Shown here piece by piece: positions 1 to 64,000 of a stretch of 64,000 nucleotides of DNA. The position numbers and the translations under genes are program-made. The stretch's first letter is position 1, and every line of letters starts with the position of its first letter. Source of the stretch: an uncultured Algibacter sp. (lineage in GTDB: Bacteria > Bacteroidota > Bacteroidia > Flavobacteriales > Flavobacteriaceae); contig CALGNX010000014.1 in the NCBI GenBank assembly GCA_937958265.1, positions 1 to 64,000 of the forward strand. The letters are read 5' to 3'. The notes under the pieces are model-generated. The model did no database searches, was not told the DNA's origin, and saw only the letters and a list, made by a program, of their open reading frames with translations.

Positions 1-509
1 ATGTTCTCGTCGAGTACCTTTTGCTTTGCTCTTGTTTCATACAACCTGTAATAGGATTGCGCTACTGATAGCGCCAATTTTCGTTTGGCGATTGTGATTT
101 CCACATATTCAGCTTCGGCTATTGAAGTCGCATAATTTTCACGTGCGGTAACGGTACCAAACCAGGGCAACATCTGTTTTACACCTATCCGTGCTCTTTG
201 TGCGCCCACCCTTGTTTCTGGCTCACTTACAAAATAGCCTGCGCTTACTTCCGTATTAGGTAGCCAGTTTGCTTCATTGACCTTTTCTTCGGCAATATTG
301 TAGCGTAGTTCAAAAGCCTGAATTTCTGGATTGTTACTTACGGCTTCTTCAATATAGCTTTGTAGTTGTTGCGCCTGCCCGCTGATTGAAATCAGTCCAA
401 TGCTCATTATTAGTAGTGCGTTCAGATGGGCTTTCGCACTTCGTCTTCGCTCAGCATAAACTTCAGCGGAAACAAACAAAAGACAGATTATGATTTTTAT
501 ATTTTTCAT
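1..509 (-). CDS. TolC/CusC-like outer-membrane efflux protein, N-terminal part (runs off the window)
   Basis: This is the N-terminal 169 residues of an outer-membrane channel protein of the TolC family, the exit duct of a tripartite metal-efflux system; the rest lies beyond base 1. The readable part has the usual helical pattern after the signal peptide (LQSYIEEAVSNNPEIQAFEL, then QMLPWFGTVTARENYA and AEAEYVEITIAKRKLAL). Its ATG overlaps the stop of the upstream cusA-like gene by four bases (ATGA), so the two are translationally coupled. The start at 509 gives a long N-terminus with a hydrophobic run at residues 5-20 and a second one after Met35 (407) ending in SGQAQ; the second is the more conventional signal peptide. 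A membrane-fusion (CusB) gene would be expected just outside the window. Confidence 0.85.
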   Translation of the reverse strand, partial: MKNIKIIICLLFVSAEVYAERRRSAKAHLNALLIMSIGLISISGQAQQLQSYIEEAVSNNPEIQAFELRYNIAEEKVNEANWLPNTEVSAGYFVSEPETRVGAQRARIGVKQMLPWFGTVTARENYATSIAEAEYVEITIAKRKLALSVAQSYYRLYETRAKQKVLDEN

Positions 510-3500
510 TTGTTTGCTCTTTTAAGTTGGTATTCTTTTTTCCAGCTGTATAAAACTGGTAAAAGGAAATAGGATGTGACGTCGATTATCATTCCGCCAA
601 AAATTGGAATGGCCATCGGAATCATAATGTCGCTTCCTTTTCCTGTAGATGTGAGTACTGGCAACAATGCTAAAACTGTGGTCACGGTGGTCATCAAACA
701 AGGACGTATGCGTTTTCCTGCGGCTTCCAAAGTGGCGAGACGTATGTCCTTTTTACTGTCTGGTTCGTTGCTTTTGAAGGATTGGTCTAAATAGGTTGCC
801 ATTACGACACCATCATCTGTCGCGATTCCAAACAAGGCTATAAAACCGACCCAAACGGCCACACTTAAATTGATGGTTTTCATATTGAACAAATCGCGTA
901 GGTTCTCGCCAAAAAAGCTGAAATTGAAAAACCAATCCTGACCGTATAACCAAATCATTATAAAACCACCTGCAAAGGCTACAGCGATGGCAGTAAAAAC
1001 CATAAGGGACGTAGAAACCGACCTGAACTGGAAATACAAAATCAAGAAAATGACCAGCAAGCAAAGTGGCACAACTACCGATAGCGTTTTTTCTGCTCTA
1101 AGTTGATTTTCGTACGTTCCTGTAAATCGGTAACTGATTCCTTGTGGCACGACCAAATCGCCATTATCGATTTTCTGTTGAATGAGCGCTTGGGCATTTT
1201 CCACCACATCGACTTCGGCAAAGCCATCGAGCTTATCAAACAGCACATACCCAATCAAGAAGGTGTCTTCACTTTTAATGACCTGTGGGCCTTGCTCGTA
1301 ACGAATATCGACCAGTTCGCCCAAAGGAACCGGACTTCCAGTTGACACAGGAACATAGATACTTTTTAAGTCTTCTGGATTTGCACGCAGCTCACGTGGA
1401 TAGCGTACACGCACACCATAGCGCTCACGTCCTTCTACTGTTTGGGTAAGTGGCATACCGCCCACAGCTACTTGAAGCACTTCCTGAACATCCATAATGG
1501 AAATCCCATAGCGTGCCAGCTGGTCTCGTTTAATATCAATCAGCAAATAAGGTTTACCCACAATGCGGTCTGCAAAAACAGCTTGTTCTTTAACGCCTTC
1601 GGCTTGCTTTAAAATATCTTCCAGTTGAAGTCCAAAGTTTTCTATGGTTTTTAAATCTGGCCCTTTCACTTTTATTCCCATAGGTGCACGCATTCCTGTT
1701 TGTAGCATCACGAGTCGTGTCTCGATGGGCTGCAACTTGGGCGCAGAAGTCACGCCTGGGAATTTGGTCACTTTTACGATTTCATTCCAAATGTCATCAG
1801 GACTACTGATTTCCGGTCGCCAGTTTCGGTAGTATTCGCCATTGTTATCTTCAATCAATTCATTGCGTGTTGCACTTGTTTTGAGTTTTGATGCTGCATA
1901 GTTTGCATCATCATCGATTTCATTATTGGGATTAATAATGAACTTGTCATTTTTCAGCACAAATAGACCATCCTCATTTACACGATAGCGTTGTCTCTCG
2001 CCATTTTCATTTCGCATATATTCTGACTTGTACTGAATTACATTTTCATACATCGAGAGTGGCGCAGGGTCAAGAGCTGATTCTGTCCTTCCTGCTTTTC
2101 CCACTACAGTTTCAATTTCAGGGATGCTTGCCACGGCCATATCCAGCTGTTGCAAGACACGCTTGTTCTCTTCGACACCAGCGTGCGGTAAGGATGTAGG
2201 CATCAAAAGAAATGAGCCTTCATTAAGTGCAGGCATAAATTCCTTCCCTGTGTTACGCATTATGACCACGCCTAAAACCAGCACCGTGGTTGGAATGATT
2301 AAAAACAGGTATCGGTTTTGAAGTGCCCAACGCAAAATGCTGTCATAGTATCTTCGGAAAACTGTAAACACACCAAGCAGTCCAAAGCAGATAATCGCTA
2401 CAAAAATCAAATTCATTAGAATGCTGCGGTCAAAACCAAGTGGTCGCCAGTATTCGGCGAGTAGGAAAACAATAGCAACACAGGAAATAATAATATGGAT
2501 GAGATTAGCTCGTTTTTCTGTAATTATATCCCTTACGCTCAAAAGCGCAACAACACCGTAGGCAATCAAAATGAGACCAAGCCAATAGCCATAAAAGATG
2601 GCTGTGATACCAAGGACAATGAGAACACCATTAATAATGTACTTTGAGCGTTCCATTAGGTTACTTTTCTTAAAAAGAAACGCGGCAAAAGGCGGTATTA
2701 AAAACAGCGCGATTACAAGCGATGCAGCAAGTGCCATTGTTTTTGTAAAGGCGAGTGGTCTGAATAGTTTTCCCTCAGCACCTATCATTGTAAACACAGG
2801 TAGAAAACTGATAATCGTTGTGAGAACTGCGGTCAAAATTGCACCAGAAACTTCCGCAGTTGCGTTGTAGATAATTTCGTTTGTGGTGTATTCTATTCCG
2901 CTTTCGCGAAAGCGTAATTTTTTATCTTCCAGATGCCTAATCATATTCTCGGCGAGTATGACGCCCACGTCAACCATTGTACCGATAGCAATGGCAATTC
3001 CTGACAAGGCAACAATGTTAGCATCTACATTAAAGAGCTTCATTGTTATGAAAACCATTAAAACGGCAACAGGCAACAGACCAGAGATTAGAATGGATGC
3101 ACGTAGGTTAAACACCATTACAATGATGACCAAAATGGTTATCAGGATTTCAAGTGTAAGGGCTTCATTGAGCGTGTGAAGTGTTTCCTGAATAAGTTGC
3201 GTGCGGTCGTAAAAGGGAACGATAGTCACTTGTGAAGTACGACCATCTGCCAAGGTTTTTGTGGGTAGTCCAGATGATAATTCAGCTATTTGGTCTTTTA
3301 CATTATTGATGACTTCCAATGGGTTAGCACCATAACGAGCTACCACGACTCCGCCAACCACTTCGGCACCTTCTTTATCTAAAATACCGCGGCGGGTCTG
3401 TGGTCCCAAATGAACATTAGCGATGTCTTTGATTCGTATAGAAGTAAAATTTTCAGAAGCGACTACTGCATTTTCAATATCTGCAACAGATTTTACATAC

Positions 3501-4258
3501 CCTAAACCACGAACAAGGTATTCGGCTTGATTAATTTCCAAAGTCTGCGCACCGATGTCTTGATTACTTTCCTTGACAGCTTTTACAATATCGGTCAAGC
3601 CGATGTTGTATTGTCGCATTTTTTCAGGGTCAACATCCACTTGGTATTCCTGGACGTAACCACCGATTGATGCTACTTCAGAAACACCGCTTGCCGAAGA
3701 CAGACCATATTTTACGTAGTAATCCTGTATGCTTCGTAATTCCTGTAGATCCCAACCGCCAGTTACGTTGCCATCTTTATCACGACCTTCCAGCGTGTAC
3801 CAAAAAATTTGACCTAATCCCGTAGCATCCGGACCCAATGCAGGGTTTACACCATCGGGCAATAAGTTAGCGGGAAGTGAATTAAGCTTTTCGAGAATAC
3901 GGCTTCGCGACCAATAAAATTCTACATCCTCTTCAAAGATGATATAGATACTTGAAAAACCAAACATTGAAGAGCTCCGGATGGTCTTGACACCAGGGAT
4001 TCCCAACAATGAAGTTGTGAGTGGATAGGTAATCTGGTCTTCGATATCCTGCGGTGAACGCCCTTGCCATTTTGTGAAAACAATTTGCTGGTTTTCGCCG
4101 ATGTCTGGAATCGCATCCACGGCCACAGGATCTGTTGGTAAAATACCAGTTTCCCAATTGAAGGGTGCGTTGACAATGCCCCAACCTACGAATAGGGCGA
4201 GTAGTATAACAGCAACAAGTTTGTTTTCTATGAGAAATTTTATGCTTCTATTTAGCAT
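506..4258 (-). CDS. CusA/CzcA-type heavy-metal efflux RND transporter
   Basis: Inner-membrane proton-driven pump of the HME branch of the RND superfamily (CusA/CzcA), exporting metal ions through the CusB/TolC-type partners. At 1250 residues it is longer than the roughly 1050 residues of E. coli CusA. The N-terminal helix is followed by the first porter domain (DAIPDIGENQQIVFTKWQGRSP), the TM4 proton-relay motif GIAIAIGTMVDVGVILAEN near residue 430, and a second half ending in GIATDDGVVMATYLDQSF and the last helices. The extra length sits in an added membrane/loop block after about residue 540 and a hydrophilic insert around residues 710-830. The metal (Cu, Ag, Zn, Co or Cd) cannot be assigned. 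Base composition is richer in GC than the genes from 5 kb on. Confidence 0.93.
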   Translation of the reverse strand: MLNRSIKFLIENKLVAVILLALFVGWGIVNAPFNWETGILPTDPVAVDAIPDIGENQQIVFTKWQGRSPQDIEDQITYPLTTSLLGIPGVKTIRSSSMFGFSSIYIIFEEDVEFYWSRSRILEKLNSLPANLLPDGVNPALGPDATGLGQIFWYTLEGRDKDGNVTGGWDLQELRSIQDYYVKYGLSSASGVSEVASIGGYVQEYQVDVDPEKMRQYNIGLTDIVKAVKESNQDIGAQTLEINQAEYLVRGLGYVKSVADIENAVVASENFTSIRIKDIANVHLGPQTRRGILDKEGAEVVGGVVVARYGANPLEVINNVKDQIAELSSGLPTKTLADGRTSQVTIVPFYDRTQLIQETLHTLNEALTLEILITILVIIVMVFNLRASILISGLLPVAVLMVFITMKLFNVDANIVALSGIAIAIGTMVDVGVILAENMIRHLEDKKLRFRESGIEYTTNEIIYNATAEVSGAILTAVLTTIISFLPVFTMIGAEGKLFRPLAFTKTMALAASLVIALFLIPPFAAFLFKKSNLMERSKYIINGVLIVLGITAIFYGYWLGLILIAYGVVALLSVRDIITEKRANLIHIIISCVAIVFLLAEYWRPLGFDRSILMNLIFVAIICFGLLGVFTVFRRYYDSILRWALQNRYLFLIIPTTVLVLGVVIMRNTGKEFMPALNEGSFLLMPTSLPHAGVEENKRVLQQLDMAVASIPEIETVVGKAGRTESALDPAPLSMYENVIQYKSEYMRNENGERQRYRVNEDGLFVLKNDKFIINPNNEIDDDANYAASKLKTSATRNELIEDNNGEYYRNWRPEISSPDDIWNEIVKVTKFPGVTSAPKLQPIETRLVMLQTGMRAPMGIKVKGPDLKTIENFGLQLEDILKQAEGVKEQAVFADRIVGKPYLLIDIKRDQLARYGISIMDVQEVLQVAVGGMPLTQTVEGRERYGVRVRYPRELRANPEDLKSIYVPVSTGSPVPLGELVDIRYEQGPQVIKSEDTFLIGYVLFDKLDGFAEVDVVENAQALIQQKIDNGDLVVPQGISYRFTGTYENQLRAEKTLSVVVPLCLLVIFLILYFQFRSVSTSLMVFTAIAVAFAGGFIMIWLYGQDWFFNFSFFGENLRDLFNMKTINLSVAVWVGFIALFGIATDDGVVMATYLDQSFKSNEPDSKKDIRLATLEAAGKRIRPCLMTTVTTVLALLPVLTSTGKGSDIMIPMAIPIFGGMIIDVTSYFLLPVLYSWKKEYQLKRANK
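2899..2914. repeat. Perfect 16-bp palindrome CGCTTTCGCGAAAGCG inside the cusA-like gene
   Basis: CGCTTTCGCGAAAGCG is its own reverse complement. It is translated as LRFRES within a loop of the pump. It is the only copy in the window. I recall very similar palindromes being frequent in some other flavobacterial genomes. Confidence 0.6.
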
Positions 4259-4265
4259 ACGATAT

Positions 4266-4402
4266 GATTATTAAACAGTTATAGAAATATGCTTTGGTTT
4301 GCTCTCAGTACAAATGAGAAACAACAAAACGTGCCCAAAACGAATGTATCGCCGGGCTTTTCCAGTTACAATTACATTGCTACTGGTACTGTTTAATAAA
4401 TC
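4266..4402. repeat. Imperfect 14-15 bp inverted repeat flanking the cusA upstream gap
   Basis: GATTATTAAACAGT at 4266-4279 is mirrored by ACTGTTTAATAAATC at 4388-4402 (one inserted base). The arms enclose the whole gap between the Cys-rich gene and the cusA-like gene. It could be a long-range hairpin, the ends of a small decayed element, or chance in AT-rich DNA. Confidence 0.35.
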
Positions 4403-4820
4403 AAATTAAGAATGTCTGGTGCAATACCTGCAAGTCCCGCCTTATGAATGGGGGCGAGTGATCTGAGAAAGAGATCTCTTGTGATTCAGTTCCTTCAAAG
4501 AGACTGATATATGAGTAAGCAAAAGAGGCAACGAATATTTGTTGCTCAAAAGTAAGTTGTGAAAAATCCTGTTTTAAATCCTCCTGACCTTCAATAATTA
4601 ATTGTTCATCTGAGCAACAAGATTTTTTAGAAACCATTGAGTTAGAACAACTCTTAGCAGGTTCAGCTTTTTCCATTCCGCAAGTCTTAACATCTTGGAT
4701 GAATGAAAAATCTACTAATGCATCTCCACAATAATGCATATCCACAGTAAACGACATCGTAGTCATAAGAACTACGGCTGCCATAAAAACTGCCATTGAT
4801 TTGTGGATAAATTGTTTCAT
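4401..4820 (-). CDS. Small Cys-rich exported protein linked to metal efflux (HYCG family), unknown function
   Basis: Hypothetical protein of a family that, as I recall, sits beside cusA/cusB genes in flavobacteria. After a hydrophobic N-terminus (residues 8-24 from Met at 4820) it has the motif HYCGDALVD, then CGMEKA, a CSNS and a CC pair in KKSCCSDE, and the conserved C-terminus SDHSPPFIRRDLQVLHQTFLI-like. The Cys/His pattern fits periplasmic metal binding, but this is inference. The frame is open up to an ATG at 4850 (10 extra residues); I prefer the Met at 4820 because it directly precedes the signal sequence. It lies upstream of the cusA-like gene in the same direction and is probably co-transcribed or co-regulated with it. 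Confidence 0.75.
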   Translation of the reverse strand: MKQFIHKSMAVFMAAVVLMTTMSFTVDMHYCGDALVDFSFIQDVKTCGMEKAEPAKSCSNSMVSKKSCCSDEQLIIEGQEDLKQDFSQLTFEQQIFVASFAYSYISLFEGTESQEISFSDHSPPFIRRDLQVLHQTFLI

Positions 4821-4984
4821 TTTATACAAAGTTAAAAATTTATTTAACATTGAAGCTGTCTTTAACTTAACATTGTTTTTCGTAATTGATCTTTATCCTC
4901 TAAACAATCTCTTAATAGTTCAAACCTCTATTTATTTGGTAATCAATAAATTGTCTTTCTTTGATGAATTTTAGGTAAAATAAA

Positions 4985-5017
4985 AAAGCTCTTTAAACAG
5001 TTAGTTTAAAGAGCTTT
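4985..5017 (-). terminator. Intrinsic terminator of tRNA-Arg
   Basis: Perfect 14-bp stem AAAGCTCTTTAAAC (4985-4998) / GTTTAAAGAGCTTT (5004-5017) with a 5-base loop. Read on the minus strand it ends in a run of T, 12 bases after the tRNA 3' end. Confidence 0.85.
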
Positions 5018-5028
5018 AAATAAAATTG

Positions 5029-5102
5029 TGACCTCGACTGGATTCAAACCAGTAACCTCTTGAGCCGTAATCAAGTGCGCTATTCAGTTGCGCCACGAGG
5101 CC
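5029..5102 (-). tRNA. tRNA-Arg (anticodon ACG)
   Basis: A 74-nt cloverleaf can be folded by eye: acceptor GGCCTCG pairs with CGAGGTC, the anticodon stem CTTGA/TCAAG encloses loop TTACGGC, and the T arm contains GGTTTGAATCC. The anticodon is ACG, so A34 would be deaminated to inosine. The 3' CCA is not encoded. It has its own promoter and terminator and marks the boundary between the GC-richer metal module and the AT-rich chromosome. Confidence 0.95.
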
Positions 5103-5115
5103 GTTTTAACGAGTG

Positions 5116-5144
5116 CAAATATATAATTATTTATTGATTAACAA
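5116..5144 (-). promoter_or_regulatory. Bacteroidota-type promoter of tRNA-Arg
   Basis: On the minus strand TATATTTG (rc of 5116-5123) matches the TAnnTTTG -7 element, with TTG (rc of 5142-5144) 18 bases upstream. It lies 14 bases before the tRNA 5' end. Confidence 0.7.
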
Positions 5145-5636
5145 CAATATTATAGCTGTTAATTTAAATAAAATTTGAGTTTTTTTGTTAAAATTCAGAT
5201 ATTCAATGGTTTGTTAGTTTTTTTTAGCTTGTTATTTTTGTTTTTTAAACATTATAAAAGCTAATTACTGTTTAAACAATGTAGCGTCTCTTAAAATATG
5301 TTGTTAATTAGTCTAATCTATTAAGTCTAAAAAGTAAAATAAACTAAAGCTGTGCTTTATGATTATAGTTTAAGTCTTATAGCTAGGGCTATTAAATTTG
5401 TTGTAATGCAATTAAAAATTTAAACTAGAAGCGGTGTATTAATCTGTTTTTTTTAGAAAAGTATCCAGTTATACAAAACATAATATTTTTTTTAAACATT
5501 TAGTTTTAATGTTTTTTCCGCTTAGGTTTTTATACAGGAATGGGTGTCAGGGCGTAGGGTTGTAAGTTAAAATAAATCAAATCTATTTCTCTTTATATAT
5601 ATTAAATTCCTGTATTTTTATGGAAAATTATAAGGC
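5145..5636. other. AT-rich intergenic region, no gene seen
   Basis: About 490 bases between the tRNA-Arg promoter and the HerA-like gene. No open frame with coding character, RNA or repeat was recognised. A weak -7-like sequence (TATTTTTA) lies near 5614. Confidence 0.5.
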
Positions 5637-7181
5637 ATGAGTAATACAAGAGAAACGTTTTTTAATTATATACAAAAGGGTAATACAACTAAAGGCGATT
5701 TTATACCTATGGGGTCAGCCATGTTAAACGGAGAAACGATAACAGGGGCACATGTGAAAATTCCGTTAAAAACAATGAACCGCCATGGTTTAATTGCTGG
5801 GGCAACAGGTACAGGTAAAACGAAATCTTTACAAGTGCTTGCCGAGAATTTAAGTGAAAAAGGCATTCCTGTATTACTTATGGATATTAAAGGCGATTTA
5901 AGTGGCTTAGCTAAGGCTAGTCCTGGACATGTTAAAATAGATGAACGACATGAGAAAATAGGTATTCCTTTTGAGGCTAAACCTTTTCCTGTTGAAGTTT
6001 TAACTCTATCGGAACAAGATGGTGTGCGTTTAAGAGCAACAGTAAGCGAGTTTGGACCCGTGCTATTATCTAGAATTTTGGATTTGTCTGAAACACAATC
6101 TGGTGTTGTTGCTGTTGTATTTCAGTATTGCGATAATAATAAAATGCCTATTCTAGACTTAAAAGATTTTAAAAAAGTATTACAATACGCTACTCAAGAG
6201 GGTAAGGAGGAGTTTTCTGAGGCTTATGGTAGAATTTCAACAGCTTCAACAGGCGCTATTTTAAGAAAAGTTATTGAATTGGAGCAGCAAGGCGCTGAAA
6301 AGTTTTTTGGAGAAACATCTTTCGAAGTTGATGATTTATTGCGTGTAGATAACGATGGCCGCGGTTATATAAATATATTGCGATTAACAGATATTCAAGA
6401 CAAACCAAAACTTTTTTCAACCTTTATGTTAAGTTTATTGGCCGAAATTTATTCTACGTTTCCAGAGCAAGGCGATAGTGATAGGCCAGAGCTTGTTTTG
6501 TTTATAGATGAAGCACATTTAATTTTTAATGAAGCCTCAAAAGCACTCTTAAATCAAATAGAAAGCATTGTAAAATTAATACGTAGTAAAGGTGTTGGTT
6601 TGTATTTTGTAACACAAAATCCAACAGATGTGCCCGAGGCTGTTTTAGGTCAATTAGGTTTAAAAATTCAACATGCTTTAAGAGCCTTTACAGCTAAAGA
6701 TAGAAAAGCTATTAAACTAACAGCTCAAAATTATCCGGATTCTGAGTATTATGATACTACCGAGGTTTTAACATCCTTAGGTATTGGTGAAGCCTTAATT
6801 TCTGCTTTAGATGAAAAGGGACGCCCAACACCACTAGCTGCTACGATGTTACGTGCACCTATGAGTAGGATGGATGTATTAACCGAAACGGAGTTAAGTA
6901 CACTGCTTTCAAAATCTAAATTGGTGAAAAAATACAATGAAACCATTGATAGAGAAAGTGCTTACGAAATGCTTAACGAAAAAATAAAGCAGGCTGAGGC
7001 CGATGATGTTAAAGAAAAAGCAAAAAAAGAAAAGGAAGCACTAGATAAAGCTGCATCTAAAAAACGAAGGACAACCACACGCCGAAAAAGCACAGCTATG
7101 AACCCTGTTGTTAAAGTATTAACAAGTGCTACTTTTATAAGAAGTGTATTTGGTATTCTAACAAAGGTACTTAAAAAATAA
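5637..7181 (+). CDS. HerA-like ATPase of the YjgR/DUF853 family
   Basis: A P-loop NTPase of the HerA/FtsK-like group resembling E. coli YjgR (DUF853, helicase HerA-like C-terminal family); the cellular role is not established. Walker A GATGTGKT is at residues 55-62, followed by LLMDIKGDLSGLA, and Walker B is LVLFIDEAHLIF near residue 285. The segment VTQNPTDVPEAVLGQLG with the following LRAFTAKD is typical of the family. The C-terminus is a Lys/Glu-rich helix and a basic patch (KKRRTTTRRK), then a short hydrophobic end. At 514 residues it has about the family's normal length. It stands 58 bases upstream of a lipoprotein gene in the same direction. Confidence 0.9.
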   Translation: MSNTRETFFNYIQKGNTTKGDFIPMGSAMLNGETITGAHVKIPLKTMNRHGLIAGATGTGKTKSLQVLAENLSEKGIPVLLMDIKGDLSGLAKASPGHVKIDERHEKIGIPFEAKPFPVEVLTLSEQDGVRLRATVSEFGPVLLSRILDLSETQSGVVAVVFQYCDNNKMPILDLKDFKKVLQYATQEGKEEFSEAYGRISTASTGAILRKVIELEQQGAEKFFGETSFEVDDLLRVDNDGRGYINILRLTDIQDKPKLFSTFMLSLLAEIYSTFPEQGDSDRPELVLFIDEAHLIFNEASKALLNQIESIVKLIRSKGVGLYFVTQNPTDVPEAVLGQLGLKIQHALRAFTAKDRKAIKLTAQNYPDSEYYDTTEVLTSLGIGEALISALDEKGRPTPLAATMLRAPMSRMDVLTETELSTLLSKSKLVKKYNETIDRESAYEMLNEKIKQAEADDVKEKAKKEKEALDKAASKKRRTTTRRKSTAMNPVVKVLTSATFIRSVFGILTKVLKK

Positions 7182-7239
7182 GCTTGTCACCTGAATCAAA
7201 AAAAACATAAAAAAACACTATTAAAATTAACTTTAATTC

Positions 7240-7797
7240 ATGTATAAATCAATTTTAACCATCTGCTTTATTGCGTTGTGCTTCACGAGTTGTAAAAAGA
7301 AACAAAACCCTTTTGAAATTAATAAACAAAATATAGGTTTATTAACAGATTCCACTCAAATTAAGGATTTAAAAACTATTTATAAAAACGACTCCATAGT
7401 TAAATTTATAGGAGGCGATGAGTTTACTGGTGCCAAAAACAATATAGATGTTTTTGAGAAAGGCGGAAAGCTATTACTAACACTAACACCAAAGCAAGCC
7501 TTGGATTCAATGGCTACCATTGGGAGTATTCGAGTATTTGATGCACGCTATAAAACAGCTAAAAATATAGCTGTAATAAGTACATTTAAAGACATAAAGG
7601 ATAATTACAAAATTTCTAGAATTAGTAACCTAATAAATTCTTTAGTTATAGGTGTAGATGCTATAAACGCTAGCTTTACTATTGATAAAAAAGAACTTCC
7701 TGCAAATTTAAGATTTGATATGGACTTAAAATTTGAACCCACACATATTCCAGATGAAGCAAAAATAAAGTACTTCTTTATTAATTGGAATATTTAA
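7240..7797 (+). CDS. Hypothetical lipoprotein, conserved in flavobacteria
   Basis: A 185-residue protein of unknown function. The N-terminus MYKSILTICFIALCFTSC is a lipoprotein signal with the lipidated Cys at residue 18, so it is probably anchored in the envelope. The mature part is a mixed hydrophilic protein with no motif I recognise; its even alternation suggests a compact beta-rich domain. It lies between the YjgR-like gene and the YitT-family gene, both in the same direction, with only 11 bases to the latter, so the three may be one transcript. Confidence 0.7.
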   Translation: MYKSILTICFIALCFTSCKKKQNPFEINKQNIGLLTDSTQIKDLKTIYKNDSIVKFIGGDEFTGAKNNIDVFEKGGKLLLTLTPKQALDSMATIGSIRVFDARYKTAKNIAVISTFKDIKDNYKISRISNLINSLVIGVDAINASFTIDKKELPANLRFDMDLKFEPTHIPDEAKIKYFFINWNI

Positions 7798-7808
7798 TAT
7801 AAAAATAC

Positions 7809-8780
7809 GTGAATCCTTTTTTATCAAAAATATTAGTTGATATTGCTAGAAAACGACTTGAGAAAAAACAAGTTAATGAGCCAGTATCAAAAAAACAGAT
7901 TATTCCTTTAGTAAGGAAATTTGAAGTTGAAGTTTCACATGCTATAAAAGAGTATATCTTTATCTTAATAGGTGTTTTTTCGGCAGGGTTTGGTTTAAAA
8001 GGTTTCCTGTTGCCAAACAATTTTATTGATGGTGGAGCTACTGGTATTTCGCTGTTACTTGAAAATATAACAACCTTAAATTTAGGGGTATTGTTAATAC
8101 TGGTAAATGCGCCTTTTTTGTTTTTAGCATCCCGAACTATAGGTAAAAAGTTTGCACTACGAAGTATTTGTGCTATTGCGCTTTTAGCTATTGTAGTGCA
8201 TTTTGTTAATTACCCAACCATTACGGAAGATAAACTATTAATAGCTATTTTTGGAGGCTTTTTTTTAGGTTTAGGTATTGGAATGTCCATGCGAGGTGGC
8301 AGTGTTATTGATGGTACTGAGGTTCTAGCTATATTTTTAAGCAGAAAATTATCGTTAACCATTGGCGATGTATTATTTTTAATAAATATTTTAATATTTT
8401 CCGTAGGCGCATACGTACTATCTATAGAAGTTGCTTTGTACGCTATTTTGACTTACCTGTCTGCAGCAAAAACAGTAGATTTTGTAGTCGATGGTGTTGA
8501 GGAGTATATAGGTGTTACTATAATATCTAACGAGCATGTTGCATTACGCTATATGTTAACCAAAAAATTAGGCCGTGCTTGTACTATTTATGCGGGTAAA
8601 GGCGGTTACGGGCAATCTGGCGAGAGTTACGATAAAGACATAATTTACACCATTATAACACGATTGGAAATGGCAAAACTTCAAACAGAAATAGATAAAA
8701 TAGATAAAAATGCCTTTATTGTTATGGGGGTTGTTAAAGATTTAAAAGGAGGAATGATTAAAAAGAAGCCATTGAAATAG
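7809..8780 (+). CDS. YitT family membrane protein (DUF161 + DUF2179)
   Basis: Integral membrane protein of the YitT family, of unknown transport function. A cytoplasmic N-terminus of about 45 residues is followed by five to six membrane segments (residues 48-68, 85-105, 118-137, 143-165 and 190-225) containing the family signatures GFGLKGFLLPNNFIDGGATG and MRGGSVIDGTEVLA. The soluble C-terminal domain from about residue 235 (VEEYIGVTIISN, then GKGGYGQSGESYDKDIIYTI) is the DUF2179 fold that binds small ligands in relatives. The start is GTG at 7809; no ATG lies in frame ahead of the first membrane segment, so the rare start looks genuine. Confidence 0.88.
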   Translation: MNPFLSKILVDIARKRLEKKQVNEPVSKKQIIPLVRKFEVEVSHAIKEYIFILIGVFSAGFGLKGFLLPNNFIDGGATGISLLLENITTLNLGVLLILVNAPFLFLASRTIGKKFALRSICAIALLAIVVHFVNYPTITEDKLLIAIFGGFFLGLGIGMSMRGGSVIDGTEVLAIFLSRKLSLTIGDVLFLINILIFSVGAYVLSIEVALYAILTYLSAAKTVDFVVDGVEEYIGVTIISNEHVALRYMLTKKLGRACTIYAGKGGYGQSGESYDKDIIYTIITRLEMAKLQTEIDKIDKNAFIVMGVVKDLKGGMIKKKPLK

Positions 8781-9135
8781 TGTTTGAAATGTTAGTTAAT
8801 AGCCATAACTTTTATGAAAAAAAAAGATACTATCTAAAACAACTTTTTTATTGTGCCTACTTCCGTGAGTAATTTTAAATTAAATATCTCTTATATGAAT
8901 ACTCTTTAAGGCTGGAATGAACCTTTTTAAATACCAGAATTTTATGTGTTTATTTATTAGAAGCAGAAAAAACAGTTTGCCATAGCTGGGAAAACTTTTT
9001 TTTGAGGTAGAACAAGCTATTGAATTTGAAAGAAATATGCGTATATATTACATTAATCCTTTTATAGAAGTATGCGAGTATATGGCTTTTTTTACATCGT
9101 TATTTGCTATTAATAAACTATATAGACAAAATTAA
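8781..9135. other. Intergenic region, no convincing gene
   Basis: About 355 bases between the YitT and hydrolase genes. It holds only very short frames (27 codons from 8789, and about 22 and 32 codons further on), none of which I recognise; they may be remnants of a decayed gene. No terminator hairpin was seen after the YitT gene. Confidence 0.4.
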
Positions 9136-9963
9136 ATGTCCCAATATCTCCCAAAAATAATAGGTAAATGTATAAATACAACGGCTTTCTTTTCTCCAAA
9201 GTTAGCTGCTAAATTAGCTATGCATTTATTTTCAACCCCTAGAAAAGGAAAATTAAAGCCAGAAGCGACTAAATATCTCGAAACAGCCATTCAAGATTCT
9301 GTTTATTTTGAAGGTGTAGCTATACAAACTTACCAGTGGAAGGGCGAAAAAGACACCGTATTACTAGCTCATGGATGGGAAAGTAATACCTACAGGTGGC
9401 GCAAGCTAATAGAGGAGTTAAAGGCTTTGGATTATAATATTATAGCTCTAGATGCGCCAGCACATGGAGGTTCTGGAGGTACCCGATTTAACGCCATTAT
9501 GTATGCCGAATGTATACAGCTTTTAGCGTCTAGGTTTACGGTTAAAACTATTATAGGGCATTCTGTAGGTGGTATGGCAGCTGTTTTTTTTCAATATAAA
9601 TACCAGTTAAAGAGTCTTGCAAAACTTGTTTTGTTAGGGGCGCCTTCAAACTTTATAGGTGTTTTTAATCGCTATGAAGTGATGATGGGTTATAATAAAA
9701 AAGTTTCAAGCGCATTGCGTACCTGCATTGTTAACAAGTTTAACTACATGCCCGAATATTTTTCGCCAGCAGAATTTTCTAAGAAAATAGACGCTAGAGG
9801 TTTAATTGTTCACGATAAGAACGACAAAATAATACCTTATCGCGATGGTTTAGAATTTAAAATGAATTATAGAAACTCAAAATTTATAACCACAGAGGGG
9901 CTAGGGCACGGCCTAAAATCGGCAAGTGTACACAAATACATTTTTGATTTTTTGAAGGCATAA
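9136..9963 (+). CDS. Alpha/beta hydrolase
   Basis: A 275-residue serine hydrolase of the alpha/beta-fold superfamily; the substrate is unknown. The oxyanion strand VLLAHGWESNTYRW is followed by IIALDAPAHGGSGG, the nucleophile elbow GHSVGG (Ser near residue 143), an acid in LIVHDKNDKIIPY and the catalytic His in EGLGHGL near the C-terminus, so the triad is complete. No signal peptide is present, so it is probably cytoplasmic. It is followed after 19 bases by the rluF-like gene, which has its own promoter. Confidence 0.85.
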   Translation: MSQYLPKIIGKCINTTAFFSPKLAAKLAMHLFSTPRKGKLKPEATKYLETAIQDSVYFEGVAIQTYQWKGEKDTVLLAHGWESNTYRWRKLIEELKALDYNIIALDAPAHGGSGGTRFNAIMYAECIQLLASRFTVKTIIGHSVGGMAAVFFQYKYQLKSLAKLVLLGAPSNFIGVFNRYEVMMGYNKKVSSALRTCIVNKFNYMPEYFSPAEFSKKIDARGLIVHDKNDKIIPYRDGLEFKMNYRNSKFITTEGLGHGLKSASVHKYIFDFLKA

Positions 9964-9970
9964 TTTATTG

Positions 9971-9978
9971 TATTTTTG
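9971..9978 (+). promoter_or_regulatory. -7 promoter element directly upstream of rluF (leaderless start likely)
   Basis: TATTTTTG matches TAnnTTTG and ends only four bases before the ATG at 9983; a TTG lies 16 bases upstream (9952-9954). Transcription would begin at or next to the start codon. Confidence 0.55.
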
Positions 9979-9982
9979 ACCC

Positions 9983-10777
9983 ATGGCAGAAGTAAAATTA
10001 AAACGAATAAATAAATTTTTAAGCGAAGTAGGGTATTGTTCCAGAAGGGAAGCCGATAAGCTTATAGATGCAGGACGAGTAACCATAAATGGAGCAGTGC
10101 CAGAAATGGGAACTAAAATAGCGCCCAACGATGTGATTGCTGTTGATGATGTTGTGGTGCAAAATACTAAAACAGCTTTTGTTTACCTGGCTTTTAATAA
10201 GCCAATTGGTATTGTGTGTACTACAGATACTTCGGTTGAAAAGGATAATATTATCGACTTTATTAATTATCCAAAGCGTATTTTTCCCATAGGGCGTTTG
10301 GATAAACCTAGTGAAGGTTTAATTCTTTTAACAGATGATGGTGATATTGTAAACAAAATTCTTAGGGCGAGTAATAACCACGAAAAAGAATATATTGTTA
10401 CCGTAGATAAGCCAATATCACAAACATTTTTAGAGCGTATGTCTGGCGGTATATTGTTAGAAGAATTAAATAAAACAACCAATAAGTGTAAGGTTGAAAA
10501 ACTAGGTACTTACAAATTTAAAATTATTTTAACTCAGGGTTTAAATAGGCAAATTCGGCGTATGTGCGATTATTTAAATTATGAGGTGCAAACTTTAAAA
10601 CGCGTTAGAATAATGAATGTTGTTTTAGATATGCCAATAGGTGAGTATCGAGAATTAACAAAGGAAGAGTTTCAAGATTTAAATGCTCTTTTGAAGCAAA
10701 GCACCAAACTACACAAGCAAAACAACCCTAGCAGCCATAGTAATAAAAAAGGGAATGTAGCTAAGGGTAAGCGTTAA
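9983..10777 (+). CDS. rluF: 23S rRNA pseudouridine synthase RluF-like
   Basis: Pseudouridine synthase of the RsuA/RluB/E/F family; closest by motif to RluF, which modifies U2604 of 23S rRNA (and a tRNA-Tyr site) in E. coli. An N-terminal S4 RNA-binding domain (INKFLSEVGYCSRREADKLI, residues 9-60) is followed by the catalytic domain with LAFNKPIGIVCTTDTS, the catalytic Asp in GRLDKPSEG near residue 106, NHEKEYIVTVDKPI and LTQGLNRQIRRMCDYLNYEV. The last 30 residues form a low-complexity basic tail (HSNKKGNVAKGKR), common in Bacteroidota homologues. Exact site specificity is inferred. Confidence 0.9.
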   Translation: MAEVKLKRINKFLSEVGYCSRREADKLIDAGRVTINGAVPEMGTKIAPNDVIAVDDVVVQNTKTAFVYLAFNKPIGIVCTTDTSVEKDNIIDFINYPKRIFPIGRLDKPSEGLILLTDDGDIVNKILRASNNHEKEYIVTVDKPISQTFLERMSGGILLEELNKTTNKCKVEKLGTYKFKIILTQGLNRQIRRMCDYLNYEVQTLKRVRIMNVVLDMPIGEYRELTKEEFQDLNALLKQSTKLHKQNNPSSHSNKKGNVAKGKR

Positions 10778-10805
10778 TCAGGCTCAAGGTTAAGAAAGGT
10801 TAAAA

Positions 10806-10853
10806 CATAAAAAATGGCATCAAACTCCTAAAGGTTTAGATGCCATTTTTAGT
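10806..10853. terminator. Bidirectional terminator between rluF and folD
   Basis: AAAAATGGCATC and GATGCCATTTTT form a hairpin with A and T runs on opposite sides, serving the two convergent genes. Confidence 0.8.
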
Positions 10854-10868
10854 GTATCTTATTATAAA

Positions 10869-11747
10869 TTATTGGTTGTGTCTTTCTCTTGCTAGTAAAG
10901 TGTTTTTAAGTAGCATAGCAATCGTCATAGGTCCAACACCTCCTGGTACAGGCGTAATATAACTGGCTTTTTTACTTACACTTTCAAAATGTACATCGCC
11001 TGCTAGTCTGTAGCCGCGTTTTTTAGTAGCATCGGAAACCCTAGTAATGCCAACATCAATAATAACAACATCGTCTTTAACCATGTCGCCAGTTAAAAAT
11101 TCAGATATTCCTATGGCAGCCACAATAATATCGGCCTTTTTAGTAATGTCTTCTAAGTTTTTGGAGCGACTATGTACCACTGTTACAGTAGCGTCTCCTG
11201 CCTTTCGTTTTTGACTCATTAGGATACTCATAGGGCGGCCAACAATATGGCTTCTTCCTAAAATAACAACGTTTTTACCAGATGTTTCTACTTGGTAGCG
11301 TTCTAGTAATTCCATAACACCATATGGCGTTGCTGGTAAAAAAGTTGGTAAGTCAAGCGCCATTTTACCAACATTTACAGGATGAAAACCATCAACATCT
11401 TTGTCGGGATTTACCGCCATTAGTACTTTTTGTTCGTCTATTTGCTTTGGTAAAGGCAATTGTACTATAAAGCCATCAATTTCAGGGTTGCTATTTAGGC
11501 TTTGTATTTTATCTAGAAGTTCTGCTTCAGAGGTGTGTTCTGGTAACTCAATAAGGGTAGAGTTAAAACCTATACGCTGGCAGGCTTTGACTTTGGCGTT
11601 AACATAGGTCATACTTGCTCCATCAGAGCCTACAAGAATAGCAGCGAGATGAGGTGTTTTTTCACCCTTCGAAATCATTGCTTTTACATGTTCTGTGATT
11701 TCGTTTTTTATATCGTTACTTACTTTTTTTCCGTCTAAAATTATCAT
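10869..11747 (-). CDS. folD: Bifunctional methylenetetrahydrofolate dehydrogenase / methenyltetrahydrofolate cyclohydrolase
   Basis: FolD interconverts 5,10-methylene-THF and 10-formyl-THF with NADP in the cytoplasm, feeding purine synthesis and formylation. The 292 residues include the substrate-site segment with YVNAKVKACQRIGF (the catalytic Lys lies here), GFIVQLPLP, the signature NPDKDVDGFHPVNVG, the nucleotide-binding GRSHIVGRPMS and the C-terminal PVPGGVGPMTIAMLLKNT. Length and motifs are normal. It lies about 110 bases downstream of ffh in the same direction and may be co-transcribed with it. Confidence 0.96.
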   Translation of the reverse strand: MIILDGKKVSNDIKNEITEHVKAMISKGEKTPHLAAILVGSDGASMTYVNAKVKACQRIGFNSTLIELPEHTSEAELLDKIQSLNSNPEIDGFIVQLPLPKQIDEQKVLMAVNPDKDVDGFHPVNVGKMALDLPTFLPATPYGVMELLERYQVETSGKNVVILGRSHIVGRPMSILMSQKRKAGDATVTVVHSRSKNLEDITKKADIIVAAIGISEFLTGDMVKDDVVIIDVGITRVSDATKKRGYRLAGDVHFESVSKKASYITPVPGGVGPMTIAMLLKNTLLARERHNQ

Positions 11748-11855
11748 AGTTATTTTATTCTAAACCAAGGTTTGCGTTTGTGGTTTTCTGTAAAACACTT
11801 AAGTGTAACCTTTAAATTTTTACGTATTATTTATTTAAAATGGTAAACGATACAA

Positions 11856-13184
11856 TTACTTCATATTTTGCATCATCTGCATCATTTTTTTACCGCCACC
11901 ACCTTGCATCATTTTCATCATTTTGCTCATTTGATTAAATTGCTTTAATAGTTGGTTTACCTCTTGTACAGAAGTTCCAGAGCCTTTTGCTACGCGTTTT
12001 TTTCTGCTAGCGTTAAGTAAAGCAGGGTTAGAGCGCTCTTTTGGTGTCATGGAATGAATAATGGCTTCAATACCTTTAAAGGCATCATCATCAATATCTA
12101 CATCTTTTAACATTTTACCAGCGCCAGGAATCATGCCCATAAGGTCTTTCATGTTTCCCATTTTTTTAATTTGCTGTATTTGTTTTAAGAAATCATCAAA
12201 TCCAAATTGGTTTTTAGCAATTCTCTTTTGAAGCTTTCTAGCTTCGTCTTCATCAAATTGTTCTTGTGCACGTTCTACTAACGATACCACATCACCCATA
12301 CCCAAAATACGATCGGCCATACGAGAAGGATAGAAAACATCAATAGCTTCCATTTTTTCGCCCGTACCAATAAATTTAATAGGTTTATCTACCACAGATT
12401 TAATTGAAATGGCAGCACCACCTCGAGTATCACCATCTAATTTGGTAAGTATAACACCATCAAAATTTAAGACATCATTAAAGGCTTTTGCAGTATTTAC
12501 AGCATCTTGTCCCGTCATGGAATCCACGACAAATAAAGTTTCTTGTGGTTGAATGGCTTTGTGGATGTTCGATATCTCCGTCATCATGGCCTCATCAACT
12601 GCTAAACGACCAGCGGTATCAATAATAACGACATTATGTCCATTAGCTTTTGCGTGTGCTAATGCTGCTTTAGAAATGGCTACAGGGTCATTATTACCTC
12701 TATCACTAAAAACTTCAACGCCTATTTGATCGCCTACTACATGTAATTGGTCCACAGCTGCTGGGCGATAAACATCACAAGCTACTAATAAAGGCTTTTT
12801 TGTTTTTTTGTTTTTTAAATAATTGGCTAGTTTACCAGAAAACGTGGTTTTACCAGAACCTTGTAAACCAGACATTAATATTATGCTAGGATTACCAGAA
12901 AGATTTAAGCCTTCTGCATCGCCACCCATAAGTTTAGTTAGTTCATCTTTTACGATTTTAACCATTAACTGTCCAGGCTGTAATGTGGTAAGTACATTTT
13001 GCCCTAATGCTTTTTCTTTTACTTGAACAGTAAACTCTTTAGCTATTTTAAAGTTAACATCGGCATCAAGTAAGGCGCGTCGTACTTCTTTTAAAGTTTC
13101 TGCTACGTTTACTTCTGTTATGCTTCCATGCCCTTTAAGTACGTGTAAGGCTTTATCTAGTTTTTCGCTTAAATTATTAAACAT
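11856..13184 (-). CDS. ffh: Signal recognition particle protein Ffh
   Basis: The SRP54-type GTPase that binds signal sequences and 4.5S RNA and delivers ribosomes to FtsY. The N domain is at residues 1-90, the G domain has G1 GLQGSGKTT (106-114), DVYRPAAVDQL, DTAGR and TKLDGDTRGG, and the Met-rich M domain runs from about 300 to 442, with the RNA-binding segment SNPALLNASRKKRVAKGSG and a tail of Met-, Gly- and Lys-rich residues. Length (442) is normal. No 4.5S RNA gene was recognised nearby. Confidence 0.97.
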   Translation of the reverse strand: MFNNLSEKLDKALHVLKGHGSITEVNVAETLKEVRRALLDADVNFKIAKEFTVQVKEKALGQNVLTTLQPGQLMVKIVKDELTKLMGGDAEGLNLSGNPSIILMSGLQGSGKTTFSGKLANYLKNKKTKKPLLVACDVYRPAAVDQLHVVGDQIGVEVFSDRGNNDPVAISKAALAHAKANGHNVVIIDTAGRLAVDEAMMTEISNIHKAIQPQETLFVVDSMTGQDAVNTAKAFNDVLNFDGVILTKLDGDTRGGAAISIKSVVDKPIKFIGTGEKMEAIDVFYPSRMADRILGMGDVVSLVERAQEQFDEDEARKLQKRIAKNQFGFDDFLKQIQQIKKMGNMKDLMGMIPGAGKMLKDVDIDDDAFKGIEAIIHSMTPKERSNPALLNASRKKRVAKGSGTSVQEVNQLLKQFNQMSKMMKMMQGGGGKKMMQMMQNMK

Positions 13185-13548
13185 AATGTTATGTTTTCTA
13201 TAGGCAGTTTGCTGTAATGCTTACTGCTGTTCGTATTACTTTTAGAGTGTAAAAATAACTAAATATTTTGTTTTTATTAGGCTGTCTTCACCTTTAACTA
13301 AAAACATATTTTTGTATCCTTAATTTAATGTTTAGGCAATTGGTTTTTTTATGCAGTTTTATTGAAATAAAAAAAGCATTGATTTTATTCAGAACTTAAA
13401 CTGTTTTACAGGGCAAGGAGGTTACTAATTTGTGGGGTTTATGTTTTAAAACTAAATTAAAAACGATTCATATTTACTACTTTAGAAAAGGTTTACGTAT
13501 TATAGGTTTTTAATTGGTAGAGATAAATTTAATTGTTAAATCGATAGC
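13185..13548. other. Intergenic region upstream of ffh
   Basis: AT-rich, no gene, RNA or terminator recognised. It must hold the ffh promoter on the minus strand, but I could not identify a good TAnnTTTG box with confidence. Confidence 0.4.
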
Positions 13549-13686
13549 GTGAAAAGAACAGGAACAGAGTATAAAAGGATTACTGAATATTTAAATACAT
13601 TTTTTGAAGATGACGAAAGTTATGATTTGACTGTAGTAGTTAGGTTTATTGCTAAGGCAACTGAAATTATTGAAATTTCGAGCTAA
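13549..13686 (+). CDS. Possible small protein of 45 residues (GTG start)
   Basis: Open frame from GTG 13549 to TAA 13686 encoding a basic-then-acidic peptide that begins KRTGTEYKRITEYLNTFF and continues DLTVVVRFIAKATEIIEIS. The predicted amphipathic helical character and lack of low complexity give it some coding look. I recognise no family; it may be a remnant of a longer gene. It is isolated within a 760-base gap. Confidence 0.3.
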   Translation: MKRTGTEYKRITEYLNTFFEDDESYDLTVVVRFIAKATEIIEISS

Positions 13687-13947
13687 ACTAGAAAAAAGTA
13701 GATCGAGCCAGTATAAAGCATTATCTAACGGATCGATGCTATTTTAAAGCATAACAATGAAAGGTGCTAAAAGCTTTTGGAAGCCAAATTCCTTGTATTT
13801 AATAAGGTTTTATAATGCCAAAATATTTAGTTTTTAACCTTTAAAGTAAAACTTAGTTATATTGAATTAAGGTGGCGTAGTTAGCTCGTAATGGTTTTAT
13901 GTAGTAATTTGTCTGCTGATTCTTCGTTACTCATAAATTATTTATTG
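13687..13947. other. Intergenic region between the small frame and tRNA-Leu
   Basis: No gene, repeat or terminator recognised. Confidence 0.4.
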
Positions 13948-14033
13948 TGCGCACGAGAAGATTCGAACTTCCACATCCTAAAACGGATACTGGCCCCTCA
14001 AGCCAGCGCGTCTACCAATTCCGCCACGTGCGC
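13948..14033 (-). tRNA. tRNA-Leu (anticodon GAG)
   Basis: An 86-nt class II tRNA: acceptor GCGCACG pairs with CGTGCGC, the anticodon stem CTGGC/GCCAG encloses loop TTGAGGG, there is an extended variable arm (ATCCGTTTTAGGAT), and the T arm contains AAGTTCGAATCTT. CCA is not encoded. Confidence 0.95.
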
Positions 14034-14097
14034 ATAAAAAAGTATATTATTTAAGTCTTACCTAGTGTAGGTCTCAAATAACTTCTAAATTAGGGTG

Positions 14098-14105
14098 CAA
14101 ATATA
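14098..14105 (-). promoter_or_regulatory. -7 promoter element for tRNA-Leu
   Basis: On the minus strand TATATTTG followed by CAC, the same 11-base core as in the tRNA-Arg promoter. It lies 64 bases upstream of the mature 5' end, implying a processed leader. No clear TTG lies at the right distance upstream. Confidence 0.5.
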
Positions 14106-14404
14106 CATTTATTTCATTGCTATCATAAAAAAAAATACTAATTAGAGATGATTCAATTATGCCCTGCTTATTTGTTGAATCTTGTTTCTTATAAAAAAAA
14201 ACATGTCTTAGGTTGGTTAGCTTAACTCTTAAATACTTTCTGTTTTTAAGATAATATTAATGCTTTTATATAAGTGTTTGAATTTCGCATAAAATAGAGC
14301 AGTAGTGCTTAAGGAGTGGTTGTACTATGCACTTTTTCCTAAGGATGTTTTTTTTGTTTTAATTTTTTTATTTACGTGAAAGTTAATTTCAATGTTGTTT
14401 AATA
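14106..14404. other. Intergenic region downstream of the G8 protein gene
   Basis: AT-rich, no gene or clear terminator seen. Confidence 0.4.
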
Positions 14405-17400
14405 TTATTTACAGATTACGATTTTTTTACCATGGGATTTATTATCTATATTAAACCTTAAAAAGTATATGCCACTTGCAACACTTCTTAAATCTATTTT
14501 TTGATTGTTTGTTGCGCTCACCTTGTGTCTGTAAATTAACTTTCCTATTGAATTGTATAGCTCAATTATTGAATTAGTTTGAAAATTAAAACCATATAAC
14601 AGAACGTATTCCTTTGCTGGATTAGGGTACACCTTAATTCCTTTGTCTTTAGAAATGGCATTTTCTGAAGTTAAAGTTACATCTATTTGTAAATTGAAAG
14701 TGGATGTATTTGTGCAACCCGCTGGGTTGGTATAAGTAACTAGCCATTCCCCCTCATTAATACTGCCATACCAGGTGTCTTGTATTAAAATTTGATCATT
14801 ATCAGAACCATTTGTACCTCCCGGAAAAACTTGGCCGTCGGGACGGGTGTATGTAAAGTTCCAATCTTGACTAAAAGCGCCAAGCATATCAAAAAGAACA
14901 CGACTTCCTGGTGCCACAAGCAGGTTAGATGTTTCTTCTAAAGGCAGATCGTCTACTTTACTAAACTGCCTTAATATGTCGTTTGTATTCACGTTAATTT
15001 CAAATTGAGCTGTGTTTGAACAGCCATTGGGATTGGTATATACAACCTCCCAAATACCTTCTGACATTCCGTTATCTAACACATTTGAAATAAGTAATTG
15101 GTCTACCCCTTCTCTATTACTACCTCCTGCTATTTCTTCTCCTGCCGGACTTGTGTAAGCAAAACTCCAATCTGAAGTAAATGCTCCTAAAAAATCAAAT
15201 AAAACAGAATCTCCTTCGCAAACAGAAATTGTATTTGCTCTTGCTAACGGGTTACCAACTTTTGCGATAAACTGCGCCAGTTTAGGGATACCCGCTTCTT
15301 GTACTCCTTTTATATAATCAATTTGTGTACGGACTCTTTTAGAGACATCTACAGGAAAATCTAAACGCAATCCTGAAATTGTTTTGTTAGACCATGCTGG
15401 ATGACCTTCTAAATTAAATACAAGTTCTTGCCATTCTCCTGGGGTTTGATAGTCTAATTTTAAAGATCTAGAGAGACTATAGGTACCATCTTCGTTAGCC
15501 CAAAACAACTCGAACACTCCTGCAATTGTACACAACACCCTAATTCGAAGGGTGTTTAAATCGTTGCCATCAATAGCAAATCCTTCTCTATAAACATAAG
15601 GATCCATTTTAAAATCTGCCCTTATCAACCAATTCTCCTCAGAGTTAGAATTGTTTATTGAAACATCGTTAGTTTTAAATTTCTCTGTAGACTTGTTAAA
15701 CTCAAAATTTAAGTCTTTTGCAGATTCTGGATTTCTACAATTATCAATTTCTAAATAATCGAACATAGTGTCTCCATCGGTATCTGCATAAGCAATATTG
15801 TCTCCCGCTTCACAATTTCCATATAAACAAACATCTATCCTACCTACAAACCCTAAATCATCAAATTTGGACCCCTCTGGCGCTACATATTTTACATACA
15901 ATACATCTTTATCAAACGCATAAGCCGATCCCGAGGTGTTTTTCAATTCTGCTAAATTTACGCGTAATGGCAAGGGGGTTATTCCGTCTGTTATTAAATC
16001 TCTTTCGAAAGCTACAGCTGTAGTTGGCATTGCTGGATACCCAATGATAACATCGTCACCTTGGTCCATACTGTAATAATTCATTCTACTTATGGCTGGT
16101 ATAGAATTTTCGTACCCTAATTGATAGGTGTACTGTCCGTTTACCATGGGCACTAAACTTATGCCTTGTATTTCTACAGTATTATCTTGTTGCACGGCCC
16201 CATCTGATCTAGTAAAAGTAGAACGCTGTCTTTTTTGCTGCCTGATTATCTCATCTGACGGTAAAATCTCTACATAACAATACTTATTTAACGGGCTACT
16301 AATAGCGCCATTACTATTTTCTAAAAAAGTGGTATTCTCATTACTTAAAATAGGAATCCCTTTGTGCATTACAGTAAGCGGTTCTAAACCGGTAAACACT
16401 CCGTCAGTATCTACAACTGTGGCATTTTCCCATACAGGTCGGTTATTAATATCTCTCCAATTAATATAAAAAGAATTTTCGGCTACTGTAGTATTGGTTA
16501 GCGTATGGCCAACATATTTAATATTTGCTCCCCATTGATCAAATAAAGACATTTGAGGAAGCACACCTGCAAAATGGGAATCGTGAACACGCGATGGACC
16601 ATCGTAAATAGTATGTAAATGAACCAAACCGGCAGCACCCCCAACAGCGCCAGCATCTTCTGGTATTTCTTCGTAGTTATCTGAGCCGCCTACCCATAAA
16701 AAACGGTACATATCACCATCCCAGGTTAAAGCCTCACCTTTATAATTATCTGCTATAATAAAGTTTTCCCATCTGGAGGTTCTTTTATTCTGCCCAATAC
16801 GCATGTAGGACGCTAGTAAGTTTTTGTATAATGTATAATTTTTTACCTGTATAACTTCATCGCTTGGTGCCCCAGCATCATAATAATCAAGATTAGGATT
16901 TACATTTTGACTCCTATCATGCGGAAAAACAGTAGGGCCAACCAAAAGACCATGTGTCGAGGAATGAGCTACATTATTGTCCCAATTACCATCGGGTACA
17001 GGTATGTGGCTTGGGTTTAAATCGGGGTTGTGAATGGCACTATTTCTATTTTGATGTGGTGCAAACCATATACCAGAGCCATCTGACCCTGCTGCATGAT
17101 TAAAGTTAATTTTATTATGTGGGTGGGTAATCCAAAATGTAGCCGGACCACTCATGTTTCTTTCATTATCTAAATCAGAAGGTAAAAGTGCGTCTTCTTC
17201 TTTAGGTCGTCTGGTAACTAAACCCAAATTGTACTGCATGGTATTGTTTATTTCGTTACCATCTTCAAAAAAATAGGCATGTCCTAAATTATCGTACGCA
17301 ACATTTTTTTCTACATTGGTATTGTTAGTACCATGTATGGTTACTGCTCTATTAAATGTATTATGAATACTTGAATTTTTTAGATATAAACCCGTACCCC

Positions 17401-18427
17401 CTTCTTGCAATAAATGCCAATGCCATGGATAGCGCCCTAAAATGCCTTTTTGCCCCATATGATATAGCTCTATATTGCTGGCTTTCATTTTAGCGCCTGG
17501 CATACACATCATGTGTCCACCAAATCCGTTTTCTAGACTAGTGTCATCACCTCTTATTCTTATATTATGCGATAATAAACCTACCTCGGCACGCTCATCT
17601 AAAGTCCATGAAATACTTGAATCTTTCCCATGGGTATATTCTTGAAGATCTCCAAAATGCTTATATTCAAAAGGATTATCTAAGGTAAAATTAGTACTAG
17701 AGTTAACTGTTACTATTGTTCTTGTCTCAGCCTTATTCATATCAAAATCTGTAGAAGCAACCACAATTTGGTCTCCTACTTCCCAATTTACGGGCTCTTT
17801 TAATTGTATAATATTACTTCCAGCTGCAATGGTTGCTCCCAATTGTGTCCAAGATACCTTAGGTTTTCCATGCATTTCAAAGGTGGCACCATCCATAACC
17901 ATAATACCTTTAGAGTTTACTGCTGTACCAGGAATTAACTTGTTAGGGTCTTGACCTAACAGTGTTATTGTAGCACCAGAGTTACTTTTATAATATTGGT
18001 TTTCTGTACCTATTTCAAACAATGCATTAGGCCCCATCACCATAATATACTCTGTATTCATATTAAACCATGCTGCACTTTCTTGGTTTTTAACCGCTTT
18101 CATTGTGCCTTTAATGGTAATGCTTTTTGCATTAATGTTACCAAAAGGGGTAATATTAATACCTTCTGGAATTAAAACGTGATCGTTTAATGTAGGTCTT
18201 GTATTTCCTGGCCAAATGGATCTAGTGTTCCAGTTACCAGAGCGTAAGGGTTGTATTGTTGTTTCGTTAACTGCAGCTGAACAAGCGTACTTGGCGCCTA
18301 TTTTAGGAGTCGAATTTGTTGGCTTGTAGTTGGCATAAGCAGGTATCACCAAAAAGAAGACAACAAGGCTGCTTAAAATTTTTAACAAAGAGATTTTATT
18401 TTTGCTTTTAGAGTCGTTCTTCATCAT
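14405..18427 (-). CDS. Secreted G8 domain / right-handed beta-helix protein, CEMIP/TMEM2-like, with T9SS sorting tail
   Basis: A 1340-residue exported protein. Signal peptide at residues 12-33; G8 domain at about 62-185 (RSGNWNTRSIWPG to GATFEMHGKP). Next comes a parallel beta-helix block with the signatures GRYPWHWH (331-338), FNRAVTIHGT (358-367), LGHAYFFEDG (381-390), NLGLVTR and LLPSDLD, the same order as in animal CEMIP and TMEM2, which are linked to hyaluronan depolymerisation. Residues about 929-1046 look like a jelly-roll carbohydrate-binding module. Two tandem Ig-like repeats follow (from about 1064 and 1169; both contain LFD-LGAF, TNP and GCxNT). The tail from 1262 (GIKVYPNPAKEY) is a type A T9SS sorting domain, so the protein is secreted or held on the surface. 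Enzymatic activity is inferred, not shown. It lies beside a uronate-catabolic locus. Confidence 0.88.
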   Translation of the reverse strand: MMKNDSKSKNKISLLKILSSLVVFFLVIPAYANYKPTNSTPKIGAKYACSAAVNETTIQPLRSGNWNTRSIWPGNTRPTLNDHVLIPEGINITPFGNINAKSITIKGTMKAVKNQESAAWFNMNTEYIMVMGPNALFEIGTENQYYKSNSGATITLLGQDPNKLIPGTAVNSKGIMVMDGATFEMHGKPKVSWTQLGATIAAGSNIIQLKEPVNWEVGDQIVVASTDFDMNKAETRTIVTVNSSTNFTLDNPFEYKHFGDLQEYTHGKDSSISWTLDERAEVGLLSHNIRIRGDDTSLENGFGGHMMCMPGAKMKASNIELYHMGQKGILGRYPWHWHLLQEGGTGLYLKNSSIHNTFNRAVTIHGTNNTNVEKNVAYDNLGHAYFFEDGNEINNTMQYNLGLVTRRPKEEDALLPSDLDNERNMSGPATFWITHPHNKINFNHAAGSDGSGIWFAPHQNRNSAIHNPDLNPSHIPVPDGNWDNNVAHSSTHGLLVGPTVFPHDRSQNVNPNLDYYDAGAPSDEVIQVKNYTLYKNLLASYMRIGQNKRTSRWENFIIADNYKGEALTWDGDMYRFLWVGGSDNYEEIPEDAGAVGGAAGLVHLHTIYDGPSRVHDSHFAGVLPQMSLFDQWGANIKYVGHTLTNTTVAENSFYINWRDINNRPVWENATVVDTDGVFTGLEPLTVMHKGIPILSNENTTFLENSNGAISSPLNKYCYVEILPSDEIIRQQKRQRSTFTRSDGAVQQDNTVEIQGISLVPMVNGQYTYQLGYENSIPAISRMNYYSMDQGDDVIIGYPAMPTTAVAFERDLITDGITPLPLRVNLAELKNTSGSAYAFDKDVLYVKYVAPEGSKFDDLGFVGRIDVCLYGNCEAGDNIAYADTDGDTMFDYLEIDNCRNPESAKDLNFEFNKSTEKFKTNDVSINNSNSEENWLIRADFKMDPYVYREGFAIDGNDLNTLRIRVLCTIAGVFELFWANEDGTYSLSRSLKLDYQTPGEWQELVFNLEGHPAWSNKTISGLRLDFPVDVSKRVRTQIDYIKGVQEAGIPKLAQFIAKVGNPLARANTISVCEGDSVLFDFLGAFTSDWSFAYTSPAGEEIAGGSNREGVDQLLISNVLDNGMSEGIWEVVYTNPNGCSNTAQFEINVNTNDILRQFSKVDDLPLEETSNLLVAPGSRVLFDMLGAFSQDWNFTYTRPDGQVFPGGTNGSDNDQILIQDTWYGSINEGEWLVTYTNPAGCTNTSTFNLQIDVTLTSENAISKDKGIKVYPNPAKEYVLLYGFNFQTNSIIELYNSIGKLIYRHKVSATNNQKIDLRSVASGIYFLRFNIDNKSHGKKIVICK

Positions 18428-18959
18428 GAATTTCTTTTAGGTGTAACTTAATATAGGTATAAAAAATGAATTATTTTAATTAAATGTAGGAAATAGCTTA
18501 TATTTAAGATGATTTATCCTTTAGGTATGTGTTGTGTCAGTTTAAGAGTGTTTTTTTAATACACTAAAAACACCAAAACCAATCTAAATAGGGGTGTTCG
18601 GTTTCAAATACAAAAACCTTGGTAAGCTATTTTATTTTTATTTAAGAGTAGATATTGTACTAATTGAGGTTTATAGTGTCATGTAAATATATGGAGTGAT
18701 TTTTTAATCAATAGAAGCTAAATACAATTAGCGATAGCCTTAGTTACGATAATTTTTTTGAGAAAATTAAGTGAAAAAGAAAGGGTGTGCAGCGTTATTA
18801 TAAATCTAAAATTGATATAACATAATATATTGTAACGTTTCGATTTTAATGAGAAAAACACCTTGTAGGCTTCAGTATTAATTTTTATAACTATTGGGGT
18901 TTTTGTTGCCTTTAAAAATGAAGTTGTTAGCGTTTTTATTTTGGTATAGTCTGATTTTC
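18428..18959. other. Intergenic region between the LacI regulator and the G8 protein gene
   Basis: About 530 AT-rich bases with no gene recognised. It should contain the minus-strand promoter of the G8 protein gene. A single GTGTGC half-match to the proposed LacI operator lies near 18785, too weak to call. Confidence 0.4.
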
Positions 18960-19997
18960 TTAATTGTAGGCTACATTTTCTTTAATAAGAATTTCTATAG
19001 GAAGATAGTGTTTGTTGTTTGGTTTTTCATTCTTTAACAAGAATTGACTCATAATTCGAATAGAGTCGTAACCTTGGTCAAATGGTTTTTGCGATATTAA
19101 AAAAGAGACAGATTCGTTTATTAAACAGTCAATATTCTGTGGGGTATTGTCAAAGCCAATTAATTCAATATTTTTTAAAAACACACTGTTTAAGCAATTG
19201 GCAACTATGTGAATTCTACTCGATGGTACAAATATACCTTTAACTTCAGGATGCCTTTCTAGGTGTTTATTTATGATATTTCTGGTTTCAGTTAAGTTGT
19301 TTAAATTTTCAATTTTTAGTGTTTGCGTTTTGTAATTGTTGTTTTTTAGAAAGTAGTCGTTAAAACCACTAATCCTTTTAGAAACTGCATTGTTGTTAGT
19401 AATGTTATGTTGCGCTTGTATAATTAAAAAATGTGATGGGTTAGGGGTGCTTAGTTGCATTAATTTTGCTGCAATATGGCCGCCTCTGTAAGAATCTTGT
19501 CCAATAAAGGCTATGTTTTTAAAGCCTTCAATATCTATGTTTAAAAATAAATACGGAATTTTTAAGGATTCCAACTGAGATGTAATTTCTGCAGTCTCTA
19601 TAGTGAAGTTGGGAACCATAATTATAGCGCTTGGCTTCGTTCTAATTAAGTTCTTAAACGATTTTTTATAGGAGGCAGGGTTGTATTGGTTATAAGTAAA
19701 GCTTTTAACATTTATTCCAAAAGTTTTTAAATCGTCTGCACATTTTAAAATTCCTAAGTATGGGGCTTTCCAAAATAAATCAAAATCGTTATGTTCGGGA
19801 ATTAATGCTGCTACATTATAATTATTTTTTAATGCTAGTGCACTTGCTATAGGGTTAACACTAAAATTGTGGTATTTTAATAGTTGTTTTATGCGTTGTT
19901 CTGTTTTTTTTGAAACACCGCCTCTGTTATGGATTACGCGATCCACAGTACCTTCTGATACTCCGGCTTCTTTGGCAATATCTTTAATTGTAATCAT
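18960..19997 (-). CDS. LacI-family transcriptional regulator of the uronate operon
   Basis: A 345-residue LacI/GalR repressor. The N-terminal helix-turn-helix (TIKDIAKEAGVSEGTVDRVI, residues 3-22) is followed by the hinge helix region NPIASALA and a periplasmic-binding-protein-like sensor domain (YNVAALIPEHNDFDLFW, FIGQDSYRGGHIAAKLM, KGIFVPSS, ELIGFDNTP). It is divergent from the uronate operon, with a 183-base gap carrying a perfect palindrome, so it most likely represses that operon and responds to a uronate intermediate; this is inferred from position. Many relatives with GTVDRV (instead of ATVSRV) in the recognition helix control sugar-acid genes. Confidence 0.92.
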   Translation of the reverse strand: MITIKDIAKEAGVSEGTVDRVIHNRGGVSKKTEQRIKQLLKYHNFSVNPIASALALKNNYNVAALIPEHNDFDLFWKAPYLGILKCADDLKTFGINVKSFTYNQYNPASYKKSFKNLIRTKPSAIIMVPNFTIETAEITSQLESLKIPYLFLNIDIEGFKNIAFIGQDSYRGGHIAAKLMQLSTPNPSHFLIIQAQHNITNNNAVSKRISGFNDYFLKNNNYKTQTLKIENLNNLTETRNIINKHLERHPEVKGIFVPSSRIHIVANCLNSVFLKNIELIGFDNTPQNIDCLINESVSFLISQKPFDQGYDSIRIMSQFLLKNEKPNNKHYLPIEILIKENVAYN

Positions 19998-20102
19998 TAT
20001 AAGTTGTAAGTCGCTGTATGTATTAAACCTTAATTGGAAGGTAATACAGTCTGTAATTTAGTACTTTTATTTGAAAGCAATTTAGCTTAAATATTTGTTA
20101 TT

Positions 20103-20136
20103 TTGTGTGCGCACACTATTTAATTTGTTACATTTG
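20103..20136 (+). promoter_or_regulatory. Promoter of the uronate operon with overlapping palindromic operator
   Basis: TTG (20103-20105) and TACATTTG (20129-20136), 23 bases apart, fit the flavobacterial promoter. GTGTGCGCACAC at 20105-20116 is a perfect 12-bp palindrome starting within the -33 element, the expected place and symmetry for a LacI-type operator. The operon ATG is 44 bases downstream at 20181. Confidence 0.65.
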
Positions 20137-20180
20137 TGTGAGTCAGTTAATGTTAATTATAACAAAGAAAATTCGATATA

Positions 20181-21008
20181 ATGAGTAAGGTAGTAGTTTT
20201 AACAGGGGCAGGAGGCGTTTTGTGCAGTACATTAGCACTTGCTTTGGCTAAAGAAGGTCATAAAATAGCTGTGTTGGATTTAAGAAAAGAAGCAGCAGAT
20301 AAAGTTGCTACTGAGATAAATACAGCTGGAGGTTTAGCGATAGGTGTTGCAGCAAATGTTTTAGAAAAAGAGTCTTTAATGGCGGCTAAAGCAATCGTTA
20401 ATAAAGAATTAGGGGTTTGCGATATCTTAGTTAATGGAGCAGGAGGTAACCATCCTCTTGGTACAACAAGTAATCCTTATTTGTTAGAAAGCGATCTTGC
20501 AAATGTAACAGAGGGTTTTAAAACATTTTTTGATTTAGATGTTAATGGGATTCAGTTTACATTTAATTTAAATTTTATCGGTACGTTATTACCAACACAA
20601 GTTTTTGCCACAGATATGGTTGGTAGAAAAGGTTGTTCGGTATTAAATATTTCTTCAATGAATGCCTTTACGCCTTTAACAAAAATACCAGCTTACAGTG
20701 GGGCAAAGGCAGCGGTTTCTAATTTTACACAATGGTTAGCGGTGCATTTTTCAAAAGTTGGTATTCGAGTTAATGCTTTAGCTCCAGGTTTTTTCTTAAC
20801 AGATCAAAATAGGAGTTTATTAACAGAATCAGACGGTAGTTTAACCCAACGTGGCCAACAAATTATAGATCAAACACCAATGGGGCGTTATGGTGAGGCT
20901 GAAGATTTAGTAGGTACAACACTATGGTTATGTGGAGAAGGTGCTGCGTTTGTAACAGGCGTAGTAGTACCAATTGATGGCGGTTTTAGTGCGTATAGTG
21001 GTGTTTAA
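20181..21008 (+). CDS. SDR-family D-mannonate oxidoreductase (fructuronate reductase), probable
   Basis: Short-chain dehydrogenase of 275 residues. The Rossmann motif [19 protein letters not shown] is at residues 7-25, NGAGGNHP is the family's NAG site, and the catalytic Tyr and Lys are in YSGAKAAV, with [18 protein letters not shown] after it. It most likely reduces D-fructuronate to D-mannonate, supplying UxuA encoded 17 bases downstream, a role known for SDR-type enzymes in bacteria that lack the classical long-chain UxuB. The function is assigned from family resemblance and gene order. First gene of the operon behind the LacI operator. Confidence 0.82.
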
Positions 21009-21025
21009 TTATTAGAATAGAAATT

Positions 21026-22201
21026 ATGGAACAAACATGGAGATGGTACGGCCCTAAAGATCCCGTATCTTTATTAGATGTAAAACAAGCAGGAGCTACA
21101 GGTGTCGTGTCTGCATTACATCATATACCAAACGGAGAAATTTGGACTATTGATGAAATTCAAAAGCGTAAAGATATAATTGAAAACGCAGGGTTAGCTT
21201 GGAGTGTTGTGGAGAGCATACCAGTGCATGAAAATATTAAAACGCGCTCTGGTGATTATAAATTGTATATTGATAGGTATAAGCAAAGCATAGAAAATTT
21301 AGCAGCATGCGGTATTCATGTTGTATGTTATAATTTTATGCCCGTTTTGGATTGGACAAGAACCGATTTAGCTTTTCAAGTAGAAGATGGGTCAAAGGCA
21401 TTGCGTTTTGATGTTATTGCTTTTGCAGCGTTTGAGTTGTTTTTGTTAAAACGACCAGGTGCAGAAAATAGTTATTCTGCTATCCAACAAGCGGCGGCTA
21501 AAGTGTATTTTGAAAATCTATCCGAAGCAGATAAAAAACAACTAACAAATAATATTATAGCAGGTTTGCCAGGCGCAGAAGAAGGCTATACATTGGAGCA
21601 ATTTCAAACAATATTAGATTCATATAAAAATATTGATGCGCCTAAATTGCAAGAAAACTTAGTATCTTTCTTAAAAGAAATTATTCCTGTAGCGTCTAAA
21701 AATAAAGTGCTTATGTGTATTCATCCAGACGACCCACCATATCCTATTTTAGGATTACCAAGAGTGGTAAGTACAGAGGCAGATTATGCACATTTGTTTG
21801 ATAGCGTTCCAGATCGATCAAACGGTATCACATTTTGTACAGGATCTTTAGGTGTAAGAGCAGATAATAATCTTGTTCAAATTTTTAAGCGTTTCTCAGA
21901 CCGTGTTCACTTTCTTCATTTAAGAAGTACAAAAAGAGATGAGCAAGGTAATTTCTATGAAGCTAACCATTTGGATGGCGACGTAAATATGTTTAGTGTA
22001 GTTAAAGCGGTAGTAGAAGAAGAAGCAAGAAGAAAGGCAGAAGGGTATGCAGATTTTGCTATTCCCGTAAGGCCAGACCATGGGCACCAAATGTTAGATG
22101 ATTTACACAAAAAAACAAACCCTGGCTATTCAGGAATTGGAAGATTAAGAGGTTTAGCAGAATTGCGAGGTCTAGAATATGGTATAAAACAAAGTATTTA
22201 A
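21026..22201 (+). CDS. uxuA: Mannonate dehydratase
   Basis: UxuA dehydrates D-mannonate to 2-keto-3-deoxy-D-gluconate. The 391-residue protein starts with the typical [20 protein letters not shown] and has the metal-site segments [41 protein letters not shown] and [11 protein letters not shown], all in the usual order of a TIM-barrel enzyme with His and Cys ligands. Length is normal for the family. It is the point where the glucuronate branch enters the KDG pool. Confidence 0.96.
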
Positions 22202-22220
22202 TTAAAAGCATAAATTAAAG

Positions 22221-23060
22221 ATGAAAACACATTACGAAACCCGTTACGCAACAAGCCCTAAAGCTGTAAAAGCATTTGATACGGCTGAGTTGAGAGAAGA
22301 GTTTTTAATTGATAACTTAATGAAAGAAGATCAATTAATTTTAGTTTATACACATTACGATAGGTACATGGCAGGTTCTGCCGTGCCAATAGCACCAATA
22401 AAGTTAGAAACTATTGATCCTTTAAAGTCTGAGTATTTTTTAGAGAGAAGAGAAATAGGTATTATTAATGTAGGTGGTGACGGTACTGTTGAGGTTGATG
22501 GAGAAGTATTTCATTTAACATTAAAGGATGCTTTATACATAGGTAGCGGTAAAAAAGAAGTGATATTTAAAAGTGATGATGCAAAGAATCCTGCTAAATT
22601 TTATATCAATTCAGCGCCAGCACACACCTCTTACCCATCTAAAAAAGTGAGTAAAGCAGATGCTAACAAGCTTGAATTAGGATCTTTAGAAACTGCAAAC
22701 CACCGTACTGTTAACCAACAAATTATTGGAGGTATTGTTGAAACCTGTCAGCTTCAAATGGGAATGACGGAATTGAAAACAGGAAGTGTTTGGAATACAA
22801 TGCCAGCACATGTACATGATAGACGAATGGAAATCTATTATTATTTAGATATTCCACAAGATCAATCGGTGTGTCATTTCATGGGGCAACCTCAAGAAAC
22901 CAGACATATTTGGATGCAAAATCACCAAGCAGTTATTTCGCCACCTTGGTCTATTCACTCAGGAGCAGGTACATCTAATTATACCTTTATTTGGGGTATG
23001 GCAGGAGAAAATCTAGATTATGGCGATATGGATGTTGCTAAAATAACTGAATTAAGATAA
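22221..23060 (+). CDS. kduI: 5-dehydro-4-deoxy-D-glucuronate isomerase
   Basis: KduI isomerises 4-deoxy-L-threo-5-hexosulose uronate, formed from unsaturated uronates released by polysaccharide lyases, to 3-deoxy-D-glycero-2,5-hexodiulosonate. The 279-residue cupin begins MKTHYETRYATSPKAVKAFD and carries the metal ligands in the segment PAHVHDRRMEIYYYLD with a later His in WSIHSGAGTSNYTFIWGMAGEN. Its presence shows that the locus handles products of lyase action, not only free saturated uronates. Two bases separate it from kduD. Confidence 0.96.
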   Translation: MKTHYETRYATSPKAVKAFDTAELREEFLIDNLMKEDQLILVYTHYDRYMAGSAVPIAPIKLETIDPLKSEYFLERREIGIINVGGDGTVEVDGEVFHLTLKDALYIGSGKKEVIFKSDDAKNPAKFYINSAPAHTSYPSKKVSKADANKLELGSLETANHRTVNQQIIGGIVETCQLQMGMTELKTGSVWNTMPAHVHDRRMEIYYYLDIPQDQSVCHFMGQPQETRHIWMQNHQAVISPPWSIHSGAGTSNYTFIWGMAGENLDYGDMDVAKITELR

Positions 23061-23062
23061 TT

Positions 23063-23857
23063 ATGAGCATATCATTATTTGATGTTAAAGGCAAAAATGC
23101 CTTGGTAACAGGCAGTACACATGGTTTAGGCATGGCTATGGCTAGGGGTTTAGGTTTGGCAGGTGCAACTATTATTGTAAACGGAAACTCATCACAGGAC
23201 AAAATTGATAAAGCTGTTGCACTGTATAAAAGCGAAGGCATTAATGCGGTTGGCTACAAATTTAATGTAGCTAACGAGGCCGAGGTAATTGAAGCTATTA
23301 CTAATATTGAAGAAGAAGTTGGGCAAATTGATATTTTAATTAATAATGCAGGTATTATAAAACGTACGCCTTTATTAGAAATGGAAGTTGCAGATTTTAA
23401 ACAAGTTATTGATATTGATTTGGTTAGTCCCTTTATAGTTTCCAAGCATGTAGTAAAAGGCATGATTTCTAGAAAAGCGGGTAAAGTAATTAATATTTGC
23501 TCAATGATGAGCGAGCTAGGCCGAAATAGTGTTGGTGCTTATGCTGCAGCTAAAGGCGGATTAAAAATGCTTACTCAAAATATGGCTACAGAATGGGCAA
23601 AGCATAACATACAAGTTAATGGTATTGGACCAGGTTATTTTGCAACATCGCAAACAGAAGCTATTCGTGTGGACGGACATCCTTTTAACGATTTTATTGT
23701 AAATCGTACACCAGCAGCTAAATGGGGCGACCCTAACGATTTGGCAGGAGCAGCTATCTTTTTAGCGTCTAAAGCCAGCGATTTTGTTAGTGGTCATATC
23801 TTATATGTTGATGGGGGTATATTAGCCACCATAGGCAAACCTTCTAATGAAGACTAA
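23063..23857 (+). CDS. kduD: 2-dehydro-3-deoxy-D-gluconate 5-dehydrogenase
   Basis: SDR enzyme that reduces the KduI product to 2-keto-3-deoxygluconate with NAD(P)H. Features are the Rossmann motif TGSTHGLGMAMARGL (about residues 16-30), NNAGIIKRTPLLEM, catalytic Tyr and Lys in YAAAKGGLKML, and GIGPGYFATSQTEAIR, a typical KduD stretch. The length of 264 residues is slightly above the usual 250-255. It is translationally close to kduI (2-base gap) and to the following lipoprotein gene. Confidence 0.94.
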   Translation: MSISLFDVKGKNALVTGSTHGLGMAMARGLGLAGATIIVNGNSSQDKIDKAVALYKSEGINAVGYKFNVANEAEVIEAITNIEEEVGQIDILINNAGIIKRTPLLEMEVADFKQVIDIDLVSPFIVSKHVVKGMISRKAGKVINICSMMSELGRNSVGAYAAAKGGLKMLTQNMATEWAKHNIQVNGIGPGYFATSQTEAIRVDGHPFNDFIVNRTPAAKWGDPNDLAGAAIFLASKASDFVSGHILYVDGGILATIGKPSNED

Positions 23858-23858
23858 T

Positions 23859-25043
23859 ATGAATAAATCATTTTTTTTTAAAACGTTACTACTCTCTGTT
23901 TTTGTTTTTGGTTGTAAAACTAAAAACAAAACAGAGCAAGTAGTAACCATTAAAAACACATTAAGTGTACCGCGTACTTTCGAAACGGTAGAGCTCAACA
24001 AATCCGACCTTGTACTAAAGGATGGTGTGAGTTTTACAAATTTATCTGTTAAAGATTTAACTACAAATACAATCGTAGTTTCGCAATTTGTAGATAATAA
24101 TCAAGATGGCGAGATGGATACGCTACTGTTTCAGCCAGAAGTAGGAGCAAACTCAGAAAGTCGATTTGAATTAGTTGTTTTGGATAAAAAACAAAATACC
24201 GAGGTAATAGATTATTGTTATTCTAGATTTGTGCCAGAGCGCACAGATGATTATGCTTGGGAGAACGATAAAGTAGGATTTAGAACGTTTGGTCCTGTTG
24301 CTCAAAAAATGGTAGAGGATGGTGTAAAGGGTGGTACTTTATCTAGTGGTATTGATGCATGGTTAAAAAAAGTGGATTACCCCATTATAAATAAATGGTA
24401 TGAAAAGGCAACTGCAGGTACAGGTTCTTATCATGAGGATACTGGCGAAGGCTTAGATAATTTTCATGTAGGTGTAAGTAGAGGTGTAGGAGGTATTGCT
24501 GTAAAGCAAGATACAACATTCTATGTGTCTAGAAATTTTACCAATTGGAAAACCATAACTACTGGGCCAATACGAACAAGTTTTGTTTTAGAATATGCCA
24601 ATTGGGATGCTAACGGAAAAACCATTACCGAAAAAAAACATATCTCTCTAGATTACGGTAACAATTTATCCAAATTTGAAATTGAAATCTCTGGAACCGA
24701 AACCTTTTATGCGGGTTTAACGTTGCATAAAAATGAAGGTAAACCAAGCGAGAATATTAAAAATGGTTGGATTTCGTATTGGGAACCTCATTTTGGTTCC
24801 GAGTTAGGTATGGCTATAGTAGTACCAAATAATCAGCTAAAATCTTCAGAGCTTTTTGTAACACCTTTAAAAGACCAAAGTAATTTATTCGCGGAGATTA
24901 AAGTGGCAAATAATAAAAGTGTATACTATGCCGGTTTTGCTTGGGAGGAATCCAAACAATTTAAAAATAAACAAGCATGGGAAGCGTATTTAAATACATT
25001 TTCATTAAAACTTAATAATCCATTATTAGTTTCTTTGAAGTAA
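23859..25043 (+). CDS. DUF4861 family lipoprotein, function unknown, in uronate operon
   Basis: About 394 residues with a lipoprotein signal (MNKSFFFKTLLLSVFVFGC, lipidated Cys19), so it is envelope-bound, unlike the cytosolic enzymes around it. The family signatures are RFVPERTDDYAWENDKVGFR near residue 115, GIDAWLKKVDYPIINKWY, GEGLDNFHVGVSRGVGG and GPIRTSFVLEY. DUF4861 proteins are, as I recall, common in Bacteroidota pectin or uronate loci but have no proven activity; a periplasmic enzyme or binding protein acting on uronate oligosaccharides is plausible. The ATG at 23859 follows the kduD stop by one base; an ATG at 23847 is in frame but would overlap kduD and lengthen the signal peptide. 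Confidence 0.82.
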   Translation: MNKSFFFKTLLLSVFVFGCKTKNKTEQVVTIKNTLSVPRTFETVELNKSDLVLKDGVSFTNLSVKDLTTNTIVVSQFVDNNQDGEMDTLLFQPEVGANSESRFELVVLDKKQNTEVIDYCYSRFVPERTDDYAWENDKVGFRTFGPVAQKMVEDGVKGGTLSSGIDAWLKKVDYPIINKWYEKATAGTGSYHEDTGEGLDNFHVGVSRGVGGIAVKQDTTFYVSRNFTNWKTITTGPIRTSFVLEYANWDANGKTITEKKHISLDYGNNLSKFEIEISGTETFYAGLTLHKNEGKPSENIKNGWISYWEPHFGSELGMAIVVPNNQLKSSELFVTPLKDQSNLFAEIKVANNKSVYYAGFAWEESKQFKNKQAWEAYLNTFSLKLNNPLLVSLK

Positions 25044-25052
25044 TAAGCATTT

Positions 25053-26459
25053 ATGAAATCAACTCAATTTATTACCGATAATTTTTTATTACAATCTGAA
25101 GTTGCTGTAACACTTTATCATAAGTACGCTAAAGATTTACCAATTATAGATTATCATAATCATTTATCTGCACAGAAAATAGCGGAAAATTTACCTGTTA
25201 AAAATATTAGTGATGCTTGGTTAAAGGAAGACCATTACAAATGGCGCGGTATGCGAGCAAACGGTATTGATGAGAAATATATAACAGGTGACTCAACCCA
25301 AAAAGAAAAGTTTTTTAAGTGGGCCGAAACAGTGCCTTACACTTTAAAAAACCCATTATTTCATTGGACGCATTTGGAGTTAAAGCGTTATTTTGATATC
25401 GATGCTATTCTGCAACCGTCATCAGCAGAATCGATTTATGATACGGCGAATAAAATACTTGCCGAAAAAACACCAGCAGATTTATTAGAGCATATGAATG
25501 TTGAGGTTGTTTGCACAACGGACGATCCAACGGATAGTTTAGAGCATCATAAAGCTATTGCAGACGCAGGTTTTTTTACTAAAGTTTTTCCAACTTTTAG
25601 GTCGGATGAATTGTTTTTTATTGGGCAAGATAAATTTTTAAAGTATTTAGAAAAATTGAGTAGCGTTGTGAATTTTGAAATTAATTCGTTTTCAGATTTC
25701 ACAAAAGCTATCGACAACAGAATCGTTTTTTTTAATAATAACGGTTGTCGTTTATCCGATTTTGGAGTTGGAGAAGCTTTAGTTATTGAAGATTTTACAA
25801 CCGAAGAGGTAGCGCGTATTTTTGCCAAAAAGCTTAATTGCGAAGCTTTGTCTTTTTTAGAAATAAATAAATACAGGTCATTTTTGTTTATTTATTTGGC
25901 AAAAAAATATCACGAAGTTAATTGGGTGCAGCAATATCATTTAGGCCCCATAAGAAATAATAATACAAGACTGGTTGAGCAAATAGGTTTGGATGCGGGC
26001 TGCGATTCTATTGGTGATTTTCCAATGGCTAATTTTATGTCTAAATTATTTAATATTCTAAATTCTACAAATCAATTAGCTAAAACAATTACCTATAACT
26101 TAAACCCGTCCCAAAATGAAGTGTTTGCAACTATGATGGGGAATTTCCAAAACTCAGATGCACCAGGGAAAATGCAGTGGGGTTCTGGTTGGTGGTTTCT
26201 AGATCAAAAAGATGGCATGGAAAAGCAAATTAATTGTCTGTCTAACATGGGTTTATTAAGTCGTTTTGTTGGTATGCTAACAGATAGTCGTAGTTTTTTA
26301 TCGTTTCCAAGGCATGAGTATTTCAGACGTATTTTATGTAACCTGTTAGCCGATGATGTTAACCAAGGGCTTATTCCCAACGATATGGAGTTTTTAGGAA
26401 AAATGGTTCAGGATATTTGTTACTACAATGCTAAAAATTATTTTAAATTTAATCTATAA
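25053..26459 (+). CDS. uxaC: Glucuronate/galacturonate isomerase
   Basis: UxaC converts D-glucuronate to D-fructuronate and D-galacturonate to D-tagaturonate. The 468 residues begin with the conserved LPIIDYHNHL (metal-site His pair near residues 36-38), followed by VVCTTDDPTDSL, RPTFRSD-like FPTFRSDELF, GCRLSDFGVGEAL, the QYHLGPIRNNN segment, and the C-terminal signatures MQWGSGWWFLDQKDGM, GMLTDSRSFLSFPRHEYFRRILC. The length and the motifs are standard. It starts the saturated-uronate branch whose next steps (SDR, UxuA) are encoded upstream in the same operon. Confidence 0.96.
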   Translation: MKSTQFITDNFLLQSEVAVTLYHKYAKDLPIIDYHNHLSAQKIAENLPVKNISDAWLKEDHYKWRGMRANGIDEKYITGDSTQKEKFFKWAETVPYTLKNPLFHWTHLELKRYFDIDAILQPSSAESIYDTANKILAEKTPADLLEHMNVEVVCTTDDPTDSLEHHKAIADAGFFTKVFPTFRSDELFFIGQDKFLKYLEKLSSVVNFEINSFSDFTKAIDNRIVFFNNNGCRLSDFGVGEALVIEDFTTEEVARIFAKKLNCEALSFLEINKYRSFLFIYLAKKYHEVNWVQQYHLGPIRNNNTRLVEQIGLDAGCDSIGDFPMANFMSKLFNILNSTNQLAKTITYNLNPSQNEVFATMMGNFQNSDAPGKMQWGSGWWFLDQKDGMEKQINCLSNMGLLSRFVGMLTDSRSFLSFPRHEYFRRILCNLLADDVNQGLIPNDMEFLGKMVQDICYYNAKNYFKFNL

Positions 26460-26472
26460 AAAGGCCTTAGGT

Positions 26473-27447
26473 ATGCAATGTAGAATTCTTTTTCTTTTAA
26501 TTATGGTTGGTCTCTTTTCTTCTTGTGAAGAAAAAAGTAGCGCTAAGGTGCTCTATTTAGCGCATACTTTGCCGCAAACCCATCCTGTACATAAAGGAAT
26601 ATTGGCATTTCAGGATGCTTTGGAAAAAAAATCTGGTGGCCAATTGGTACTTAAAATATTTCCCGATGGTATGTTGGGTTCAGAAAGAGAAGTTTTGGAA
26701 TTACTGCAAATAGGTAGTGTTGCAGCAACTAAGGTAAGTGCGGCTACATTATCTAATTTTGTCCCAGAATATCATGTTTTAGGCATTCCTTATTTGTTTA
26801 GAAGTAAGGAACATCAATACGAAGTTTTAGAAGGACCAATAGGTAAATCAATTTTACAAAAAGGTGAAAAGTTTTGGTTAAGAGGCCTGTGTTATTACGA
26901 TGCAGGGAGCAGAAGTTTTTACACCTCAAAAAAAGCTATTAGAACACCTGACGATTTGAAAGGCTTGAAAATACGAGTAATGAATAATCAAATGGCCATT
27001 AATATGGTTAATGCTATGGGCGGTTCTGCTACACCTATGGCTTATGGAGAGCTTTATACAGCAATTCAACAAGGGGTTGTTGATGGGGCAGAAAATAACG
27101 CGCCGTCTTTTGTGTCTTCAAACCATCATGAAGTTAGTAAATATTACACTCTAGATCAGCATTCGTCCGTTCCAGATGTGCTAATTATGGGGACTAAATT
27201 TTGGAATAATCTAACAGATCAAGAGCGCGTATGGGTACAAGAGGCTGCTGATGAATCTGCTCAGGCAGAAAAGAAATTTTGGAATAATTCTGTGGAAGAG
27301 TCTATGAAAATAGCACAAAAATTTGGCGTTGAAATTATTATTCCTGAAAAATCTTTATTTGCCGATAAAACAAAATCGGTATTAGAAGATTTTTTAAAGC
27401 AGAAACCTGAAATGAGAGAATTAGTGAATAAAATTAAAGACGAATAG
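26473..27447 (+). CDS. TRAP transporter solute-binding protein DctP, lipoprotein
   Basis: Substrate-binding component of a tripartite ATP-independent periplasmic transporter. From the Met at 26473 it has a lipoprotein signal MQCRILFLLIMVGLFSSC (Cys18), then ahtlPQTHPVHKGILAFQ, FPDGMLGSEREVLELLQIG, the ligand-binding DLKGLKIRVMNN with its conserved Arg, and AIQQGVVDGAENN. The open frame extends to 26428 but that would overlap uxaC and lacks a signal sequence at its start. Gene context makes a hexuronate the likely ligand. DctQ and DctM follow directly. Confidence 0.92.
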   Translation: MQCRILFLLIMVGLFSSCEEKSSAKVLYLAHTLPQTHPVHKGILAFQDALEKKSGGQLVLKIFPDGMLGSEREVLELLQIGSVAATKVSAATLSNFVPEYHVLGIPYLFRSKEHQYEVLEGPIGKSILQKGEKFWLRGLCYYDAGSRSFYTSKKAIRTPDDLKGLKIRVMNNQMAINMVNAMGGSATPMAYGELYTAIQQGVVDGAENNAPSFVSSNHHEVSKYYTLDQHSSVPDVLIMGTKFWNNLTDQERVWVQEAADESAQAEKKFWNNSVEESMKIAQKFGVEIIIPEKSLFADKTKSVLEDFLKQKPEMRELVNKIKDE

Positions 27448-27449
27448 TT

Positions 27450-27941
27450 ATGAGAATTTTCGATATTATTTTTGAAAAGGTTAATCGATTCATGGAAATT
27501 TTTCTCGTATTTATTTTTGGGCTTTTAGTACTTGATGTTTTATGGCAAGTGTTTTCTAGGTACGTATTAAATATGTCGTTTTCGTGGACAGAAGAACTTG
27601 CGCGTTTCTCATTAATATGGCTATCTATTTTAGGTGCCGCTTATCTTAATGCGCGAAGAGAGCATTTATCTATGGATTTTTTGTATGGTAAGTTTTCTAA
27701 CCCTACAAAGAAAAAGGTATCTATTCTTATAGAAGTTTTTATCTTTTTATTTGCATTAATTGTAATGTTTGTTGGCGGTTCTAATTTGGTTTATACAACC
27801 TTACATTTGGATCAGCTTTCCGGTACCTTAAGGGTACCCTTAGGTTACATTTATGCCGTTTTGCCATTTAGTGGTTTTTTAATTATGTGTTTTTCTGTTT
27901 ATCATATTTCAAAAATATCTTCTAATCAAATAGCTGTATAA
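27450..27941 (+). CDS. TRAP transporter small permease DctQ
   Basis: The 163-residue four-helix membrane subunit that joins DctP recognition to the large permease. Helices lie at about residues 14-36, 46-65, 88-110 and 126-147; the family signature WTEELARFSLIWLSILGAA precedes ARREHLSMDF. It is separated from dctP and dctM by two bases on each side, so the three are one translational unit. Confidence 0.9.
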   Translation: MRIFDIIFEKVNRFMEIFLVFIFGLLVLDVLWQVFSRYVLNMSFSWTEELARFSLIWLSILGAAYLNARREHLSMDFLYGKFSNPTKKKVSILIEVFIFLFALIVMFVGGSNLVYTTLHLDQLSGTLRVPLGYIYAVLPFSGFLIMCFSVYHISKISSNQIAV

Positions 27942-27943
27942 TT

Positions 27944-29248
27944 ATGAGTATTGAAGTTGTAAGTATCCTTGTTTTATTTGTTAGTTTTTTTAGCTTACTA
28001 ATGTTAAAAGTACCTGTGGCCTACGCTATAGGCATTTCTACAACAATAAGTCTTTTATTGAATATTGATAAACTTCCTGGTATAACAACCATTGCACAAC
28101 GTATGACTACGGGCATAGATAGTTTTGCTCTGTTGGCTATTCCGTTTTTTGTACTTGCAGGCGAAATTATGAAACGTGGAGGTATTGCAAATAGGCTCAT
28201 AAATTTTGCAAAATCTATTGTAGCAGCGCTTCCAGGCGGACTTGCTTATGTAAATGTTTTGGCTTCTATGCTTTTTGGTGCGATTTCTGGTTCTGCAATT
28301 GCGGCGGCTTCAGCAATTGGAAGTATCATGACAGATAGAATGGAGGAAGAAGGTTATCCACGAGAATTTAGCGCCTCTGTAAATATAACGTCATCAACAA
28401 CTGGATTACTTATACCGCCTAGTAATATTTTAATAGTTTATGCTTTGGCTAGTGGTGGTACAGCTTCCGTTGCGGCTTTATTTATTGCGGGGTATTTACC
28501 AGGAATATTGTTAGGTGCAGCTATTATGGGCTATATCGCTTTTGTCGCTATAGCGAGAAAGTTTGCTAAGGGACAACGGGCGCCTTTATCTGAAATCTGG
28601 AACCATTTCCGAAAATCATTTTTTAGTTTATTATTATTAATTATTGTTGTGGGCGGTATAGTAGCAGGTATTTTTACCGCCACTGAAGCTTCAGCAATAG
28701 CAGTTTTGTATGCTACAATTTTGGCTTTAATTTATGGAGATATGAAAGTCAATCAATTTCCCGACATTTTACTTAATAGTGCGCGAACAACAGGTGTTGT
28801 AATGTTTTTAATTTGTACATCAATGGCTATGTCTTGGTTGTTCTCTTTCGAGAGTATACCAGAACTGATGAGTAGTTTTTTGTTAGAGCAATTTAGTAAT
28901 AAATTTGTTATTTTTCTTGTTATCAATCTTACTTTATTAATTATAGGCACATTTATGGACATGACGCCAGCGGTCTTAATATTCACACCAATTTTCCTGC
29001 CTGTAGTAGTGGCCTTAGGTATGGATCCAGTGCATTTCGGTATTGTATTGGTTTTAAATTTATGTGTGGGTTTATGTACGCCTCCAGTAGGTACAATACT
29101 TTTTGTTGGTAGTGGTGTAGCTAATGTTTCTGTAACAAAAGTGGTTAAACCGTTATTGCCGTTTTTGTTAATAATGATTATTGTATTAATGCTTATTACA
29201 TATATTCCTGAAATATCCATGTTCTTGCCGCGATTATTTGGATTGTAA
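27944..29248 (+). CDS. TRAP transporter large permease DctM
   Basis: The 434-residue sodium-coupled channel subunit of the TRAP transporter. Twelve or so hydrophobic segments include the usual LLAIPFFVLAGEIMKRGGIA, MLFGAISGSAIAAASAIGSI, the TGLLIPPSNILIVYALASGG segment and the pseudo-symmetric partner NLCVGLCTPPVGTILFVGSG. It is the last gene of the operon starting at 20181. Together with DctP and DctQ it gives the cell a complete inner-membrane importer, in contrast to the MFS-type ExuT used by many bacteria for uronates. Confidence 0.95.
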   Translation: MSIEVVSILVLFVSFFSLLMLKVPVAYAIGISTTISLLLNIDKLPGITTIAQRMTTGIDSFALLAIPFFVLAGEIMKRGGIANRLINFAKSIVAALPGGLAYVNVLASMLFGAISGSAIAAASAIGSIMTDRMEEEGYPREFSASVNITSSTTGLLIPPSNILIVYALASGGTASVAALFIAGYLPGILLGAAIMGYIAFVAIARKFAKGQRAPLSEIWNHFRKSFFSLLLLIIVVGGIVAGIFTATEASAIAVLYATILALIYGDMKVNQFPDILLNSARTTGVVMFLICTSMAMSWLFSFESIPELMSSFLLEQFSNKFVIFLVINLTLLIIGTFMDMTPAVLIFTPIFLPVVVALGMDPVHFGIVLVLNLCVGLCTPPVGTILFVGSGVANVSVTKVVKPLLPFLLIMIIVLMLITYIPEISMFLPRLFGL

Positions 29249-29655
29249 AATACTTTTATCTTGTTAAGTATTTCTAGTAGATTGTGGTGGTCTGTTTTTG
29301 TGTAATTATTATTTTTCTTATTTTTTTTTGCATTATTCGTAAATTTTTTACTTATTGCGCCTTATTTGCTAATTTTAGGTCTTTTTGATAGGATTACGAA
29401 GGTGGAGCACAGCAGATTTAAAGGGTGCGTTTAAAAGTACATAGTAGTGTTTATTTGGTAATAATACATGTTTGTATTGCTAAGTAGGTGTATTCTTTAT
29501 TTTTTTTGATCTACATGTTATATTTTTATTAATACATCTAATTTAGTATTGTGTTATATGTCGGATTTTTTCGTATATTATCATGATAGTACAGGATGCT
29601 CTTAAATATTTTAACATCTAAATTTGTTTTAACTAATAAGATTAACTAATTATTT
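29249..29655. other. Intergenic region upstream of the first susC
   Basis: About 400 AT-rich bases separating the TRAP operon from the SusCD operon. A weak hairpin AATACTT/AAGTATT follows dctM without a T run. No TAnnTTTG element or copy of the GTGTGCGCACAC operator was found, so how this second operon is controlled is not visible. Confidence 0.4.
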
Positions 29656-32600
29656 ATGAATTTAAAAAGGACTTTAAAAAATACGTCTTTTATCAGGCGG
29701 TTTTTAATTGCGGCTGCAATGATTTTTTCATTTGTGGCTTCTACGAGCGCCCAAACTGTTACGGGTGTGGTTACAGCCAACGGTTTCCCCTTACCTGGGG
29801 CTACAATTTTAGTTAAGGGTACTTCAATTGGAGTTGTTACCGATTTTGATGGGAATTACATAGTGGATGCAGGCACCAATCCAACACTCGTTTTTTCTTT
29901 TCTTGGTTATGAAACCAAAGAGATTGCCATTAATGGACGTGCTAAAATTGATGTGGTTTTAGAGGAAGGCGGAGAAGCGTTAGGTGAGATTGTTGTAGTT
30001 GGTTATGGTACTCAGAAAAAAGAATCTGTAGTTGGTGCGATTACTCAAATTAAGGGAGAAGATTTACAAGAGCTAACGCTAGGTATTACAAACGTACAGG
30101 AAGCTTTACAAGGAAACTTACCAGGGCTTACTGCCATTCAGGGTAGTGGCGTTCCTGGTCGTAATGATGTGCAGATTTTTATTCGTGGCCAAGCGTCTTG
30201 GAATGGTTCTGGGCAACCTTTAATATTGGTAGACGGTGTTCCACGAGATATTGATAATATTGATTCCAATGATATTCAAAACATATCGGTGCTTAAAGAT
30301 GCATCAGCTACAGCAGTTTATGGTGTACAGGGTGCTAATGGTGTTATACTAATTACTACCAAAAGGGGTAAAAAAGGTAAAGCGCAACTTTCCTTTCAGG
30401 TAAATACTACCATAAAAACAGTATCGAAGTTACCCGAGAAATTAAATGCTTATGATGCTATACTAGAAGCAAATTCGTCAGTTTTACGCGAGCTTTCGCA
30501 AAATGAAGCTTCATGGGATTCATATAGACCACTAGCTATTGCTGAAAATTATCGTAATCCAGCCAATGAAGAGCAGCGTTTACTTTTTCCTGATGTAAAT
30601 TGGAGAGATGTGTTGTTAAAGGATTTTGCGCAAGATTATCGTGTTAATTTATCAGCACGTGGTGGTGGCGAAAAATCTAGGTATTTCGCTAGTTTGGCTT
30701 ATCAAACGGTGGCTGATATTTTCGATGGTGAAAGTTATGATAATGGTAAAGGATACGAAAGTGGATTTACTTACGATAGATTTAATTTCCGAAGTAATTT
30801 AGATTTTAATATTACTAATACTACCGAGTTTACTGTTAATTTAGGTGGTTTCTATGCGATACAACAAACTCCAGGAGGCTTAAATTTGGTTACCAATTCA
30901 ATTTACGAATTGGCACCTAATGCGTACACGCCAATTTTTCCCGATGGTGCTTTTGGTAGAGATTTTAATGATGTATTTGCAAATACCAACCCACTGGTTA
31001 CTTTAACTAACACCGGGTATACCACAGATACCAGATTTCAAATTAACACTGATTTTATTTTAAAGCAAAATTTAGATTTTATAACAGAAGGATTATCTTT
31101 TCAGTCCCGTTTTTCTTTGGATAATGCAACAGAGAGTCGTCAACAATTATTAGATCCAGGCGCAGACGGACAAGAAAACGTGCGCTATCGTATATTCGAT
31201 CGATTTTTTACAGAAACTATAGAATCACCTAATGGTGTTAACGATTTTGATTTCGTGCCTTTTCCTTGGACAGTTTCAGAACCTGAAATTCGTAATGGGC
31301 AAATTGTACGTAACTTATTATATGATGCAGCTATTAATTATAGCAAAACCTTTGGTGAAAAGCATACGGTTACCGGTTTGGCTTCTGTAAGACGTCAAGA
31401 ACGTGGTAGAGGGAATGGTTTTTTAATATTTCGTGAGGATTGGGTAAGTCGTGTAACCTATGATTACGACAAGCGTTACTTTTTGGACATCAGTGGGGCA
31501 TACAATGGATCGGAGAAATATGGCCCAGGATTTCGTTTTGATTTGTTTCCCGCTATTGCAGCAGGTTGGACAATCTCAAACGAGGCTTTTATGAGTGATG
31601 TGGATTGGGTAAATAAGCTTAAATTGAGAGGTTCGTATGGTATTATTGGAGACGACTCTGGTGGAAGTAGATTTGAGTACCAACCAACATTTAGTATTGG
31701 TGGAGGTTCTTTTATAAATCCTAATGCGTCTAACCAGCGCGGGCCATACGAGTTTTATAGTGAGCAAAACGTAGGTAATCCTAATTTACGTTGGGAAACT
31801 GCCACGAAATATAATGGCGCAGTAGAAGTGTCTTTATTTAATAGTTTAGTTACGGCAGAAGTAGATTTTTATGGAGAAAACCGTACTGATATTTTAATAC
31901 CTAGCGGTCAAAGAGCAGTACCTGAGTGGTTTGGTGCCTCACCGCCATCTTTTAACAGAGGGCAAGTTGAAGTGAGGGGGTATGAAATTGTATTAGGAAC
32001 CAACTATACATTTAGTAGCGGTTTAAACCTTTTTGGTAATTTTAACCTAAATCAAGCAAAAGATCTTGTTTTGGATAGGGAGGATCCTGAGTTTAGACCA
32101 TTTTATCAAAAACAAGCGGGCTATGCTATTGGCCAGCCAAGATCAGCAATTCCTGGACAAATATTAGCGAGCTTAGATGACTTGTATAGCTCTACACCAC
32201 GAGTAAACGGTCAGGATGCTATACGTACAGGTTATTATAATTTAATTGATTATGATGGTGATGGAGAATATAATGCAAATTTTGATAATGTGCCGTTTGG
32301 CTTTCCTGTGCGACCGCAAAGAAATTGGTCTGCTACAGTAGGCGCTAAATATAAAGGTTTAAAATTATCTGTTCAGTTTTATGGTACACAAAATACCAAT
32401 AGAAACTACGTTTCAAGAACGTTTACAAACCAAACAGATACGTTTTTTGCACATGAGTTAGGGTATTGGACTAAGGATAATCCAAATGGTACGCGTACAC
32501 AACCTACATTTTTTGCAGATCAAGGAGCTAGCGATCCAAGACGAAATTTTTGGGATGGTTCTCTAACAAGGCTTCGAGCAATTGCTTTAAATTATACGGT

Positions 32601-32790
32601 ACCTAAAAAGGTCTGTGAAAACCTTGGTGTAAAGTCATTAAGTATATTTGCCAATGGTAACAACTTGTTTTTATGGACAGATTTACCGGATGATAGAGAG
32701 TTTAATAGTAGCTTAACTGGAGATTCTCAGTTTAGAGGAGACTATCCTAATTTAGCACGTTTTAATTTCGGTTTTAACTTAGATTTTTAA
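29656..32790 (+). CDS. SusC/RagA-family TonB-dependent outer-membrane transporter
   Basis: Outer-membrane channel that imports glycan oligomers together with its SusD partner. Signal peptide at residues 1-32; carboxypeptidase-regulatory-like domain (TGVVTANGFPLPGATILVKG, 36-105) typical of the SusC family; TonB-box-like EIVVVGYGTQ at 111-120; plug domain with NVQEALQGNLPGLTAIQGSG and the signature VLKDASATAVYGVQGANGVI; 22-strand barrel to the C-terminal Phe (FNFGFNLDF). 1044 residues is a normal length. It is the first gene of a five-gene operon ending at the terminator near 40790. The substrate is inferred to be a uronate-containing oligosaccharide from its neighbours. Confidence 0.95.
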   Translation: MNLKRTLKNTSFIRRFLIAAAMIFSFVASTSAQTVTGVVTANGFPLPGATILVKGTSIGVVTDFDGNYIVDAGTNPTLVFSFLGYETKEIAINGRAKIDVVLEEGGEALGEIVVVGYGTQKKESVVGAITQIKGEDLQELTLGITNVQEALQGNLPGLTAIQGSGVPGRNDVQIFIRGQASWNGSGQPLILVDGVPRDIDNIDSNDIQNISVLKDASATAVYGVQGANGVILITTKRGKKGKAQLSFQVNTTIKTVSKLPEKLNAYDAILEANSSVLRELSQNEASWDSYRPLAIAENYRNPANEEQRLLFPDVNWRDVLLKDFAQDYRVNLSARGGGEKSRYFASLAYQTVADIFDGESYDNGKGYESGFTYDRFNFRSNLDFNITNTTEFTVNLGGFYAIQQTPGGLNLVTNSIYELAPNAYTPIFPDGAFGRDFNDVFANTNPLVTLTNTGYTTDTRFQINTDFILKQNLDFITEGLSFQSRFSLDNATESRQQLLDPGADGQENVRYRIFDRFFTETIESPNGVNDFDFVPFPWTVSEPEIRNGQIVRNLLYDAAINYSKTFGEKHTVTGLASVRRQERGRGNGFLIFREDWVSRVTYDYDKRYFLDISGAYNGSEKYGPGFRFDLFPAIAAGWTISNEAFMSDVDWVNKLKLRGSYGIIGDDSGGSRFEYQPTFSIGGGSFINPNASNQRGPYEFYSEQNVGNPNLRWETATKYNGAVEVSLFNSLVTAEVDFYGENRTDILIPSGQRAVPEWFGASPPSFNRGQVEVRGYEIVLGTNYTFSSGLNLFGNFNLNQAKDLVLDREDPEFRPFYQKQAGYAIGQPRSAIPGQILASLDDLYSSTPRVNGQDAIRTGYYNLIDYDGDGEYNANFDNVPFGFPVRPQRNWSATVGAKYKGLKLSVQFYGTQNTNRNYVSRTFTNQTDTFFAHELGYWTKDNPNGTRTQPTFFADQGASDPRRNFWDGSLTRLRAIALNYTVPKKVCENLGVKSLSIFANGNNLFLWTDLPDDREFNSSLTGDSQFRGDYPNLARFNFGFNLDF

Positions 32791-32802
32791 AAAAAAAAGA
32801 AT

Positions 32803-34701
32803 ATGAAAAATTACAGATTAAATATAATATTATGCCTTGGGCTACTGTTAATATTTTCTTGTGAGGAATATTTGGATATAGCACCAGAAGCCGAAATTGA
32901 GATCGAAGATGTTTTTGCTAATTTTCAAACTTCACAAGGTTTCGTTGAGGAAATGTACAATTTGGTGGTCGATTACGGAACTAATGGTTGGACTTTTCAA
33001 GACTATATATATGGCGACGATGGGTATAATGCACAAACTTTTAAGTATAGCACCCAAATTGACCGGGGTGAATTAGACCAATGGATAAACGGGAATTTAA
33101 GTTACCTACATAAAAATAACAGATTTCAAGTTGGATCAAATACAAGAGATGGTAGTTCTAATGAAGAACAGGGACGCGGCAGACCAAAAGTTTGGACAGG
33201 CAGCATGTTAGGTATCCGTAAGGCTAATGTAGTTATAGCAAACGAAAACTTAATGGTAGGTTTAACGGCATCTGAAAAAAACGTTATACTTGGGCAAGCT
33301 TATTTTTTTAGAGCATTTTTCCATAACGAAATTATGAAGTTTTGGGGGCGCTTTCCACATATTCAAGAGGTTTTTGATGGTGTTATAAATATTCCTAGAC
33401 CAGAAACATACAGAGAGGTTGCGCTTTCTATTAATGAAGATTATAAAAAAGCTATAGAATTATTACCTGTAAATTGGGATAACGAGGCATATGGCGCTTT
33501 AACTTTGGGTAATAATGCGGGACGTTTAACAAAAGGTGCGGCTTATGGTTTTCAGGGAAAAAATTTACTTTTTGCAGCGAGTCCTTTAATGTTTTTTAAC
33601 AATGCAGCAGGAATAGATACGTATACATACGATACAGAGTTAGCAGCCATGGCTGTAGATGCGTTTGCAGAAGTTTTAAAACTGGAACAAGCTGGTGAGT
33701 ATAGTTTGGCTCAAAACATGGAGGATTATAAGAAAGTCTTATGGGAAACACCAACTAATACTTGGCCGGGCTTAGTACCTGAGGCCAAAGAATTAATTTT
33801 TGCTGGTTCTGCAGGTTCTCATGTGGGATCTACAATGAGTTTTATGGCTACGGGTATGCCTAGACCAATTTCTTCTACAGGTACACAATGTACGAGTGCA
33901 ACACATAATTATATTCATAATAATTTTGGAATGGCTAATGGGTTATCCGTCGAAGATGATTTAAGTGGGGCGTTTGGTACGCCATTGTATAACCCATTAA
34001 GACCTTTTGATAACAGAGATCCTCGTTTTTATGCATGGGTTTTTGCAGATCGTGATGTATTAGGTACGCGAGCAGGTATTCCAGATGTAAATAAAACACT
34101 TAAATTATATTCTGTAGATGAGAATGGTGAATCGGGTGCACATCGGGATAGAAACAATTATTCTTTCACGGGTTATTTATTTAAAAAGTTTTACCCTGAA
34201 ATTGATGGTCAATACCATTCGCAGAGTGGAAATAATATTTTAAGACGCTTTACCGGAATGCGTATGCACATGAGGTTAACAGATGTATATCTTATGTACG
34301 CCGAAGCATTGCATGTAGTTAATGGAGCAACTACGGCACCAAGCAGTTTTCCATTAACGGCAGAGCAAGCCATTAATATATTTAGAGATAGAGCAGGCAT
34401 TGGAACAGTTAACCCGATGATTGTATCGAACAACAATAGATTTATGGATGAAATAAGACGTGAAAGGGCTGTGGAGCTTTCTTATGAAGGGCATAGGTGG
34501 ATGGATATTAGACGATGGGGTGTTGCTCATGAGGATGAATATAGAATTAAAACAGCACTAAATTTTGATAAGGCGTGGACGTTCTTTGAAGAATTTACCT
34601 TGGTGGATAGAGTTTGCGAATATCCTAAACATTATTGGATGCCATTTGAAGCTAATCAAACTCAGTTTTACGAAGGTTTTCCTCAAAACCCAGGTTGGTA
34701 A
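32803..34701 (+). CDS. SusD/RagB-family nutrient-binding outer-membrane lipoprotein
   Basis: Surface lipoprotein that forms the lid over the SusC barrel and binds the incoming glycan. Lipobox LIFSC with Cys20, then EEYLDIAPEAEI; alpha-helical TPR-like body; a central AYFFRAFFHNEIMKFWGRFP; and the C-terminal signature RRERAVELSYEGHRWMDIRR. At 632 residues it is at the long end of the family. It starts 12 bases after the susC stop, the normal pairing. Confidence 0.94.
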   Translation: MKNYRLNIILCLGLLLIFSCEEYLDIAPEAEIEIEDVFANFQTSQGFVEEMYNLVVDYGTNGWTFQDYIYGDDGYNAQTFKYSTQIDRGELDQWINGNLSYLHKNNRFQVGSNTRDGSSNEEQGRGRPKVWTGSMLGIRKANVVIANENLMVGLTASEKNVILGQAYFFRAFFHNEIMKFWGRFPHIQEVFDGVINIPRPETYREVALSINEDYKKAIELLPVNWDNEAYGALTLGNNAGRLTKGAAYGFQGKNLLFAASPLMFFNNAAGIDTYTYDTELAAMAVDAFAEVLKLEQAGEYSLAQNMEDYKKVLWETPTNTWPGLVPEAKELIFAGSAGSHVGSTMSFMATGMPRPISSTGTQCTSATHNYIHNNFGMANGLSVEDDLSGAFGTPLYNPLRPFDNRDPRFYAWVFADRDVLGTRAGIPDVNKTLKLYSVDENGESGAHRDRNNYSFTGYLFKKFYPEIDGQYHSQSGNNILRRFTGMRMHMRLTDVYLMYAEALHVVNGATTAPSSFPLTAEQAINIFRDRAGIGTVNPMIVSNNNRFMDEIRRERAVELSYEGHRWMDIRRWGVAHEDEYRIKTALNFDKAWTFFEEFTLVDRVCEYPKHYWMPFEANQTQFYEGFPQNPGW

Positions 34702-34742
34702 TACTTTAATAAACGCCTTAAACTAAATCTAAATATAATAAA

Positions 34743-37700
34743 ATGAAGATAAATAAATTATATGCGTTCTATACACTTCTTTGCTTAAGCATATTTTGCT
34801 TTCCAGGCATAGTCTCGGCGCAAACTGAGAATACTGAAGTGTCTGGAACTATTGTTGACGGACAAGGAAATCCTTTAACAGAAGTGAAAATCTATGGCCC
34901 TTCAGGCATTCGAGCTACTACTAATAGTAATGGTAAATTTACTATTAGCCTACCTAGTGATGACGTGGTGGTTATTGAAAAGAGAGGTTATAACTCGCAA
35001 TTACTTAGTCTCGAAGCATTACTTAATACGGAGGATATTAAACTTATAAAATCTCAATTTCTTGCATCTGATGACGATAAAATTAACATTGGGGTTGCCA
35101 CAAGAAACAGACGCGATTTTGTAGGGTCTGTTTCCTCAGTAAATACGAAAGACCGCCTAACTTACGATAATACACAGTTTGTAAGGAACTACATAAACGG
35201 TTTAACGGTAGGTGTTAGAGGCTCGGATAACGTTAGGGGTATAGGTAATGCTCTTTTTGTTATTGATGGTGTTTTTGGTCGTAATCCAAATATCCTAAAT
35301 ATGGAGGAAGTAGATCAAATTACTATACTTAAGGACGCTAACGCAGTCGCGTTATATGGTAGCCAGGGTCGAAATGGTGTAATTGTAATTAATACAAAAC
35401 GAGGTAAAATAAATAAAAAAGAAGTGAATGTTAACATACGTTCAGGTATTAGTACACCAATTTCGTTACCTAATTATTTAGGGGCCGCAGATTTTATGGA
35501 GTTGCGTAACGAGGCGTTCTTGAATGATGGCCAAGATTTGACTACAGTAGGTTTTTCTCAAGATCAAATTAATAATACTAGAAGTGGTTTAAATCCATTA
35601 CAATTTCCTGATGTTGATTTATACGATTTTGTGCAGCCTTTTGTTAACACCACAAATGTTATTTCAGAATTTTCTGGAGGAAATGATAAGTCACGCTATT
35701 ATGTAAATATGGGGTGGATTTATAATGAAAATTGGGTTAATATAAATGATGATATAAATGCTGGTAATAACAGGTTTAATGTTCGTGGTAATATTGATTT
35801 TAAGGTTAACGATTGGATATCAAGTAGTGTAGATGGTGTTGTAATAATATCAAGTTCTAAAAGTTCTAGAGCTAATTTGTTTAATTCAGCGACTACTTTT
35901 TTACCTTTCGATTACGCACCGTTAATTCCTGTAAGTAGTTTGGATGTAGCGAATAATCCCGATTTAGAAACCTTATTAGCAGGTGCTACTGTTTTTAATG
36001 GTAACTTACTGGGTTCAGCACAGCAATTTGGGGTTAATGCACCCATTGCTCGCGAAATTGCCGGTGGCTTTCAAGACAGAAGATTTCGTGTAACACAAAT
36101 TAATAATGCTATTGATTTTGATTTATCAAGAATCACCAAAGGTCTTTCTGCAAAAACCTATTTAAGTTTCGATTTTGTCGATAGCTTTACCACATCTATT
36201 AGTAATGAATTTAGAACTTATAACGGTACTGAATTTCTGAACAGAACAGACTTAACCGCACCTTTAAGAACAGCAGGTGAGGATCAAAGAGATCTTTCAG
36301 AAAATGTGGCGTCGAATGGTTTTGAGTCTAGATTAGGTGCTTATGCATTAGTTAACTATACAAAATCGTTTGCAACAAACCATTCCATAAATACTACATT
36401 ATTGGGGTATTATAATTCTGAAAATAGAGTAGGATCGGTACAAACGGATAAAGACGCGCATATTGGTTTCCAGATGACGTATGATTTTAAAAAGAAATTA
36501 TTTGTAGACTTTTCGGGGGCTTATATTCATTCTATAAAATTACCTAAGGGCAATAGAGGTGCGCTGTCTCCAACAGTTGGTTTAGGTTATATTTTAAGTG
36601 AAGATGCGTTTTTAAAAGATTCAAAGGTTGTAAATTATTTAAAATTACGAGCATCTGCCGGTATTATTAGGTCGGATAGAGGTATTAATGGCTATTATTT
36701 ATACGATGAAAATTATTCCGATGGAGGTAATTTTAACTGGGCAGATAATGTGTTTTCAAATCGAAGACAGGATATTTCACAAGGTGCTAATCCTAATTTA
36801 GGTTTTGAGGAGCGCATAGATCTAAATCTTGGTGTAGAGGCCTATTTAATGAACTCAATTTGGTTGGAAGCTAATGTATTTAGATCTGAGTTAGATAAGC
36901 AGTTAACTTTTTTAGCAGATCAATATCCTTCTTATTATAATACGTTTAGGCCGAGAGATAATTTTAATGCAAATCTATATTCAGGTTTTGAATTGGGTAT
37001 GAATTTTAATAAAAAATTCAATGAAGTTTCTATTGGTGTTGGTACCAACGTATTATACAGTCAAACGGAAGCTTCTAAGCGATCAGAAACTAATGAGTTT
37101 GCTTATCAAAACAGACAAGGTGTTGAGTTGTCTTCTATTTTTGGATTTCAAGATTTAGGTTTTTATACTGAATCTGATTTTACAGGTTTAGATGGCGATG
37201 GTAACTTTGTACTAGATGGAGCGTTACCACAGCCTAATTTAGGGTCTAGCGTAAAACCTGGGGATATTCGTTATGCAGATCAAAACAACGATAATGTCAT
37301 CGATCAAGATGATCAAATAGCACTGGGTCAGGCCGCAAGTCCTTGGTCTTATGGTGTTAATTTGAATATTAAGTACAAGCGTTTTAATTTATTCGTATTA
37401 GGTACAGGGCAAACAGGTGCTTTAGGAAACAAATTAAGTTCTGAGTTTAATAATTATTATGGTGTAAATGGTACAAATAAATACTCTGAAGAAGTTATAG
37501 GACGTTGGACACCACAAACTGCAGATACAGCTACATTCCCAAGATTGTCTGCTTTAGACAATAGAAACAATTTCAGAACTTCATCGTTTTGGTTATACGA
37601 CAATAGTTTCTTCGAAATTAGCCGCGCACAGTTAACTTATGAGTTTACAGATACTTTTTGTGATAAGGTAGGTTTAGAGAATTTCAGTTTAAACTTCCAA

Positions 37701-37808
37701 GGTACTAACCTTTTAGAAATTTCTGAAAACAGAGCCATTAATCAGCTTAATATAGGTACCAGCCCACAGTCTAGGACATATACATTTGGTGTTAGGGTAT
37801 CATTTTAA
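34743..37808 (+). CDS. Second SusC/RagA-family transporter, with an unusual TonB-box region
   Basis: A 1021-residue TonB-dependent transporter. Signal peptide at 1-27 (PGIVSAQ), carboxypeptidase-regulatory-like domain at 31-105 (VSGTIVDGQGNPLTEVKIYG), then the plug with ILKDANAVALYGSQGRNGVI and a barrel ending in RTYTFGVRVSF. Where the SusC family normally has a hydrophobic EVVVVGYG TonB box, this one reads DDKINIGVATRNRRD (111-125). It is clearly paralogous to, but diverged from, the first SusC of the operon, so it probably takes a different ligand. Its own SusD follows after 21 bases. Confidence 0.92.
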   Translation: MKINKLYAFYTLLCLSIFCFPGIVSAQTENTEVSGTIVDGQGNPLTEVKIYGPSGIRATTNSNGKFTISLPSDDVVVIEKRGYNSQLLSLEALLNTEDIKLIKSQFLASDDDKINIGVATRNRRDFVGSVSSVNTKDRLTYDNTQFVRNYINGLTVGVRGSDNVRGIGNALFVIDGVFGRNPNILNMEEVDQITILKDANAVALYGSQGRNGVIVINTKRGKINKKEVNVNIRSGISTPISLPNYLGAADFMELRNEAFLNDGQDLTTVGFSQDQINNTRSGLNPLQFPDVDLYDFVQPFVNTTNVISEFSGGNDKSRYYVNMGWIYNENWVNINDDINAGNNRFNVRGNIDFKVNDWISSSVDGVVIISSSKSSRANLFNSATTFLPFDYAPLIPVSSLDVANNPDLETLLAGATVFNGNLLGSAQQFGVNAPIAREIAGGFQDRRFRVTQINNAIDFDLSRITKGLSAKTYLSFDFVDSFTTSISNEFRTYNGTEFLNRTDLTAPLRTAGEDQRDLSENVASNGFESRLGAYALVNYTKSFATNHSINTTLLGYYNSENRVGSVQTDKDAHIGFQMTYDFKKKLFVDFSGAYIHSIKLPKGNRGALSPTVGLGYILSEDAFLKDSKVVNYLKLRASAGIIRSDRGINGYYLYDENYSDGGNFNWADNVFSNRRQDISQGANPNLGFEERIDLNLGVEAYLMNSIWLEANVFRSELDKQLTFLADQYPSYYNTFRPRDNFNANLYSGFELGMNFNKKFNEVSIGVGTNVLYSQTEASKRSETNEFAYQNRQGVELSSIFGFQDLGFYTESDFTGLDGDGNFVLDGALPQPNLGSSVKPGDIRYADQNNDNVIDQDDQIALGQAASPWSYGVNLNIKYKRFNLFVLGTGQTGALGNKLSSEFNNYYGVNGTNKYSEEVIGRWTPQTADTATFPRLSALDNRNNFRTSSFWLYDNSFFEISRAQLTYEFTDTFCDKVGLENFSLNFQGTNLLEISENRAINQLNIGTSPQSRTYTFGVRVSF

Positions 37809-37829
37809 ATAAATAAAAATAGATATAAA

Positions 37830-39554
37830 ATGAAAAAAATAATAAAATATGTAGCTATAATTGCAGTCTTTAACTGTATAACTAGCTGTGAATCTATTTT
37901 GGAACCTGTTGATGAGAACCGATTAGATTTTGAATTTGTAAGTACAGATCCGGAGTCTGCCGAAGGTTTGTTATTAAATGGATATGCGCGTTTACAAGAT
38001 CAGTTCACTTTTATTGAAACTGCTACGGATGATGCTGTAAGTAACCAGTTAGATAATAGTTTTAAGCGTATGGCATTAGGGGAATTGAATGCGCAATTCA
38101 ACCCTACTGCACGTTGGAACAATTTTGAAAATGTACTATGGGTAAATAGATTTTTAGAAGTTATTGAAGCCAGAGAAATTGTTTGGTCTCAAGATGAACA
38201 AATAAATGATATGTTTTACCTGCGCATGGAGGGAGAGGCTTTAGCTTTAAGGGGTTTACACCACTATTATGCTTTGCAAGCACATGCAGGAGTTGGTGTT
38301 TCTGGAGAGCTTTTAGGTATTCCTTATTTTAATGAATTTATTCAAGCTGATGGTAATTTTAATACACCGCGCTTATCTTTTGAAGCGTCTGTTTTAGCTA
38401 TTATGGCAGATTTTGATGCTGCTTTAGCACTATTACCAACAGATTATACAAATGCACCAGACGTTATTTTACCTGTTTATGAGGCGTTTGATATGGATAA
38501 ATATGAGGTTGTTAATGGAAGTTTGTATAATTTAAGAATTTCAGGAAGAATTGTTAGCGCATTAAAAGCGCGTTTAGCTTTATATGCGGCTAGCCCATCT
38601 TTTTTAAACGATGCTAGTTATTATACCATGGCAGCTACCCAAGCGAGTGCGCTTTTAAATACTATTGGAGGCGTGTCGGGATTAGCACCTAATGGAGTAG
38701 ATTACTTTGAAGCTTATGATGAGGGTAATGACGCTGAAATGATATGGAGAGGATCTATTCAAAATAGTCCAAGTGCCAACATTGAAGCTCGTATGTTTCC
38801 ACCGTCTGCTAACGGACAGGGGGAAGTTAACCCTACTCAAAATTTTGTAGATGCCTTTCCTATGCAAAATGGTTTTCCTGCCACAGTGGCTAACGGGTTT
38901 GATCCACAAAATCCGTATTCAAATAGAGATCCTAGATTGGATAAATTTGTAGTTGTTAATGGTGCTACATATGCAGGCCGTAACATCAATACTGGTGTTG
39001 GTGGTGGTATTGATAGGTTAGATTCTATTCCAGAGTTTTCAACTAAAACAGGATATTATTTAAAAAAACCATTACGCCCAGATGTTAGATTGAATGATGA
39101 TGGAACTTCTATAGGTCAAAGACATTACGATGTTTATTTTAGATATACAGAGTTGTTCTTGATTTTTGCAGAAGCAGCAAACGAGCTAGGAGGCCCCGAT
39201 AATACTATAAATGGTATCTCACCAAGAGATGTTATTGGAGCGATAAGGCAAAGAGCTGGAATTGATCAGCCAGATGCTTTTTTAGGGTCTATATCCTCTA
39301 CTGAAGACATGAGAGCACTTATAAGAAACGAACGCCGTTTAGAGTTAAGTTTTGAAGGGCATAGGTTTTGGGATTTAAGACGTTGGGGCTTAAACTTAAA
39401 CGAAACTGCCGAGGGTGCTTTTTTTAATGGTACAAATTATGATTTAGGTGTATCTGTTGAGGTTAGAAACTACCCTTCTTTTGGAATCTATATGCCAATA
39501 CCAAATAATGAAACATTAAGATTTCCTGAAATAGAACAAAATGCAGGTTGGTAG
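37830..39554 (+). CDS. Second SusD/RagB-family lipoprotein
   Basis: Partner of the second SusC. Lipobox NCITSC with Cys20, helical body with GEALALRGLHHYYALQAHAG, and the C-terminal signature RNERRLELSFEGHRFWDLRRWG near residue 500; 574 residues, average length. It differs strongly in sequence from the first SusD, as expected for a pair of separate specificity. It is 39 bases upstream of the surface lipoprotein gene that closes the operon. Confidence 0.94.
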   Translation: MKKIIKYVAIIAVFNCITSCESILEPVDENRLDFEFVSTDPESAEGLLLNGYARLQDQFTFIETATDDAVSNQLDNSFKRMALGELNAQFNPTARWNNFENVLWVNRFLEVIEAREIVWSQDEQINDMFYLRMEGEALALRGLHHYYALQAHAGVGVSGELLGIPYFNEFIQADGNFNTPRLSFEASVLAIMADFDAALALLPTDYTNAPDVILPVYEAFDMDKYEVVNGSLYNLRISGRIVSALKARLALYAASPSFLNDASYYTMAATQASALLNTIGGVSGLAPNGVDYFEAYDEGNDAEMIWRGSIQNSPSANIEARMFPPSANGQGEVNPTQNFVDAFPMQNGFPATVANGFDPQNPYSNRDPRLDKFVVVNGATYAGRNINTGVGGGIDRLDSIPEFSTKTGYYLKKPLRPDVRLNDDGTSIGQRHYDVYFRYTELFLIFAEAANELGGPDNTINGISPRDVIGAIRQRAGIDQPDAFLGSISSTEDMRALIRNERRLELSFEGHRFWDLRRWGLNLNETAEGAFFNGTNYDLGVSVEVRNYPSFGIYMPIPNNETLRFPEIEQNAGW

Positions 39555-39593
39555 AGTTTATAGGGTTTAAATTTAAATGATAAATATATTAAT

Positions 39594-40724
39594 ATGAAAA
39601 TAAAAATTGTTGCTTTAATAGCTGTATGCTTTAGTCTGATGGGGTGTCAGAATGAGGATAATATTGTTGAAGACTTTGGGTCAACCTCGGTATTCTTCCC
39701 TTTTCAAACACCTGTAAGAACTTTAGTCCTTGGTAAATATGATTTAGGTTTTAATGATAATGATAATAATGGAAGATTTGAGATAGGCGTTGTTATGTCT
39801 GGTGTTTTTCAGAACAAGGAAGATAGAAAGGTCGGTTTTGAATTTGCTCCAGATTTAATAGATGCAGCAGCCTTAGGTATTGATAATGTAAACGTACAGG
39901 TCTTGCCAGCCTCTTATTATACTATAGAGCAAGAAAGCCCTGTAACAATCCCGGCAGGTGCAGTTAATGGGCGTATTGGTATACAATTGGAAGATGCTTT
40001 TTTTAACGATCCGCTTTCTTTCGCTCCCTTTGGAGAAGTAAATTATGTAATTCCTATGCGCATTACCAATATAGAAAACCTAGATACGGTATTAAGAGGT
40101 GTACCAGCGGTTGATAATCCTATAAAAATAAAGGCAGACGATTGGAATCCTGCACCTAAGGATTATACCTTATTTGGAATTAAATTTATGAATGAGTTTG
40201 ATGGTATATATTTACGTCGAGGTACAGATAATATTGTAGGAACTTCGGTTGTAACTACAGCAGATACTGGAAATGTTGAAACTTTTACTGTTGATACTAC
40301 AACTGTTTATAAATCGGAGTTTGTTGTTAGAGACGAAATTGTACCTGTTATAACATCAGGAAGAAACACTAATTTAGTTACTAATCGTGTAAGGAGAGGT
40401 TTGATTCCAAGTGAAGACAATGTTAATTTAAACTTGTTATTCGAAAATGGTAACATTACAGTTACTAATGTTGATGGTGATGATTATGAAGTTACAGGTA
40501 CAGGAACATTTGTAGAAAATGGCGATGCTTGGGGCGGTGAAAGTCGTGATGTTATTTATTTGCAATATGAATATAGAGATGTCGCTGTTATAGAGGAAAG
40601 AGAGGATGACGAATTAATATCTACAACAGAGGTAGATTTCTTACATACTGTTAATGATACCTTAGTTATTAGAAATAGAGATGTAAAGTTTGAAACTTTT
40701 GAGCTTCAAATAGCATTACCATAA
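39594..40724 (+). CDS. Surface lipoprotein, DUF1735/DUF5627-like, of a SusCD operon
   Basis: A 376-residue lipoprotein (MKIKIVALIAVCFSLMGC, Cys18). The N-terminal half (about 25-180) resembles the DUF1735 beta-sandwich of BT_3987-type proteins, with LPASYYTIEQESPVTIPAGAV and VIPMRITN, and the C-terminal half begins with DWNPAPKDYTLFGIKFMNEF and YLRRG, as in DUF5627-type proteins. Such proteins accompany SusC/SusD as auxiliary surface glycan-binding proteins, though direct binding has been shown for few. The family assignment is from memory of motifs. Last gene before the terminator. Confidence 0.78.
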   Translation: MKIKIVALIAVCFSLMGCQNEDNIVEDFGSTSVFFPFQTPVRTLVLGKYDLGFNDNDNNGRFEIGVVMSGVFQNKEDRKVGFEFAPDLIDAAALGIDNVNVQVLPASYYTIEQESPVTIPAGAVNGRIGIQLEDAFFNDPLSFAPFGEVNYVIPMRITNIENLDTVLRGVPAVDNPIKIKADDWNPAPKDYTLFGIKFMNEFDGIYLRRGTDNIVGTSVVTTADTGNVETFTVDTTTVYKSEFVVRDEIVPVITSGRNTNLVTNRVRRGLIPSEDNVNLNLLFENGNITVTNVDGDDYEVTGTGTFVENGDAWGGESRDVIYLQYEYRDVAVIEEREDDELISTTEVDFLHTVNDTLVIRNRDVKFETFELQIALP

Positions 40725-40759
40725 TTAGATGTAATTATAGGCTTTATAAATCAGATAAA

Positions 40760-40790
40760 ATAGCGAAAGTTTCTTTCGCTATTTTTTTTT
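40760..40790 (+). terminator. Intrinsic terminator of the SusCD operon
   Basis: Perfect 10-bp stem ATAGCGAAAG (40760-40769) / CTTTCGCTAT (40773-40782), 3-base loop, then a run of nine T. It lies 36 bases after the last gene. Confidence 0.92.
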
Positions 40791-41011
40791 GCTCTATGTT
40801 ATTAAATAAGTGTTGCTTAAAATAAACTTAAAATCTATGTCGTGTTACGTATAAAATGGTTGTTGCTGTTTAAACGATAGAGAAGTATAGCGTAACAATA
40901 CACAAAGGATAACAACTACGTTTATTTAATATTACTTAAGTTTAGTACCTGTTTCATAAGCATCAAGTAATTGTAATTAGGTTTTGGTTCTCCATTATAA
41001 TGGAAGTTCGT

Positions 41012-41019
41012 TATATTTG
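41012..41019 (+). promoter_or_regulatory. -7 promoter element of the 41024 gene
   Basis: TATATTTG, four bases before the preferred ATG at 41024; a TTTTG lies about 25 bases upstream. The position argues for the Met at 41024 and for a leaderless or near-leaderless message, because the alternative ATG at 41000 lies upstream of this box. Confidence 0.5.
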
Positions 41020-41023
41020 CATC

Positions 41024-41401
41024 ATGATCGATTTTAGTAGTTTTCTTGAATTATTTACCAATAGTGTAACAAACGATAGTTTTGTAAAATTAACATTAAG
41101 TAAGCCTTACAGAAAAAGTGAAGGCTTAGTTAACGTTTATATCCGCTTATTTATCACTGAAGAACAATCTTTTTTTCAATTTAAATATAGATATTTAAAA
41201 GAAGAATTATATAAACAATTTAATTTGGAGGATGCTATTAGCCAAATAAAGATACTTCTTAATGAGTCTTTTCGATTAGGTACATTATTTACTTTAAATG
41301 AAGATGTTTTGGTAACAGTATCTAAAAACAAAAATGTTACTTACAGAAATACCATACCTAGTTTTAAAAATAAACTGCCAGATGTACCACTAGGTAGTTA
41401 A
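41024..41401 (+). CDS. Short protein resembling the N-terminal domain of a Bacteroidota SAM-dependent methyltransferase
   Basis: A 125-residue protein with the pattern SFVKLTLSKP, NVYIRLFITEEQ, FQFKYRYLKEE, FNLEDAISQIKILLNESF and LGTLFTLNEDV. This pattern matches, as I recall, the first 110 residues of a roughly 390-residue class I SAM-dependent methyltransferase family of Bacteroidota; the catalytic part is absent here, and no continuation is visible in any frame before purM. It could be a stand-alone domain or a truncated gene. The start at 41024 is preferred over 41000 because a good -7 element lies between them. Confidence 0.6.
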   Translation: MIDFSSFLELFTNSVTNDSFVKLTLSKPYRKSEGLVNVYIRLFITEEQSFFQFKYRYLKEELYKQFNLEDAISQIKILLNESFRLGTLFTLNEDVLVTVSKNKNVTYRNTIPSFKNKLPDVPLGS

Positions 41402-41542
41402 TTTTTAAAGGCTATAATCCACGGTGTTTCTTAAAGCTGTTTTTAGTTCAAAAAAAACAGATTAACAATCACTAATCATATTTTTAGCAAAGGTGTTAAT
41501 CTTCAAAATATTACTTTATTTTTACAATCTAATATACGATTT

Positions 41543-42721
41543 ATGAGTCAGGAAGTTTCAAAGCGTTATGCAGAGCGTGGCGTTTCAGCATCAAAAGCCG
41601 ATGTTCACAACGCTATTAAAAATATAGATAAAGGATTATTTCCTAAGGCGTTTTGCAAAATTGTACCCGATTATTTAACTAATGATGAGGACTATTGTTT
41701 GATTATGCATGCAGATGGTGCAGGAACAAAATCGTCTTTGGGTTATATGTATTGGAAAGAAACAGGAGATATTTCGGTATGGAAAGGTATAGCTCAAGAT
41801 GCCTTAATTATGAATATTGATGATTTATTATGCGTTGGTGCAACAGACAATATTATGTTGTCTTCTACCATTGGTAGAAATAAAAATTTAATACCAGGTG
41901 AAGTGCTTTCTGCTATTATAAATGGTACAGAAGAACTGTTGGAGGATTTAAAATCATTTGGTGTAACTATACACTCTACAGGAGGCGAAACCGCAGATGT
42001 TGGCGACCTGGTTCGCACAATTATTGTAGATTCTACGGTAACAGCTAGATTAAAACGTAGCGAAGTTATAGATAACGCTAACATTGAGGCTGGCGATGTT
42101 ATAGTAGGGTTGGAAAGTTTTGGTCAAGCCTCTTACGAAAATGAGTATAACGGCGGTATGGGTAGTAATGGATTAACATCTGCCCGGCACGATGTTTTTA
42201 GTAAGTATTTAGCTGAAAAATATCCTGAAAGTTTTGATGCTGCTGTACCTGAAAATTTGGTGTATTCTGGAGGAATGAAATTGACAGATAGTGTGGATGG
42301 ATCTCCAATTGATGCCGGGCGGTTAGTATTATCTCCAACACGTACTTACGCACCTATAATTAAAAAAATATTAGCGCAGTTTACAAGTGAAAGTATACAC
42401 GGTATGGTGCATTGCTCTGGTGGTGCGCAAACCAAAATTCTTCATTTTGTAGATCAGTTTCATATTGTAAAAGACAATATGTTCCCTATCCCTCCACTTT
42501 TTAAATTAATACAACAACAATCCAAAACAGATTGGAAGGAAATGTATCAGGTGTTTAATTGCGGGCACCGAATGGAACTTTATGTAAAGCCAGAAATAGC
42601 AGAATCTATTATATCGATATCTAAATCTTTTAATGTAAATGCGCAAATTATTGGAAGAGTAGAAGCTTCAGCAGAGAAAAAACTAACAATTAAATCTGAG
42701 TTTGGTGAGTTTGTTTACTAA
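41543..42721 (+). CDS. purM: Phosphoribosylformylglycinamidine cyclo-ligase (AIR synthase), Bacteroidota type
   Basis: PurM closes the imidazole ring of FGAM to give AIR in purine synthesis, using ATP. The 392-residue protein has RYAERGVSASKADVHNAI, the metal/ATP segment LIMHADGAGTKSSLGYMYW, the signature DALIMNIDDLLCVGATDN, HSTGGETADVGDLVRTIIVDST and HCSGGAQTKILHF near the C-terminal domain. It is longer than E. coli PurM (345), as is usual for the Bacteroidota form. A DUF3078 gene follows in the same direction. Confidence 0.93.
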   Translation: MSQEVSKRYAERGVSASKADVHNAIKNIDKGLFPKAFCKIVPDYLTNDEDYCLIMHADGAGTKSSLGYMYWKETGDISVWKGIAQDALIMNIDDLLCVGATDNIMLSSTIGRNKNLIPGEVLSAIINGTEELLEDLKSFGVTIHSTGGETADVGDLVRTIIVDSTVTARLKRSEVIDNANIEAGDVIVGLESFGQASYENEYNGGMGSNGLTSARHDVFSKYLAEKYPESFDAAVPENLVYSGGMKLTDSVDGSPIDAGRLVLSPTRTYAPIIKKILAQFTSESIHGMVHCSGGAQTKILHFVDQFHIVKDNMFPIPPLFKLIQQQSKTDWKEMYQVFNCGHRMELYVKPEIAESIISISKSFNVNAQIIGRVEASAEKKLTIKSEFGEFVY

Positions 42722-42781
42722 TTAGTTGTTTTTTTATAACTAGAAATAATTATTGATATTAAATAGAACTTTTAAATAGTC

Positions 42782-43741
42782 ATGAAGTTATTACCCTTAT
42801 TTATATTTTATTTTTGTTTCCAATTTTTAATAGCGCAGCCAGATTCGCTTTATATAAAGCCTATTGTAGAAAAATACACAGGGCCACAATGGATACAAAC
42901 TAACAAGGGAACACTAGATATTAGCCAGGTGTCCTTTACAAATTGGAACTCTGGAGGTGTAAATTCTATTTCGGGTTTAGTAGGGTACAATTCAGCGTTA
43001 GACTATAAAGATTTGTTTTTTAATTGGAAAAATAATGTGGCACTTCGTTACGGCCTCAACCAACAACAAAACAGAGAAACTAGAAAAACACAAGATCTAT
43101 TCGAAATAAACTCCAATTTAGGATATAAACCAAATACATCTACCGATTGGTTTTATTCTGCCAGGCTTAATTTTAGAACACAACTAGCAAAAGGTTTTAA
43201 GTACCCGAATACAGAAGATCCTATTTCCAAAATTTTGGCTCCTGGATATTTATTTTTAGGGATGGGTATGGAATATGGGAAAAACATAGACAAATTATCA
43301 TTTTATTTTTCACCAATGACTTTAAAAACAACATTTGTTTTGGATGAAGATTTAGCAAATGCAGGATCTTTTGGTGTTGCTCCTGCTATTTTTGATGCTA
43401 ATGGAAATGTAATAAGTCCTGGAGAACAAATAAGAACAGAGTTTGGTATATTATTAACAAATAGTTACGAAATGGAAGTTGTTGAAAATATTAATGTAAA
43501 AAATGAAATAAGTGTTTATTCAGATTACATAAATAATTTTGGTAATTTAGATTTGGATTGGAGAATCGATTTTGATTTTAAAGTGAACTCTTTTGTACGC
43601 GCATCCTTTGGTTCGCACATTCGTTATGATGATGATGTAAAAACCCAAAGGCCATCGAAGATAGAAGGGGAAGTGGTTGAAGCAGGAGCAAAGGTGCAGT
43701 GGAAACAATTTTTAGGTGTTGGTTTTGCCGTCGATTTCTAA
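42782..43741 (+). CDS. DUF3078 domain protein, exported
   Basis: A 319-residue protein with a signal peptide (residues 1-18, ending FLIAQ) and the DUF3078 body: GTLDISQVSFTNWNSGGVNS, then NWKNNVALRYGLNQQ, RKTQDLFEINSNLGYK and repeated amphipathic strands to the C-terminal aromatic (GVGFAVDF). The alternating strands and terminal Phe suggest a small outer-membrane beta barrel; the function is unknown. It lies 60 bases downstream of purM. Confidence 0.88.
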   Translation: MKLLPLFIFYFCFQFLIAQPDSLYIKPIVEKYTGPQWIQTNKGTLDISQVSFTNWNSGGVNSISGLVGYNSALDYKDLFFNWKNNVALRYGLNQQQNRETRKTQDLFEINSNLGYKPNTSTDWFYSARLNFRTQLAKGFKYPNTEDPISKILAPGYLFLGMGMEYGKNIDKLSFYFSPMTLKTTFVLDEDLANAGSFGVAPAIFDANGNVISPGEQIRTEFGILLTNSYEMEVVENINVKNEISVYSDYINNFGNLDLDWRIDFDFKVNSFVRASFGSHIRYDDDVKTQRPSKIEGEVVEAGAKVQWKQFLGVGFAVDF

Positions 43742-44005
43742 ATGTTTCAATCTGTCTTATTCTTATTTTAGGATTTCAGTTGTTTAAAAAATCGATTTTT
43801 TCTTCTTAAATAAAACGTTTGGCAGTTCGTATTTATACAGTAAGATGCCTTTGTTTTTATTTTAATATATGGGTATATAATTTTTAGGTTTACAAAAAAA
43901 ATATTAAAATTAAAGAGGAAAATATGAGGCCTTTTTGTGTAAGATAACACATAATTCAGTATTAAGTAAACATCATGCAATCCTACTTAAAAGTATTAAA
44001 AAGTC

Positions 44006-46561
44006 ATGAAAATTAAATTTGCAAAAAATAAGGTAAAAACGTTTAGCGCAGAAGAGGCATTCAATGCAGCTTTATTATATTTTAAAAACGACGATTTAGC
44101 TGCTCGTGTATGGTTAAATAAATATGCTTTGAAGGATTCTCAAGGACATATTTATGAGTTGACGCCTAATGATATGCACGCGCGTATTGCAAAAGAAATT
44201 GCAAGAATAGAAGCTAAATATGTAAATCCCTTATCAGAAAATGATGTTTTTAATTTAATTAAAGATTTTAAATATATTGTACCGCAAGGCAGTCCAATGG
44301 CAGGTATAGGTAATCCGTTTCAAATAGGTTCGTTATCTAATTGTTTTGTTATTGGAAATTCTGAAAACTCAGATTCCTATGGCGGTATTCTTAAAACAGA
44401 CCAAGAGCAAGTACAATTAATGAAGCGTCGAGGCGGTGTTGGTCACGATTTATCACATGTAAGACCAAAAGGATCTCCTGTTAAAAATGCAGCATTAACC
44501 TCTACAGGTTTAGTGCCTTTTATGGAGCGTTTTTCCAACTCGACAAGAGAAGTTGCACAAGATGGGCGTCGTGGTGCACTTATGCTTTCGGTATCTATTA
44601 ATCACCCAGATTCTGAAGATTTTATTAACGCCAAGTTGGAGCAAGGTAAAGTTACGGGTGCAAATGTTTCAGTGCGAGTGGACGATGCCTTTATGGAGGC
44701 CGTTAAAAACGATACGGAGTACACTCAGAAATATCCAATTTTTAGTAATAATCCCAAAATAGAAAAATCTATAAAGGCAAACGCTTTATGGAAAAAAATT
44801 ATTTATAACGCATGGCAATCCGCAGAACCTGGTATTTTATTTTGGGATACTATAATTAATGAATCTATACCAGATTGTTATGCAGATTTGGGGTATAAAA
44901 CGGTATCTACAAATCCATGTGGGGAAATTCCGTTATGCCCATACGATTCTTGTAGGTTGTTAGCGCTTAATTTATTTTCTTATGTTGAAAATCCATTTAC
45001 AAATAAAGCTAAATTTAATTTCAAATTATTTAAAAAACACGTTGCTTTAGCGCAGCGTATTATGGATGATATTATTGATTTGGAACTTGAAAAAATTGAT
45101 ATAATAATAAATAAAATTAAAGAAGACCCAGAGCATAAAGATGTAAAAGCTATTGAATTTAATTTGTGGCTAAATATTAAGAAAAAAGCGCAAGAAGGCA
45201 GACGTACAGGGGTAGGTATTACAGCCGAAGGCGATATGTTGGCAGCTTTAGGTATTCGATACGGAAGTGAAGAAGGTAATAGTTTTTCGTTAAAAGTGCA
45301 TAAAACCATTGCTATAGAAGCTTATAGGTCTTCTGTAAATTTAGCAAAGGAGCGTGGTGCATTTTCAATTTTTAATGCAGAACGGGAAAAAAATAATCCC
45401 TTTATATTACGATTAAAAGAAGCGGATAGCGAATTATATAGCGATATGTTGAAGTTTGGTAGGCGTAATATTGCTTTGCTAACTATTGCTCCTACAGGAA
45501 CAACAAGTTTAATGACGCAGACAACATCTGGAATAGAACCTGTATTTATGCCAGTTTATAAACGCCGAAGAAAAGTAAACCCAAATGATAAGGACGTACG
45601 TGTTGATTTTGTAGACGATGTTGGGGATTCCTGGGAGGAATACGTGGTTTTTCATCACGGTTTTAAACAGTGGATGGACGTTAATGATATTACTTTTTCA
45701 GAAGATTTTTCAGAGAAAGCTATAAATAAGTTAATTGAAAAATCGCCATATTACCAATCTACATCTAACGATGTGGATTGGCTAAGCAAAGTAACTATGC
45801 AAGGTGCTATTCAAAAATGGGTGGACCATTCTATTAGTGTTACTATAAATTTGCCAAATAATATTACCGAAGCCATGGTTGGCGATATATATTTAAAAGC
45901 TTGGGAGGTAGGGTGCAAGGGCATAACAGTCTACAGAGATGGTTCGCGTTCAGGCGTGTTACTTTCAAACGATGAAAAGAGTGAACAAGATGAAGATAGT
46001 AAACTAACGGCTTTTCCAATTAAGCGCCCATTGGTTTTAGAAGCAGATATTGTACGTTTTCAAAATAGTAAAGAAAAATGGATTGCTTTTATAGGTTTAA
46101 TTGATAACAAACCATACGAAGTATTTACAGGTCTAGCAGACGATGAAGATGGTATTTTAATTCCGCGTTGGGTTAACAAAGGTTTAATTATTAAAAACCG
46201 AAATGAAGATGGAAGCACGCGGTACGATGTGCAATATAAAAACACAAGAGGTTATAAAACAACAATTGAAGGCTTGTCGCACAAATTTAATCCAGAGTTT
46301 TGGAACTATGCTAAGCTAATTTCTGGTACACTGCGCCACGGTATGCCAATTGATAAAATTGTAGATTTAATAAATAGCTTACAATTGGATAGCGCATCTA
46401 TAAACACATGGAAAAATGGTGTAGTTAGAGCTTTAAAACGTTATGTTGAAGATGGTACTAAAGCGAAGGACGAGGCTTGCGATAATTGTAACTCCGAAAA
46501 TTTAATTTACCAAGAGGGTTGTTTAACGTGTAAAAATTGTGGAGCATCAAAATGCGGTTAA
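44006..46561 (+). CDS. nrdJ: Adenosylcobalamin-dependent ribonucleoside-diphosphate reductase (class II)
   Basis: Class II ribonucleotide reductase, making deoxyribonucleotides with a B12-generated radical and no oxygen requirement. Of 851 residues, the first active-site Cys is C113 (GSLSNCFVIG), the catalytic N-x-C-x-E triad is N303/C305/E307 in NPCGEIPL, TAPTGTTSLM-like IAPTGTTSLMTQTTSGIEP follows, and the C-terminus is a zinc-ribbon tail (CDNCNSEN..CLTCKNCGASKC) that carries the redox Cys pair. Length and organisation match the NrdJ of many Bacteroidota. No cobalamin riboswitch was recognised in the 264-base upstream gap. Confidence 0.95.
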   Translation: MKIKFAKNKVKTFSAEEAFNAALLYFKNDDLAARVWLNKYALKDSQGHIYELTPNDMHARIAKEIARIEAKYVNPLSENDVFNLIKDFKYIVPQGSPMAGIGNPFQIGSLSNCFVIGNSENSDSYGGILKTDQEQVQLMKRRGGVGHDLSHVRPKGSPVKNAALTSTGLVPFMERFSNSTREVAQDGRRGALMLSVSINHPDSEDFINAKLEQGKVTGANVSVRVDDAFMEAVKNDTEYTQKYPIFSNNPKIEKSIKANALWKKIIYNAWQSAEPGILFWDTIINESIPDCYADLGYKTVSTNPCGEIPLCPYDSCRLLALNLFSYVENPFTNKAKFNFKLFKKHVALAQRIMDDIIDLELEKIDIIINKIKEDPEHKDVKAIEFNLWLNIKKKAQEGRRTGVGITAEGDMLAALGIRYGSEEGNSFSLKVHKTIAIEAYRSSVNLAKERGAFSIFNAEREKNNPFILRLKEADSELYSDMLKFGRRNIALLTIAPTGTTSLMTQTTSGIEPVFMPVYKRRRKVNPNDKDVRVDFVDDVGDSWEEYVVFHHGFKQWMDVNDITFSEDFSEKAINKLIEKSPYYQSTSNDVDWLSKVTMQGAIQKWVDHSISVTINLPNNITEAMVGDIYLKAWEVGCKGITVYRDGSRSGVLLSNDEKSEQDEDSKLTAFPIKRPLVLEADIVRFQNSKEKWIAFIGLIDNKPYEVFTGLADDEDGILIPRWVNKGLIIKNRNEDGSTRYDVQYKNTRGYKTTIEGLSHKFNPEFWNYAKLISGTLRHGMPIDKIVDLINSLQLDSASINTWKNGVVRALKRYVEDGTKAKDEACDNCNSENLIYQEGCLTCKNCGASKCG

Positions 46562-46731
46562 TTAAAGTGATTACCAAAGTTGTTTTAGGTTTATTAAAAT
46601 AAATATTTATTAGCGTTGCTTTAATAGTGAAATGGTGTTTTAAAACATTTATTATAACAGTGTTGTTTTAGTAATAATTGCAATTGGCTAATAACAGTGT
46701 TACGTAACTAATAAAAATTGATAAATTATTG

Positions 46732-46739
46732 TATTTTTG
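46732..46739 (+). promoter_or_regulatory. -7 promoter element of prfA
   Basis: TATTTTTG matches TAnnTTTG, 20 bases before the ATG at 46760. No TTG lies at the usual spacing, so only the -7 box is supported. Confidence 0.45.
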
Positions 46740-46759
46740 AAAATCAATAAATAAGGCAA

Positions 46760-47836
46760 ATGTTAGAGAAATTACAAATAGTAAAACAACGTTTTGATGA
46801 GGTTAGTGATTTAATTATCCAACCCGATATTATTACAGACCAAAAACGGTATGTTTCCCTAAATAGAGAATATAAAGATTTGCGTATTCTTATGGATAAG
46901 CGTGAATTATACATAGATTTTACCGATAATTTAGCGGAGGCTGAAGAGATTATAGCTGATGGTAGTGATGCAGAAATGGTTGAAATGGCAAAGCTGCAGT
47001 TTGAAGAAGCAAAAGAAGGTATCCCTAAGCTAGAAGAAGAAATAAAAATGCTTTTAATACCAAAAGATCCTGAAGATGCTAAAAATGCTGTTGTAGAGCT
47101 ACGGGCAGGAACTGGAGGCGATGAGGCAAGTATTTTTGCAGGCGATTTGTTTAGAATGTATAGCAAGTATTGTGAAAGTAAGGGCTGGAAGGTTGATACG
47201 GTAGATTATAGCGAAGGTACTAATGGTGGCTTTAAAGAAATTCAGTTTGAAGTTTCTGGTAATGATGTTTATGGTACATTAAAGTTTGAAGCAGGTGTAC
47301 ACCGTGTACAACGTGTGCCACAAACGGAAACTCAAGGTCGAGTACACACCAGTGCTGCAACAGTTATGGTTTTTCCTGAAGCCGAAGAATTTGATGTTGA
47401 AATAAATCCAAAAGATGTAAGAATTGATTTTTTCTGTTCGTCTGGACCAGGAGGACAATCTGTAAATACCACATATTCTGCGGTACGATTAACACACGTT
47501 CCAACAGGTTTAGTGGCGCAATGTCAAGATCAAAAGTCGCAACATAAAAACAAGGAAAAAGCTTTTAAAGTATTACGTTCGCGTTTGTATGATTTGGAAT
47601 TGGCCAAAAAGAACGAAGAGGACGCCGCTTTACGTGGCACCATGGTAACAAGTGGCGATAGAAGTGCGAAAATTAGAACTTACAACTATTCGCAAGGTCG
47701 TGTAACAGACCATAGAATTGGATTAACTTTATATGATTTGTCTAATATTGTAAATGGCGATATTCAAAAAATTATAGACGAGTTACAATTGGCAGATAAT
47801 ACAGAAAAGTTAAAGGCTAATACAGATGTACTTTAA
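46760..47836 (+). CDS. prfA: Peptide chain release factor 1
   Basis: RF1 ends translation at UAA and UAG. The 358 residues include the coiled N-terminal domain, the anticodon-mimic domain, the PTC loop GGQ at 231-233 ([20 protein letters not shown], with Ser instead of the common His after GGQ) and the C-terminal [22 protein letters not shown]. The Gln of GGQ would be methylated by PrmC. It is 130 bases upstream of pyrF in the same direction. Length is normal. Confidence 0.96.
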
Positions 47837-47966
47837 GCTAAAGTGTATTCATAATTTCTGCAAAATATAGCTGCTCACTAAAAAAAATAATTAAACAGTG
47901 ATTTTAAGCTTTAAAAGCCAAAACAATCACATTAATACTATCCTCATCGTGTAGGATTAAGAAGGG

Positions 47967-48785
47967 ATGACAACAAGCCAACTCGTAGAACAAATTAGAA
48001 AAAAGAAATCCTTTTTGTGTATTGGTTTAGATGTAGATTTAAATAAAATACCAAAACATCTTTTAAAGGAAAGTGATCCTATTTTTGCCTTTAATAAAGC
48101 GATTATAGATGCTACGCATCACTTATGCGTAGCTTACAAGCCAAATATAGCTTTTTACGAAGCCTACGGTATTAAAGGTTGGCAGGCACTAGAAAAAACA
48201 ATAAAATATTTAAACGATAACTATCCTGAGATTTTTACCATTGCCGATGCTAAGCGTGGGGATATTGGAAACACTAGTACAATGTATGCTAAAGCTTTTT
48301 TTGAGGATTTAGCTTTTGATTCTGTGACTGTAGCGCCATATATGGGAAAAGATTCAATAGAACCTTTTTTAGCCTTTAAAAATAAGCATACTATAATGTT
48401 AGCGCTTACATCTAACCAAGGTGCTTTCGATTTTCAAACTAAGGCAATTGATGGCAAAGAGGTTTATAAGCATGTATTGGAAACCTCCAAGTCTTGGAAG
48501 CATGCAGAGCATTTAATGTATGTTGTAGGGGCTACTAAAGCTGAGTATTTTGCTGATATTAGAAAAATTATTCCAAACAGCTTTTTATTAGTCCCAGGTG
48601 TTGGCGCTCAAGGCGGAAATTTACAGGATGTTTGTAAATATGGTATGAACGCTAACGTAGGCTTATTAATTAATTCTTCTAGAGGTATAATTTATGCATC
48701 GACCAGCGAGAATTATGCGCACGCTGCGGCGCTAAAAGCTAAAGAGCTGCAAAGTGCTATGCAAAAGATTTTATTGAACCGATGA
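47967..48785 (+). CDS. pyrF: Orotidine 5'-phosphate decarboxylase (type 2)
   Basis: PyrF decarboxylates OMP to UMP, the last step of de novo pyrimidine synthesis. The 272-residue TIM barrel has [18 protein letters not shown] at the start, [12 protein letters not shown], and the catalytic Lys/Asp motif in [19 protein letters not shown], and the phosphate loop [15 protein letters not shown]. The longer type-2 sequence is normal for Bacteroidota. It overlaps by 15 bases the end of a possible small convergent frame on the minus strand. Confidence 0.96.
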
Positions 48786-48923
48786 TGATTGATAACCTTC
48801 GGGAAATTCAATTTTACTTATATCATCTACGAAGTTTGCAACTATTTTTTCTATATCCTTTAATGCACTGTATTTTTTTAGGTTTGGTTTAATTTTACCG
48901 ACTTTACAAAATTGAGTGTTCAT
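48771..48923 (-). CDS. Possible small protein of 50 residues, convergent with pyrF
   Basis: An ATG-initiated frame encoding a Lys-rich peptide beginning [20 protein letters not shown] and ending [18 protein letters not shown]. It is hydrophilic with alternating helical charges and no membrane segment or known motif. The upstream sequence is A-rich, as is common before start codons in this group. No homologue comes to mind, so it remains uncertain; the partial overlap with pyrF at the 3' end is compatible with a real convergent gene. Confidence 0.4.
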
Positions 48924-49078
48924 AACTTTAGTTTTTTTTCTTAATATACGTGTAAATGACGGTTTTAGATGTTTTTTTTTGTTAAAAAAAAATTAAATTA
49001 TATGTATATAGCGCATTAATTGCTGCTTCGTTTTAATTATAAGTTGGTACGCTATTAAAAGTTTGAAACTACTATCTT

Positions 49079-49114
49079 AAAAAGGGCTTATAATTTAAAT
49101 TACAAGCCCTTTTT
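49079..49114. terminator. Hairpin with A and T runs (bidirectional terminator)
   Basis: AAAAAGGGCTT (49079-49089) pairs with AAGCCCTTTTT (49104-49114); inner TAATTTAAATTA continues the palindrome. About 290 bases after pyrF and 420 bases beyond the DUF4197 gene, so what it terminates is unclear. Confidence 0.65.
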
Positions 49115-49333
49115 ATGGTGTGCTTTTTGAATTTTAAATACTCGTTAAAACGTTTGTATTTAATGATTTACCCATTTAAATTAGGTGAAGGCTGTTGAAC
49201 TATTTTTTCGCTAATTAGATTGCGAAAGGTAAATAATAGTGTGAGTTATTGTTTAATTTTTTAATAACGTAGCGACATAAAATAATTACAATATATACAT
49301 CTTGTGTATTGCTAACCCCTTTAAGTAGCAATT

Positions 49334-49489
49334 GCGTTAGGGATTGAAGCGGCATCCTTTTTTAAACAATAATAATCTATGTTTACCACTTGCACACCGA
49401 AATAAGATAAAAAGCAATGCCTTTAAGGGTTTACTTTACGGTTTTAAAAAGATATAGTGTAAAGCCTGACCCTTTTCGGGTAACGCCCA
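49334..49489 (-). repeat. Dispersed repeat with GCGTTA/TAACGC ends, longer copy
   Basis: Read on the minus strand: TGGGCGTTACCCGAAAAGGG, then TCAGGCTTT, a variable middle of about 100 bases, and GGATGCCGCTTCAATCCCTAACGC. Both end blocks match the shorter copy at 58280-58368. The tips are inverted (GCGTTA/TAACGC), like a MITE or REP-type element. I recall similar blocks in other flavobacterial intergenic regions, but this has not been checked. It lies just downstream of the DUF4197 gene. Confidence 0.7.
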
Positions 49490-49530
49490 ATACGTTATTA
49501 AATTATTTTATGTCTCACCTGGCTTAAAGT

Positions 49531-50238
49531 TTAATCTTGCAGTGCAAATACCTTTTTTAATAGATCTGTTGTGCGCGACGATGTTTTTGTTCTTATATCT
49601 TTTTCCTCCACAGCAATCATGGTAAATACGCCTTTTAATGCTTCGCCTGTTACGTAATCTGTTAAATTTGGATTTACATTACTTGTAAAAGGGATACTAT
49701 TGTATTTTGTTATCAGTTTACTCCAAATTTCGTCTGCACCAACTTTTTTAAATGAGTTTTTTATTACCGGATTAAATTTAGCATAAAGTGCTTGTTCGGT
49801 TTTTGAGTTTAAATATTCTGTTGCTGCGTTGTTATTTCCTAATAAAATATTTTTTGCATCGCTAAAGGTTATCCCTTTTACGGCATTAATAAAAATAGGC
49901 GTAGCTTCTTGCACGGCATCTTCGGCCGCTCTATTTAATACTTTTAAACCTTTGTCTGCTAAATTTCCTAAGCCAATGTCGCGCAGACCTTTGTCTACCT
50001 TTTGTAATTCTGCTGGTAATAAAATTTTAACTAAATCGTTTTTAAAAAAACCATCAGTTTGGGTAAGTTTTTTTACTTGCTTATCTATGCCAAAATCCAA
50101 AGCTTGTCTTAAGCCCGATGCTATTTCTGTATTTCCTAGTACACCACCGGCTTGTGGTAATTGCTTAACGACTTGTTGAAGCTCGGCACATGAAAGAATA
50201 TTAAATATTAAAAGAACAGCTAACAGTTTACGTATCAT
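49531..50238 (-). CDS. DUF4197 lipoprotein
   Basis: A 235-residue protein with lipobox NILSC (Cys17) and the DUF4197 body: IASGLRQALDFGIDKQVKKL, NDLVKILLPAELQKVDKGLR, LKVLNRAAEDAVQEATPIFI, AVKGITFSDAKNILLGNNNA and DYVTGEALKGVFTMIAVEE. It is mostly alpha-helical and predicted to be periplasmic. The function is unknown. It is divergent from the thioredoxin-domain gene at 50387, with 148 bases between. Confidence 0.93.
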   Translation of the reverse strand: MIRKLLAVLLIFNILSCAELQQVVKQLPQAGGVLGNTEIASGLRQALDFGIDKQVKKLTQTDGFFKNDLVKILLPAELQKVDKGLRDIGLGNLADKGLKVLNRAAEDAVQEATPIFINAVKGITFSDAKNILLGNNNAATEYLNSKTEQALYAKFNPVIKNSFKKVGADEIWSKLITKYNSIPFTSNVNPNLTDYVTGEALKGVFTMIAVEEKDIRTKTSSRTTDLLKKVFALQD

Positions 50239-50386
50239 AATTTTGGGTTTTATTTTTATAAATGTATAAATTTTAGGCTTAAAATAATGTAGGATATGAA
50301 ATTATATTTAATAAATGGTATTTTTGCACAATCTTTGCTGTGAATGGTGGTTAACATAAAGATATTAAACTTAAGTAGCTATTGAA

Positions 50387-51520
50387 ATGAAATTTTATAA
50401 GAAAACCTTTATTCTATTAAGTATTCTGTGTTCTACGTTTATTTTTGGACAAATAAATATATCTGAAGAAATTCAGCCTTCTGCAATTGCTAACCAAAAA
50501 ACCAATGCATTGTACTTTATTGATTTTTGGGCTACTTGGTGTGGACCTTGTATACATGTGTCAAAATATTTAGAAACGCTACAGGAGCAATACCCTAACG
50601 ATTTTTACATTGTTTCTTTAACTAAGGAAAGTCCTGATGTCGTTTCTCGGTTTATGACGAAATACAACACTAAACTTGCTGTAGCTATTGATAATGAGGG
50701 CGAAACATTTAAAAAAAATAAGGTTACTAGTTTGCCTTATGGTATTTTATATAACGCAAATGGCGATGTGCTCTGGAGGGGGCACCCAGCCGATTTAAAA
50801 GGTTATCAAATTGGGAACTTTATAAATAGGAATAAAAGTCGTATTGCGGTTACAGAAATGTTAAAGGTTAAAGCCTACGACCCGGTTGTTGTTTTTGAGG
50901 AGATTGAACAGGAGGATGATTTTGAGGTAGTTAATTTAGATAATACAGCTGATAATAAGGTTTTTTTGGTTGAAACGCATAAATCGTACTTTAAACTTAA
51001 AGGGGATTTAAAATCGATATTGGCCTATGCTTTAAATAGCCATAAAAGCCAAATAGAAATTCCTGAGGATTTAAACCAGTGTTTTGATATGCGTTTTAAG
51101 TTGGATTCTAAATCCTATTTTAATAAACCTAAGGCCATTTTAAAGGCTTTAAGACTAAAGAGTGCCGAGGGAGAAGTTAAAGGTGAGGTTTTGGTATTTG
51201 ATATTAAGACACCACATTTCTGGGGGGTAGAAGAAATTAACTGGGGTCCCGATACACCTAGATTTTTAATAGGTACTACCGAAATTAAAGCAGATAATGT
51301 GAGTTTGCTAGAAATTAAATCTAAACTTATTGATGTTTTGGATCTGCCTATTGTTATATACCATGATGATTTAGATGTTAGCCTTTTACATGATTGGGAT
51401 ATACATTATAAATACTTTGATTTAATGGTGTCTGTTATGAGAGATAATTTTGGTATTAATGTTTCTAAAAAAACTATTAATCATCCAAAATATACTGTTT
51501 CAAAAAGAGGTTTTTTTTAA
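50387..51520 (+). CDS. Exported thioredoxin-fold protein fused to a DUF3738-like domain
   Basis: A 377-residue protein with a signal peptide (1-21, ending IFGQ), a TlpA/thioredoxin domain (about 25-150) with the redox motif WCGPC at 51-55, cis-Pro segment SLPYGILYNANGDVLWRG, and a C-terminal domain (about 185-377) with LKSILAYALN, FDMRFKLDS, ADNVSLLEIKSKLIDVLDLP and a final TVSKRGFF. That second part resembles the DUF3738 (TIGR03435-type) domain common in Acidobacteria and Bacteroidota. It is likely a periplasmic thiol-disulphide or resistance factor; the partner protein is unknown. Confidence 0.8.
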   Translation: MKFYKKTFILLSILCSTFIFGQINISEEIQPSAIANQKTNALYFIDFWATWCGPCIHVSKYLETLQEQYPNDFYIVSLTKESPDVVSRFMTKYNTKLAVAIDNEGETFKKNKVTSLPYGILYNANGDVLWRGHPADLKGYQIGNFINRNKSRIAVTEMLKVKAYDPVVVFEEIEQEDDFEVVNLDNTADNKVFLVETHKSYFKLKGDLKSILAYALNSHKSQIEIPEDLNQCFDMRFKLDSKSYFNKPKAILKALRLKSAEGEVKGEVLVFDIKTPHFWGVEEINWGPDTPRFLIGTTEIKADNVSLLEIKSKLIDVLDLPIVIYHDDLDVSLLHDWDIHYKYFDLMVSVMRDNFGINVSKKTINHPKYTVSKRGFF

Positions 51521-51605
51521 TTTAAGTGTTCTTTATACCTGGGGTAAAATCCCTACAGAAAGTCATTTTTGTATTTGATATTAAATTAGAATTGAATTAT
51601 TCTAT

Positions 51606-52319
51606 TTAATTGTTCTTTGGCTCTTTTTTTATTTTATTAATAAATACCTGTAAACTTTTACCGTATTTTGATGCTTTTACCTTTGGTGTTAAAACTTTAT
51701 TTATAGTATCTAGTAAATCTATTCTCGCATTATACAGTTCTTTTAAAGCCAAATAAGGAGCTACCTCGCTATTTTTATTGTTTAAAGCAAAATTTACAGT
51801 GTAAAGGTATTTTCGTTTCAAGCTATTATTAGCTTCTTTTTTTATTGCATTTAATTTAATAGTATCATTCTGTTTGCTAGCGTCAAACTGTTCTTTAATT
51901 AAATCCAAATTTCTATTATTTAACTTAGAAATTAGTGTGTAGTATTTTTCTAGTATCTTTTGTTGTTGAGAGCCATTAATTTTTGCATCGTAGGAGAACT
52001 CTTTTAGACTCGTATAAATTTCAGTGGTGCCTTTATCTGCAAAAAAAGAAATTTGTTCGTTTTTAGCACCTTGTTTGTCTAGTTGTAAGTAGAATAACTC
52101 GGGAGTATCTACAGTGCCGTGCAATTCAATATTTGGGTTGCCATTAATTTCTAGTGAGTCTATGGTTACCATTAAAGTATCTTCATATTTTTTTAGATAA
52201 AGTGTACCTTTTTTTAACCCTTCAATCTTTATTTTCACAGTTAGGTTGGATTCGTTTTTATTGCAAGCAATAAAAAGTAGCGCTATAGATAGGAGACTAA
52301 AAAATAATGTTTTTTTCAT
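51606..52319 (-). CDS. DUF4369 family lipoprotein
   Basis: About 237 residues from the Met at 52319, with lipoprotein signal MKKTLFFSLLSIALLFIAC (Cys19) and the DUF4369 beta domain: VKIKIEGLKKGTLYLKKYED, NPNIELHGTVDTPELFYLQL and FFADKGTTEIYTSL. The DUF4369 domain is often followed by a thioredoxin domain; here it is followed by a helical C-terminal region instead, so the protein is the short, Trx-less form. The frame is open to an earlier ATG at 52352, rejected because it would put 11 residues before the signal peptide. Convergent with the thioredoxin-DUF3738 gene. Confidence 0.85.
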   Translation of the reverse strand: MKKTLFFSLLSIALLFIACNKNESNLTVKIKIEGLKKGTLYLKKYEDTLMVTIDSLEINGNPNIELHGTVDTPELFYLQLDKQGAKNEQISFFADKGTTEIYTSLKEFSYDAKINGSQQQKILEKYYTLISKLNNRNLDLIKEQFDASKQNDTIKLNAIKKEANNSLKRKYLYTVNFALNNKNSEVAPYLALKELYNARIDLLDTINKVLTPKVKASKYGKSLQVFINKIKKEPKNN

Positions 52320-52615
52320 GGTGGTTGCTATATTAAAAAACGCAAATATCAAACAAATAAATGTTTTTTACTAGTGGCATTTTACTAATTTATTTTTGAT
52401 GTGTTATATGCGAACATTATGCTTTAAGTATTTAAGTGAATTACTAAAAGTTAGTATCGAAATAAAATTTGAGTTTAATATTTTTATTATAAAAAACACT
52501 CTTGTTTTAGTTTGGCACGTGTATTGATTGTTATTTAAGGAGTTGTAATTTGAAATAAAACTCATGGCGTGGTTTCCTTAAGTTTTATACATTTCATTTT
52601 ATTTTTTGGTTAGTT
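52320..52615. other. Intergenic region upstream of the DUF4369 gene
   Basis: AT-rich, no gene seen. It must hold the minus-strand promoter of the DUF4369 lipoprotein; a plus-strand transcript ending at the 52616 hairpin may start here, but I could not fix its promoter. Confidence 0.35.
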
Positions 52616-52647
52616 AAAAAGCACCCTAGTTTAGGGTGCTTTTTTTG
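52616..52647 (+). terminator. Orphan intrinsic terminator
   Basis: Perfect 13-bp stem AAAAAGCACCCTA (52616-52628) / TAGGGTGCTTTTT (52632-52644) with a GTT loop and a T run on the plus strand. No plus-strand gene precedes it within 1 kb, apart from the thioredoxin gene ending at 51520. Confidence 0.85.
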
Positions 52648-52794
52648 GTTTTCGTATTTATAATGTGGTTTTATTGATAATGTTTCACCTTGTGTTTTAT
52701 CGATATAAACACTTGTTTTATTTTTTAATGTTAAATTTTTATGTATTACATCGATTTATAGTGTATTTAGTCGTTAAAAATGATTCTATAGTTA

Positions 52795-52802
52795 TATATT
52801 TG
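52795..52802 (+). promoter_or_regulatory. -7 promoter element of a possible small RNA
   Basis: TATATTTG matches TAnnTTTG exactly. It faces the terminator at 52914-52946 with no coding frame between; no clear TTG box lies upstream. Confidence 0.4.
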
Positions 52803-52807
52803 ACTTG

Positions 52808-52946
52808 TACTAAATAACACACATTTTAGTATATTGGATTAATTAGTGTTTGCGTTGTCTAGTTATGTTGGAGCTCCAAATTTAATAAGATAACAATAAA
52901 AGCAAATTATAAGAAGACCGAGTTTGAGGGAACTCGGTCTTTTTTA
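52808..52946 (+). ncRNA. Candidate small RNA of about 140 nt
   Basis: A -7 box at 52795-52802 and a strong terminator hairpin (AAGACCGAGTT 52914-52924 / AACTCGGTCTT 52931-52941, then T run) delimit a gene-free plus-strand interval. A GGAGCTCC palindrome at about 52870 may form a further hairpin. The transcription start and the existence of the RNA are inferred, not observed. Confidence 0.35.
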
Positions 52947-53537
52947 TATAATAATTCTAAATGTTAAATTAATGCGATGGCCTATTTTCTTTTTAGTTTT
53001 AGGTATTTGATGTAGCCAATGTGTTTGGGTTTCACCTTGCATGATTAACAGGCTTCCATGTTCTAAATTAATTTTACGTTTTAGTGTTTTGTTTGTCCTA
53101 TGTTTAAGGTAAAAAAAGCGCTCGGCACCTAATGATAACGATGCTATTATTGGATTTTTACCTAGTGTAGGCTCATTATCGGCATGCCATCCATTACTAT
53201 CGCTACCGTCTCTATATAAGTTTGCTAAGCAGCTAGTGAAACGCGTTTTAATTTTTGCCTCAATCTTCGTTTTAATGTCTAATAGGTGGTTTGTAAATAC
53301 AAGGGGTTGCATGGTTATATTGCTATACTTATAAATGCTTGTATTGGTTGCGTAAAAAGCTGTTAAACGTGGCTGTAAATAGGTTTTTCCATAAACAGTT
53401 ATACGGTCTTGTTGCCATTGAATTTGGTTTATTAAGTTTTTAAAATAAAAATCGGCCTCTTGCTTATCTAAAAAACTAGGATAATAGTGTACGTTTGCAT
53501 CTTGAAGTTTTAAATCTATTGGATTTTTAAATAGCAT
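52944..53537 (-). CDS. AlkB-family 2-oxoglutarate/Fe(II) dioxygenase
   Basis: A 197-residue DNA-repair dioxygenase that removes methyl lesions such as 1-methyladenine and 3-methylcytosine from DNA by oxidative demethylation. The iron ligands are in NGWHADNEPTLG (His and Asp) and THWLHQIP (His), and the 2-oxoglutarate-binding Arg residues are in GHRINLTFR at the C-terminus. SLSLGAERFFYLKHR and LEHGSLLIMQGETQ are typical of the ALKBH2/3-like group. The N-terminus begins directly with LFKNPIDLKLQDANVHYYPSFL. It is divergent from the VanX-like gene with 39 bases between the start codons. Confidence 0.93.
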   Translation of the reverse strand: MLFKNPIDLKLQDANVHYYPSFLDKQEADFYFKNLINQIQWQQDRITVYGKTYLQPRLTAFYATNTSIYKYSNITMQPLVFTNHLLDIKTKIEAKIKTRFTSCLANLYRDGSDSNGWHADNEPTLGKNPIIASLSLGAERFFYLKHRTNKTLKRKINLEHGSLLIMQGETQTHWLHQIPKTKKKIGHRINLTFRIII

Positions 53538-53576
53538 ATTGTTTTATTTTCTAAATTAGCATAAGTGAAAATTAAA

Positions 53577-54242
53577 ATGAAATATATATTAACTTTTTTA
53601 TGCTGTCTTTTTTTTATGGAAGGGCATTGCCAATTACCCAAAGGCTTTGTTTATGTTAAAGATATTATTCCAGATTTACCTGTAGAGTTACATTATTTTA
53701 CGTCTAATAATTTTGTAGGCGTACCTATTACTGGCTACCAATCTAACCAACTTATTTTGACTAAAGCGGCTGCTTTGGCTCTAAAACAAGTACATGAGGT
53801 ATTACAGACTCAAAATTTATGTTTAAAAGTGTACGATGGTTATCGCCCTCAACGTGCTGTAAATCATTTTATATTATGGGCTAGAGATTTAAAAGATACT
53901 ATTACTAAGCCTGTGTATTACCCAGAAGTTGAAAAAAGAACCTTATTTAAAGCAGGTTATATTTCATCAAAATCTGGGCATAGTAGGGGTAGCACTGTAG
54001 ATTTAACCATAATTGATGGAAATACAGGTGTACCTTTGGATATGGGAAGCCCTTTTGATTTTTTTGGAAAGCAATCATGGTTAACTTATTCTGCTATTTC
54101 CACACAGCAAAAAGTAAATAGACAGCTATTGCAAAAGGTTATGTCTCAACATGGTTTTAGAAATTATACTAAAGAGTGGTGGCACTTTACGCTTAGGGGC
54201 GAGCCTTTTTCTAAAACCTTTTTCGATTTTGTTGTAAAGTGA
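53577..54242 (+). CDS. D-Ala-D-Ala dipeptidase, VanX/DdpX-like, exported (M15D)
   Basis: A zinc dipeptidase of family M15 that cleaves D-Ala-D-Ala, here with a signal peptide (MKYILTFLCCLFFMEGHCQ), so periplasmic recycling of peptidoglycan dipeptide is more likely than cytoplasmic vancomycin resistance. The zinc motif SGHSRGSTVDL has its His near residue 133 and Asp near 140, the substrate loop is DGYRPQRAVNHF, and EWWHFTL near residue 200 supplies the catalytic Glu and third His. A GTG at 53565 is in frame, but the ATG at 53577 begins the signal peptide. No vanHA genes are nearby. Confidence 0.9.
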   Translation: MKYILTFLCCLFFMEGHCQLPKGFVYVKDIIPDLPVELHYFTSNNFVGVPITGYQSNQLILTKAAALALKQVHEVLQTQNLCLKVYDGYRPQRAVNHFILWARDLKDTITKPVYYPEVEKRTLFKAGYISSKSGHSRGSTVDLTIIDGNTGVPLDMGSPFDFFGKQSWLTYSAISTQQKVNRQLLQKVMSQHGFRNYTKEWWHFTLRGEPFSKTFFDFVVK

Positions 54243-54295
54243 GCATACTTTTTATTAAATATCTTTAAGCTATATTAATATTTTATAGCCTTGGC

Positions 54296-55537
54296 TTAAT
54301 ACCAGCGTTTCTTTTTCTTTTTTGATGCCACACTTTTACGCCCTTTTTTGTGTTTACTACCCGTTTTTGGCGATTTGTGTATTATGGGTTTTGCTTTAGG
54401 GTCTAGCGGGTAGGGGTGGTCTTCAATACTATTTAGTTGCAAACCAATAAGCTGTTGGATCGTTTTTAAGTAGTCTTTTTCATCGGCCGAACAAAATGCA
54501 TGCGCAACACCTGTATTTCCTGCCCTAGCAGTTCTCCCAATACGGTGTACGTAAGTTTCGGGTACATTTGGTAAATCAAAGTTTATAACGGCATCTAAAT
54601 TATCAATATCAATACCACGTGCAGCAACATCGGTAGCAATTAAAATATTCACATCGCCTTTTTTAAATTTAGCTAAGGCATCTTGTCTTGCGATTTGGCT
54701 TTTTGCACCATGTATGCTATCTGCCTTATAGTTATTTTTTAAAAGCGTTTGTTCTAATTTGTCTACTCCAAATTTTGTGCGTCTAAAAATAATGATATTA
54801 CCCTTAATTGTGTTTCTAAGTAAGTGTAAGCATAATTCAATTTTATCTTTTTTAGGAACGTAATATAGCAATTGCGCCACGTTTTTCGAGGTAGAAGCGT
54901 TTTGAGCCACTTCAATACGTTCTGGGCTATTTAATATTGAATTCGCTAGCTGTTCTACTTTGTGTGGTATAGTGGCAGAGAATAAAAGAATTTGTTTCTG
55001 TTTAGTACATAAACGCTCAATTTTTCTAACATCGTCAATAAACCCCATGTCTAACATTAAGTCGGCTTCATCTAGTACTAAGGTTTCTATGTAGTCGAGG
55101 TTTATATTGTCTTGTTTGTGCAAATCTAATAAACGACCTGGAGTTGCAATTAATATGTCTACACCCTTTTTTAGAATTGCTTTTTGTGGTTCTATAGATG
55201 CGCCACCATAAACAACAGCTGTTGTTAAGTTGGTGTGCTTACTGTAAATTTTAAAATTTTCTTCTATTTGTATAGCTAACTCTCTAGTAGGACTTACAAT
55301 TAAAGCTTTAATTGTCTTGCCTTTTTTTGGTGTGTCTTGTTGGTCTATTAAGGTCTGTAAAATGGGAAGTGCAAATGCAGCTGTTTTCCCCGTACCTGTT
55401 TGTGCAGATACAATAATATCTTTTTTAGCCAAAACTAAGGGAATAGTTTTTTCTTGTACCAATGTAGGGTTATCATACCCTGCGTTAGCAATAGCGCGCA
55501 AAATAGGTTTGCTTATTTTTAAATTTTTAAAAGACAT
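54296..55537 (-). CDS. DEAD-box RNA helicase, RhlE-like
   Basis: ATP-dependent RNA helicase of 413 residues. Q motif FKNLKISKPILRAIANAGYD, Walker A SAQTGTGKTAAFALP, PTRELAIQ, DEAD (in VLDEADLMLDMG), SAT, and the C-terminal motifs FRRTKFGVD, ATDVAARGIDI and HRIGRTARAG, are all present. The last 30 residues are strongly basic (HKKGRKSVASKKKKKRW), as in RhlE and related helicases acting on ribosomes or the RNA degradosome. The precise target is unknown. Two neighbouring genes (MOSC protein, FKBP) run in the same direction but are separate units by function. Confidence 0.94.
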   Translation of the reverse strand: MSFKNLKISKPILRAIANAGYDNPTLVQEKTIPLVLAKKDIIVSAQTGTGKTAAFALPILQTLIDQQDTPKKGKTIKALIVSPTRELAIQIEENFKIYSKHTNLTTAVVYGGASIEPQKAILKKGVDILIATPGRLLDLHKQDNINLDYIETLVLDEADLMLDMGFIDDVRKIERLCTKQKQILLFSATIPHKVEQLANSILNSPERIEVAQNASTSKNVAQLLYYVPKKDKIELCLHLLRNTIKGNIIIFRRTKFGVDKLEQTLLKNNYKADSIHGAKSQIARQDALAKFKKGDVNILIATDVAARGIDIDNLDAVINFDLPNVPETYVHRIGRTARAGNTGVAHAFCSADEKDYLKTIQQLIGLQLNSIEDHPYPLDPKAKPIIHKSPKTGSKHKKGRKSVASKKKKKRWY

Positions 55538-55581
55538 CGTTCAATTTGTTTTCTGCAAAGATAAAACAAACAGATGCAAAC

Positions 55582-56217
55582 TTATTTTAAAAACAGCCGT
55601 AGTTTATCTCTTTTATGTTTTGGTAGCGCATCATTATCCACTATTAATTTTATATGGTCTTTATTTTTTTCTTTGCTGTAAAACATTTTAAAAAAATGCC
55701 AAATACTTATGCTGTTTTTTGCTTGTTCAATGCGTTCCATCTGGTCTCCCATTTTAACATAGCCAGTTTGTAATACGCGTGCATAACTTCCGGAAAAGCC
55801 ATGGTTAATAAATTGCTTTAAAATATTTTGTGTTTCAAACCTTAAACCTAACTTATAACAAGGTTCTCTGGGTTCTGTAATTTGTATAATTGCAGAGCCT
55901 ATTTTATAAATATCGCCTATAAAAATATGTTTTTCATTTAAACCAGAAACCGTTAGATTTTCTCCAAACATCCCCCAGTTCCAATCCAAATTAGGGTATA
56001 GAATTTTGTAATGTAAATAATGGTCTTCAGAAAATAAATAACAGGCTTTAAATTCACCACCGTGGTATTTTCTATCAGAAACTTCATCATTTTTAACGGT
56101 ATCTTTTCCTAGAAAAATGGATTCAGTGGTTGGTGTTTTGTAAATACCTGTAATTTCTTTTTTTCCATTCCAAATAATGGTTCTTGGTTTAGCGATATTT
56201 GTGGATGTAATTTTCAT
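55582..56217 (-). CDS. MOSC domain protein, YiiM-like
   Basis: A 211-residue protein of the MOSC superfamily, resembling E. coli YiiM, which helps reduce N-hydroxylated bases with a molybdenum cofactor. The MOSC features are KNDEVSDRKYHGGEFKACYL, WGMFGENLTVSGL, IGDIYKIGSAIIQITEPREP with Cys in PCYKLGLRF (the probable Mo-ligand), and GFSGSYARVLQTGYVKMGD. The C-terminal helical part follows at about 165-211. The assignment to YiiM rests on motif order. Confidence 0.88.
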   Translation of the reverse strand: MKITSTNIAKPRTIIWNGKKEITGIYKTPTTESIFLGKDTVKNDEVSDRKYHGGEFKACYLFSEDHYLHYKILYPNLDWNWGMFGENLTVSGLNEKHIFIGDIYKIGSAIIQITEPREPCYKLGLRFETQNILKQFINHGFSGSYARVLQTGYVKMGDQMERIEQAKNSISIWHFFKMFYSKEKNKDHIKLIVDNDALPKHKRDKLRLFLK

Positions 56218-56307
56218 TTATTTTAGTAAATAATTCAATTAACAATTACGTTGTTATCAAAAAAAAGAAATGGTGCTAGTATGTAAACTATTGTTGTTTT
56301 TTAGTGT

Positions 56308-56343
56308 AAAAAAACCACCTCATTTTTACAAGGTGGTTTTTTA
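56308..56343. terminator. Bidirectional terminator between the MOSC and FKBP genes
   Basis: AAAAAACCACCT (56309-56320) / AGGTGGTTTTTT (56331-56342), loop of 10, A and T runs on both sides. In minus-strand reading it lies just after the FKBP gene. Confidence 0.85.
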
Positions 56344-56362
56344 TAAAATAGAATTACTATAT

Positions 56363-57196
56363 CTAGTTAACAGAAATTAAATTGATATCAAAAATAAGTA
56401 CAGCACCTCCAGGAATACCTGCCCTTGGTATCCCATTGTTGCCATAGCCCAATCTCGCAGGGATTAGTAAAACACCACTGCCGCCTTCTTTAAAATAGGT
56501 TATGCCTTCCGTCCAGCCAGGTATAACTTGCTGTAAGCCAAATGCGACACCCATAGGGTCACTCTCATCAAAAACATTACCATTTAATAAATATCCCTTA
56601 TAAGCAACAGTTACATTATTGTTTTGTGTGGGCTGCGATCCCGTACCAGGCTCATCTATAGTGTAATATAAGCCAGATTCACTTTTTTGTGCAGTTAAAT
56701 TATTCTCGGCAATATAATTTTGTATCTGCGCTTCGTTTTCTGTAACATAATTTACATAAACAAGTTCCACATCAAAAATAAGAACAGAACCGGCAGGAAT
56801 ACCTCTAACATCTCTACTGCCATAAGCTAAGTGAGAAGGGATTAATAATTTTCCGCTGCCACCTTCCTTAAAAAAAGGTATACCTTCTACCCATCCTAAA
56901 ATAACGTTTTGTAAAATAAAAGAAGCGCCTTCAGTACTTTCGTCAAAAACAGTACCATCGGTATAATAGCCCTTGTAAATAACCTTAACGCGATCTGTTA
57001 TAGTGGGATTATCACCAGTGCCAGGATTGTCTATGCTATAATATAAACCTGAGTTGCTTTTTTCTACGGTTAAATTATTTTCGGCTATATAAGCCTGAAT
57101 TTCAGCATCATTTTCAGCTCTATAATCTTTTGGTGTATCGTCTTTTGAGCAAGCTGTTATTAATACAAGTAAAAATGCGATTGCGGTGTATTTCAT
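56363..57196 (-). CDS. Tandem-domain FKBP-type peptidyl-prolyl isomerase, lipoprotein
   Basis: A 277-residue periplasmic or outer-membrane lipoprotein (Cys16 in LITACSKDD) with two FKBP domains in tandem, at about 35-140 and 155-277. Both carry the sequence LTxxKSxSGLYY, DEPGTG or DNPGTG, VxYKGYxxxGxVFDES, GW.EGI.(F/Y)FKEGGSG.LLIP and a YG/GIP..G..LIFD end, so the second is an internal duplication of the first. Such GldI-like lipoproteins help fold exported proteins, including T9SS and gliding proteins, in flavobacteria. Activity of each domain separately is not known. It is followed by a strong terminator. Confidence 0.92.
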   Translation of the reverse strand: MKYTAIAFLLVLITACSKDDTPKDYRAENDAEIQAYIAENNLTVEKSNSGLYYSIDNPGTGDNPTITDRVKVIYKGYYTDGTVFDESTEGASFILQNVILGWVEGIPFFKEGGSGKLLIPSHLAYGSRDVRGIPAGSVLIFDVELVYVNYVTENEAQIQNYIAENNLTAQKSESGLYYTIDEPGTGSQPTQNNNVTVAYKGYLLNGNVFDESDPMGVAFGLQQVIPGWTEGITYFKEGGSGVLLIPARLGYGNNGIPRAGIPGGAVLIFDINLISVN

Positions 57197-57262
57197 AGTT
57201 TCAATTTTTCAATAAAGGTAGTATAATTAAATAAGTTTTTTTTTAAGAAAATTCTGTAAAAA

Positions 57263-58222
57263 TTAAGCGTTCAACTTACGCTCGTTATTAATAATAGCAA
57301 GTACTGCTTGCTTGTATTTAAAAGGGTTGGTCGCTTTTTTTATTGCTTTATAAGTTTTTTTTGGGTCTGTACACGATTGCGAAAAAAATTCCCAAAATCC
57401 TAACATTTTCATTTTAATGGGAGTAGGCCCGGAAAGGTAGTCGTCGTACTGTGTGTATATAGTGTTATGGAAAGCCTCAAAAATATCCCAGCGTTTTTCA
57501 GGATATACCGTAGTATCGTTTTTTATCATTTGTGGTAAAAATGGATCTGCAATTAATCCGCGACCAATCATAAAGTGATCTAAACTAGAAAAACGTTCCT
57601 GTATATTCTTAAAAGTAGCCACGCTGGTAATATCGCCGTTATAATATAATTTATGTTTAGTGCTCGAAATACAGCGCTCAAAAGCGTCTAAATCCACAGG
57701 GCCTTTGTAAAGTTGTTTGCCAATTCTGGCATGAATTGCAACGTTTTTTAACGGATACCTATCTAGTGTAGGAAAAACATTCAAAATTTCTTCTGCATTA
57801 TCATAGCCCATACGCATTTTCATGGACACTAAAATATCTGTTTCACTATGTGCGCGATCTAAAATAGTGTTTATTTTATCTGGTTTACAAATTAATCCAG
57901 ATCCCATTCCAGATTTAGCCACCATGGGGTATGGGCACCCTAAATTCCAGTTTAATTCTTTATAACCTAAACTTTTAACATATTTTGCTACAAACAAAAA
58001 TTCTTCAGCATCGTTGGTAATAATTTGTGGTATAACCTCTAATGTTGTATTATTTTTTGACAGTAGGTCGTTTTGGTAAGATTGCTTTATTTTAAACTTT
58101 CCATTAAGTCGTATATAGGGTGAATAAAACGTATCAATACCACCAAAATAATGCTGAAAAGCGTTTCGAAACCTAAAATCTGTAAATCCTTGCAAGGGGG
58201 ACGAAAGTAATGTAAAAGCCAT
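57263..58222 (-). CDS. tRNA-dihydrouridine synthase (DusC-like)
   Basis: FMN enzyme that reduces a uridine in the tRNA D loop. The 319-residue protein starts with LLSSPLQGFTDFRFRNAF, has the FMN- and RNA-binding IPQIITND and the catalytic Cys96 in NWNLGCPYPMV, then the barrel motif VSMKMRMGYDN, HARIGKQLYKG, YNGDI and the helical C-terminal domain. By motif it is closer to DusC-type (position 16) enzymes than to DusA or DusB, but the exact position modified is not certain. Confidence 0.87.
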   Translation of the reverse strand: MAFTLLSSPLQGFTDFRFRNAFQHYFGGIDTFYSPYIRLNGKFKIKQSYQNDLLSKNNTTLEVIPQIITNDAEEFLFVAKYVKSLGYKELNWNLGCPYPMVAKSGMGSGLICKPDKINTILDRAHSETDILVSMKMRMGYDNAEEILNVFPTLDRYPLKNVAIHARIGKQLYKGPVDLDAFERCISSTKHKLYYNGDITSVATFKNIQERFSSLDHFMIGRGLIADPFLPQMIKNDTTVYPEKRWDIFEAFHNTIYTQYDDYLSGPTPIKMKMLGFWEFFSQSCTDPKKTYKAIKKATNPFKYKQAVLAIINNERKLNA

Positions 58223-58279
58223 CTATGAAATATAATATAAGCCGCAAATATAGGTATATCTTTCTCATTAAAATTATTT

Positions 58280-58368
58280 GGGCGTTACCACAAGGGTCGG
58301 GCTTTCTGTTACAAGTCCGCGCACCTCCAAAAGTCGGGCTGTGGGCTTTTCACTACAATCCCTAACGC
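58280..58368 (+). repeat. Dispersed repeat with GCGTTA/TAACGC ends, shorter copy
   Basis: GGGCGTTACCACAAGGGTCG, GGCTTT, a middle containing a second GTCGGGCT, then CAATCCCTAACGC. It matches both ends of the element at 49334-49489 (on the opposite strand) but is 67 bases shorter. It lies in the 700-base gap between dus and recF. Confidence 0.7.
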
Positions 58369-58623
58369 ATTTACTAATTAATAGGGTTTCAATACTTTTG
58401 GTTTCTGTAACTAAATCTTAAAAAAAAATTATAACCGTTATTTTATAACTTTTTAATGGCATATTCGAAGCCTAAAGCGAAGTATTTTATACGTATTGGT
58501 AAGTCGCAACGTATTTAACTTAAATAAAAAGATGTAAAAAAAATCCCTTTATTTAGTGCTGTTGCATAATAGTAAGACTGTTTTTCATTGCAATTCATGA
58601 AAATAGAAGCGTAGTGCTAGTTG
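58369..58623. other. Intergenic sequence between two repeat elements
   Basis: AT-rich, no gene or terminator recognised. Confidence 0.35.
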
Positions 58624-58787
58624 TAATACCAATTAAAATTTAAAAGAAGGCTAAAGAACTCGTTTCTATCGCATCTTCATTTCAAAATAAAATAAAACCG
58701 TAGCTAAGGCTATGCTTTAATTTTCTTTTTCATAGGCCCAATATAATTCAAGTTCTTTAGCCTAATTTTAAATCATATTTGGTATAA
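58624..58787. repeat. 164-bp palindromic element with TAATACCAA ends
   Basis: The left arm TAATACCAA, TTAAAATTTAAAAG, GGCTAAAGAACT (58624-58660) is mirrored on the right by AGTTCTTTAGCC, TAATTTTAAAT, TTGGTATAA (58751-58787). A further small hairpin (GTAGC/GGCTAT) sits at the centre. No coding frame or transposase is inside. It resembles a MITE or a long structured intergenic repeat; no second copy was found in the window. Confidence 0.6.
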
Positions 58788-58922
58788 TTTGTTTTTCTTT
58801 TTTTCGAAATGATAAAATCATATTTAAAAACTAGGTTTTACAGCGTAGTTAATTTCCTAAGCTTATTAAATATATTTTTTTACTATTTGTTGTTTACTTA
58901 AATACTTGTAGTGGCGTAAAAA

Positions 58923-60005
58923 TTATTCCAATTTAAAAATATCATAACTTTGATGTACTTGTTTTACTGCGTTTTCGGTACGCTCGGCATGTGTGTCGCT
59001 AATAAATAATTGTCCAAAATTTTCATCATCAACCAATTTAATAATTTGGGCTACGCGTTGTTCATCTAATTTATCAAAAATATCATCTAAAAGTAAAATA
59101 GGATTTACTCCGCTTTGGTTTTTTATAAAATCGAATTGAGCTAGCTTTAATGCAATTAAAAATGACTTTTGCTGGCCTTGGCTACCAAATTTTTTAATAG
59201 GATGCCCTTCAATATTAAAATGTAAATCGTCTTTATGTATACCAACACTAGTATATTGTAATGCTCTATCTTTATTTATGGAAGTGTTTAAAAGTGTGTT
59301 TAAGTCGTTCTCGAATAAGTTGCTACTGTACTCTAGGTTTACAATTTCGTTTCCATTACTTATAGCTTCGTATCGCGATTTAAAAATGGGTATAAAGGTT
59401 TTTAAAAAACGATCTCGTTTCTCAAAAATATGCGACCCATAATCTGTAAGTTGGTTATTGTAAACCTCTAAAGTATCTTTGTTAAACGTATGGTTTAAGG
59501 CAAAGTATTTTAATAATGCATTACGTTGTGCAAGTATTTTATTGTAGTTAATTAGCTGGTTTAAATAGTTTTTATCACTCTGTGAAATTACATTATCAAT
59601 AAATTTTCTTCGGGTGGTACTGCCTTCAATAATTAAATCTCTGTCTGCAGGCGAAATAATAACTAAAGGCAAAAATCCAATATGTTCGCTAAATTTTTCG
59701 TAAGATTTACCGTTTCGTTTAATAACTTTTTTTTGCCCACGTTTTAAGCTAACTGCTATTTTTTCTATTTTTTCATTCTTATTGTATTCACCATTAATAA
59801 CAAAAAAAGGAGCTTCGTGTTTAATATTCTGACTTGCAATAGGGTTAAAGTAGCTTTTACCAAAAGATAAATGATAAATAGCATCCAACACATTTGTTTT
59901 TCCAATACCATTGTTGCCTACAATACAATTTATCTTAGTATTGAAAGTAAACGATTTACTATCGAAATTTTTATAATTTAATAATGAAAGTGATTTTAAA
60001 ATCAT
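58923..60005 (-). CDS. recF: DNA replication and repair protein RecF
   Basis: RecF loads RecA at gaps through RecOR. The 360 residues begin with [13 protein letters not shown], Walker [10 protein letters not shown] at 30-38, then [33 protein letters not shown], the signature [20 protein letters not shown] and Walker [15 protein letters not shown] with a C-terminal [10 protein letters not shown]. Length and motifs are normal. It is divergent from the TPR-protein gene at 60304; the shared 298-base gap holds the promoters. Confidence 0.96.
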
Positions 60006-60244
60006 ACAAAAAGTAAATTAAAAAGCGTCTTGAGTTTAAATTTGTAAATGGAAATATAGTGCGTTAAAAAGTACAAAGTAAATACTTTTATTTGCTAATA
60101 AATTATATTTTGCTGTGCTTAAATTTTTAATTACATTTTTTTGTTGAAAAGTTATGAAACCACAGCCTGTAAACCTGCTTATAGTTTTCTTACAGCGGCT
60201 GGTTTAATAGAAAAAATGAATTATAGTGTAAAATTATGCTTTAT

Positions 60245-60277
60245 TTGGTATATGTTTAAAGAAAAATGATATTTTTG
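60245..60277 (+). promoter_or_regulatory. Promoter of the TPR-protein/ribH operon
   Basis: TTG (60245-60247) and TATTTTTG (60270-60277) are 22 bases apart, within the flavobacterial consensus; the ATG is 26 bases downstream. The rest of the gap 60006-60244 shows no gene. Confidence 0.7.
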
Positions 60278-60303
60278 CCCGACAACAATTTAGATATTAT
60301 ATA

Positions 60304-61086
60304 ATGGCAACTTATAAAAAAAGAGGGTATAAACCAAAAACTCAAGAAGAGAAAGAAGTAAATACAGAAGTAAATATTGAAGAAAACTCAACAACGGCTG
60401 AGGTTTTTAATACACTTGACGAGTCTGCATCTAAAGCAGAGGACTTTGTAGCAAAGAATCAGAAAAATATTTTTATAGTTATTGGTCTTGTTGCGGTTGT
60501 CGTTTTAGGCTCTTTAGCCTATAAACAATATGTTGCGAAGCCTAACCAACAGGCTGCAATGAATGATATGTTTCAAGCTCAGAAGTATTTTAATGAAGCC
60601 GTAAATGGTGCTTCAAAAGATTCTTTATATGGTTTAGCTTTAAACGGAGGCGAGGGTAAATATGGTATGCTAGATATTATTGAAAAATATAGTGGTACCC
60701 CTTCTGCTAATTTAGCTAATTACTATGCAGGAACAGCATATTTGAGATTAAAAGATTATAAAAATGCGGTAGAGCATTTAGGTAACTTTAAGAGTAGTGA
60801 TGAAATTTTAGCTCCGCTTGCAAAAGGAAATATTGGAGATGCCTTTGTGCAATTAAACCAGCCAGAAGACGCTTTGGGTTATTATGAGCAAGCTGCAGAG
60901 TTGCGAGATAACGAATTTACAACGCCAATGTTTTTGTTTAAAGCAGGATCTATTGCCTTGAATTTAGGTAAGGCAGACAAGGCTTTAGGTTACTTTAAGC
61001 GTATTAAAAGTGATTATGCAAATTCTACAGAGGCAGGAAAAGTTGATGTTTTTATTGGTAAGGCTCAAGTTTTAGCAAAAAAATAA
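60304..61086 (+). CDS. Membrane-anchored tetratricopeptide-repeat protein (YfgM-like)
   Basis: A 260-residue protein with a charged cytoplasmic N-terminus (1-54), one membrane helix (55-74, NIFIVIGLVAVVVLGSLAYK) and a C-terminal TPR domain (from about 110) with LANYYAGTAYLRLKDYKNAV, AKGNIGDAFVQLNQPEDALG and FKAGSIALNLGKADKALGYF. The layout is that of YfgM/PpiD-associated periplasmic chaperone or scaffold proteins. It is immediately upstream of ribH (12-base gap), a pairing that, as I recall, is common in flavobacteria, without known functional reason. Confidence 0.85.
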   Translation: MATYKKRGYKPKTQEEKEVNTEVNIEENSTTAEVFNTLDESASKAEDFVAKNQKNIFIVIGLVAVVVLGSLAYKQYVAKPNQQAAMNDMFQAQKYFNEAVNGASKDSLYGLALNGGEGKYGMLDIIEKYSGTPSANLANYYAGTAYLRLKDYKNAVEHLGNFKSSDEILAPLAKGNIGDAFVQLNQPEDALGYYEQAAELRDNEFTTPMFLFKAGSIALNLGKADKALGYFKRIKSDYANSTEAGKVDVFIGKAQVLAKK

Positions 61087-61098
61087 TTATATAATTAA

Positions 61099-61584
61099 AT
61101 GGCTACGATAAATAAAAATTTATCAGACTACGATAAGGCTACAATCCCAAACGCGAGTAACTTTCGGTTTGGGATTGTTGTTTCAGAGTGGAATGACAAT
61201 ATTACGGAGGGGCTTTACAAAGGAGCTCATACTGCATTAATTGAAAACGGTGTGCTGCCAAGTAACATTATACGCTGGGATGTACCTGGTAGTTTTGAAC
61301 TTATTTATGGTAGTAAAAAAATGCAGGAACAAGAGGTTAACGCAGTTATTGCAATAGGTAGCGTAATACAGGGCGAAACCAAACATTTCGATTTTGTTTG
61401 CGAAGGTGTTTCTCAGGGTATTAAAGATTTAAATGTTATGCACGAAACACCTGTTATTTTTTGTGTACTCACAGACAACACCATGCAACAAGGCCTAGAA
61501 CGGTCTGGTGGTAAACACGGAAATAAAGGTACAGAAGCAGCTATTGCAGCTATTAAAATGGCCGAGCTAAGAAAGAATAGCTAG
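61099..61584 (+). CDS. ribH: 6,7-dimethyl-8-ribityllumazine synthase
   Basis: RibH joins 5-amino-6-ribitylaminouracil and 3,4-dihydroxy-2-butanone 4-phosphate to give lumazine for riboflavin. The 161 residues contain FGIVVSEWNDNITEGLYKGA, the substrate segment WDVPGSFELIYGSKKM, IAIGSVIQGETKHFDFV and CVLTDNTMQQ, with a C-terminal GNKGTEAAIAAIKMAEL. It forms icosahedral or pentameric assemblies in other bacteria. No FMN riboswitch was seen upstream, and the gene is followed by a terminator. Confidence 0.96.
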   Translation: MATINKNLSDYDKATIPNASNFRFGIVVSEWNDNITEGLYKGAHTALIENGVLPSNIIRWDVPGSFELIYGSKKMQEQEVNAVIAIGSVIQGETKHFDFVCEGVSQGIKDLNVMHETPVIFCVLTDNTMQQGLERSGGKHGNKGTEAAIAAIKMAELRKNS

Positions 61585-61618
61585 TGCTTACCCAAAGTTA
61601 TTAAAAATTATAAAAACT

Positions 61619-61680
61619 AAATTCCTATTACGCATTAAGACGTTTCTTGTGGCGTTTTAGGAATTTGCTTTTTTCTTTTT
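61619..61680 (+). terminator. Hairpin terminator after ribH
   Basis: AAATTCCTA (61619-61627) pairs with TAGGAATTT (61658-61666), an inner ACGC/GCGT pair strengthens it, and a T-rich run (GCTTTTTTC, then more T) follows. Confidence 0.6.
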
Positions 61681-61749
61681 TTTGTTCATGCGATTATAAT
61701 TGTTAACATTTTTTAGCATTCCAAATATTAATATTTCCTTAGTTTTAAG

Positions 61750-61757
61750 TATTTTTG
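61750..61757 (+). promoter_or_regulatory. -7 promoter element of the small-protein/mutL group
   Basis: TATTTTTG matches TAnnTTTG, 54 bases before the start at 61812. No TTG at the usual distance. Confidence 0.4.
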
Positions 61758-61811
61758 AACAAATAATTTAAATGTAAAGTATTTAGATTTTAACAGGTTT
61801 AAAATTAAATT

Positions 61812-62039
61812 TTGTTTAAACAGCGCTCACATAAAACGTTTCAGTACAAAAATAGATTTTTAAAAGAAGATGTTTCAAAGCCAAATTTGGATAGTGAAAC
61901 AGACGGTAGTACGTTTGTTTCAAAATGGAAAAAAGGAAATCGTCCAAAAGTAAAAAGCGCTATGTCTCTGCCTGTTTTAATTTTTGTTTTGGTACTTTTA
62001 TTAGTAAGTATGTATTTTTTGGAAAAAAGATACATGTAA
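61812..62039 (+). CDS. Small single-span membrane protein upstream of mutL (TTG start)
   Basis: A 75-residue protein with a basic hydrophilic N-terminal half (MFKQRSHKTFQYKNRFLKED) and one C-terminal membrane helix (about 51-69, MSLPVLIFVLVLLLVSMYF). The only in-frame start at the conserved MFKQ position is TTG at 61812; no ATG lies upstream within the open frame. It shares the pattern F-x-Y-x-x-R-F with the next gene. I recognise it as one of the flavobacterial small proteins found ahead of mutL; the function is unknown. Confidence 0.7.
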   Translation: MFKQRSHKTFQYKNRFLKEDVSKPNLDSETDGSTFVSKWKKGNRPKVKSAMSLPVLIFVLVLLLVSMYFLEKRYM

Positions 62040-62064
62040 CGAGTAGTTTAATAAAATAAAAGTT

Positions 62065-62352
62065 ATGGGAATTTTAAAGGTGCGTAAAAATAAAAAATTT
62101 AGTTATACGCCACGGTTTTATGATGATAAAGGCGAAGGAAACCCCTATGAAATTAAACACAAGTTTGATGCGTTTAGAAAAACAGTAGGCCCAAATAAAG
62201 GCATTAAAGGAAAGTTTAACGATGCGTTTAACGATTTAAAGGAAAAACCCGATAGTGCCGCTAATAAACGTATTCTAATTATTTTAGGGGTACTTGTTTT
62301 AGTTTTTTTATTTTTTATTGATTTTGATTTATCTATTTTTTTACCAAAATAA
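62065..62352 (+). CDS. Small membrane protein upstream of mutL (often mislabelled riboflavin synthase subunit beta)
   Basis: A 95-residue protein starting MGILKVRKNKKFSYTPRFYD, followed by YEIKHKFDAFRKTVGPNKGI, and ending in one membrane helix at about 70-87 and FDLSIFLPK. It is conserved in flavobacteria directly before mutL. Public records, as I recall, often call it a riboflavin synthase beta subunit, probably by carry-over from neighbouring ribH; nothing in the sequence resembles lumazine synthase. Its C-terminus is three bases from the mutL start, so translation may be coupled. Confidence 0.8.
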   Translation: MGILKVRKNKKFSYTPRFYDDKGEGNPYEIKHKFDAFRKTVGPNKGIKGKFNDAFNDLKEKPDSAANKRILIILGVLVLVFLFFIDFDLSIFLPK

Positions 62353-62355
62353 CAC

Positions 62356-64000
62356 ATGGCAGATATAATACAACTTTTACCAGATCATGTAGCCAATCAA
62401 ATTGCGGCTGGAGAGGTTGTGCAACGTCCAGCATCTGTAGTTAAGGAATTGCTTGAAAATGCTATTGATGCTGGTGCAAATACTATAAAACTTATTATTA
62501 AGGACGCAGGAAAAACACTTGTTCAGGTTATTGATAATGGTAAGGGTATGAGTAATACCGATGCGCGTTTAAGTTTTGAGCGTCATGCTACATCAAAAAT
62601 TAGAAGTGCTGAAGATTTGTTTCAACTAGACACTAAAGGTTTTAGGGGAGAAGCTTTAGCGAGTATAGCGGCTATCGCGCATGTAGAGCTAAAAACAAAA
62701 CAAGAATCTGACGATGTTGGAAATTGCTTAATTATTGAAGGCAGTAAAGTAATCGCTCAAGATGTTATTGTTACACCTAAAGGAAGCTCTATATCTGTAA
62801 AAAATCTTTTTTTTAATATTCCCGCAAGACGAAATTTTTTAAAATCAGACACTGTGGAATTGCGCCATGTTATTGATGAATTTCATCGCGTAGCATTGGC
62901 ACATCCAAATATTAGTTTCGTGATGTATAATAACGGTAGCGAAAACTTTAACTTACCCGTTAGTAATTATAGGCAACGTATTGTAAATATTTTTGGTAAT
63001 AAAACCAACGAAAAGCTAGTACCTGTTGAAGAAGATACCGAGGTTCTTAAAATATCAGGGTTTGTAGGTAAACCTGAATTTGCTAAGAAAACTAGAGTAG
63101 AGCAGTACTTCTTTGTAAACAATCGTTTTATTAGAAGCCCGTACTTAAACCATGCCATTTCTTCAGCTTTTGAGGGGTTGCTAAAGAGCGGTACCCATGC
63201 CAGTTATTTTTTAAACTTAACGGTAAATCCACAAACTATTGATATTAATATACACCCTACAAAAACAGAAATTAAGTTTGATGATGAGCATACGCTTTAC
63301 GCATTATTACGCTCTGCAGTAAAACATAGTTTAGGGCAGTTTAATATTGCACCAGTACTTGATTTTGAGCGTGATCCTACTTTAGATACACCATATAGTT
63401 TTAAAGCAAGTAGTACAAAAATTCCTAAAATAGAAGTAAACAAGAGTTTTAATCCTTTTAAAGACGATGTTATTTCAAAAAACAAAGCTGTACCCTACAA
63501 AAAAGAGCCCGTTACAGCAGCATGGGAAAGTTTATATGTAGGTTTGGAATCCAAAGCAAATAGTGTTACTTCTAAAGAAGATTATACCGAAGTTCAATTT
63601 GAAACAGAGGAACGTACAGCATCAATTTTTGATGATGATAACCCATTGGAAAAAACACATACCACGTATCAACTTCATAACAAATATATTGTTAGTACGA
63701 TTAAATCCGGTATGATGATTATTGATCAGCATCGTGCACATCAACGTGTCTTATACGAAGATTTTCTTAAGAATTTAACTATTAAGGAAGCAGCTAGCCA
63801 ACAATTATTATTTCCGTTGCAACTTCATTTTTCACCACAGGATATTGTAATTATTAATCATTTAAAGGAAGGTTTGGAACATACAGGTTTTATATTTTCT
63901 AATATTAAAGGTGAGCTAGCTGAAATTACAGGGGTGCCTGTAGGTGTGCCTGAAAGTGAGGTTTCTATTATTTTAGAACAACTTATAAGTGATGTGGAAA
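62356..64000 (+). CDS. mutL: DNA mismatch repair protein MutL, N-terminal part (runs off the window)
   Basis: MutL couples mismatch recognition by MutS to strand removal. The window holds 548 residues. The GHKL ATPase N-terminus is intact: LPDHVANQIAAGEVVQRPAS, VKELLENAIDAGA, VIDNGKGM, FERHATSKI, DTKGFRGEALASIAA, and then PARRNFLKS. A low-complexity linker at about 330-430 leads to the C-terminal domain, which has the metal motif as DQHRAHQRVLYE at 457, with Gln in place of the usual Glu of DQHA-x2-E. The true C-terminus is outside the window. It follows the two small membrane-protein genes in one likely transcript. Confidence 0.95.
   Translation, partial: MADIIQLLPDHVANQIAAGEVVQRPASVVKELLENAIDAGANTIKLIIKDAGKTLVQVIDNGKGMSNTDARLSFERHATSKIRSAEDLFQLDTKGFRGEALASIAAIAHVELKTKQESDDVGNCLIIEGSKVIAQDVIVTPKGSSISVKNLFFNIPARRNFLKSDTVELRHVIDEFHRVALAHPNISFVMYNNGSENFNLPVSNYRQRIVNIFGNKTNEKLVPVEEDTEVLKISGFVGKPEFAKKTRVEQYFFVNNRFIRSPYLNHAISSAFEGLLKSGTHASYFLNLTVNPQTIDINIHPTKTEIKFDDEHTLYALLRSAVKHSLGQFNIAPVLDFERDPTLDTPYSFKASSTKIPKIEVNKSFNPFKDDVISKNKAVPYKKEPVTAAWESLYVGLESKANSVTSKEDYTEVQFETEERTASIFDDDNPLEKTHTTYQLHNKYIVSTIKSGMMIIDQHRAHQRVLYEDFLKNLTIKEAASQQLLFPLQLHFSPQDIVIINHLKEGLEHTGFIFSNIKGELAEITGVPVGVPESEVSIILEQLISDVE

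Follow-up and report, generated by a model that had tools for sequence, protein, structure and literature searches.

Encoded by a bacterium, the CEMIP/TMEM2-like protein described here belongs to the G8 plus CEMIP beta-helix superfamily and carries a T9SS tail; its kinship with animal TMEM2 is firmly supported. Its gene lies in the window, the whole 64,000-nucleotide stretch that was analyzed (uncultured Algibacter sp., contig CALGNX010000014.1, positions 1–64,000, forward strand; numbering follows the window), as an exact open reading frame with an ATG start on the minus strand (14405..18427), and it encodes a probably secreted protein of 1340 residues. On the same strand are encoded a G8 domain (residues 72–196; 17840..18214; PF10162, E 1.7e-18, 67.2 bits against a cut-off of 22.9), the CEMIP beta-helix (CEMIP_beta-hel, residues 301–493; 16949..17527; PF24606, E 3.8e-61, 207 bits against a cut-off of 27.3), and a type A C-terminal sorting domain (Por_Secre_tail, residues 1266–1338; 14414..14632; PF18962, E 7.1e-14, 52.3 bits; TIGR04183, 45.6 bits), a feature of T9SS cargo recognized by both Pfam and TIGRFAM profiles. 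These assignments and the translation confirm the G8 domain, the tail, and the motifs quoted in a preliminary description of this DNA, with GRYPWHWH occupying residues 331–338. The G8 domain was reportedly defined in an earlier paper with bacterial members included. Four Pfam families match the protein at E 0.1 or better, none of them a lyase. A carbohydrate-binding-like module had also been claimed for the second half, and this claim did not hold up: no carbohydrate-binding module was recognized in residues 720–1265 by Pfam at E 0.1 or in the structure model. For the C-terminal region the model is of poor quality (pLDDT 64.3, pTM 0.36), and its best PDB matches, at this low confidence, mostly carry titles of Ig-like domains; two repeated segments at about residues 1055–1255 (14663..15265, minus strand) are visible in alignment A3 and, by the same low-confidence model, look Ig-like.

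The kinship with TMEM2 is well founded because the structure search is specific rather than generic, with TMEM2 far above the next fold. The AlphaFold core superimposes on TMEM2 with Z 35.2 (VIA; 607 aligned residues, 29% identity, rmsd 2.5), and the next-best fold among the VIA matches listed reaches Z 18.8; Foldseek gives E 5.6e-31 for TMEM2 and 1.6e-9 for the next match. A phmmer search of the PDB returned the TMEM2 ectodomain (8c6i, E 4.4e-48) as the only significant relative, the other two rows being above 0.1, and a 68-row profile found the same entry at 1.4e-107 with no further match up to E 10. The outcome named beforehand as refuting, generic beta-helix hits only, thus did not occur. 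In the TMEM2/CEMIP2 ectodomain, as reported with the 8c6i structure (PMC10206443), G8 runs continuously into the beta-helix, as it does in the window protein, and the two proteins have in common the motifs GGHIM, GRYPxHxH, R, HGT, GHxxFxEDGxE, FWI, and HS. TMEM2 differs in having a lectin-like domain 1, inserted after the first helix turns (within chain 167–338, holding R265, D273, and D286), that the window protein lacks, and it ends in a transmembrane anchor instead of an Ig-like C terminus and T9SS tail. The lectin-like domain is missing from all 68 bacterial rows, in which the gap between W193 and W215 spans only 19–22 residues, compared with 172 unaligned residues in TMEM2. The listed inactivating TMEM2 mutations all map to this domain, and the same report states that the active site could not be assigned (PMC10206443). 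CEMIP (HYBID/KIAA1199), namesake of the Pfam beta-helix family and compared here by description only, has in R187 the reported equivalent of TMEM2 R265 (PMC10206443), a segment without counterpart in the window protein. PKHD1L1, set beside the window protein by published description, is unlike it a large animal coat protein; its TMEM2-like region has His2479 in the place of TMEM2 His552, and hence of window H338, and the nickel of the TMEM2 crystal has been assigned to a site containing His552 (PMC11043200).

A cluster of histidines and acids on the beta-helix is strictly conserved. H336, H338, H365, E388, E392, D418, and H488 are invariant in all 68 rows of alignment A2. H336 and H338, within GRYPWHWH (17414..17437), align with TMEM2 H550 and H552; H365 (17333..17335), the histidine of the next rung, aligns with H585, its 68/68 count being biased by the scan pattern; and E388 and E392, within EDGNE (17252..17266; all three segments on the minus strand), align with E608 and E612. 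In the AlphaFold model, H336/H338, H365, and E388 lie in or beside strands one helix turn, or 23–29 residues, apart. Histidine accounts for 8 of the 56 A2 columns conserved at 95% or more, compared with 3.3% His overall (binomial p 0.0005), and for 6 of 48 once the scan-pattern stretches are removed (p 0.005). A sample of 20 members was collected by Pfam profile search without motif selection; 19 match the A2 profile, and the other was not aligned. All 19 have [RK]YxxHxH, a later His 26–29 residues after HxH (39 in L126), and ExxxE, a combination that is our own criterion rather than Pfam's and that both the window protein and TMEM2 possess. Six of the 19 form a distant branch that keeps ExxxE and lacks R360 and H383. 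R360, considered as a catalytic partner of the histidines by analogy with uronan C5-epimerases, was dropped because these six members are without that Arg.

Our preferred reading, held tentatively and with somewhat less than even confidence, is that the protein is an endo-acting enzyme, cleaving the chains of an acidic extracellular polysaccharide from within by means of a divalent-cation site located on its helix. From the conserved positions and the model, this putative site would consist of the HxH pair (H336, H338), H365, and E388/E392; it would be the active site, the protein would cut rather than merely bind its glycan, and the substrate would carry uronic acid. Against this reading, our literature searches turned up no report of activity in any bacterial member, and the requirement reported for TMEM2 is for Ca2+. 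Whether such an enzyme would be a lyase or a hydrolase is a separate question; the KduI (unsaturated-uronate) neighborhood found in two lineages tips the balance slightly toward lyase. The protein could alternatively be a beta-helix glycoside hydrolase using E388, E392, and D418, with the His cluster binding substrate, an idea that we consider unlikely. All three acids are present in 68 of 68 rows, ExxxE persists in the distant branch, and the Foldseek or VIA results include GH28 and GH110 hydrolases as well as phage tailspikes; however, those matches are weak beside TMEM2, the VIA matches also include uronan epimerases and lyases (AlgG, AlgE4, AlgE6, alginate epimerase/lyase), and HxH is conserved as strictly as the acids.

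The conserved histidines could be structural instead. Under this alternative, the protein would be a non-catalytic surface or matrix protein, its beta-helix binding glycan or forming a coat, its His/Glu cluster serving as a structural cation site, and its Ig-like segments acting as a stalk. The mostly Ig-like matches of the low-confidence C-terminal model would fit such a role, as would PKHD1L1, a relative that is required for the stereocilia coat (PMC11043200), and the purified TMEM2 ectodomain, reported to be crystallizable and inactive (PMC10206443); human TMEM2 has also been reported as non-catalytic elsewhere (PMC10276149). Many homologue loci, moreover, are without any searched carbohydrate marker, and some loci have tandem copies (triples in L057 and L100). 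Yet His and Glu are kept on successive rungs, distant branch included, with a strictness beyond the usual needs of a scaffold, hyaluronan was degraded by the TMEM2 ectodomain in another report (PMC10474455), and some homologues do sit within carbohydrate loci, so that we regard a purely non-catalytic role as unlikely.

Loci of bacterial homologues bear on the cleavage reading in both directions. Relatives of the protein are encoded by 293 of 315 pattern matches, and the pattern scan found none on viral contigs. The nearest are from Saprospiraceae (L039, 64% identity; fragment L040, whose best segment reaches 70%), and in a quick tree the window protein groups with Saprospiraceae, Hahella, and Microscilla in a small clade that is separate from most flavobacterial members; a second CEMIP-like copy in its own genome groups away from this clade. 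We surveyed 77 named loci, up to about 10 kb on each side and some shortened by contig ends, with 20 stretches from five genomes as controls. Several separate CEMIP-like clades sit in glycan loci, which favors cleavage, whereas no uronate or carbohydrate marker among those searched lies near the closest relatives (L039, L041–L043), which speaks against it. Sulfatases occur near 15 of the 77 loci (8 of 23 flavobacterial ones) versus 2 of 20 controls, an enrichment that is suggestive only. Loci from Algibacter, Polaribacter, Nonlabens, and Flavicella contain sulfatases and rhamnosidase-like genes, with RhaM in three of them, a likeness to the ulvan and chondroitin loci described for Bacteroidota (PMC8511951, PMC12269599). 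Counts of PL14 and BNR_4 neighbors were left unused because the Ig-like (Big_7) and T9SS-tail domains of the queries recur in many proteins, and Pfam results are cited instead. One further protein, tentatively labeled PL37-like, has no Pfam match and no PDB relative.

In the window, the gene adjoins uronate-catabolic genes, as had been described. A tRNA-Leu (gag) lies just downstream (13947..14033, minus strand), and a LacI-family regulator (18960..19997), 532 bp from the gene start and on the same strand, stands between the CEMIP-like gene and the cassette, from which it is divergent. The cassette, all on the plus strand, encodes a UxuB-like D-mannonate oxidoreductase of the SDR type (20181..21008; NF006132), UxuA mannonate dehydratase (21026..22201; TIGR00695), KduI 5-dehydro-4-deoxyglucuronate isomerase (22221..23060; NF002091), a KduD/gluconate 5-dehydrogenase-like SDR (23063..23857), a DUF4861 (BT3233 family) protein for which no PDB relative was found (23847..25043), UxaC uronate isomerase (25053..26459), and the TRAP transporter DctP, DctQ, and DctM (26428..29248), followed by two SusC/SusD pairs with a BT_3987_N/DUF5627 protein (29656..40724). 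The region upstream of the uxuB-like gene contains a near-palindrome, TTGTGTGCGCACACTA (20103); no such sequence passing the same test was found upstream of the CEMIP-like gene, nor was a LacI operator shared by the two upstream regions. A motif chosen by eye upstream of the CEMIP-like gene was rejected, as it occurs at chance frequency. SusCD and uronate catabolism liken this locus to the reported ulvan and chondroitin loci (PMC8511951, PMC12269599), from which it differs in that no polysaccharide lyase, sulfatase, GH88/GH105, or other CAZyme was recognized among the scanned ORFs of 20181–43741, the CEMIP-like gene itself lying beyond the regulator.

The argument from adjoining uronate genes to the job of the protein is weak. 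KduI is near 6 of the 77 homologue loci, all from Aquimarina (0/20 controls), UxuA near one (0/20), UxaC near none (1/20), and window-type SusC and SusD near none (1/20 and 0/20); the absence of UxaC, SusC, and SusD argues against conservation of a uronate PUL. The preliminary description had held that homologues mainly away from uronate genes would count against it, and this is largely what the survey found. Seven other genomes of the same family with a strong CEMIP match have no cassette gene within the 12–40 kb examined. What remains of the proposed link is that KduI is commoner in genomes with a strong CEMIP match (6/8) than in others (82/241; Fisher p 0.025), and that in Aquimarina a similar cassette has CEMIP-like genes of other clades next to it, on the opposite side from the window arrangement, with KduI, KduD, DUF4861, PfkB kinase, KDPG aldolase, and TRAP genes alongside and two PL14 genes in addition at L073. 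Both observations count against the alternative that the gene was acquired next to the cassette, close to tRNA-Leu, and works alone on an unrelated substrate, an evenly balanced prospect that is compatible with the other explanations. In its favor are a congener (G044) with an orthologous cassette at 61–92% identity and no CEMIP match, the Saprospiraceae, Hahella, and Microscilla relatives without the cassette in the DNA examined, the restriction of nearby KduI to one genus, the intervening divergent LacI-type gene with no shared operator found, and lyases elsewhere in the genome that could feed KduI. The adjoining cassette may use products of the CEMIP-like protein; the same cassette stands without the gene in the congener.

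Those lyases also undercut the argument that the protein may be the depolymerase since its locus lacks any classical lyase. The absence holds for the scanned ORFs of 20181–43741, but the argument fails genome-wide because the genome carries, on other contigs, PL7 (one match) and PL14 (five matches) genes that could supply its single KduI (PF04962) match. The genome also has one BNR_4 match, two GH88 matches, one of them weak, and one match to the chondroitinase-B family below the cut-off. No heparinase II/III member was found in a genome search whose control gave signal, and PL8 gave no match in a search whose control was silent too.

There is dispute over whether TMEM2 and CEMIP cleave hyaluronan, and at which site. 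A broader reading of the conserved cluster, which we regard as quite doubtful, is that G8 plus CEMIP beta-helix proteins would be an ancient metal-dependent glycan-cleaving family of bacteria and animals, with HxH...H...ExxxE as the site (partly nickel-holding in TMEM2) and the lectin-like domain as a substrate-binding addition on the animal side. Under this metal reading, the conflict over TMEM2 activity could partly reflect metal occupancy; HisTrap columns are nickel-charged. The inactive, nickel-containing preparation came from such a column (PMC10206443), and active purified TMEM2 came from cobalt resin, with culture supernatants never on metal resin also active (PMC10474455). The reports differed in pH and substrate vendor too, and other causes are put forward by the authors who found activity (PMC10474455). 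Having the same helix and conserved cluster within about 690 residues, the bacterial core lends itself to tests by mutagenesis, metal exchange, and substrate screening: activity would locate the site to the helix, and inactivity on all acidic glycans would favor a binding role. Because TMEM2's core and its strict His-Glu cluster are also present in this bacterial protein, work on it could help decide whether the family cuts sugar chains and, if so, at which site.

The CEMIP-like open reading frame (14405-18427, minus strand, 1340 residues) encodes a G8 domain (residues 72-196), a CEMIP beta-helix (residues 301-493), and a T9SS sorting tail (residues 1266-1338), all recognised by Pfam, and the likeness to CEMIP and TMEM2 drawn in the preliminary description is upheld. 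The human TMEM2 ectodomain is the sole significant PDB relative by sequence search, and a profile of 68 bacterial rows retrieves it at E 1.4e-107 with no other match up to E 10. Residues 51-740 were also modelled with AlphaFold (mean pLDDT 87.5), and structural comparison of the model places TMEM2 far above other folds, both in Foldseek (E 5.6e-31 versus 1.6e-9 for the runner-up) and in VIA (Z 35.2 across 607 residues versus 18.8). Because sequence, profile, and structure searches all single out TMEM2, the kinship is real and specific, and the window protein is a bacterial member of the G8 plus CEMIP beta-helix superfamily. Within the literature library covered, searches pairing the G8 domain with Bacteroidetes and polysaccharide, the G8 domain with polysaccharide utilization loci, or "G8 domain-containing protein" with bacteria returned no paper.

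One part of TMEM2 has no bacterial counterpart. The substitutions R265C, D273N, and D286N, cited in PMC10206443 as abolishing TMEM2 activity, all lie in lectin-like domain 1, and these residues fall within the 172 residues that separate two aligned blocks of TMEM2. In all 68 bacterial rows only 19-22 residues separate W193 from W215 (window protein numbering); thus, judging from the alignment, the bacterial proteins supply the core without lectin-like domain 1. Because this domain is missing and activity is putative only, we do not class the window protein as a CEMIP/TMEM2 hyaluronidase proper.

Within the core, a cluster of histidines and glutamates is retained. A length filter left 79 copies, of which 67 were aligned with the window protein; the 12 omitted are mostly near or tandem copies. 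H336, H338, R360, H365, E388, E392, N395, N400, D418, N438, N443, and H488 are invariant in 68/68 rows, although the scan patterns contain NR....H[GT] and GGH stretches, which biases the conservation of N359, R360, H365, and H305. Histidine accounts for 8 of the 56 columns with at least 95% conservation (p 0.0005), and for 6 of 48 (p 0.005) when the scan-pattern stretches are removed. The Pfam profile supplied an unbiased set of 20 members, among them the window protein and the paralogue from the same genome; one (L019) does not match the 68-row profile and was left out of the motif comparison. All 19 remaining members have [RK]YxxHxH, a histidine 26-29 residues downstream (39 in L126), and ExxxE. 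Six of them (L011, L012, L013, L017, L018, and L126), as read by eye, lack R360 and H383, and this distant G8/CEMIP branch retains GRYxxHxH, the next histidine, and ExxxE. The HxH/His/ExxxE cluster is deeply conserved. In the alignment, H336/H338, H365, and E388/E392 pair with TMEM2 H550/H552, H585, and E608/E612, respectively, numbered from the crystal construct (PMC10206443).

In the AlphaFold model, the cluster residues sit in or beside strands one turn (23-29 residues) apart. We propose that HxH, His, and ExxxE, carried on consecutive rungs of the helix, would form a binding site for a divalent cation, and that the bacterial protein, as a putative endo-acting depolymerase, could work through this predicted site. 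Such a site may bear on the conflict over TMEM2 activity. The preparation reported as inactive was purified on a HisTrap column and assayed at pH 6 (PMC10206443), and the one reported as active was purified on cobalt resin and assayed at pH 7 with substrate from another vendor, culture supernatants without resin contact being likewise active (PMC10474455). The authors of the active report name the quality of the substrate and inhibitors present in the media as causes (PMC10474455); metal occupancy is possibly one cause among several.

The second half of the window protein had been described as carrying a carbohydrate-binding-like module, a description that is not confirmed: Pfam recognises no carbohydrate-binding family in the protein. 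Two repeat segments at about residues 1055-1255 look Ig-like by alignment and structure matches to a poor model. The top Foldseek row for residues 715-1262 (14642-16285; low-confidence model) is the neck of GhpA, a grappling-hook protein of Aureispira, with many Ig-like domains ranking below it; the match probably reflects merely the common Ig fold.

Scanning a single genome per species with sequence patterns yielded 315 stretches, and relatives are encoded by 293 of them; the 80 retained represent 77 loci from Bacteroidota, Myxococcota, Hahella, Meiothermus, Verrucomicrobiota, Acidobacteriota, and others. Pfam-profile matches occur in 11/249 same-family genomes (strong in 8) and in 5/395 genomes of the order. 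Given this range and these low counts, the gene is widespread yet sparse. A quick tree joins the window protein to Saprospiraceae L039, two Hahella, and one Microscilla; most flavobacterial copies, its own genome's second copy among them, fall elsewhere. That copy (G000:C1:394577-398122; loci L004, L022, and L023) groups with Aquimarina copies and adjoins nitrite reductase-like and molybdopterin oxidoreductase genes, not a glycan locus. Tandem triplets of CEMIP-like genes occur in one Saprospiraceae genome (L100:8287-18710) and in Algibacter lectus (L057:7894-19148).

The proposed uronate neighbourhood is present in the window, where the locus includes UxuB-like, UxuA, KduI, KduD-like, DUF4861, UxaC, and TRAP genes and two SusCD pairs. 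Several observations speak against a functional link: UxaC is near 0/77 homologue loci, and the congener G044 carries an orthologous cassette (61-92% identity) adjoining other SusCD genes and has no CEMIP match. No cassette genes lie near CEMIP in the 12-40 kb examined in the seven other same-family strong-CEMIP genomes, and none of the closest relatives' neighbouring genes could be linked to glycans. The argument that a locus without a classical lyase implies a depolymerase fails at the genome level, as the genome has PL7 and PL14 genes on other contigs; its single KduI therefore need not depend on the window protein.

Glycan loci do accompany other homologues. In favour of a link, in 6/11 Aquimarina loci (L047, L064, L065, L067, L073, and L076), one or two CEMIP-like genes adjoin, on the TRAP side, a cassette of KduI, KduD, DUF4861, KdgK-like kinase, and TRAP genes; Pfam confirms KDPG aldolase in the four of these checked and two PL14 genes in L073. 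Those of these copies that are in the tree belong to two clades other than the window protein's. KduI is found in 88/249 family genomes, most without CEMIP, which speaks against a link. Its presence in 6/8 strong-CEMIP genomes versus 82/241 others (p 0.025) favours one, although this co-occurrence may be a mere sign of polysaccharide-degrading lifestyles. Algibacter, Polaribacter, Nonlabens, and Flavicella homologues lie beside sulfatases and GH78- or GH106-like genes, with RhaM in three loci, a setting reminiscent of ulvan-type loci. Sulfatases are near 15/77 homologue loci versus 2/20 control stretches. Flavobacterial CEMIP-like genes near sulfatases are in L046, L052, L054, L055, L057, L060, L070, and L083, most also near GH78-like genes. 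L054 additionally has RhaM, FGE-type protein, and sugar kinase genes. In Marinoscillum (L074:6192-9633), a GH88-family gene (E 1.4e-66) and the gene for an unrecognised 587-residue protein resembling ones in Polaribacter and Nonlabens loci adjoin the CEMIP-like gene. The neighbourhood of the window gene does not explain its function.

Other features were noted as well. A tRNA-Leu (gag) adjoins it at 13947-14033 and is a possible insertion site, and a near-palindrome, TTGTGTGCGCACACTA (20103-20118), upstream of the uxuB-like gene is a possible operator. In the window's genome, about 88 kb from the cassette, lies a SusCD locus (G000:C14:117942-123692) that includes a weak GH88 match and, by eye over the first residues, resembles one near the congener's uronate cassette (G044:C1:288442-294766).

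Overall, with a conserved HxH/His/ExxxE cluster and a natural absence of the lectin-like domain, these bacterial proteins make the disputed chemistry of the family testable.
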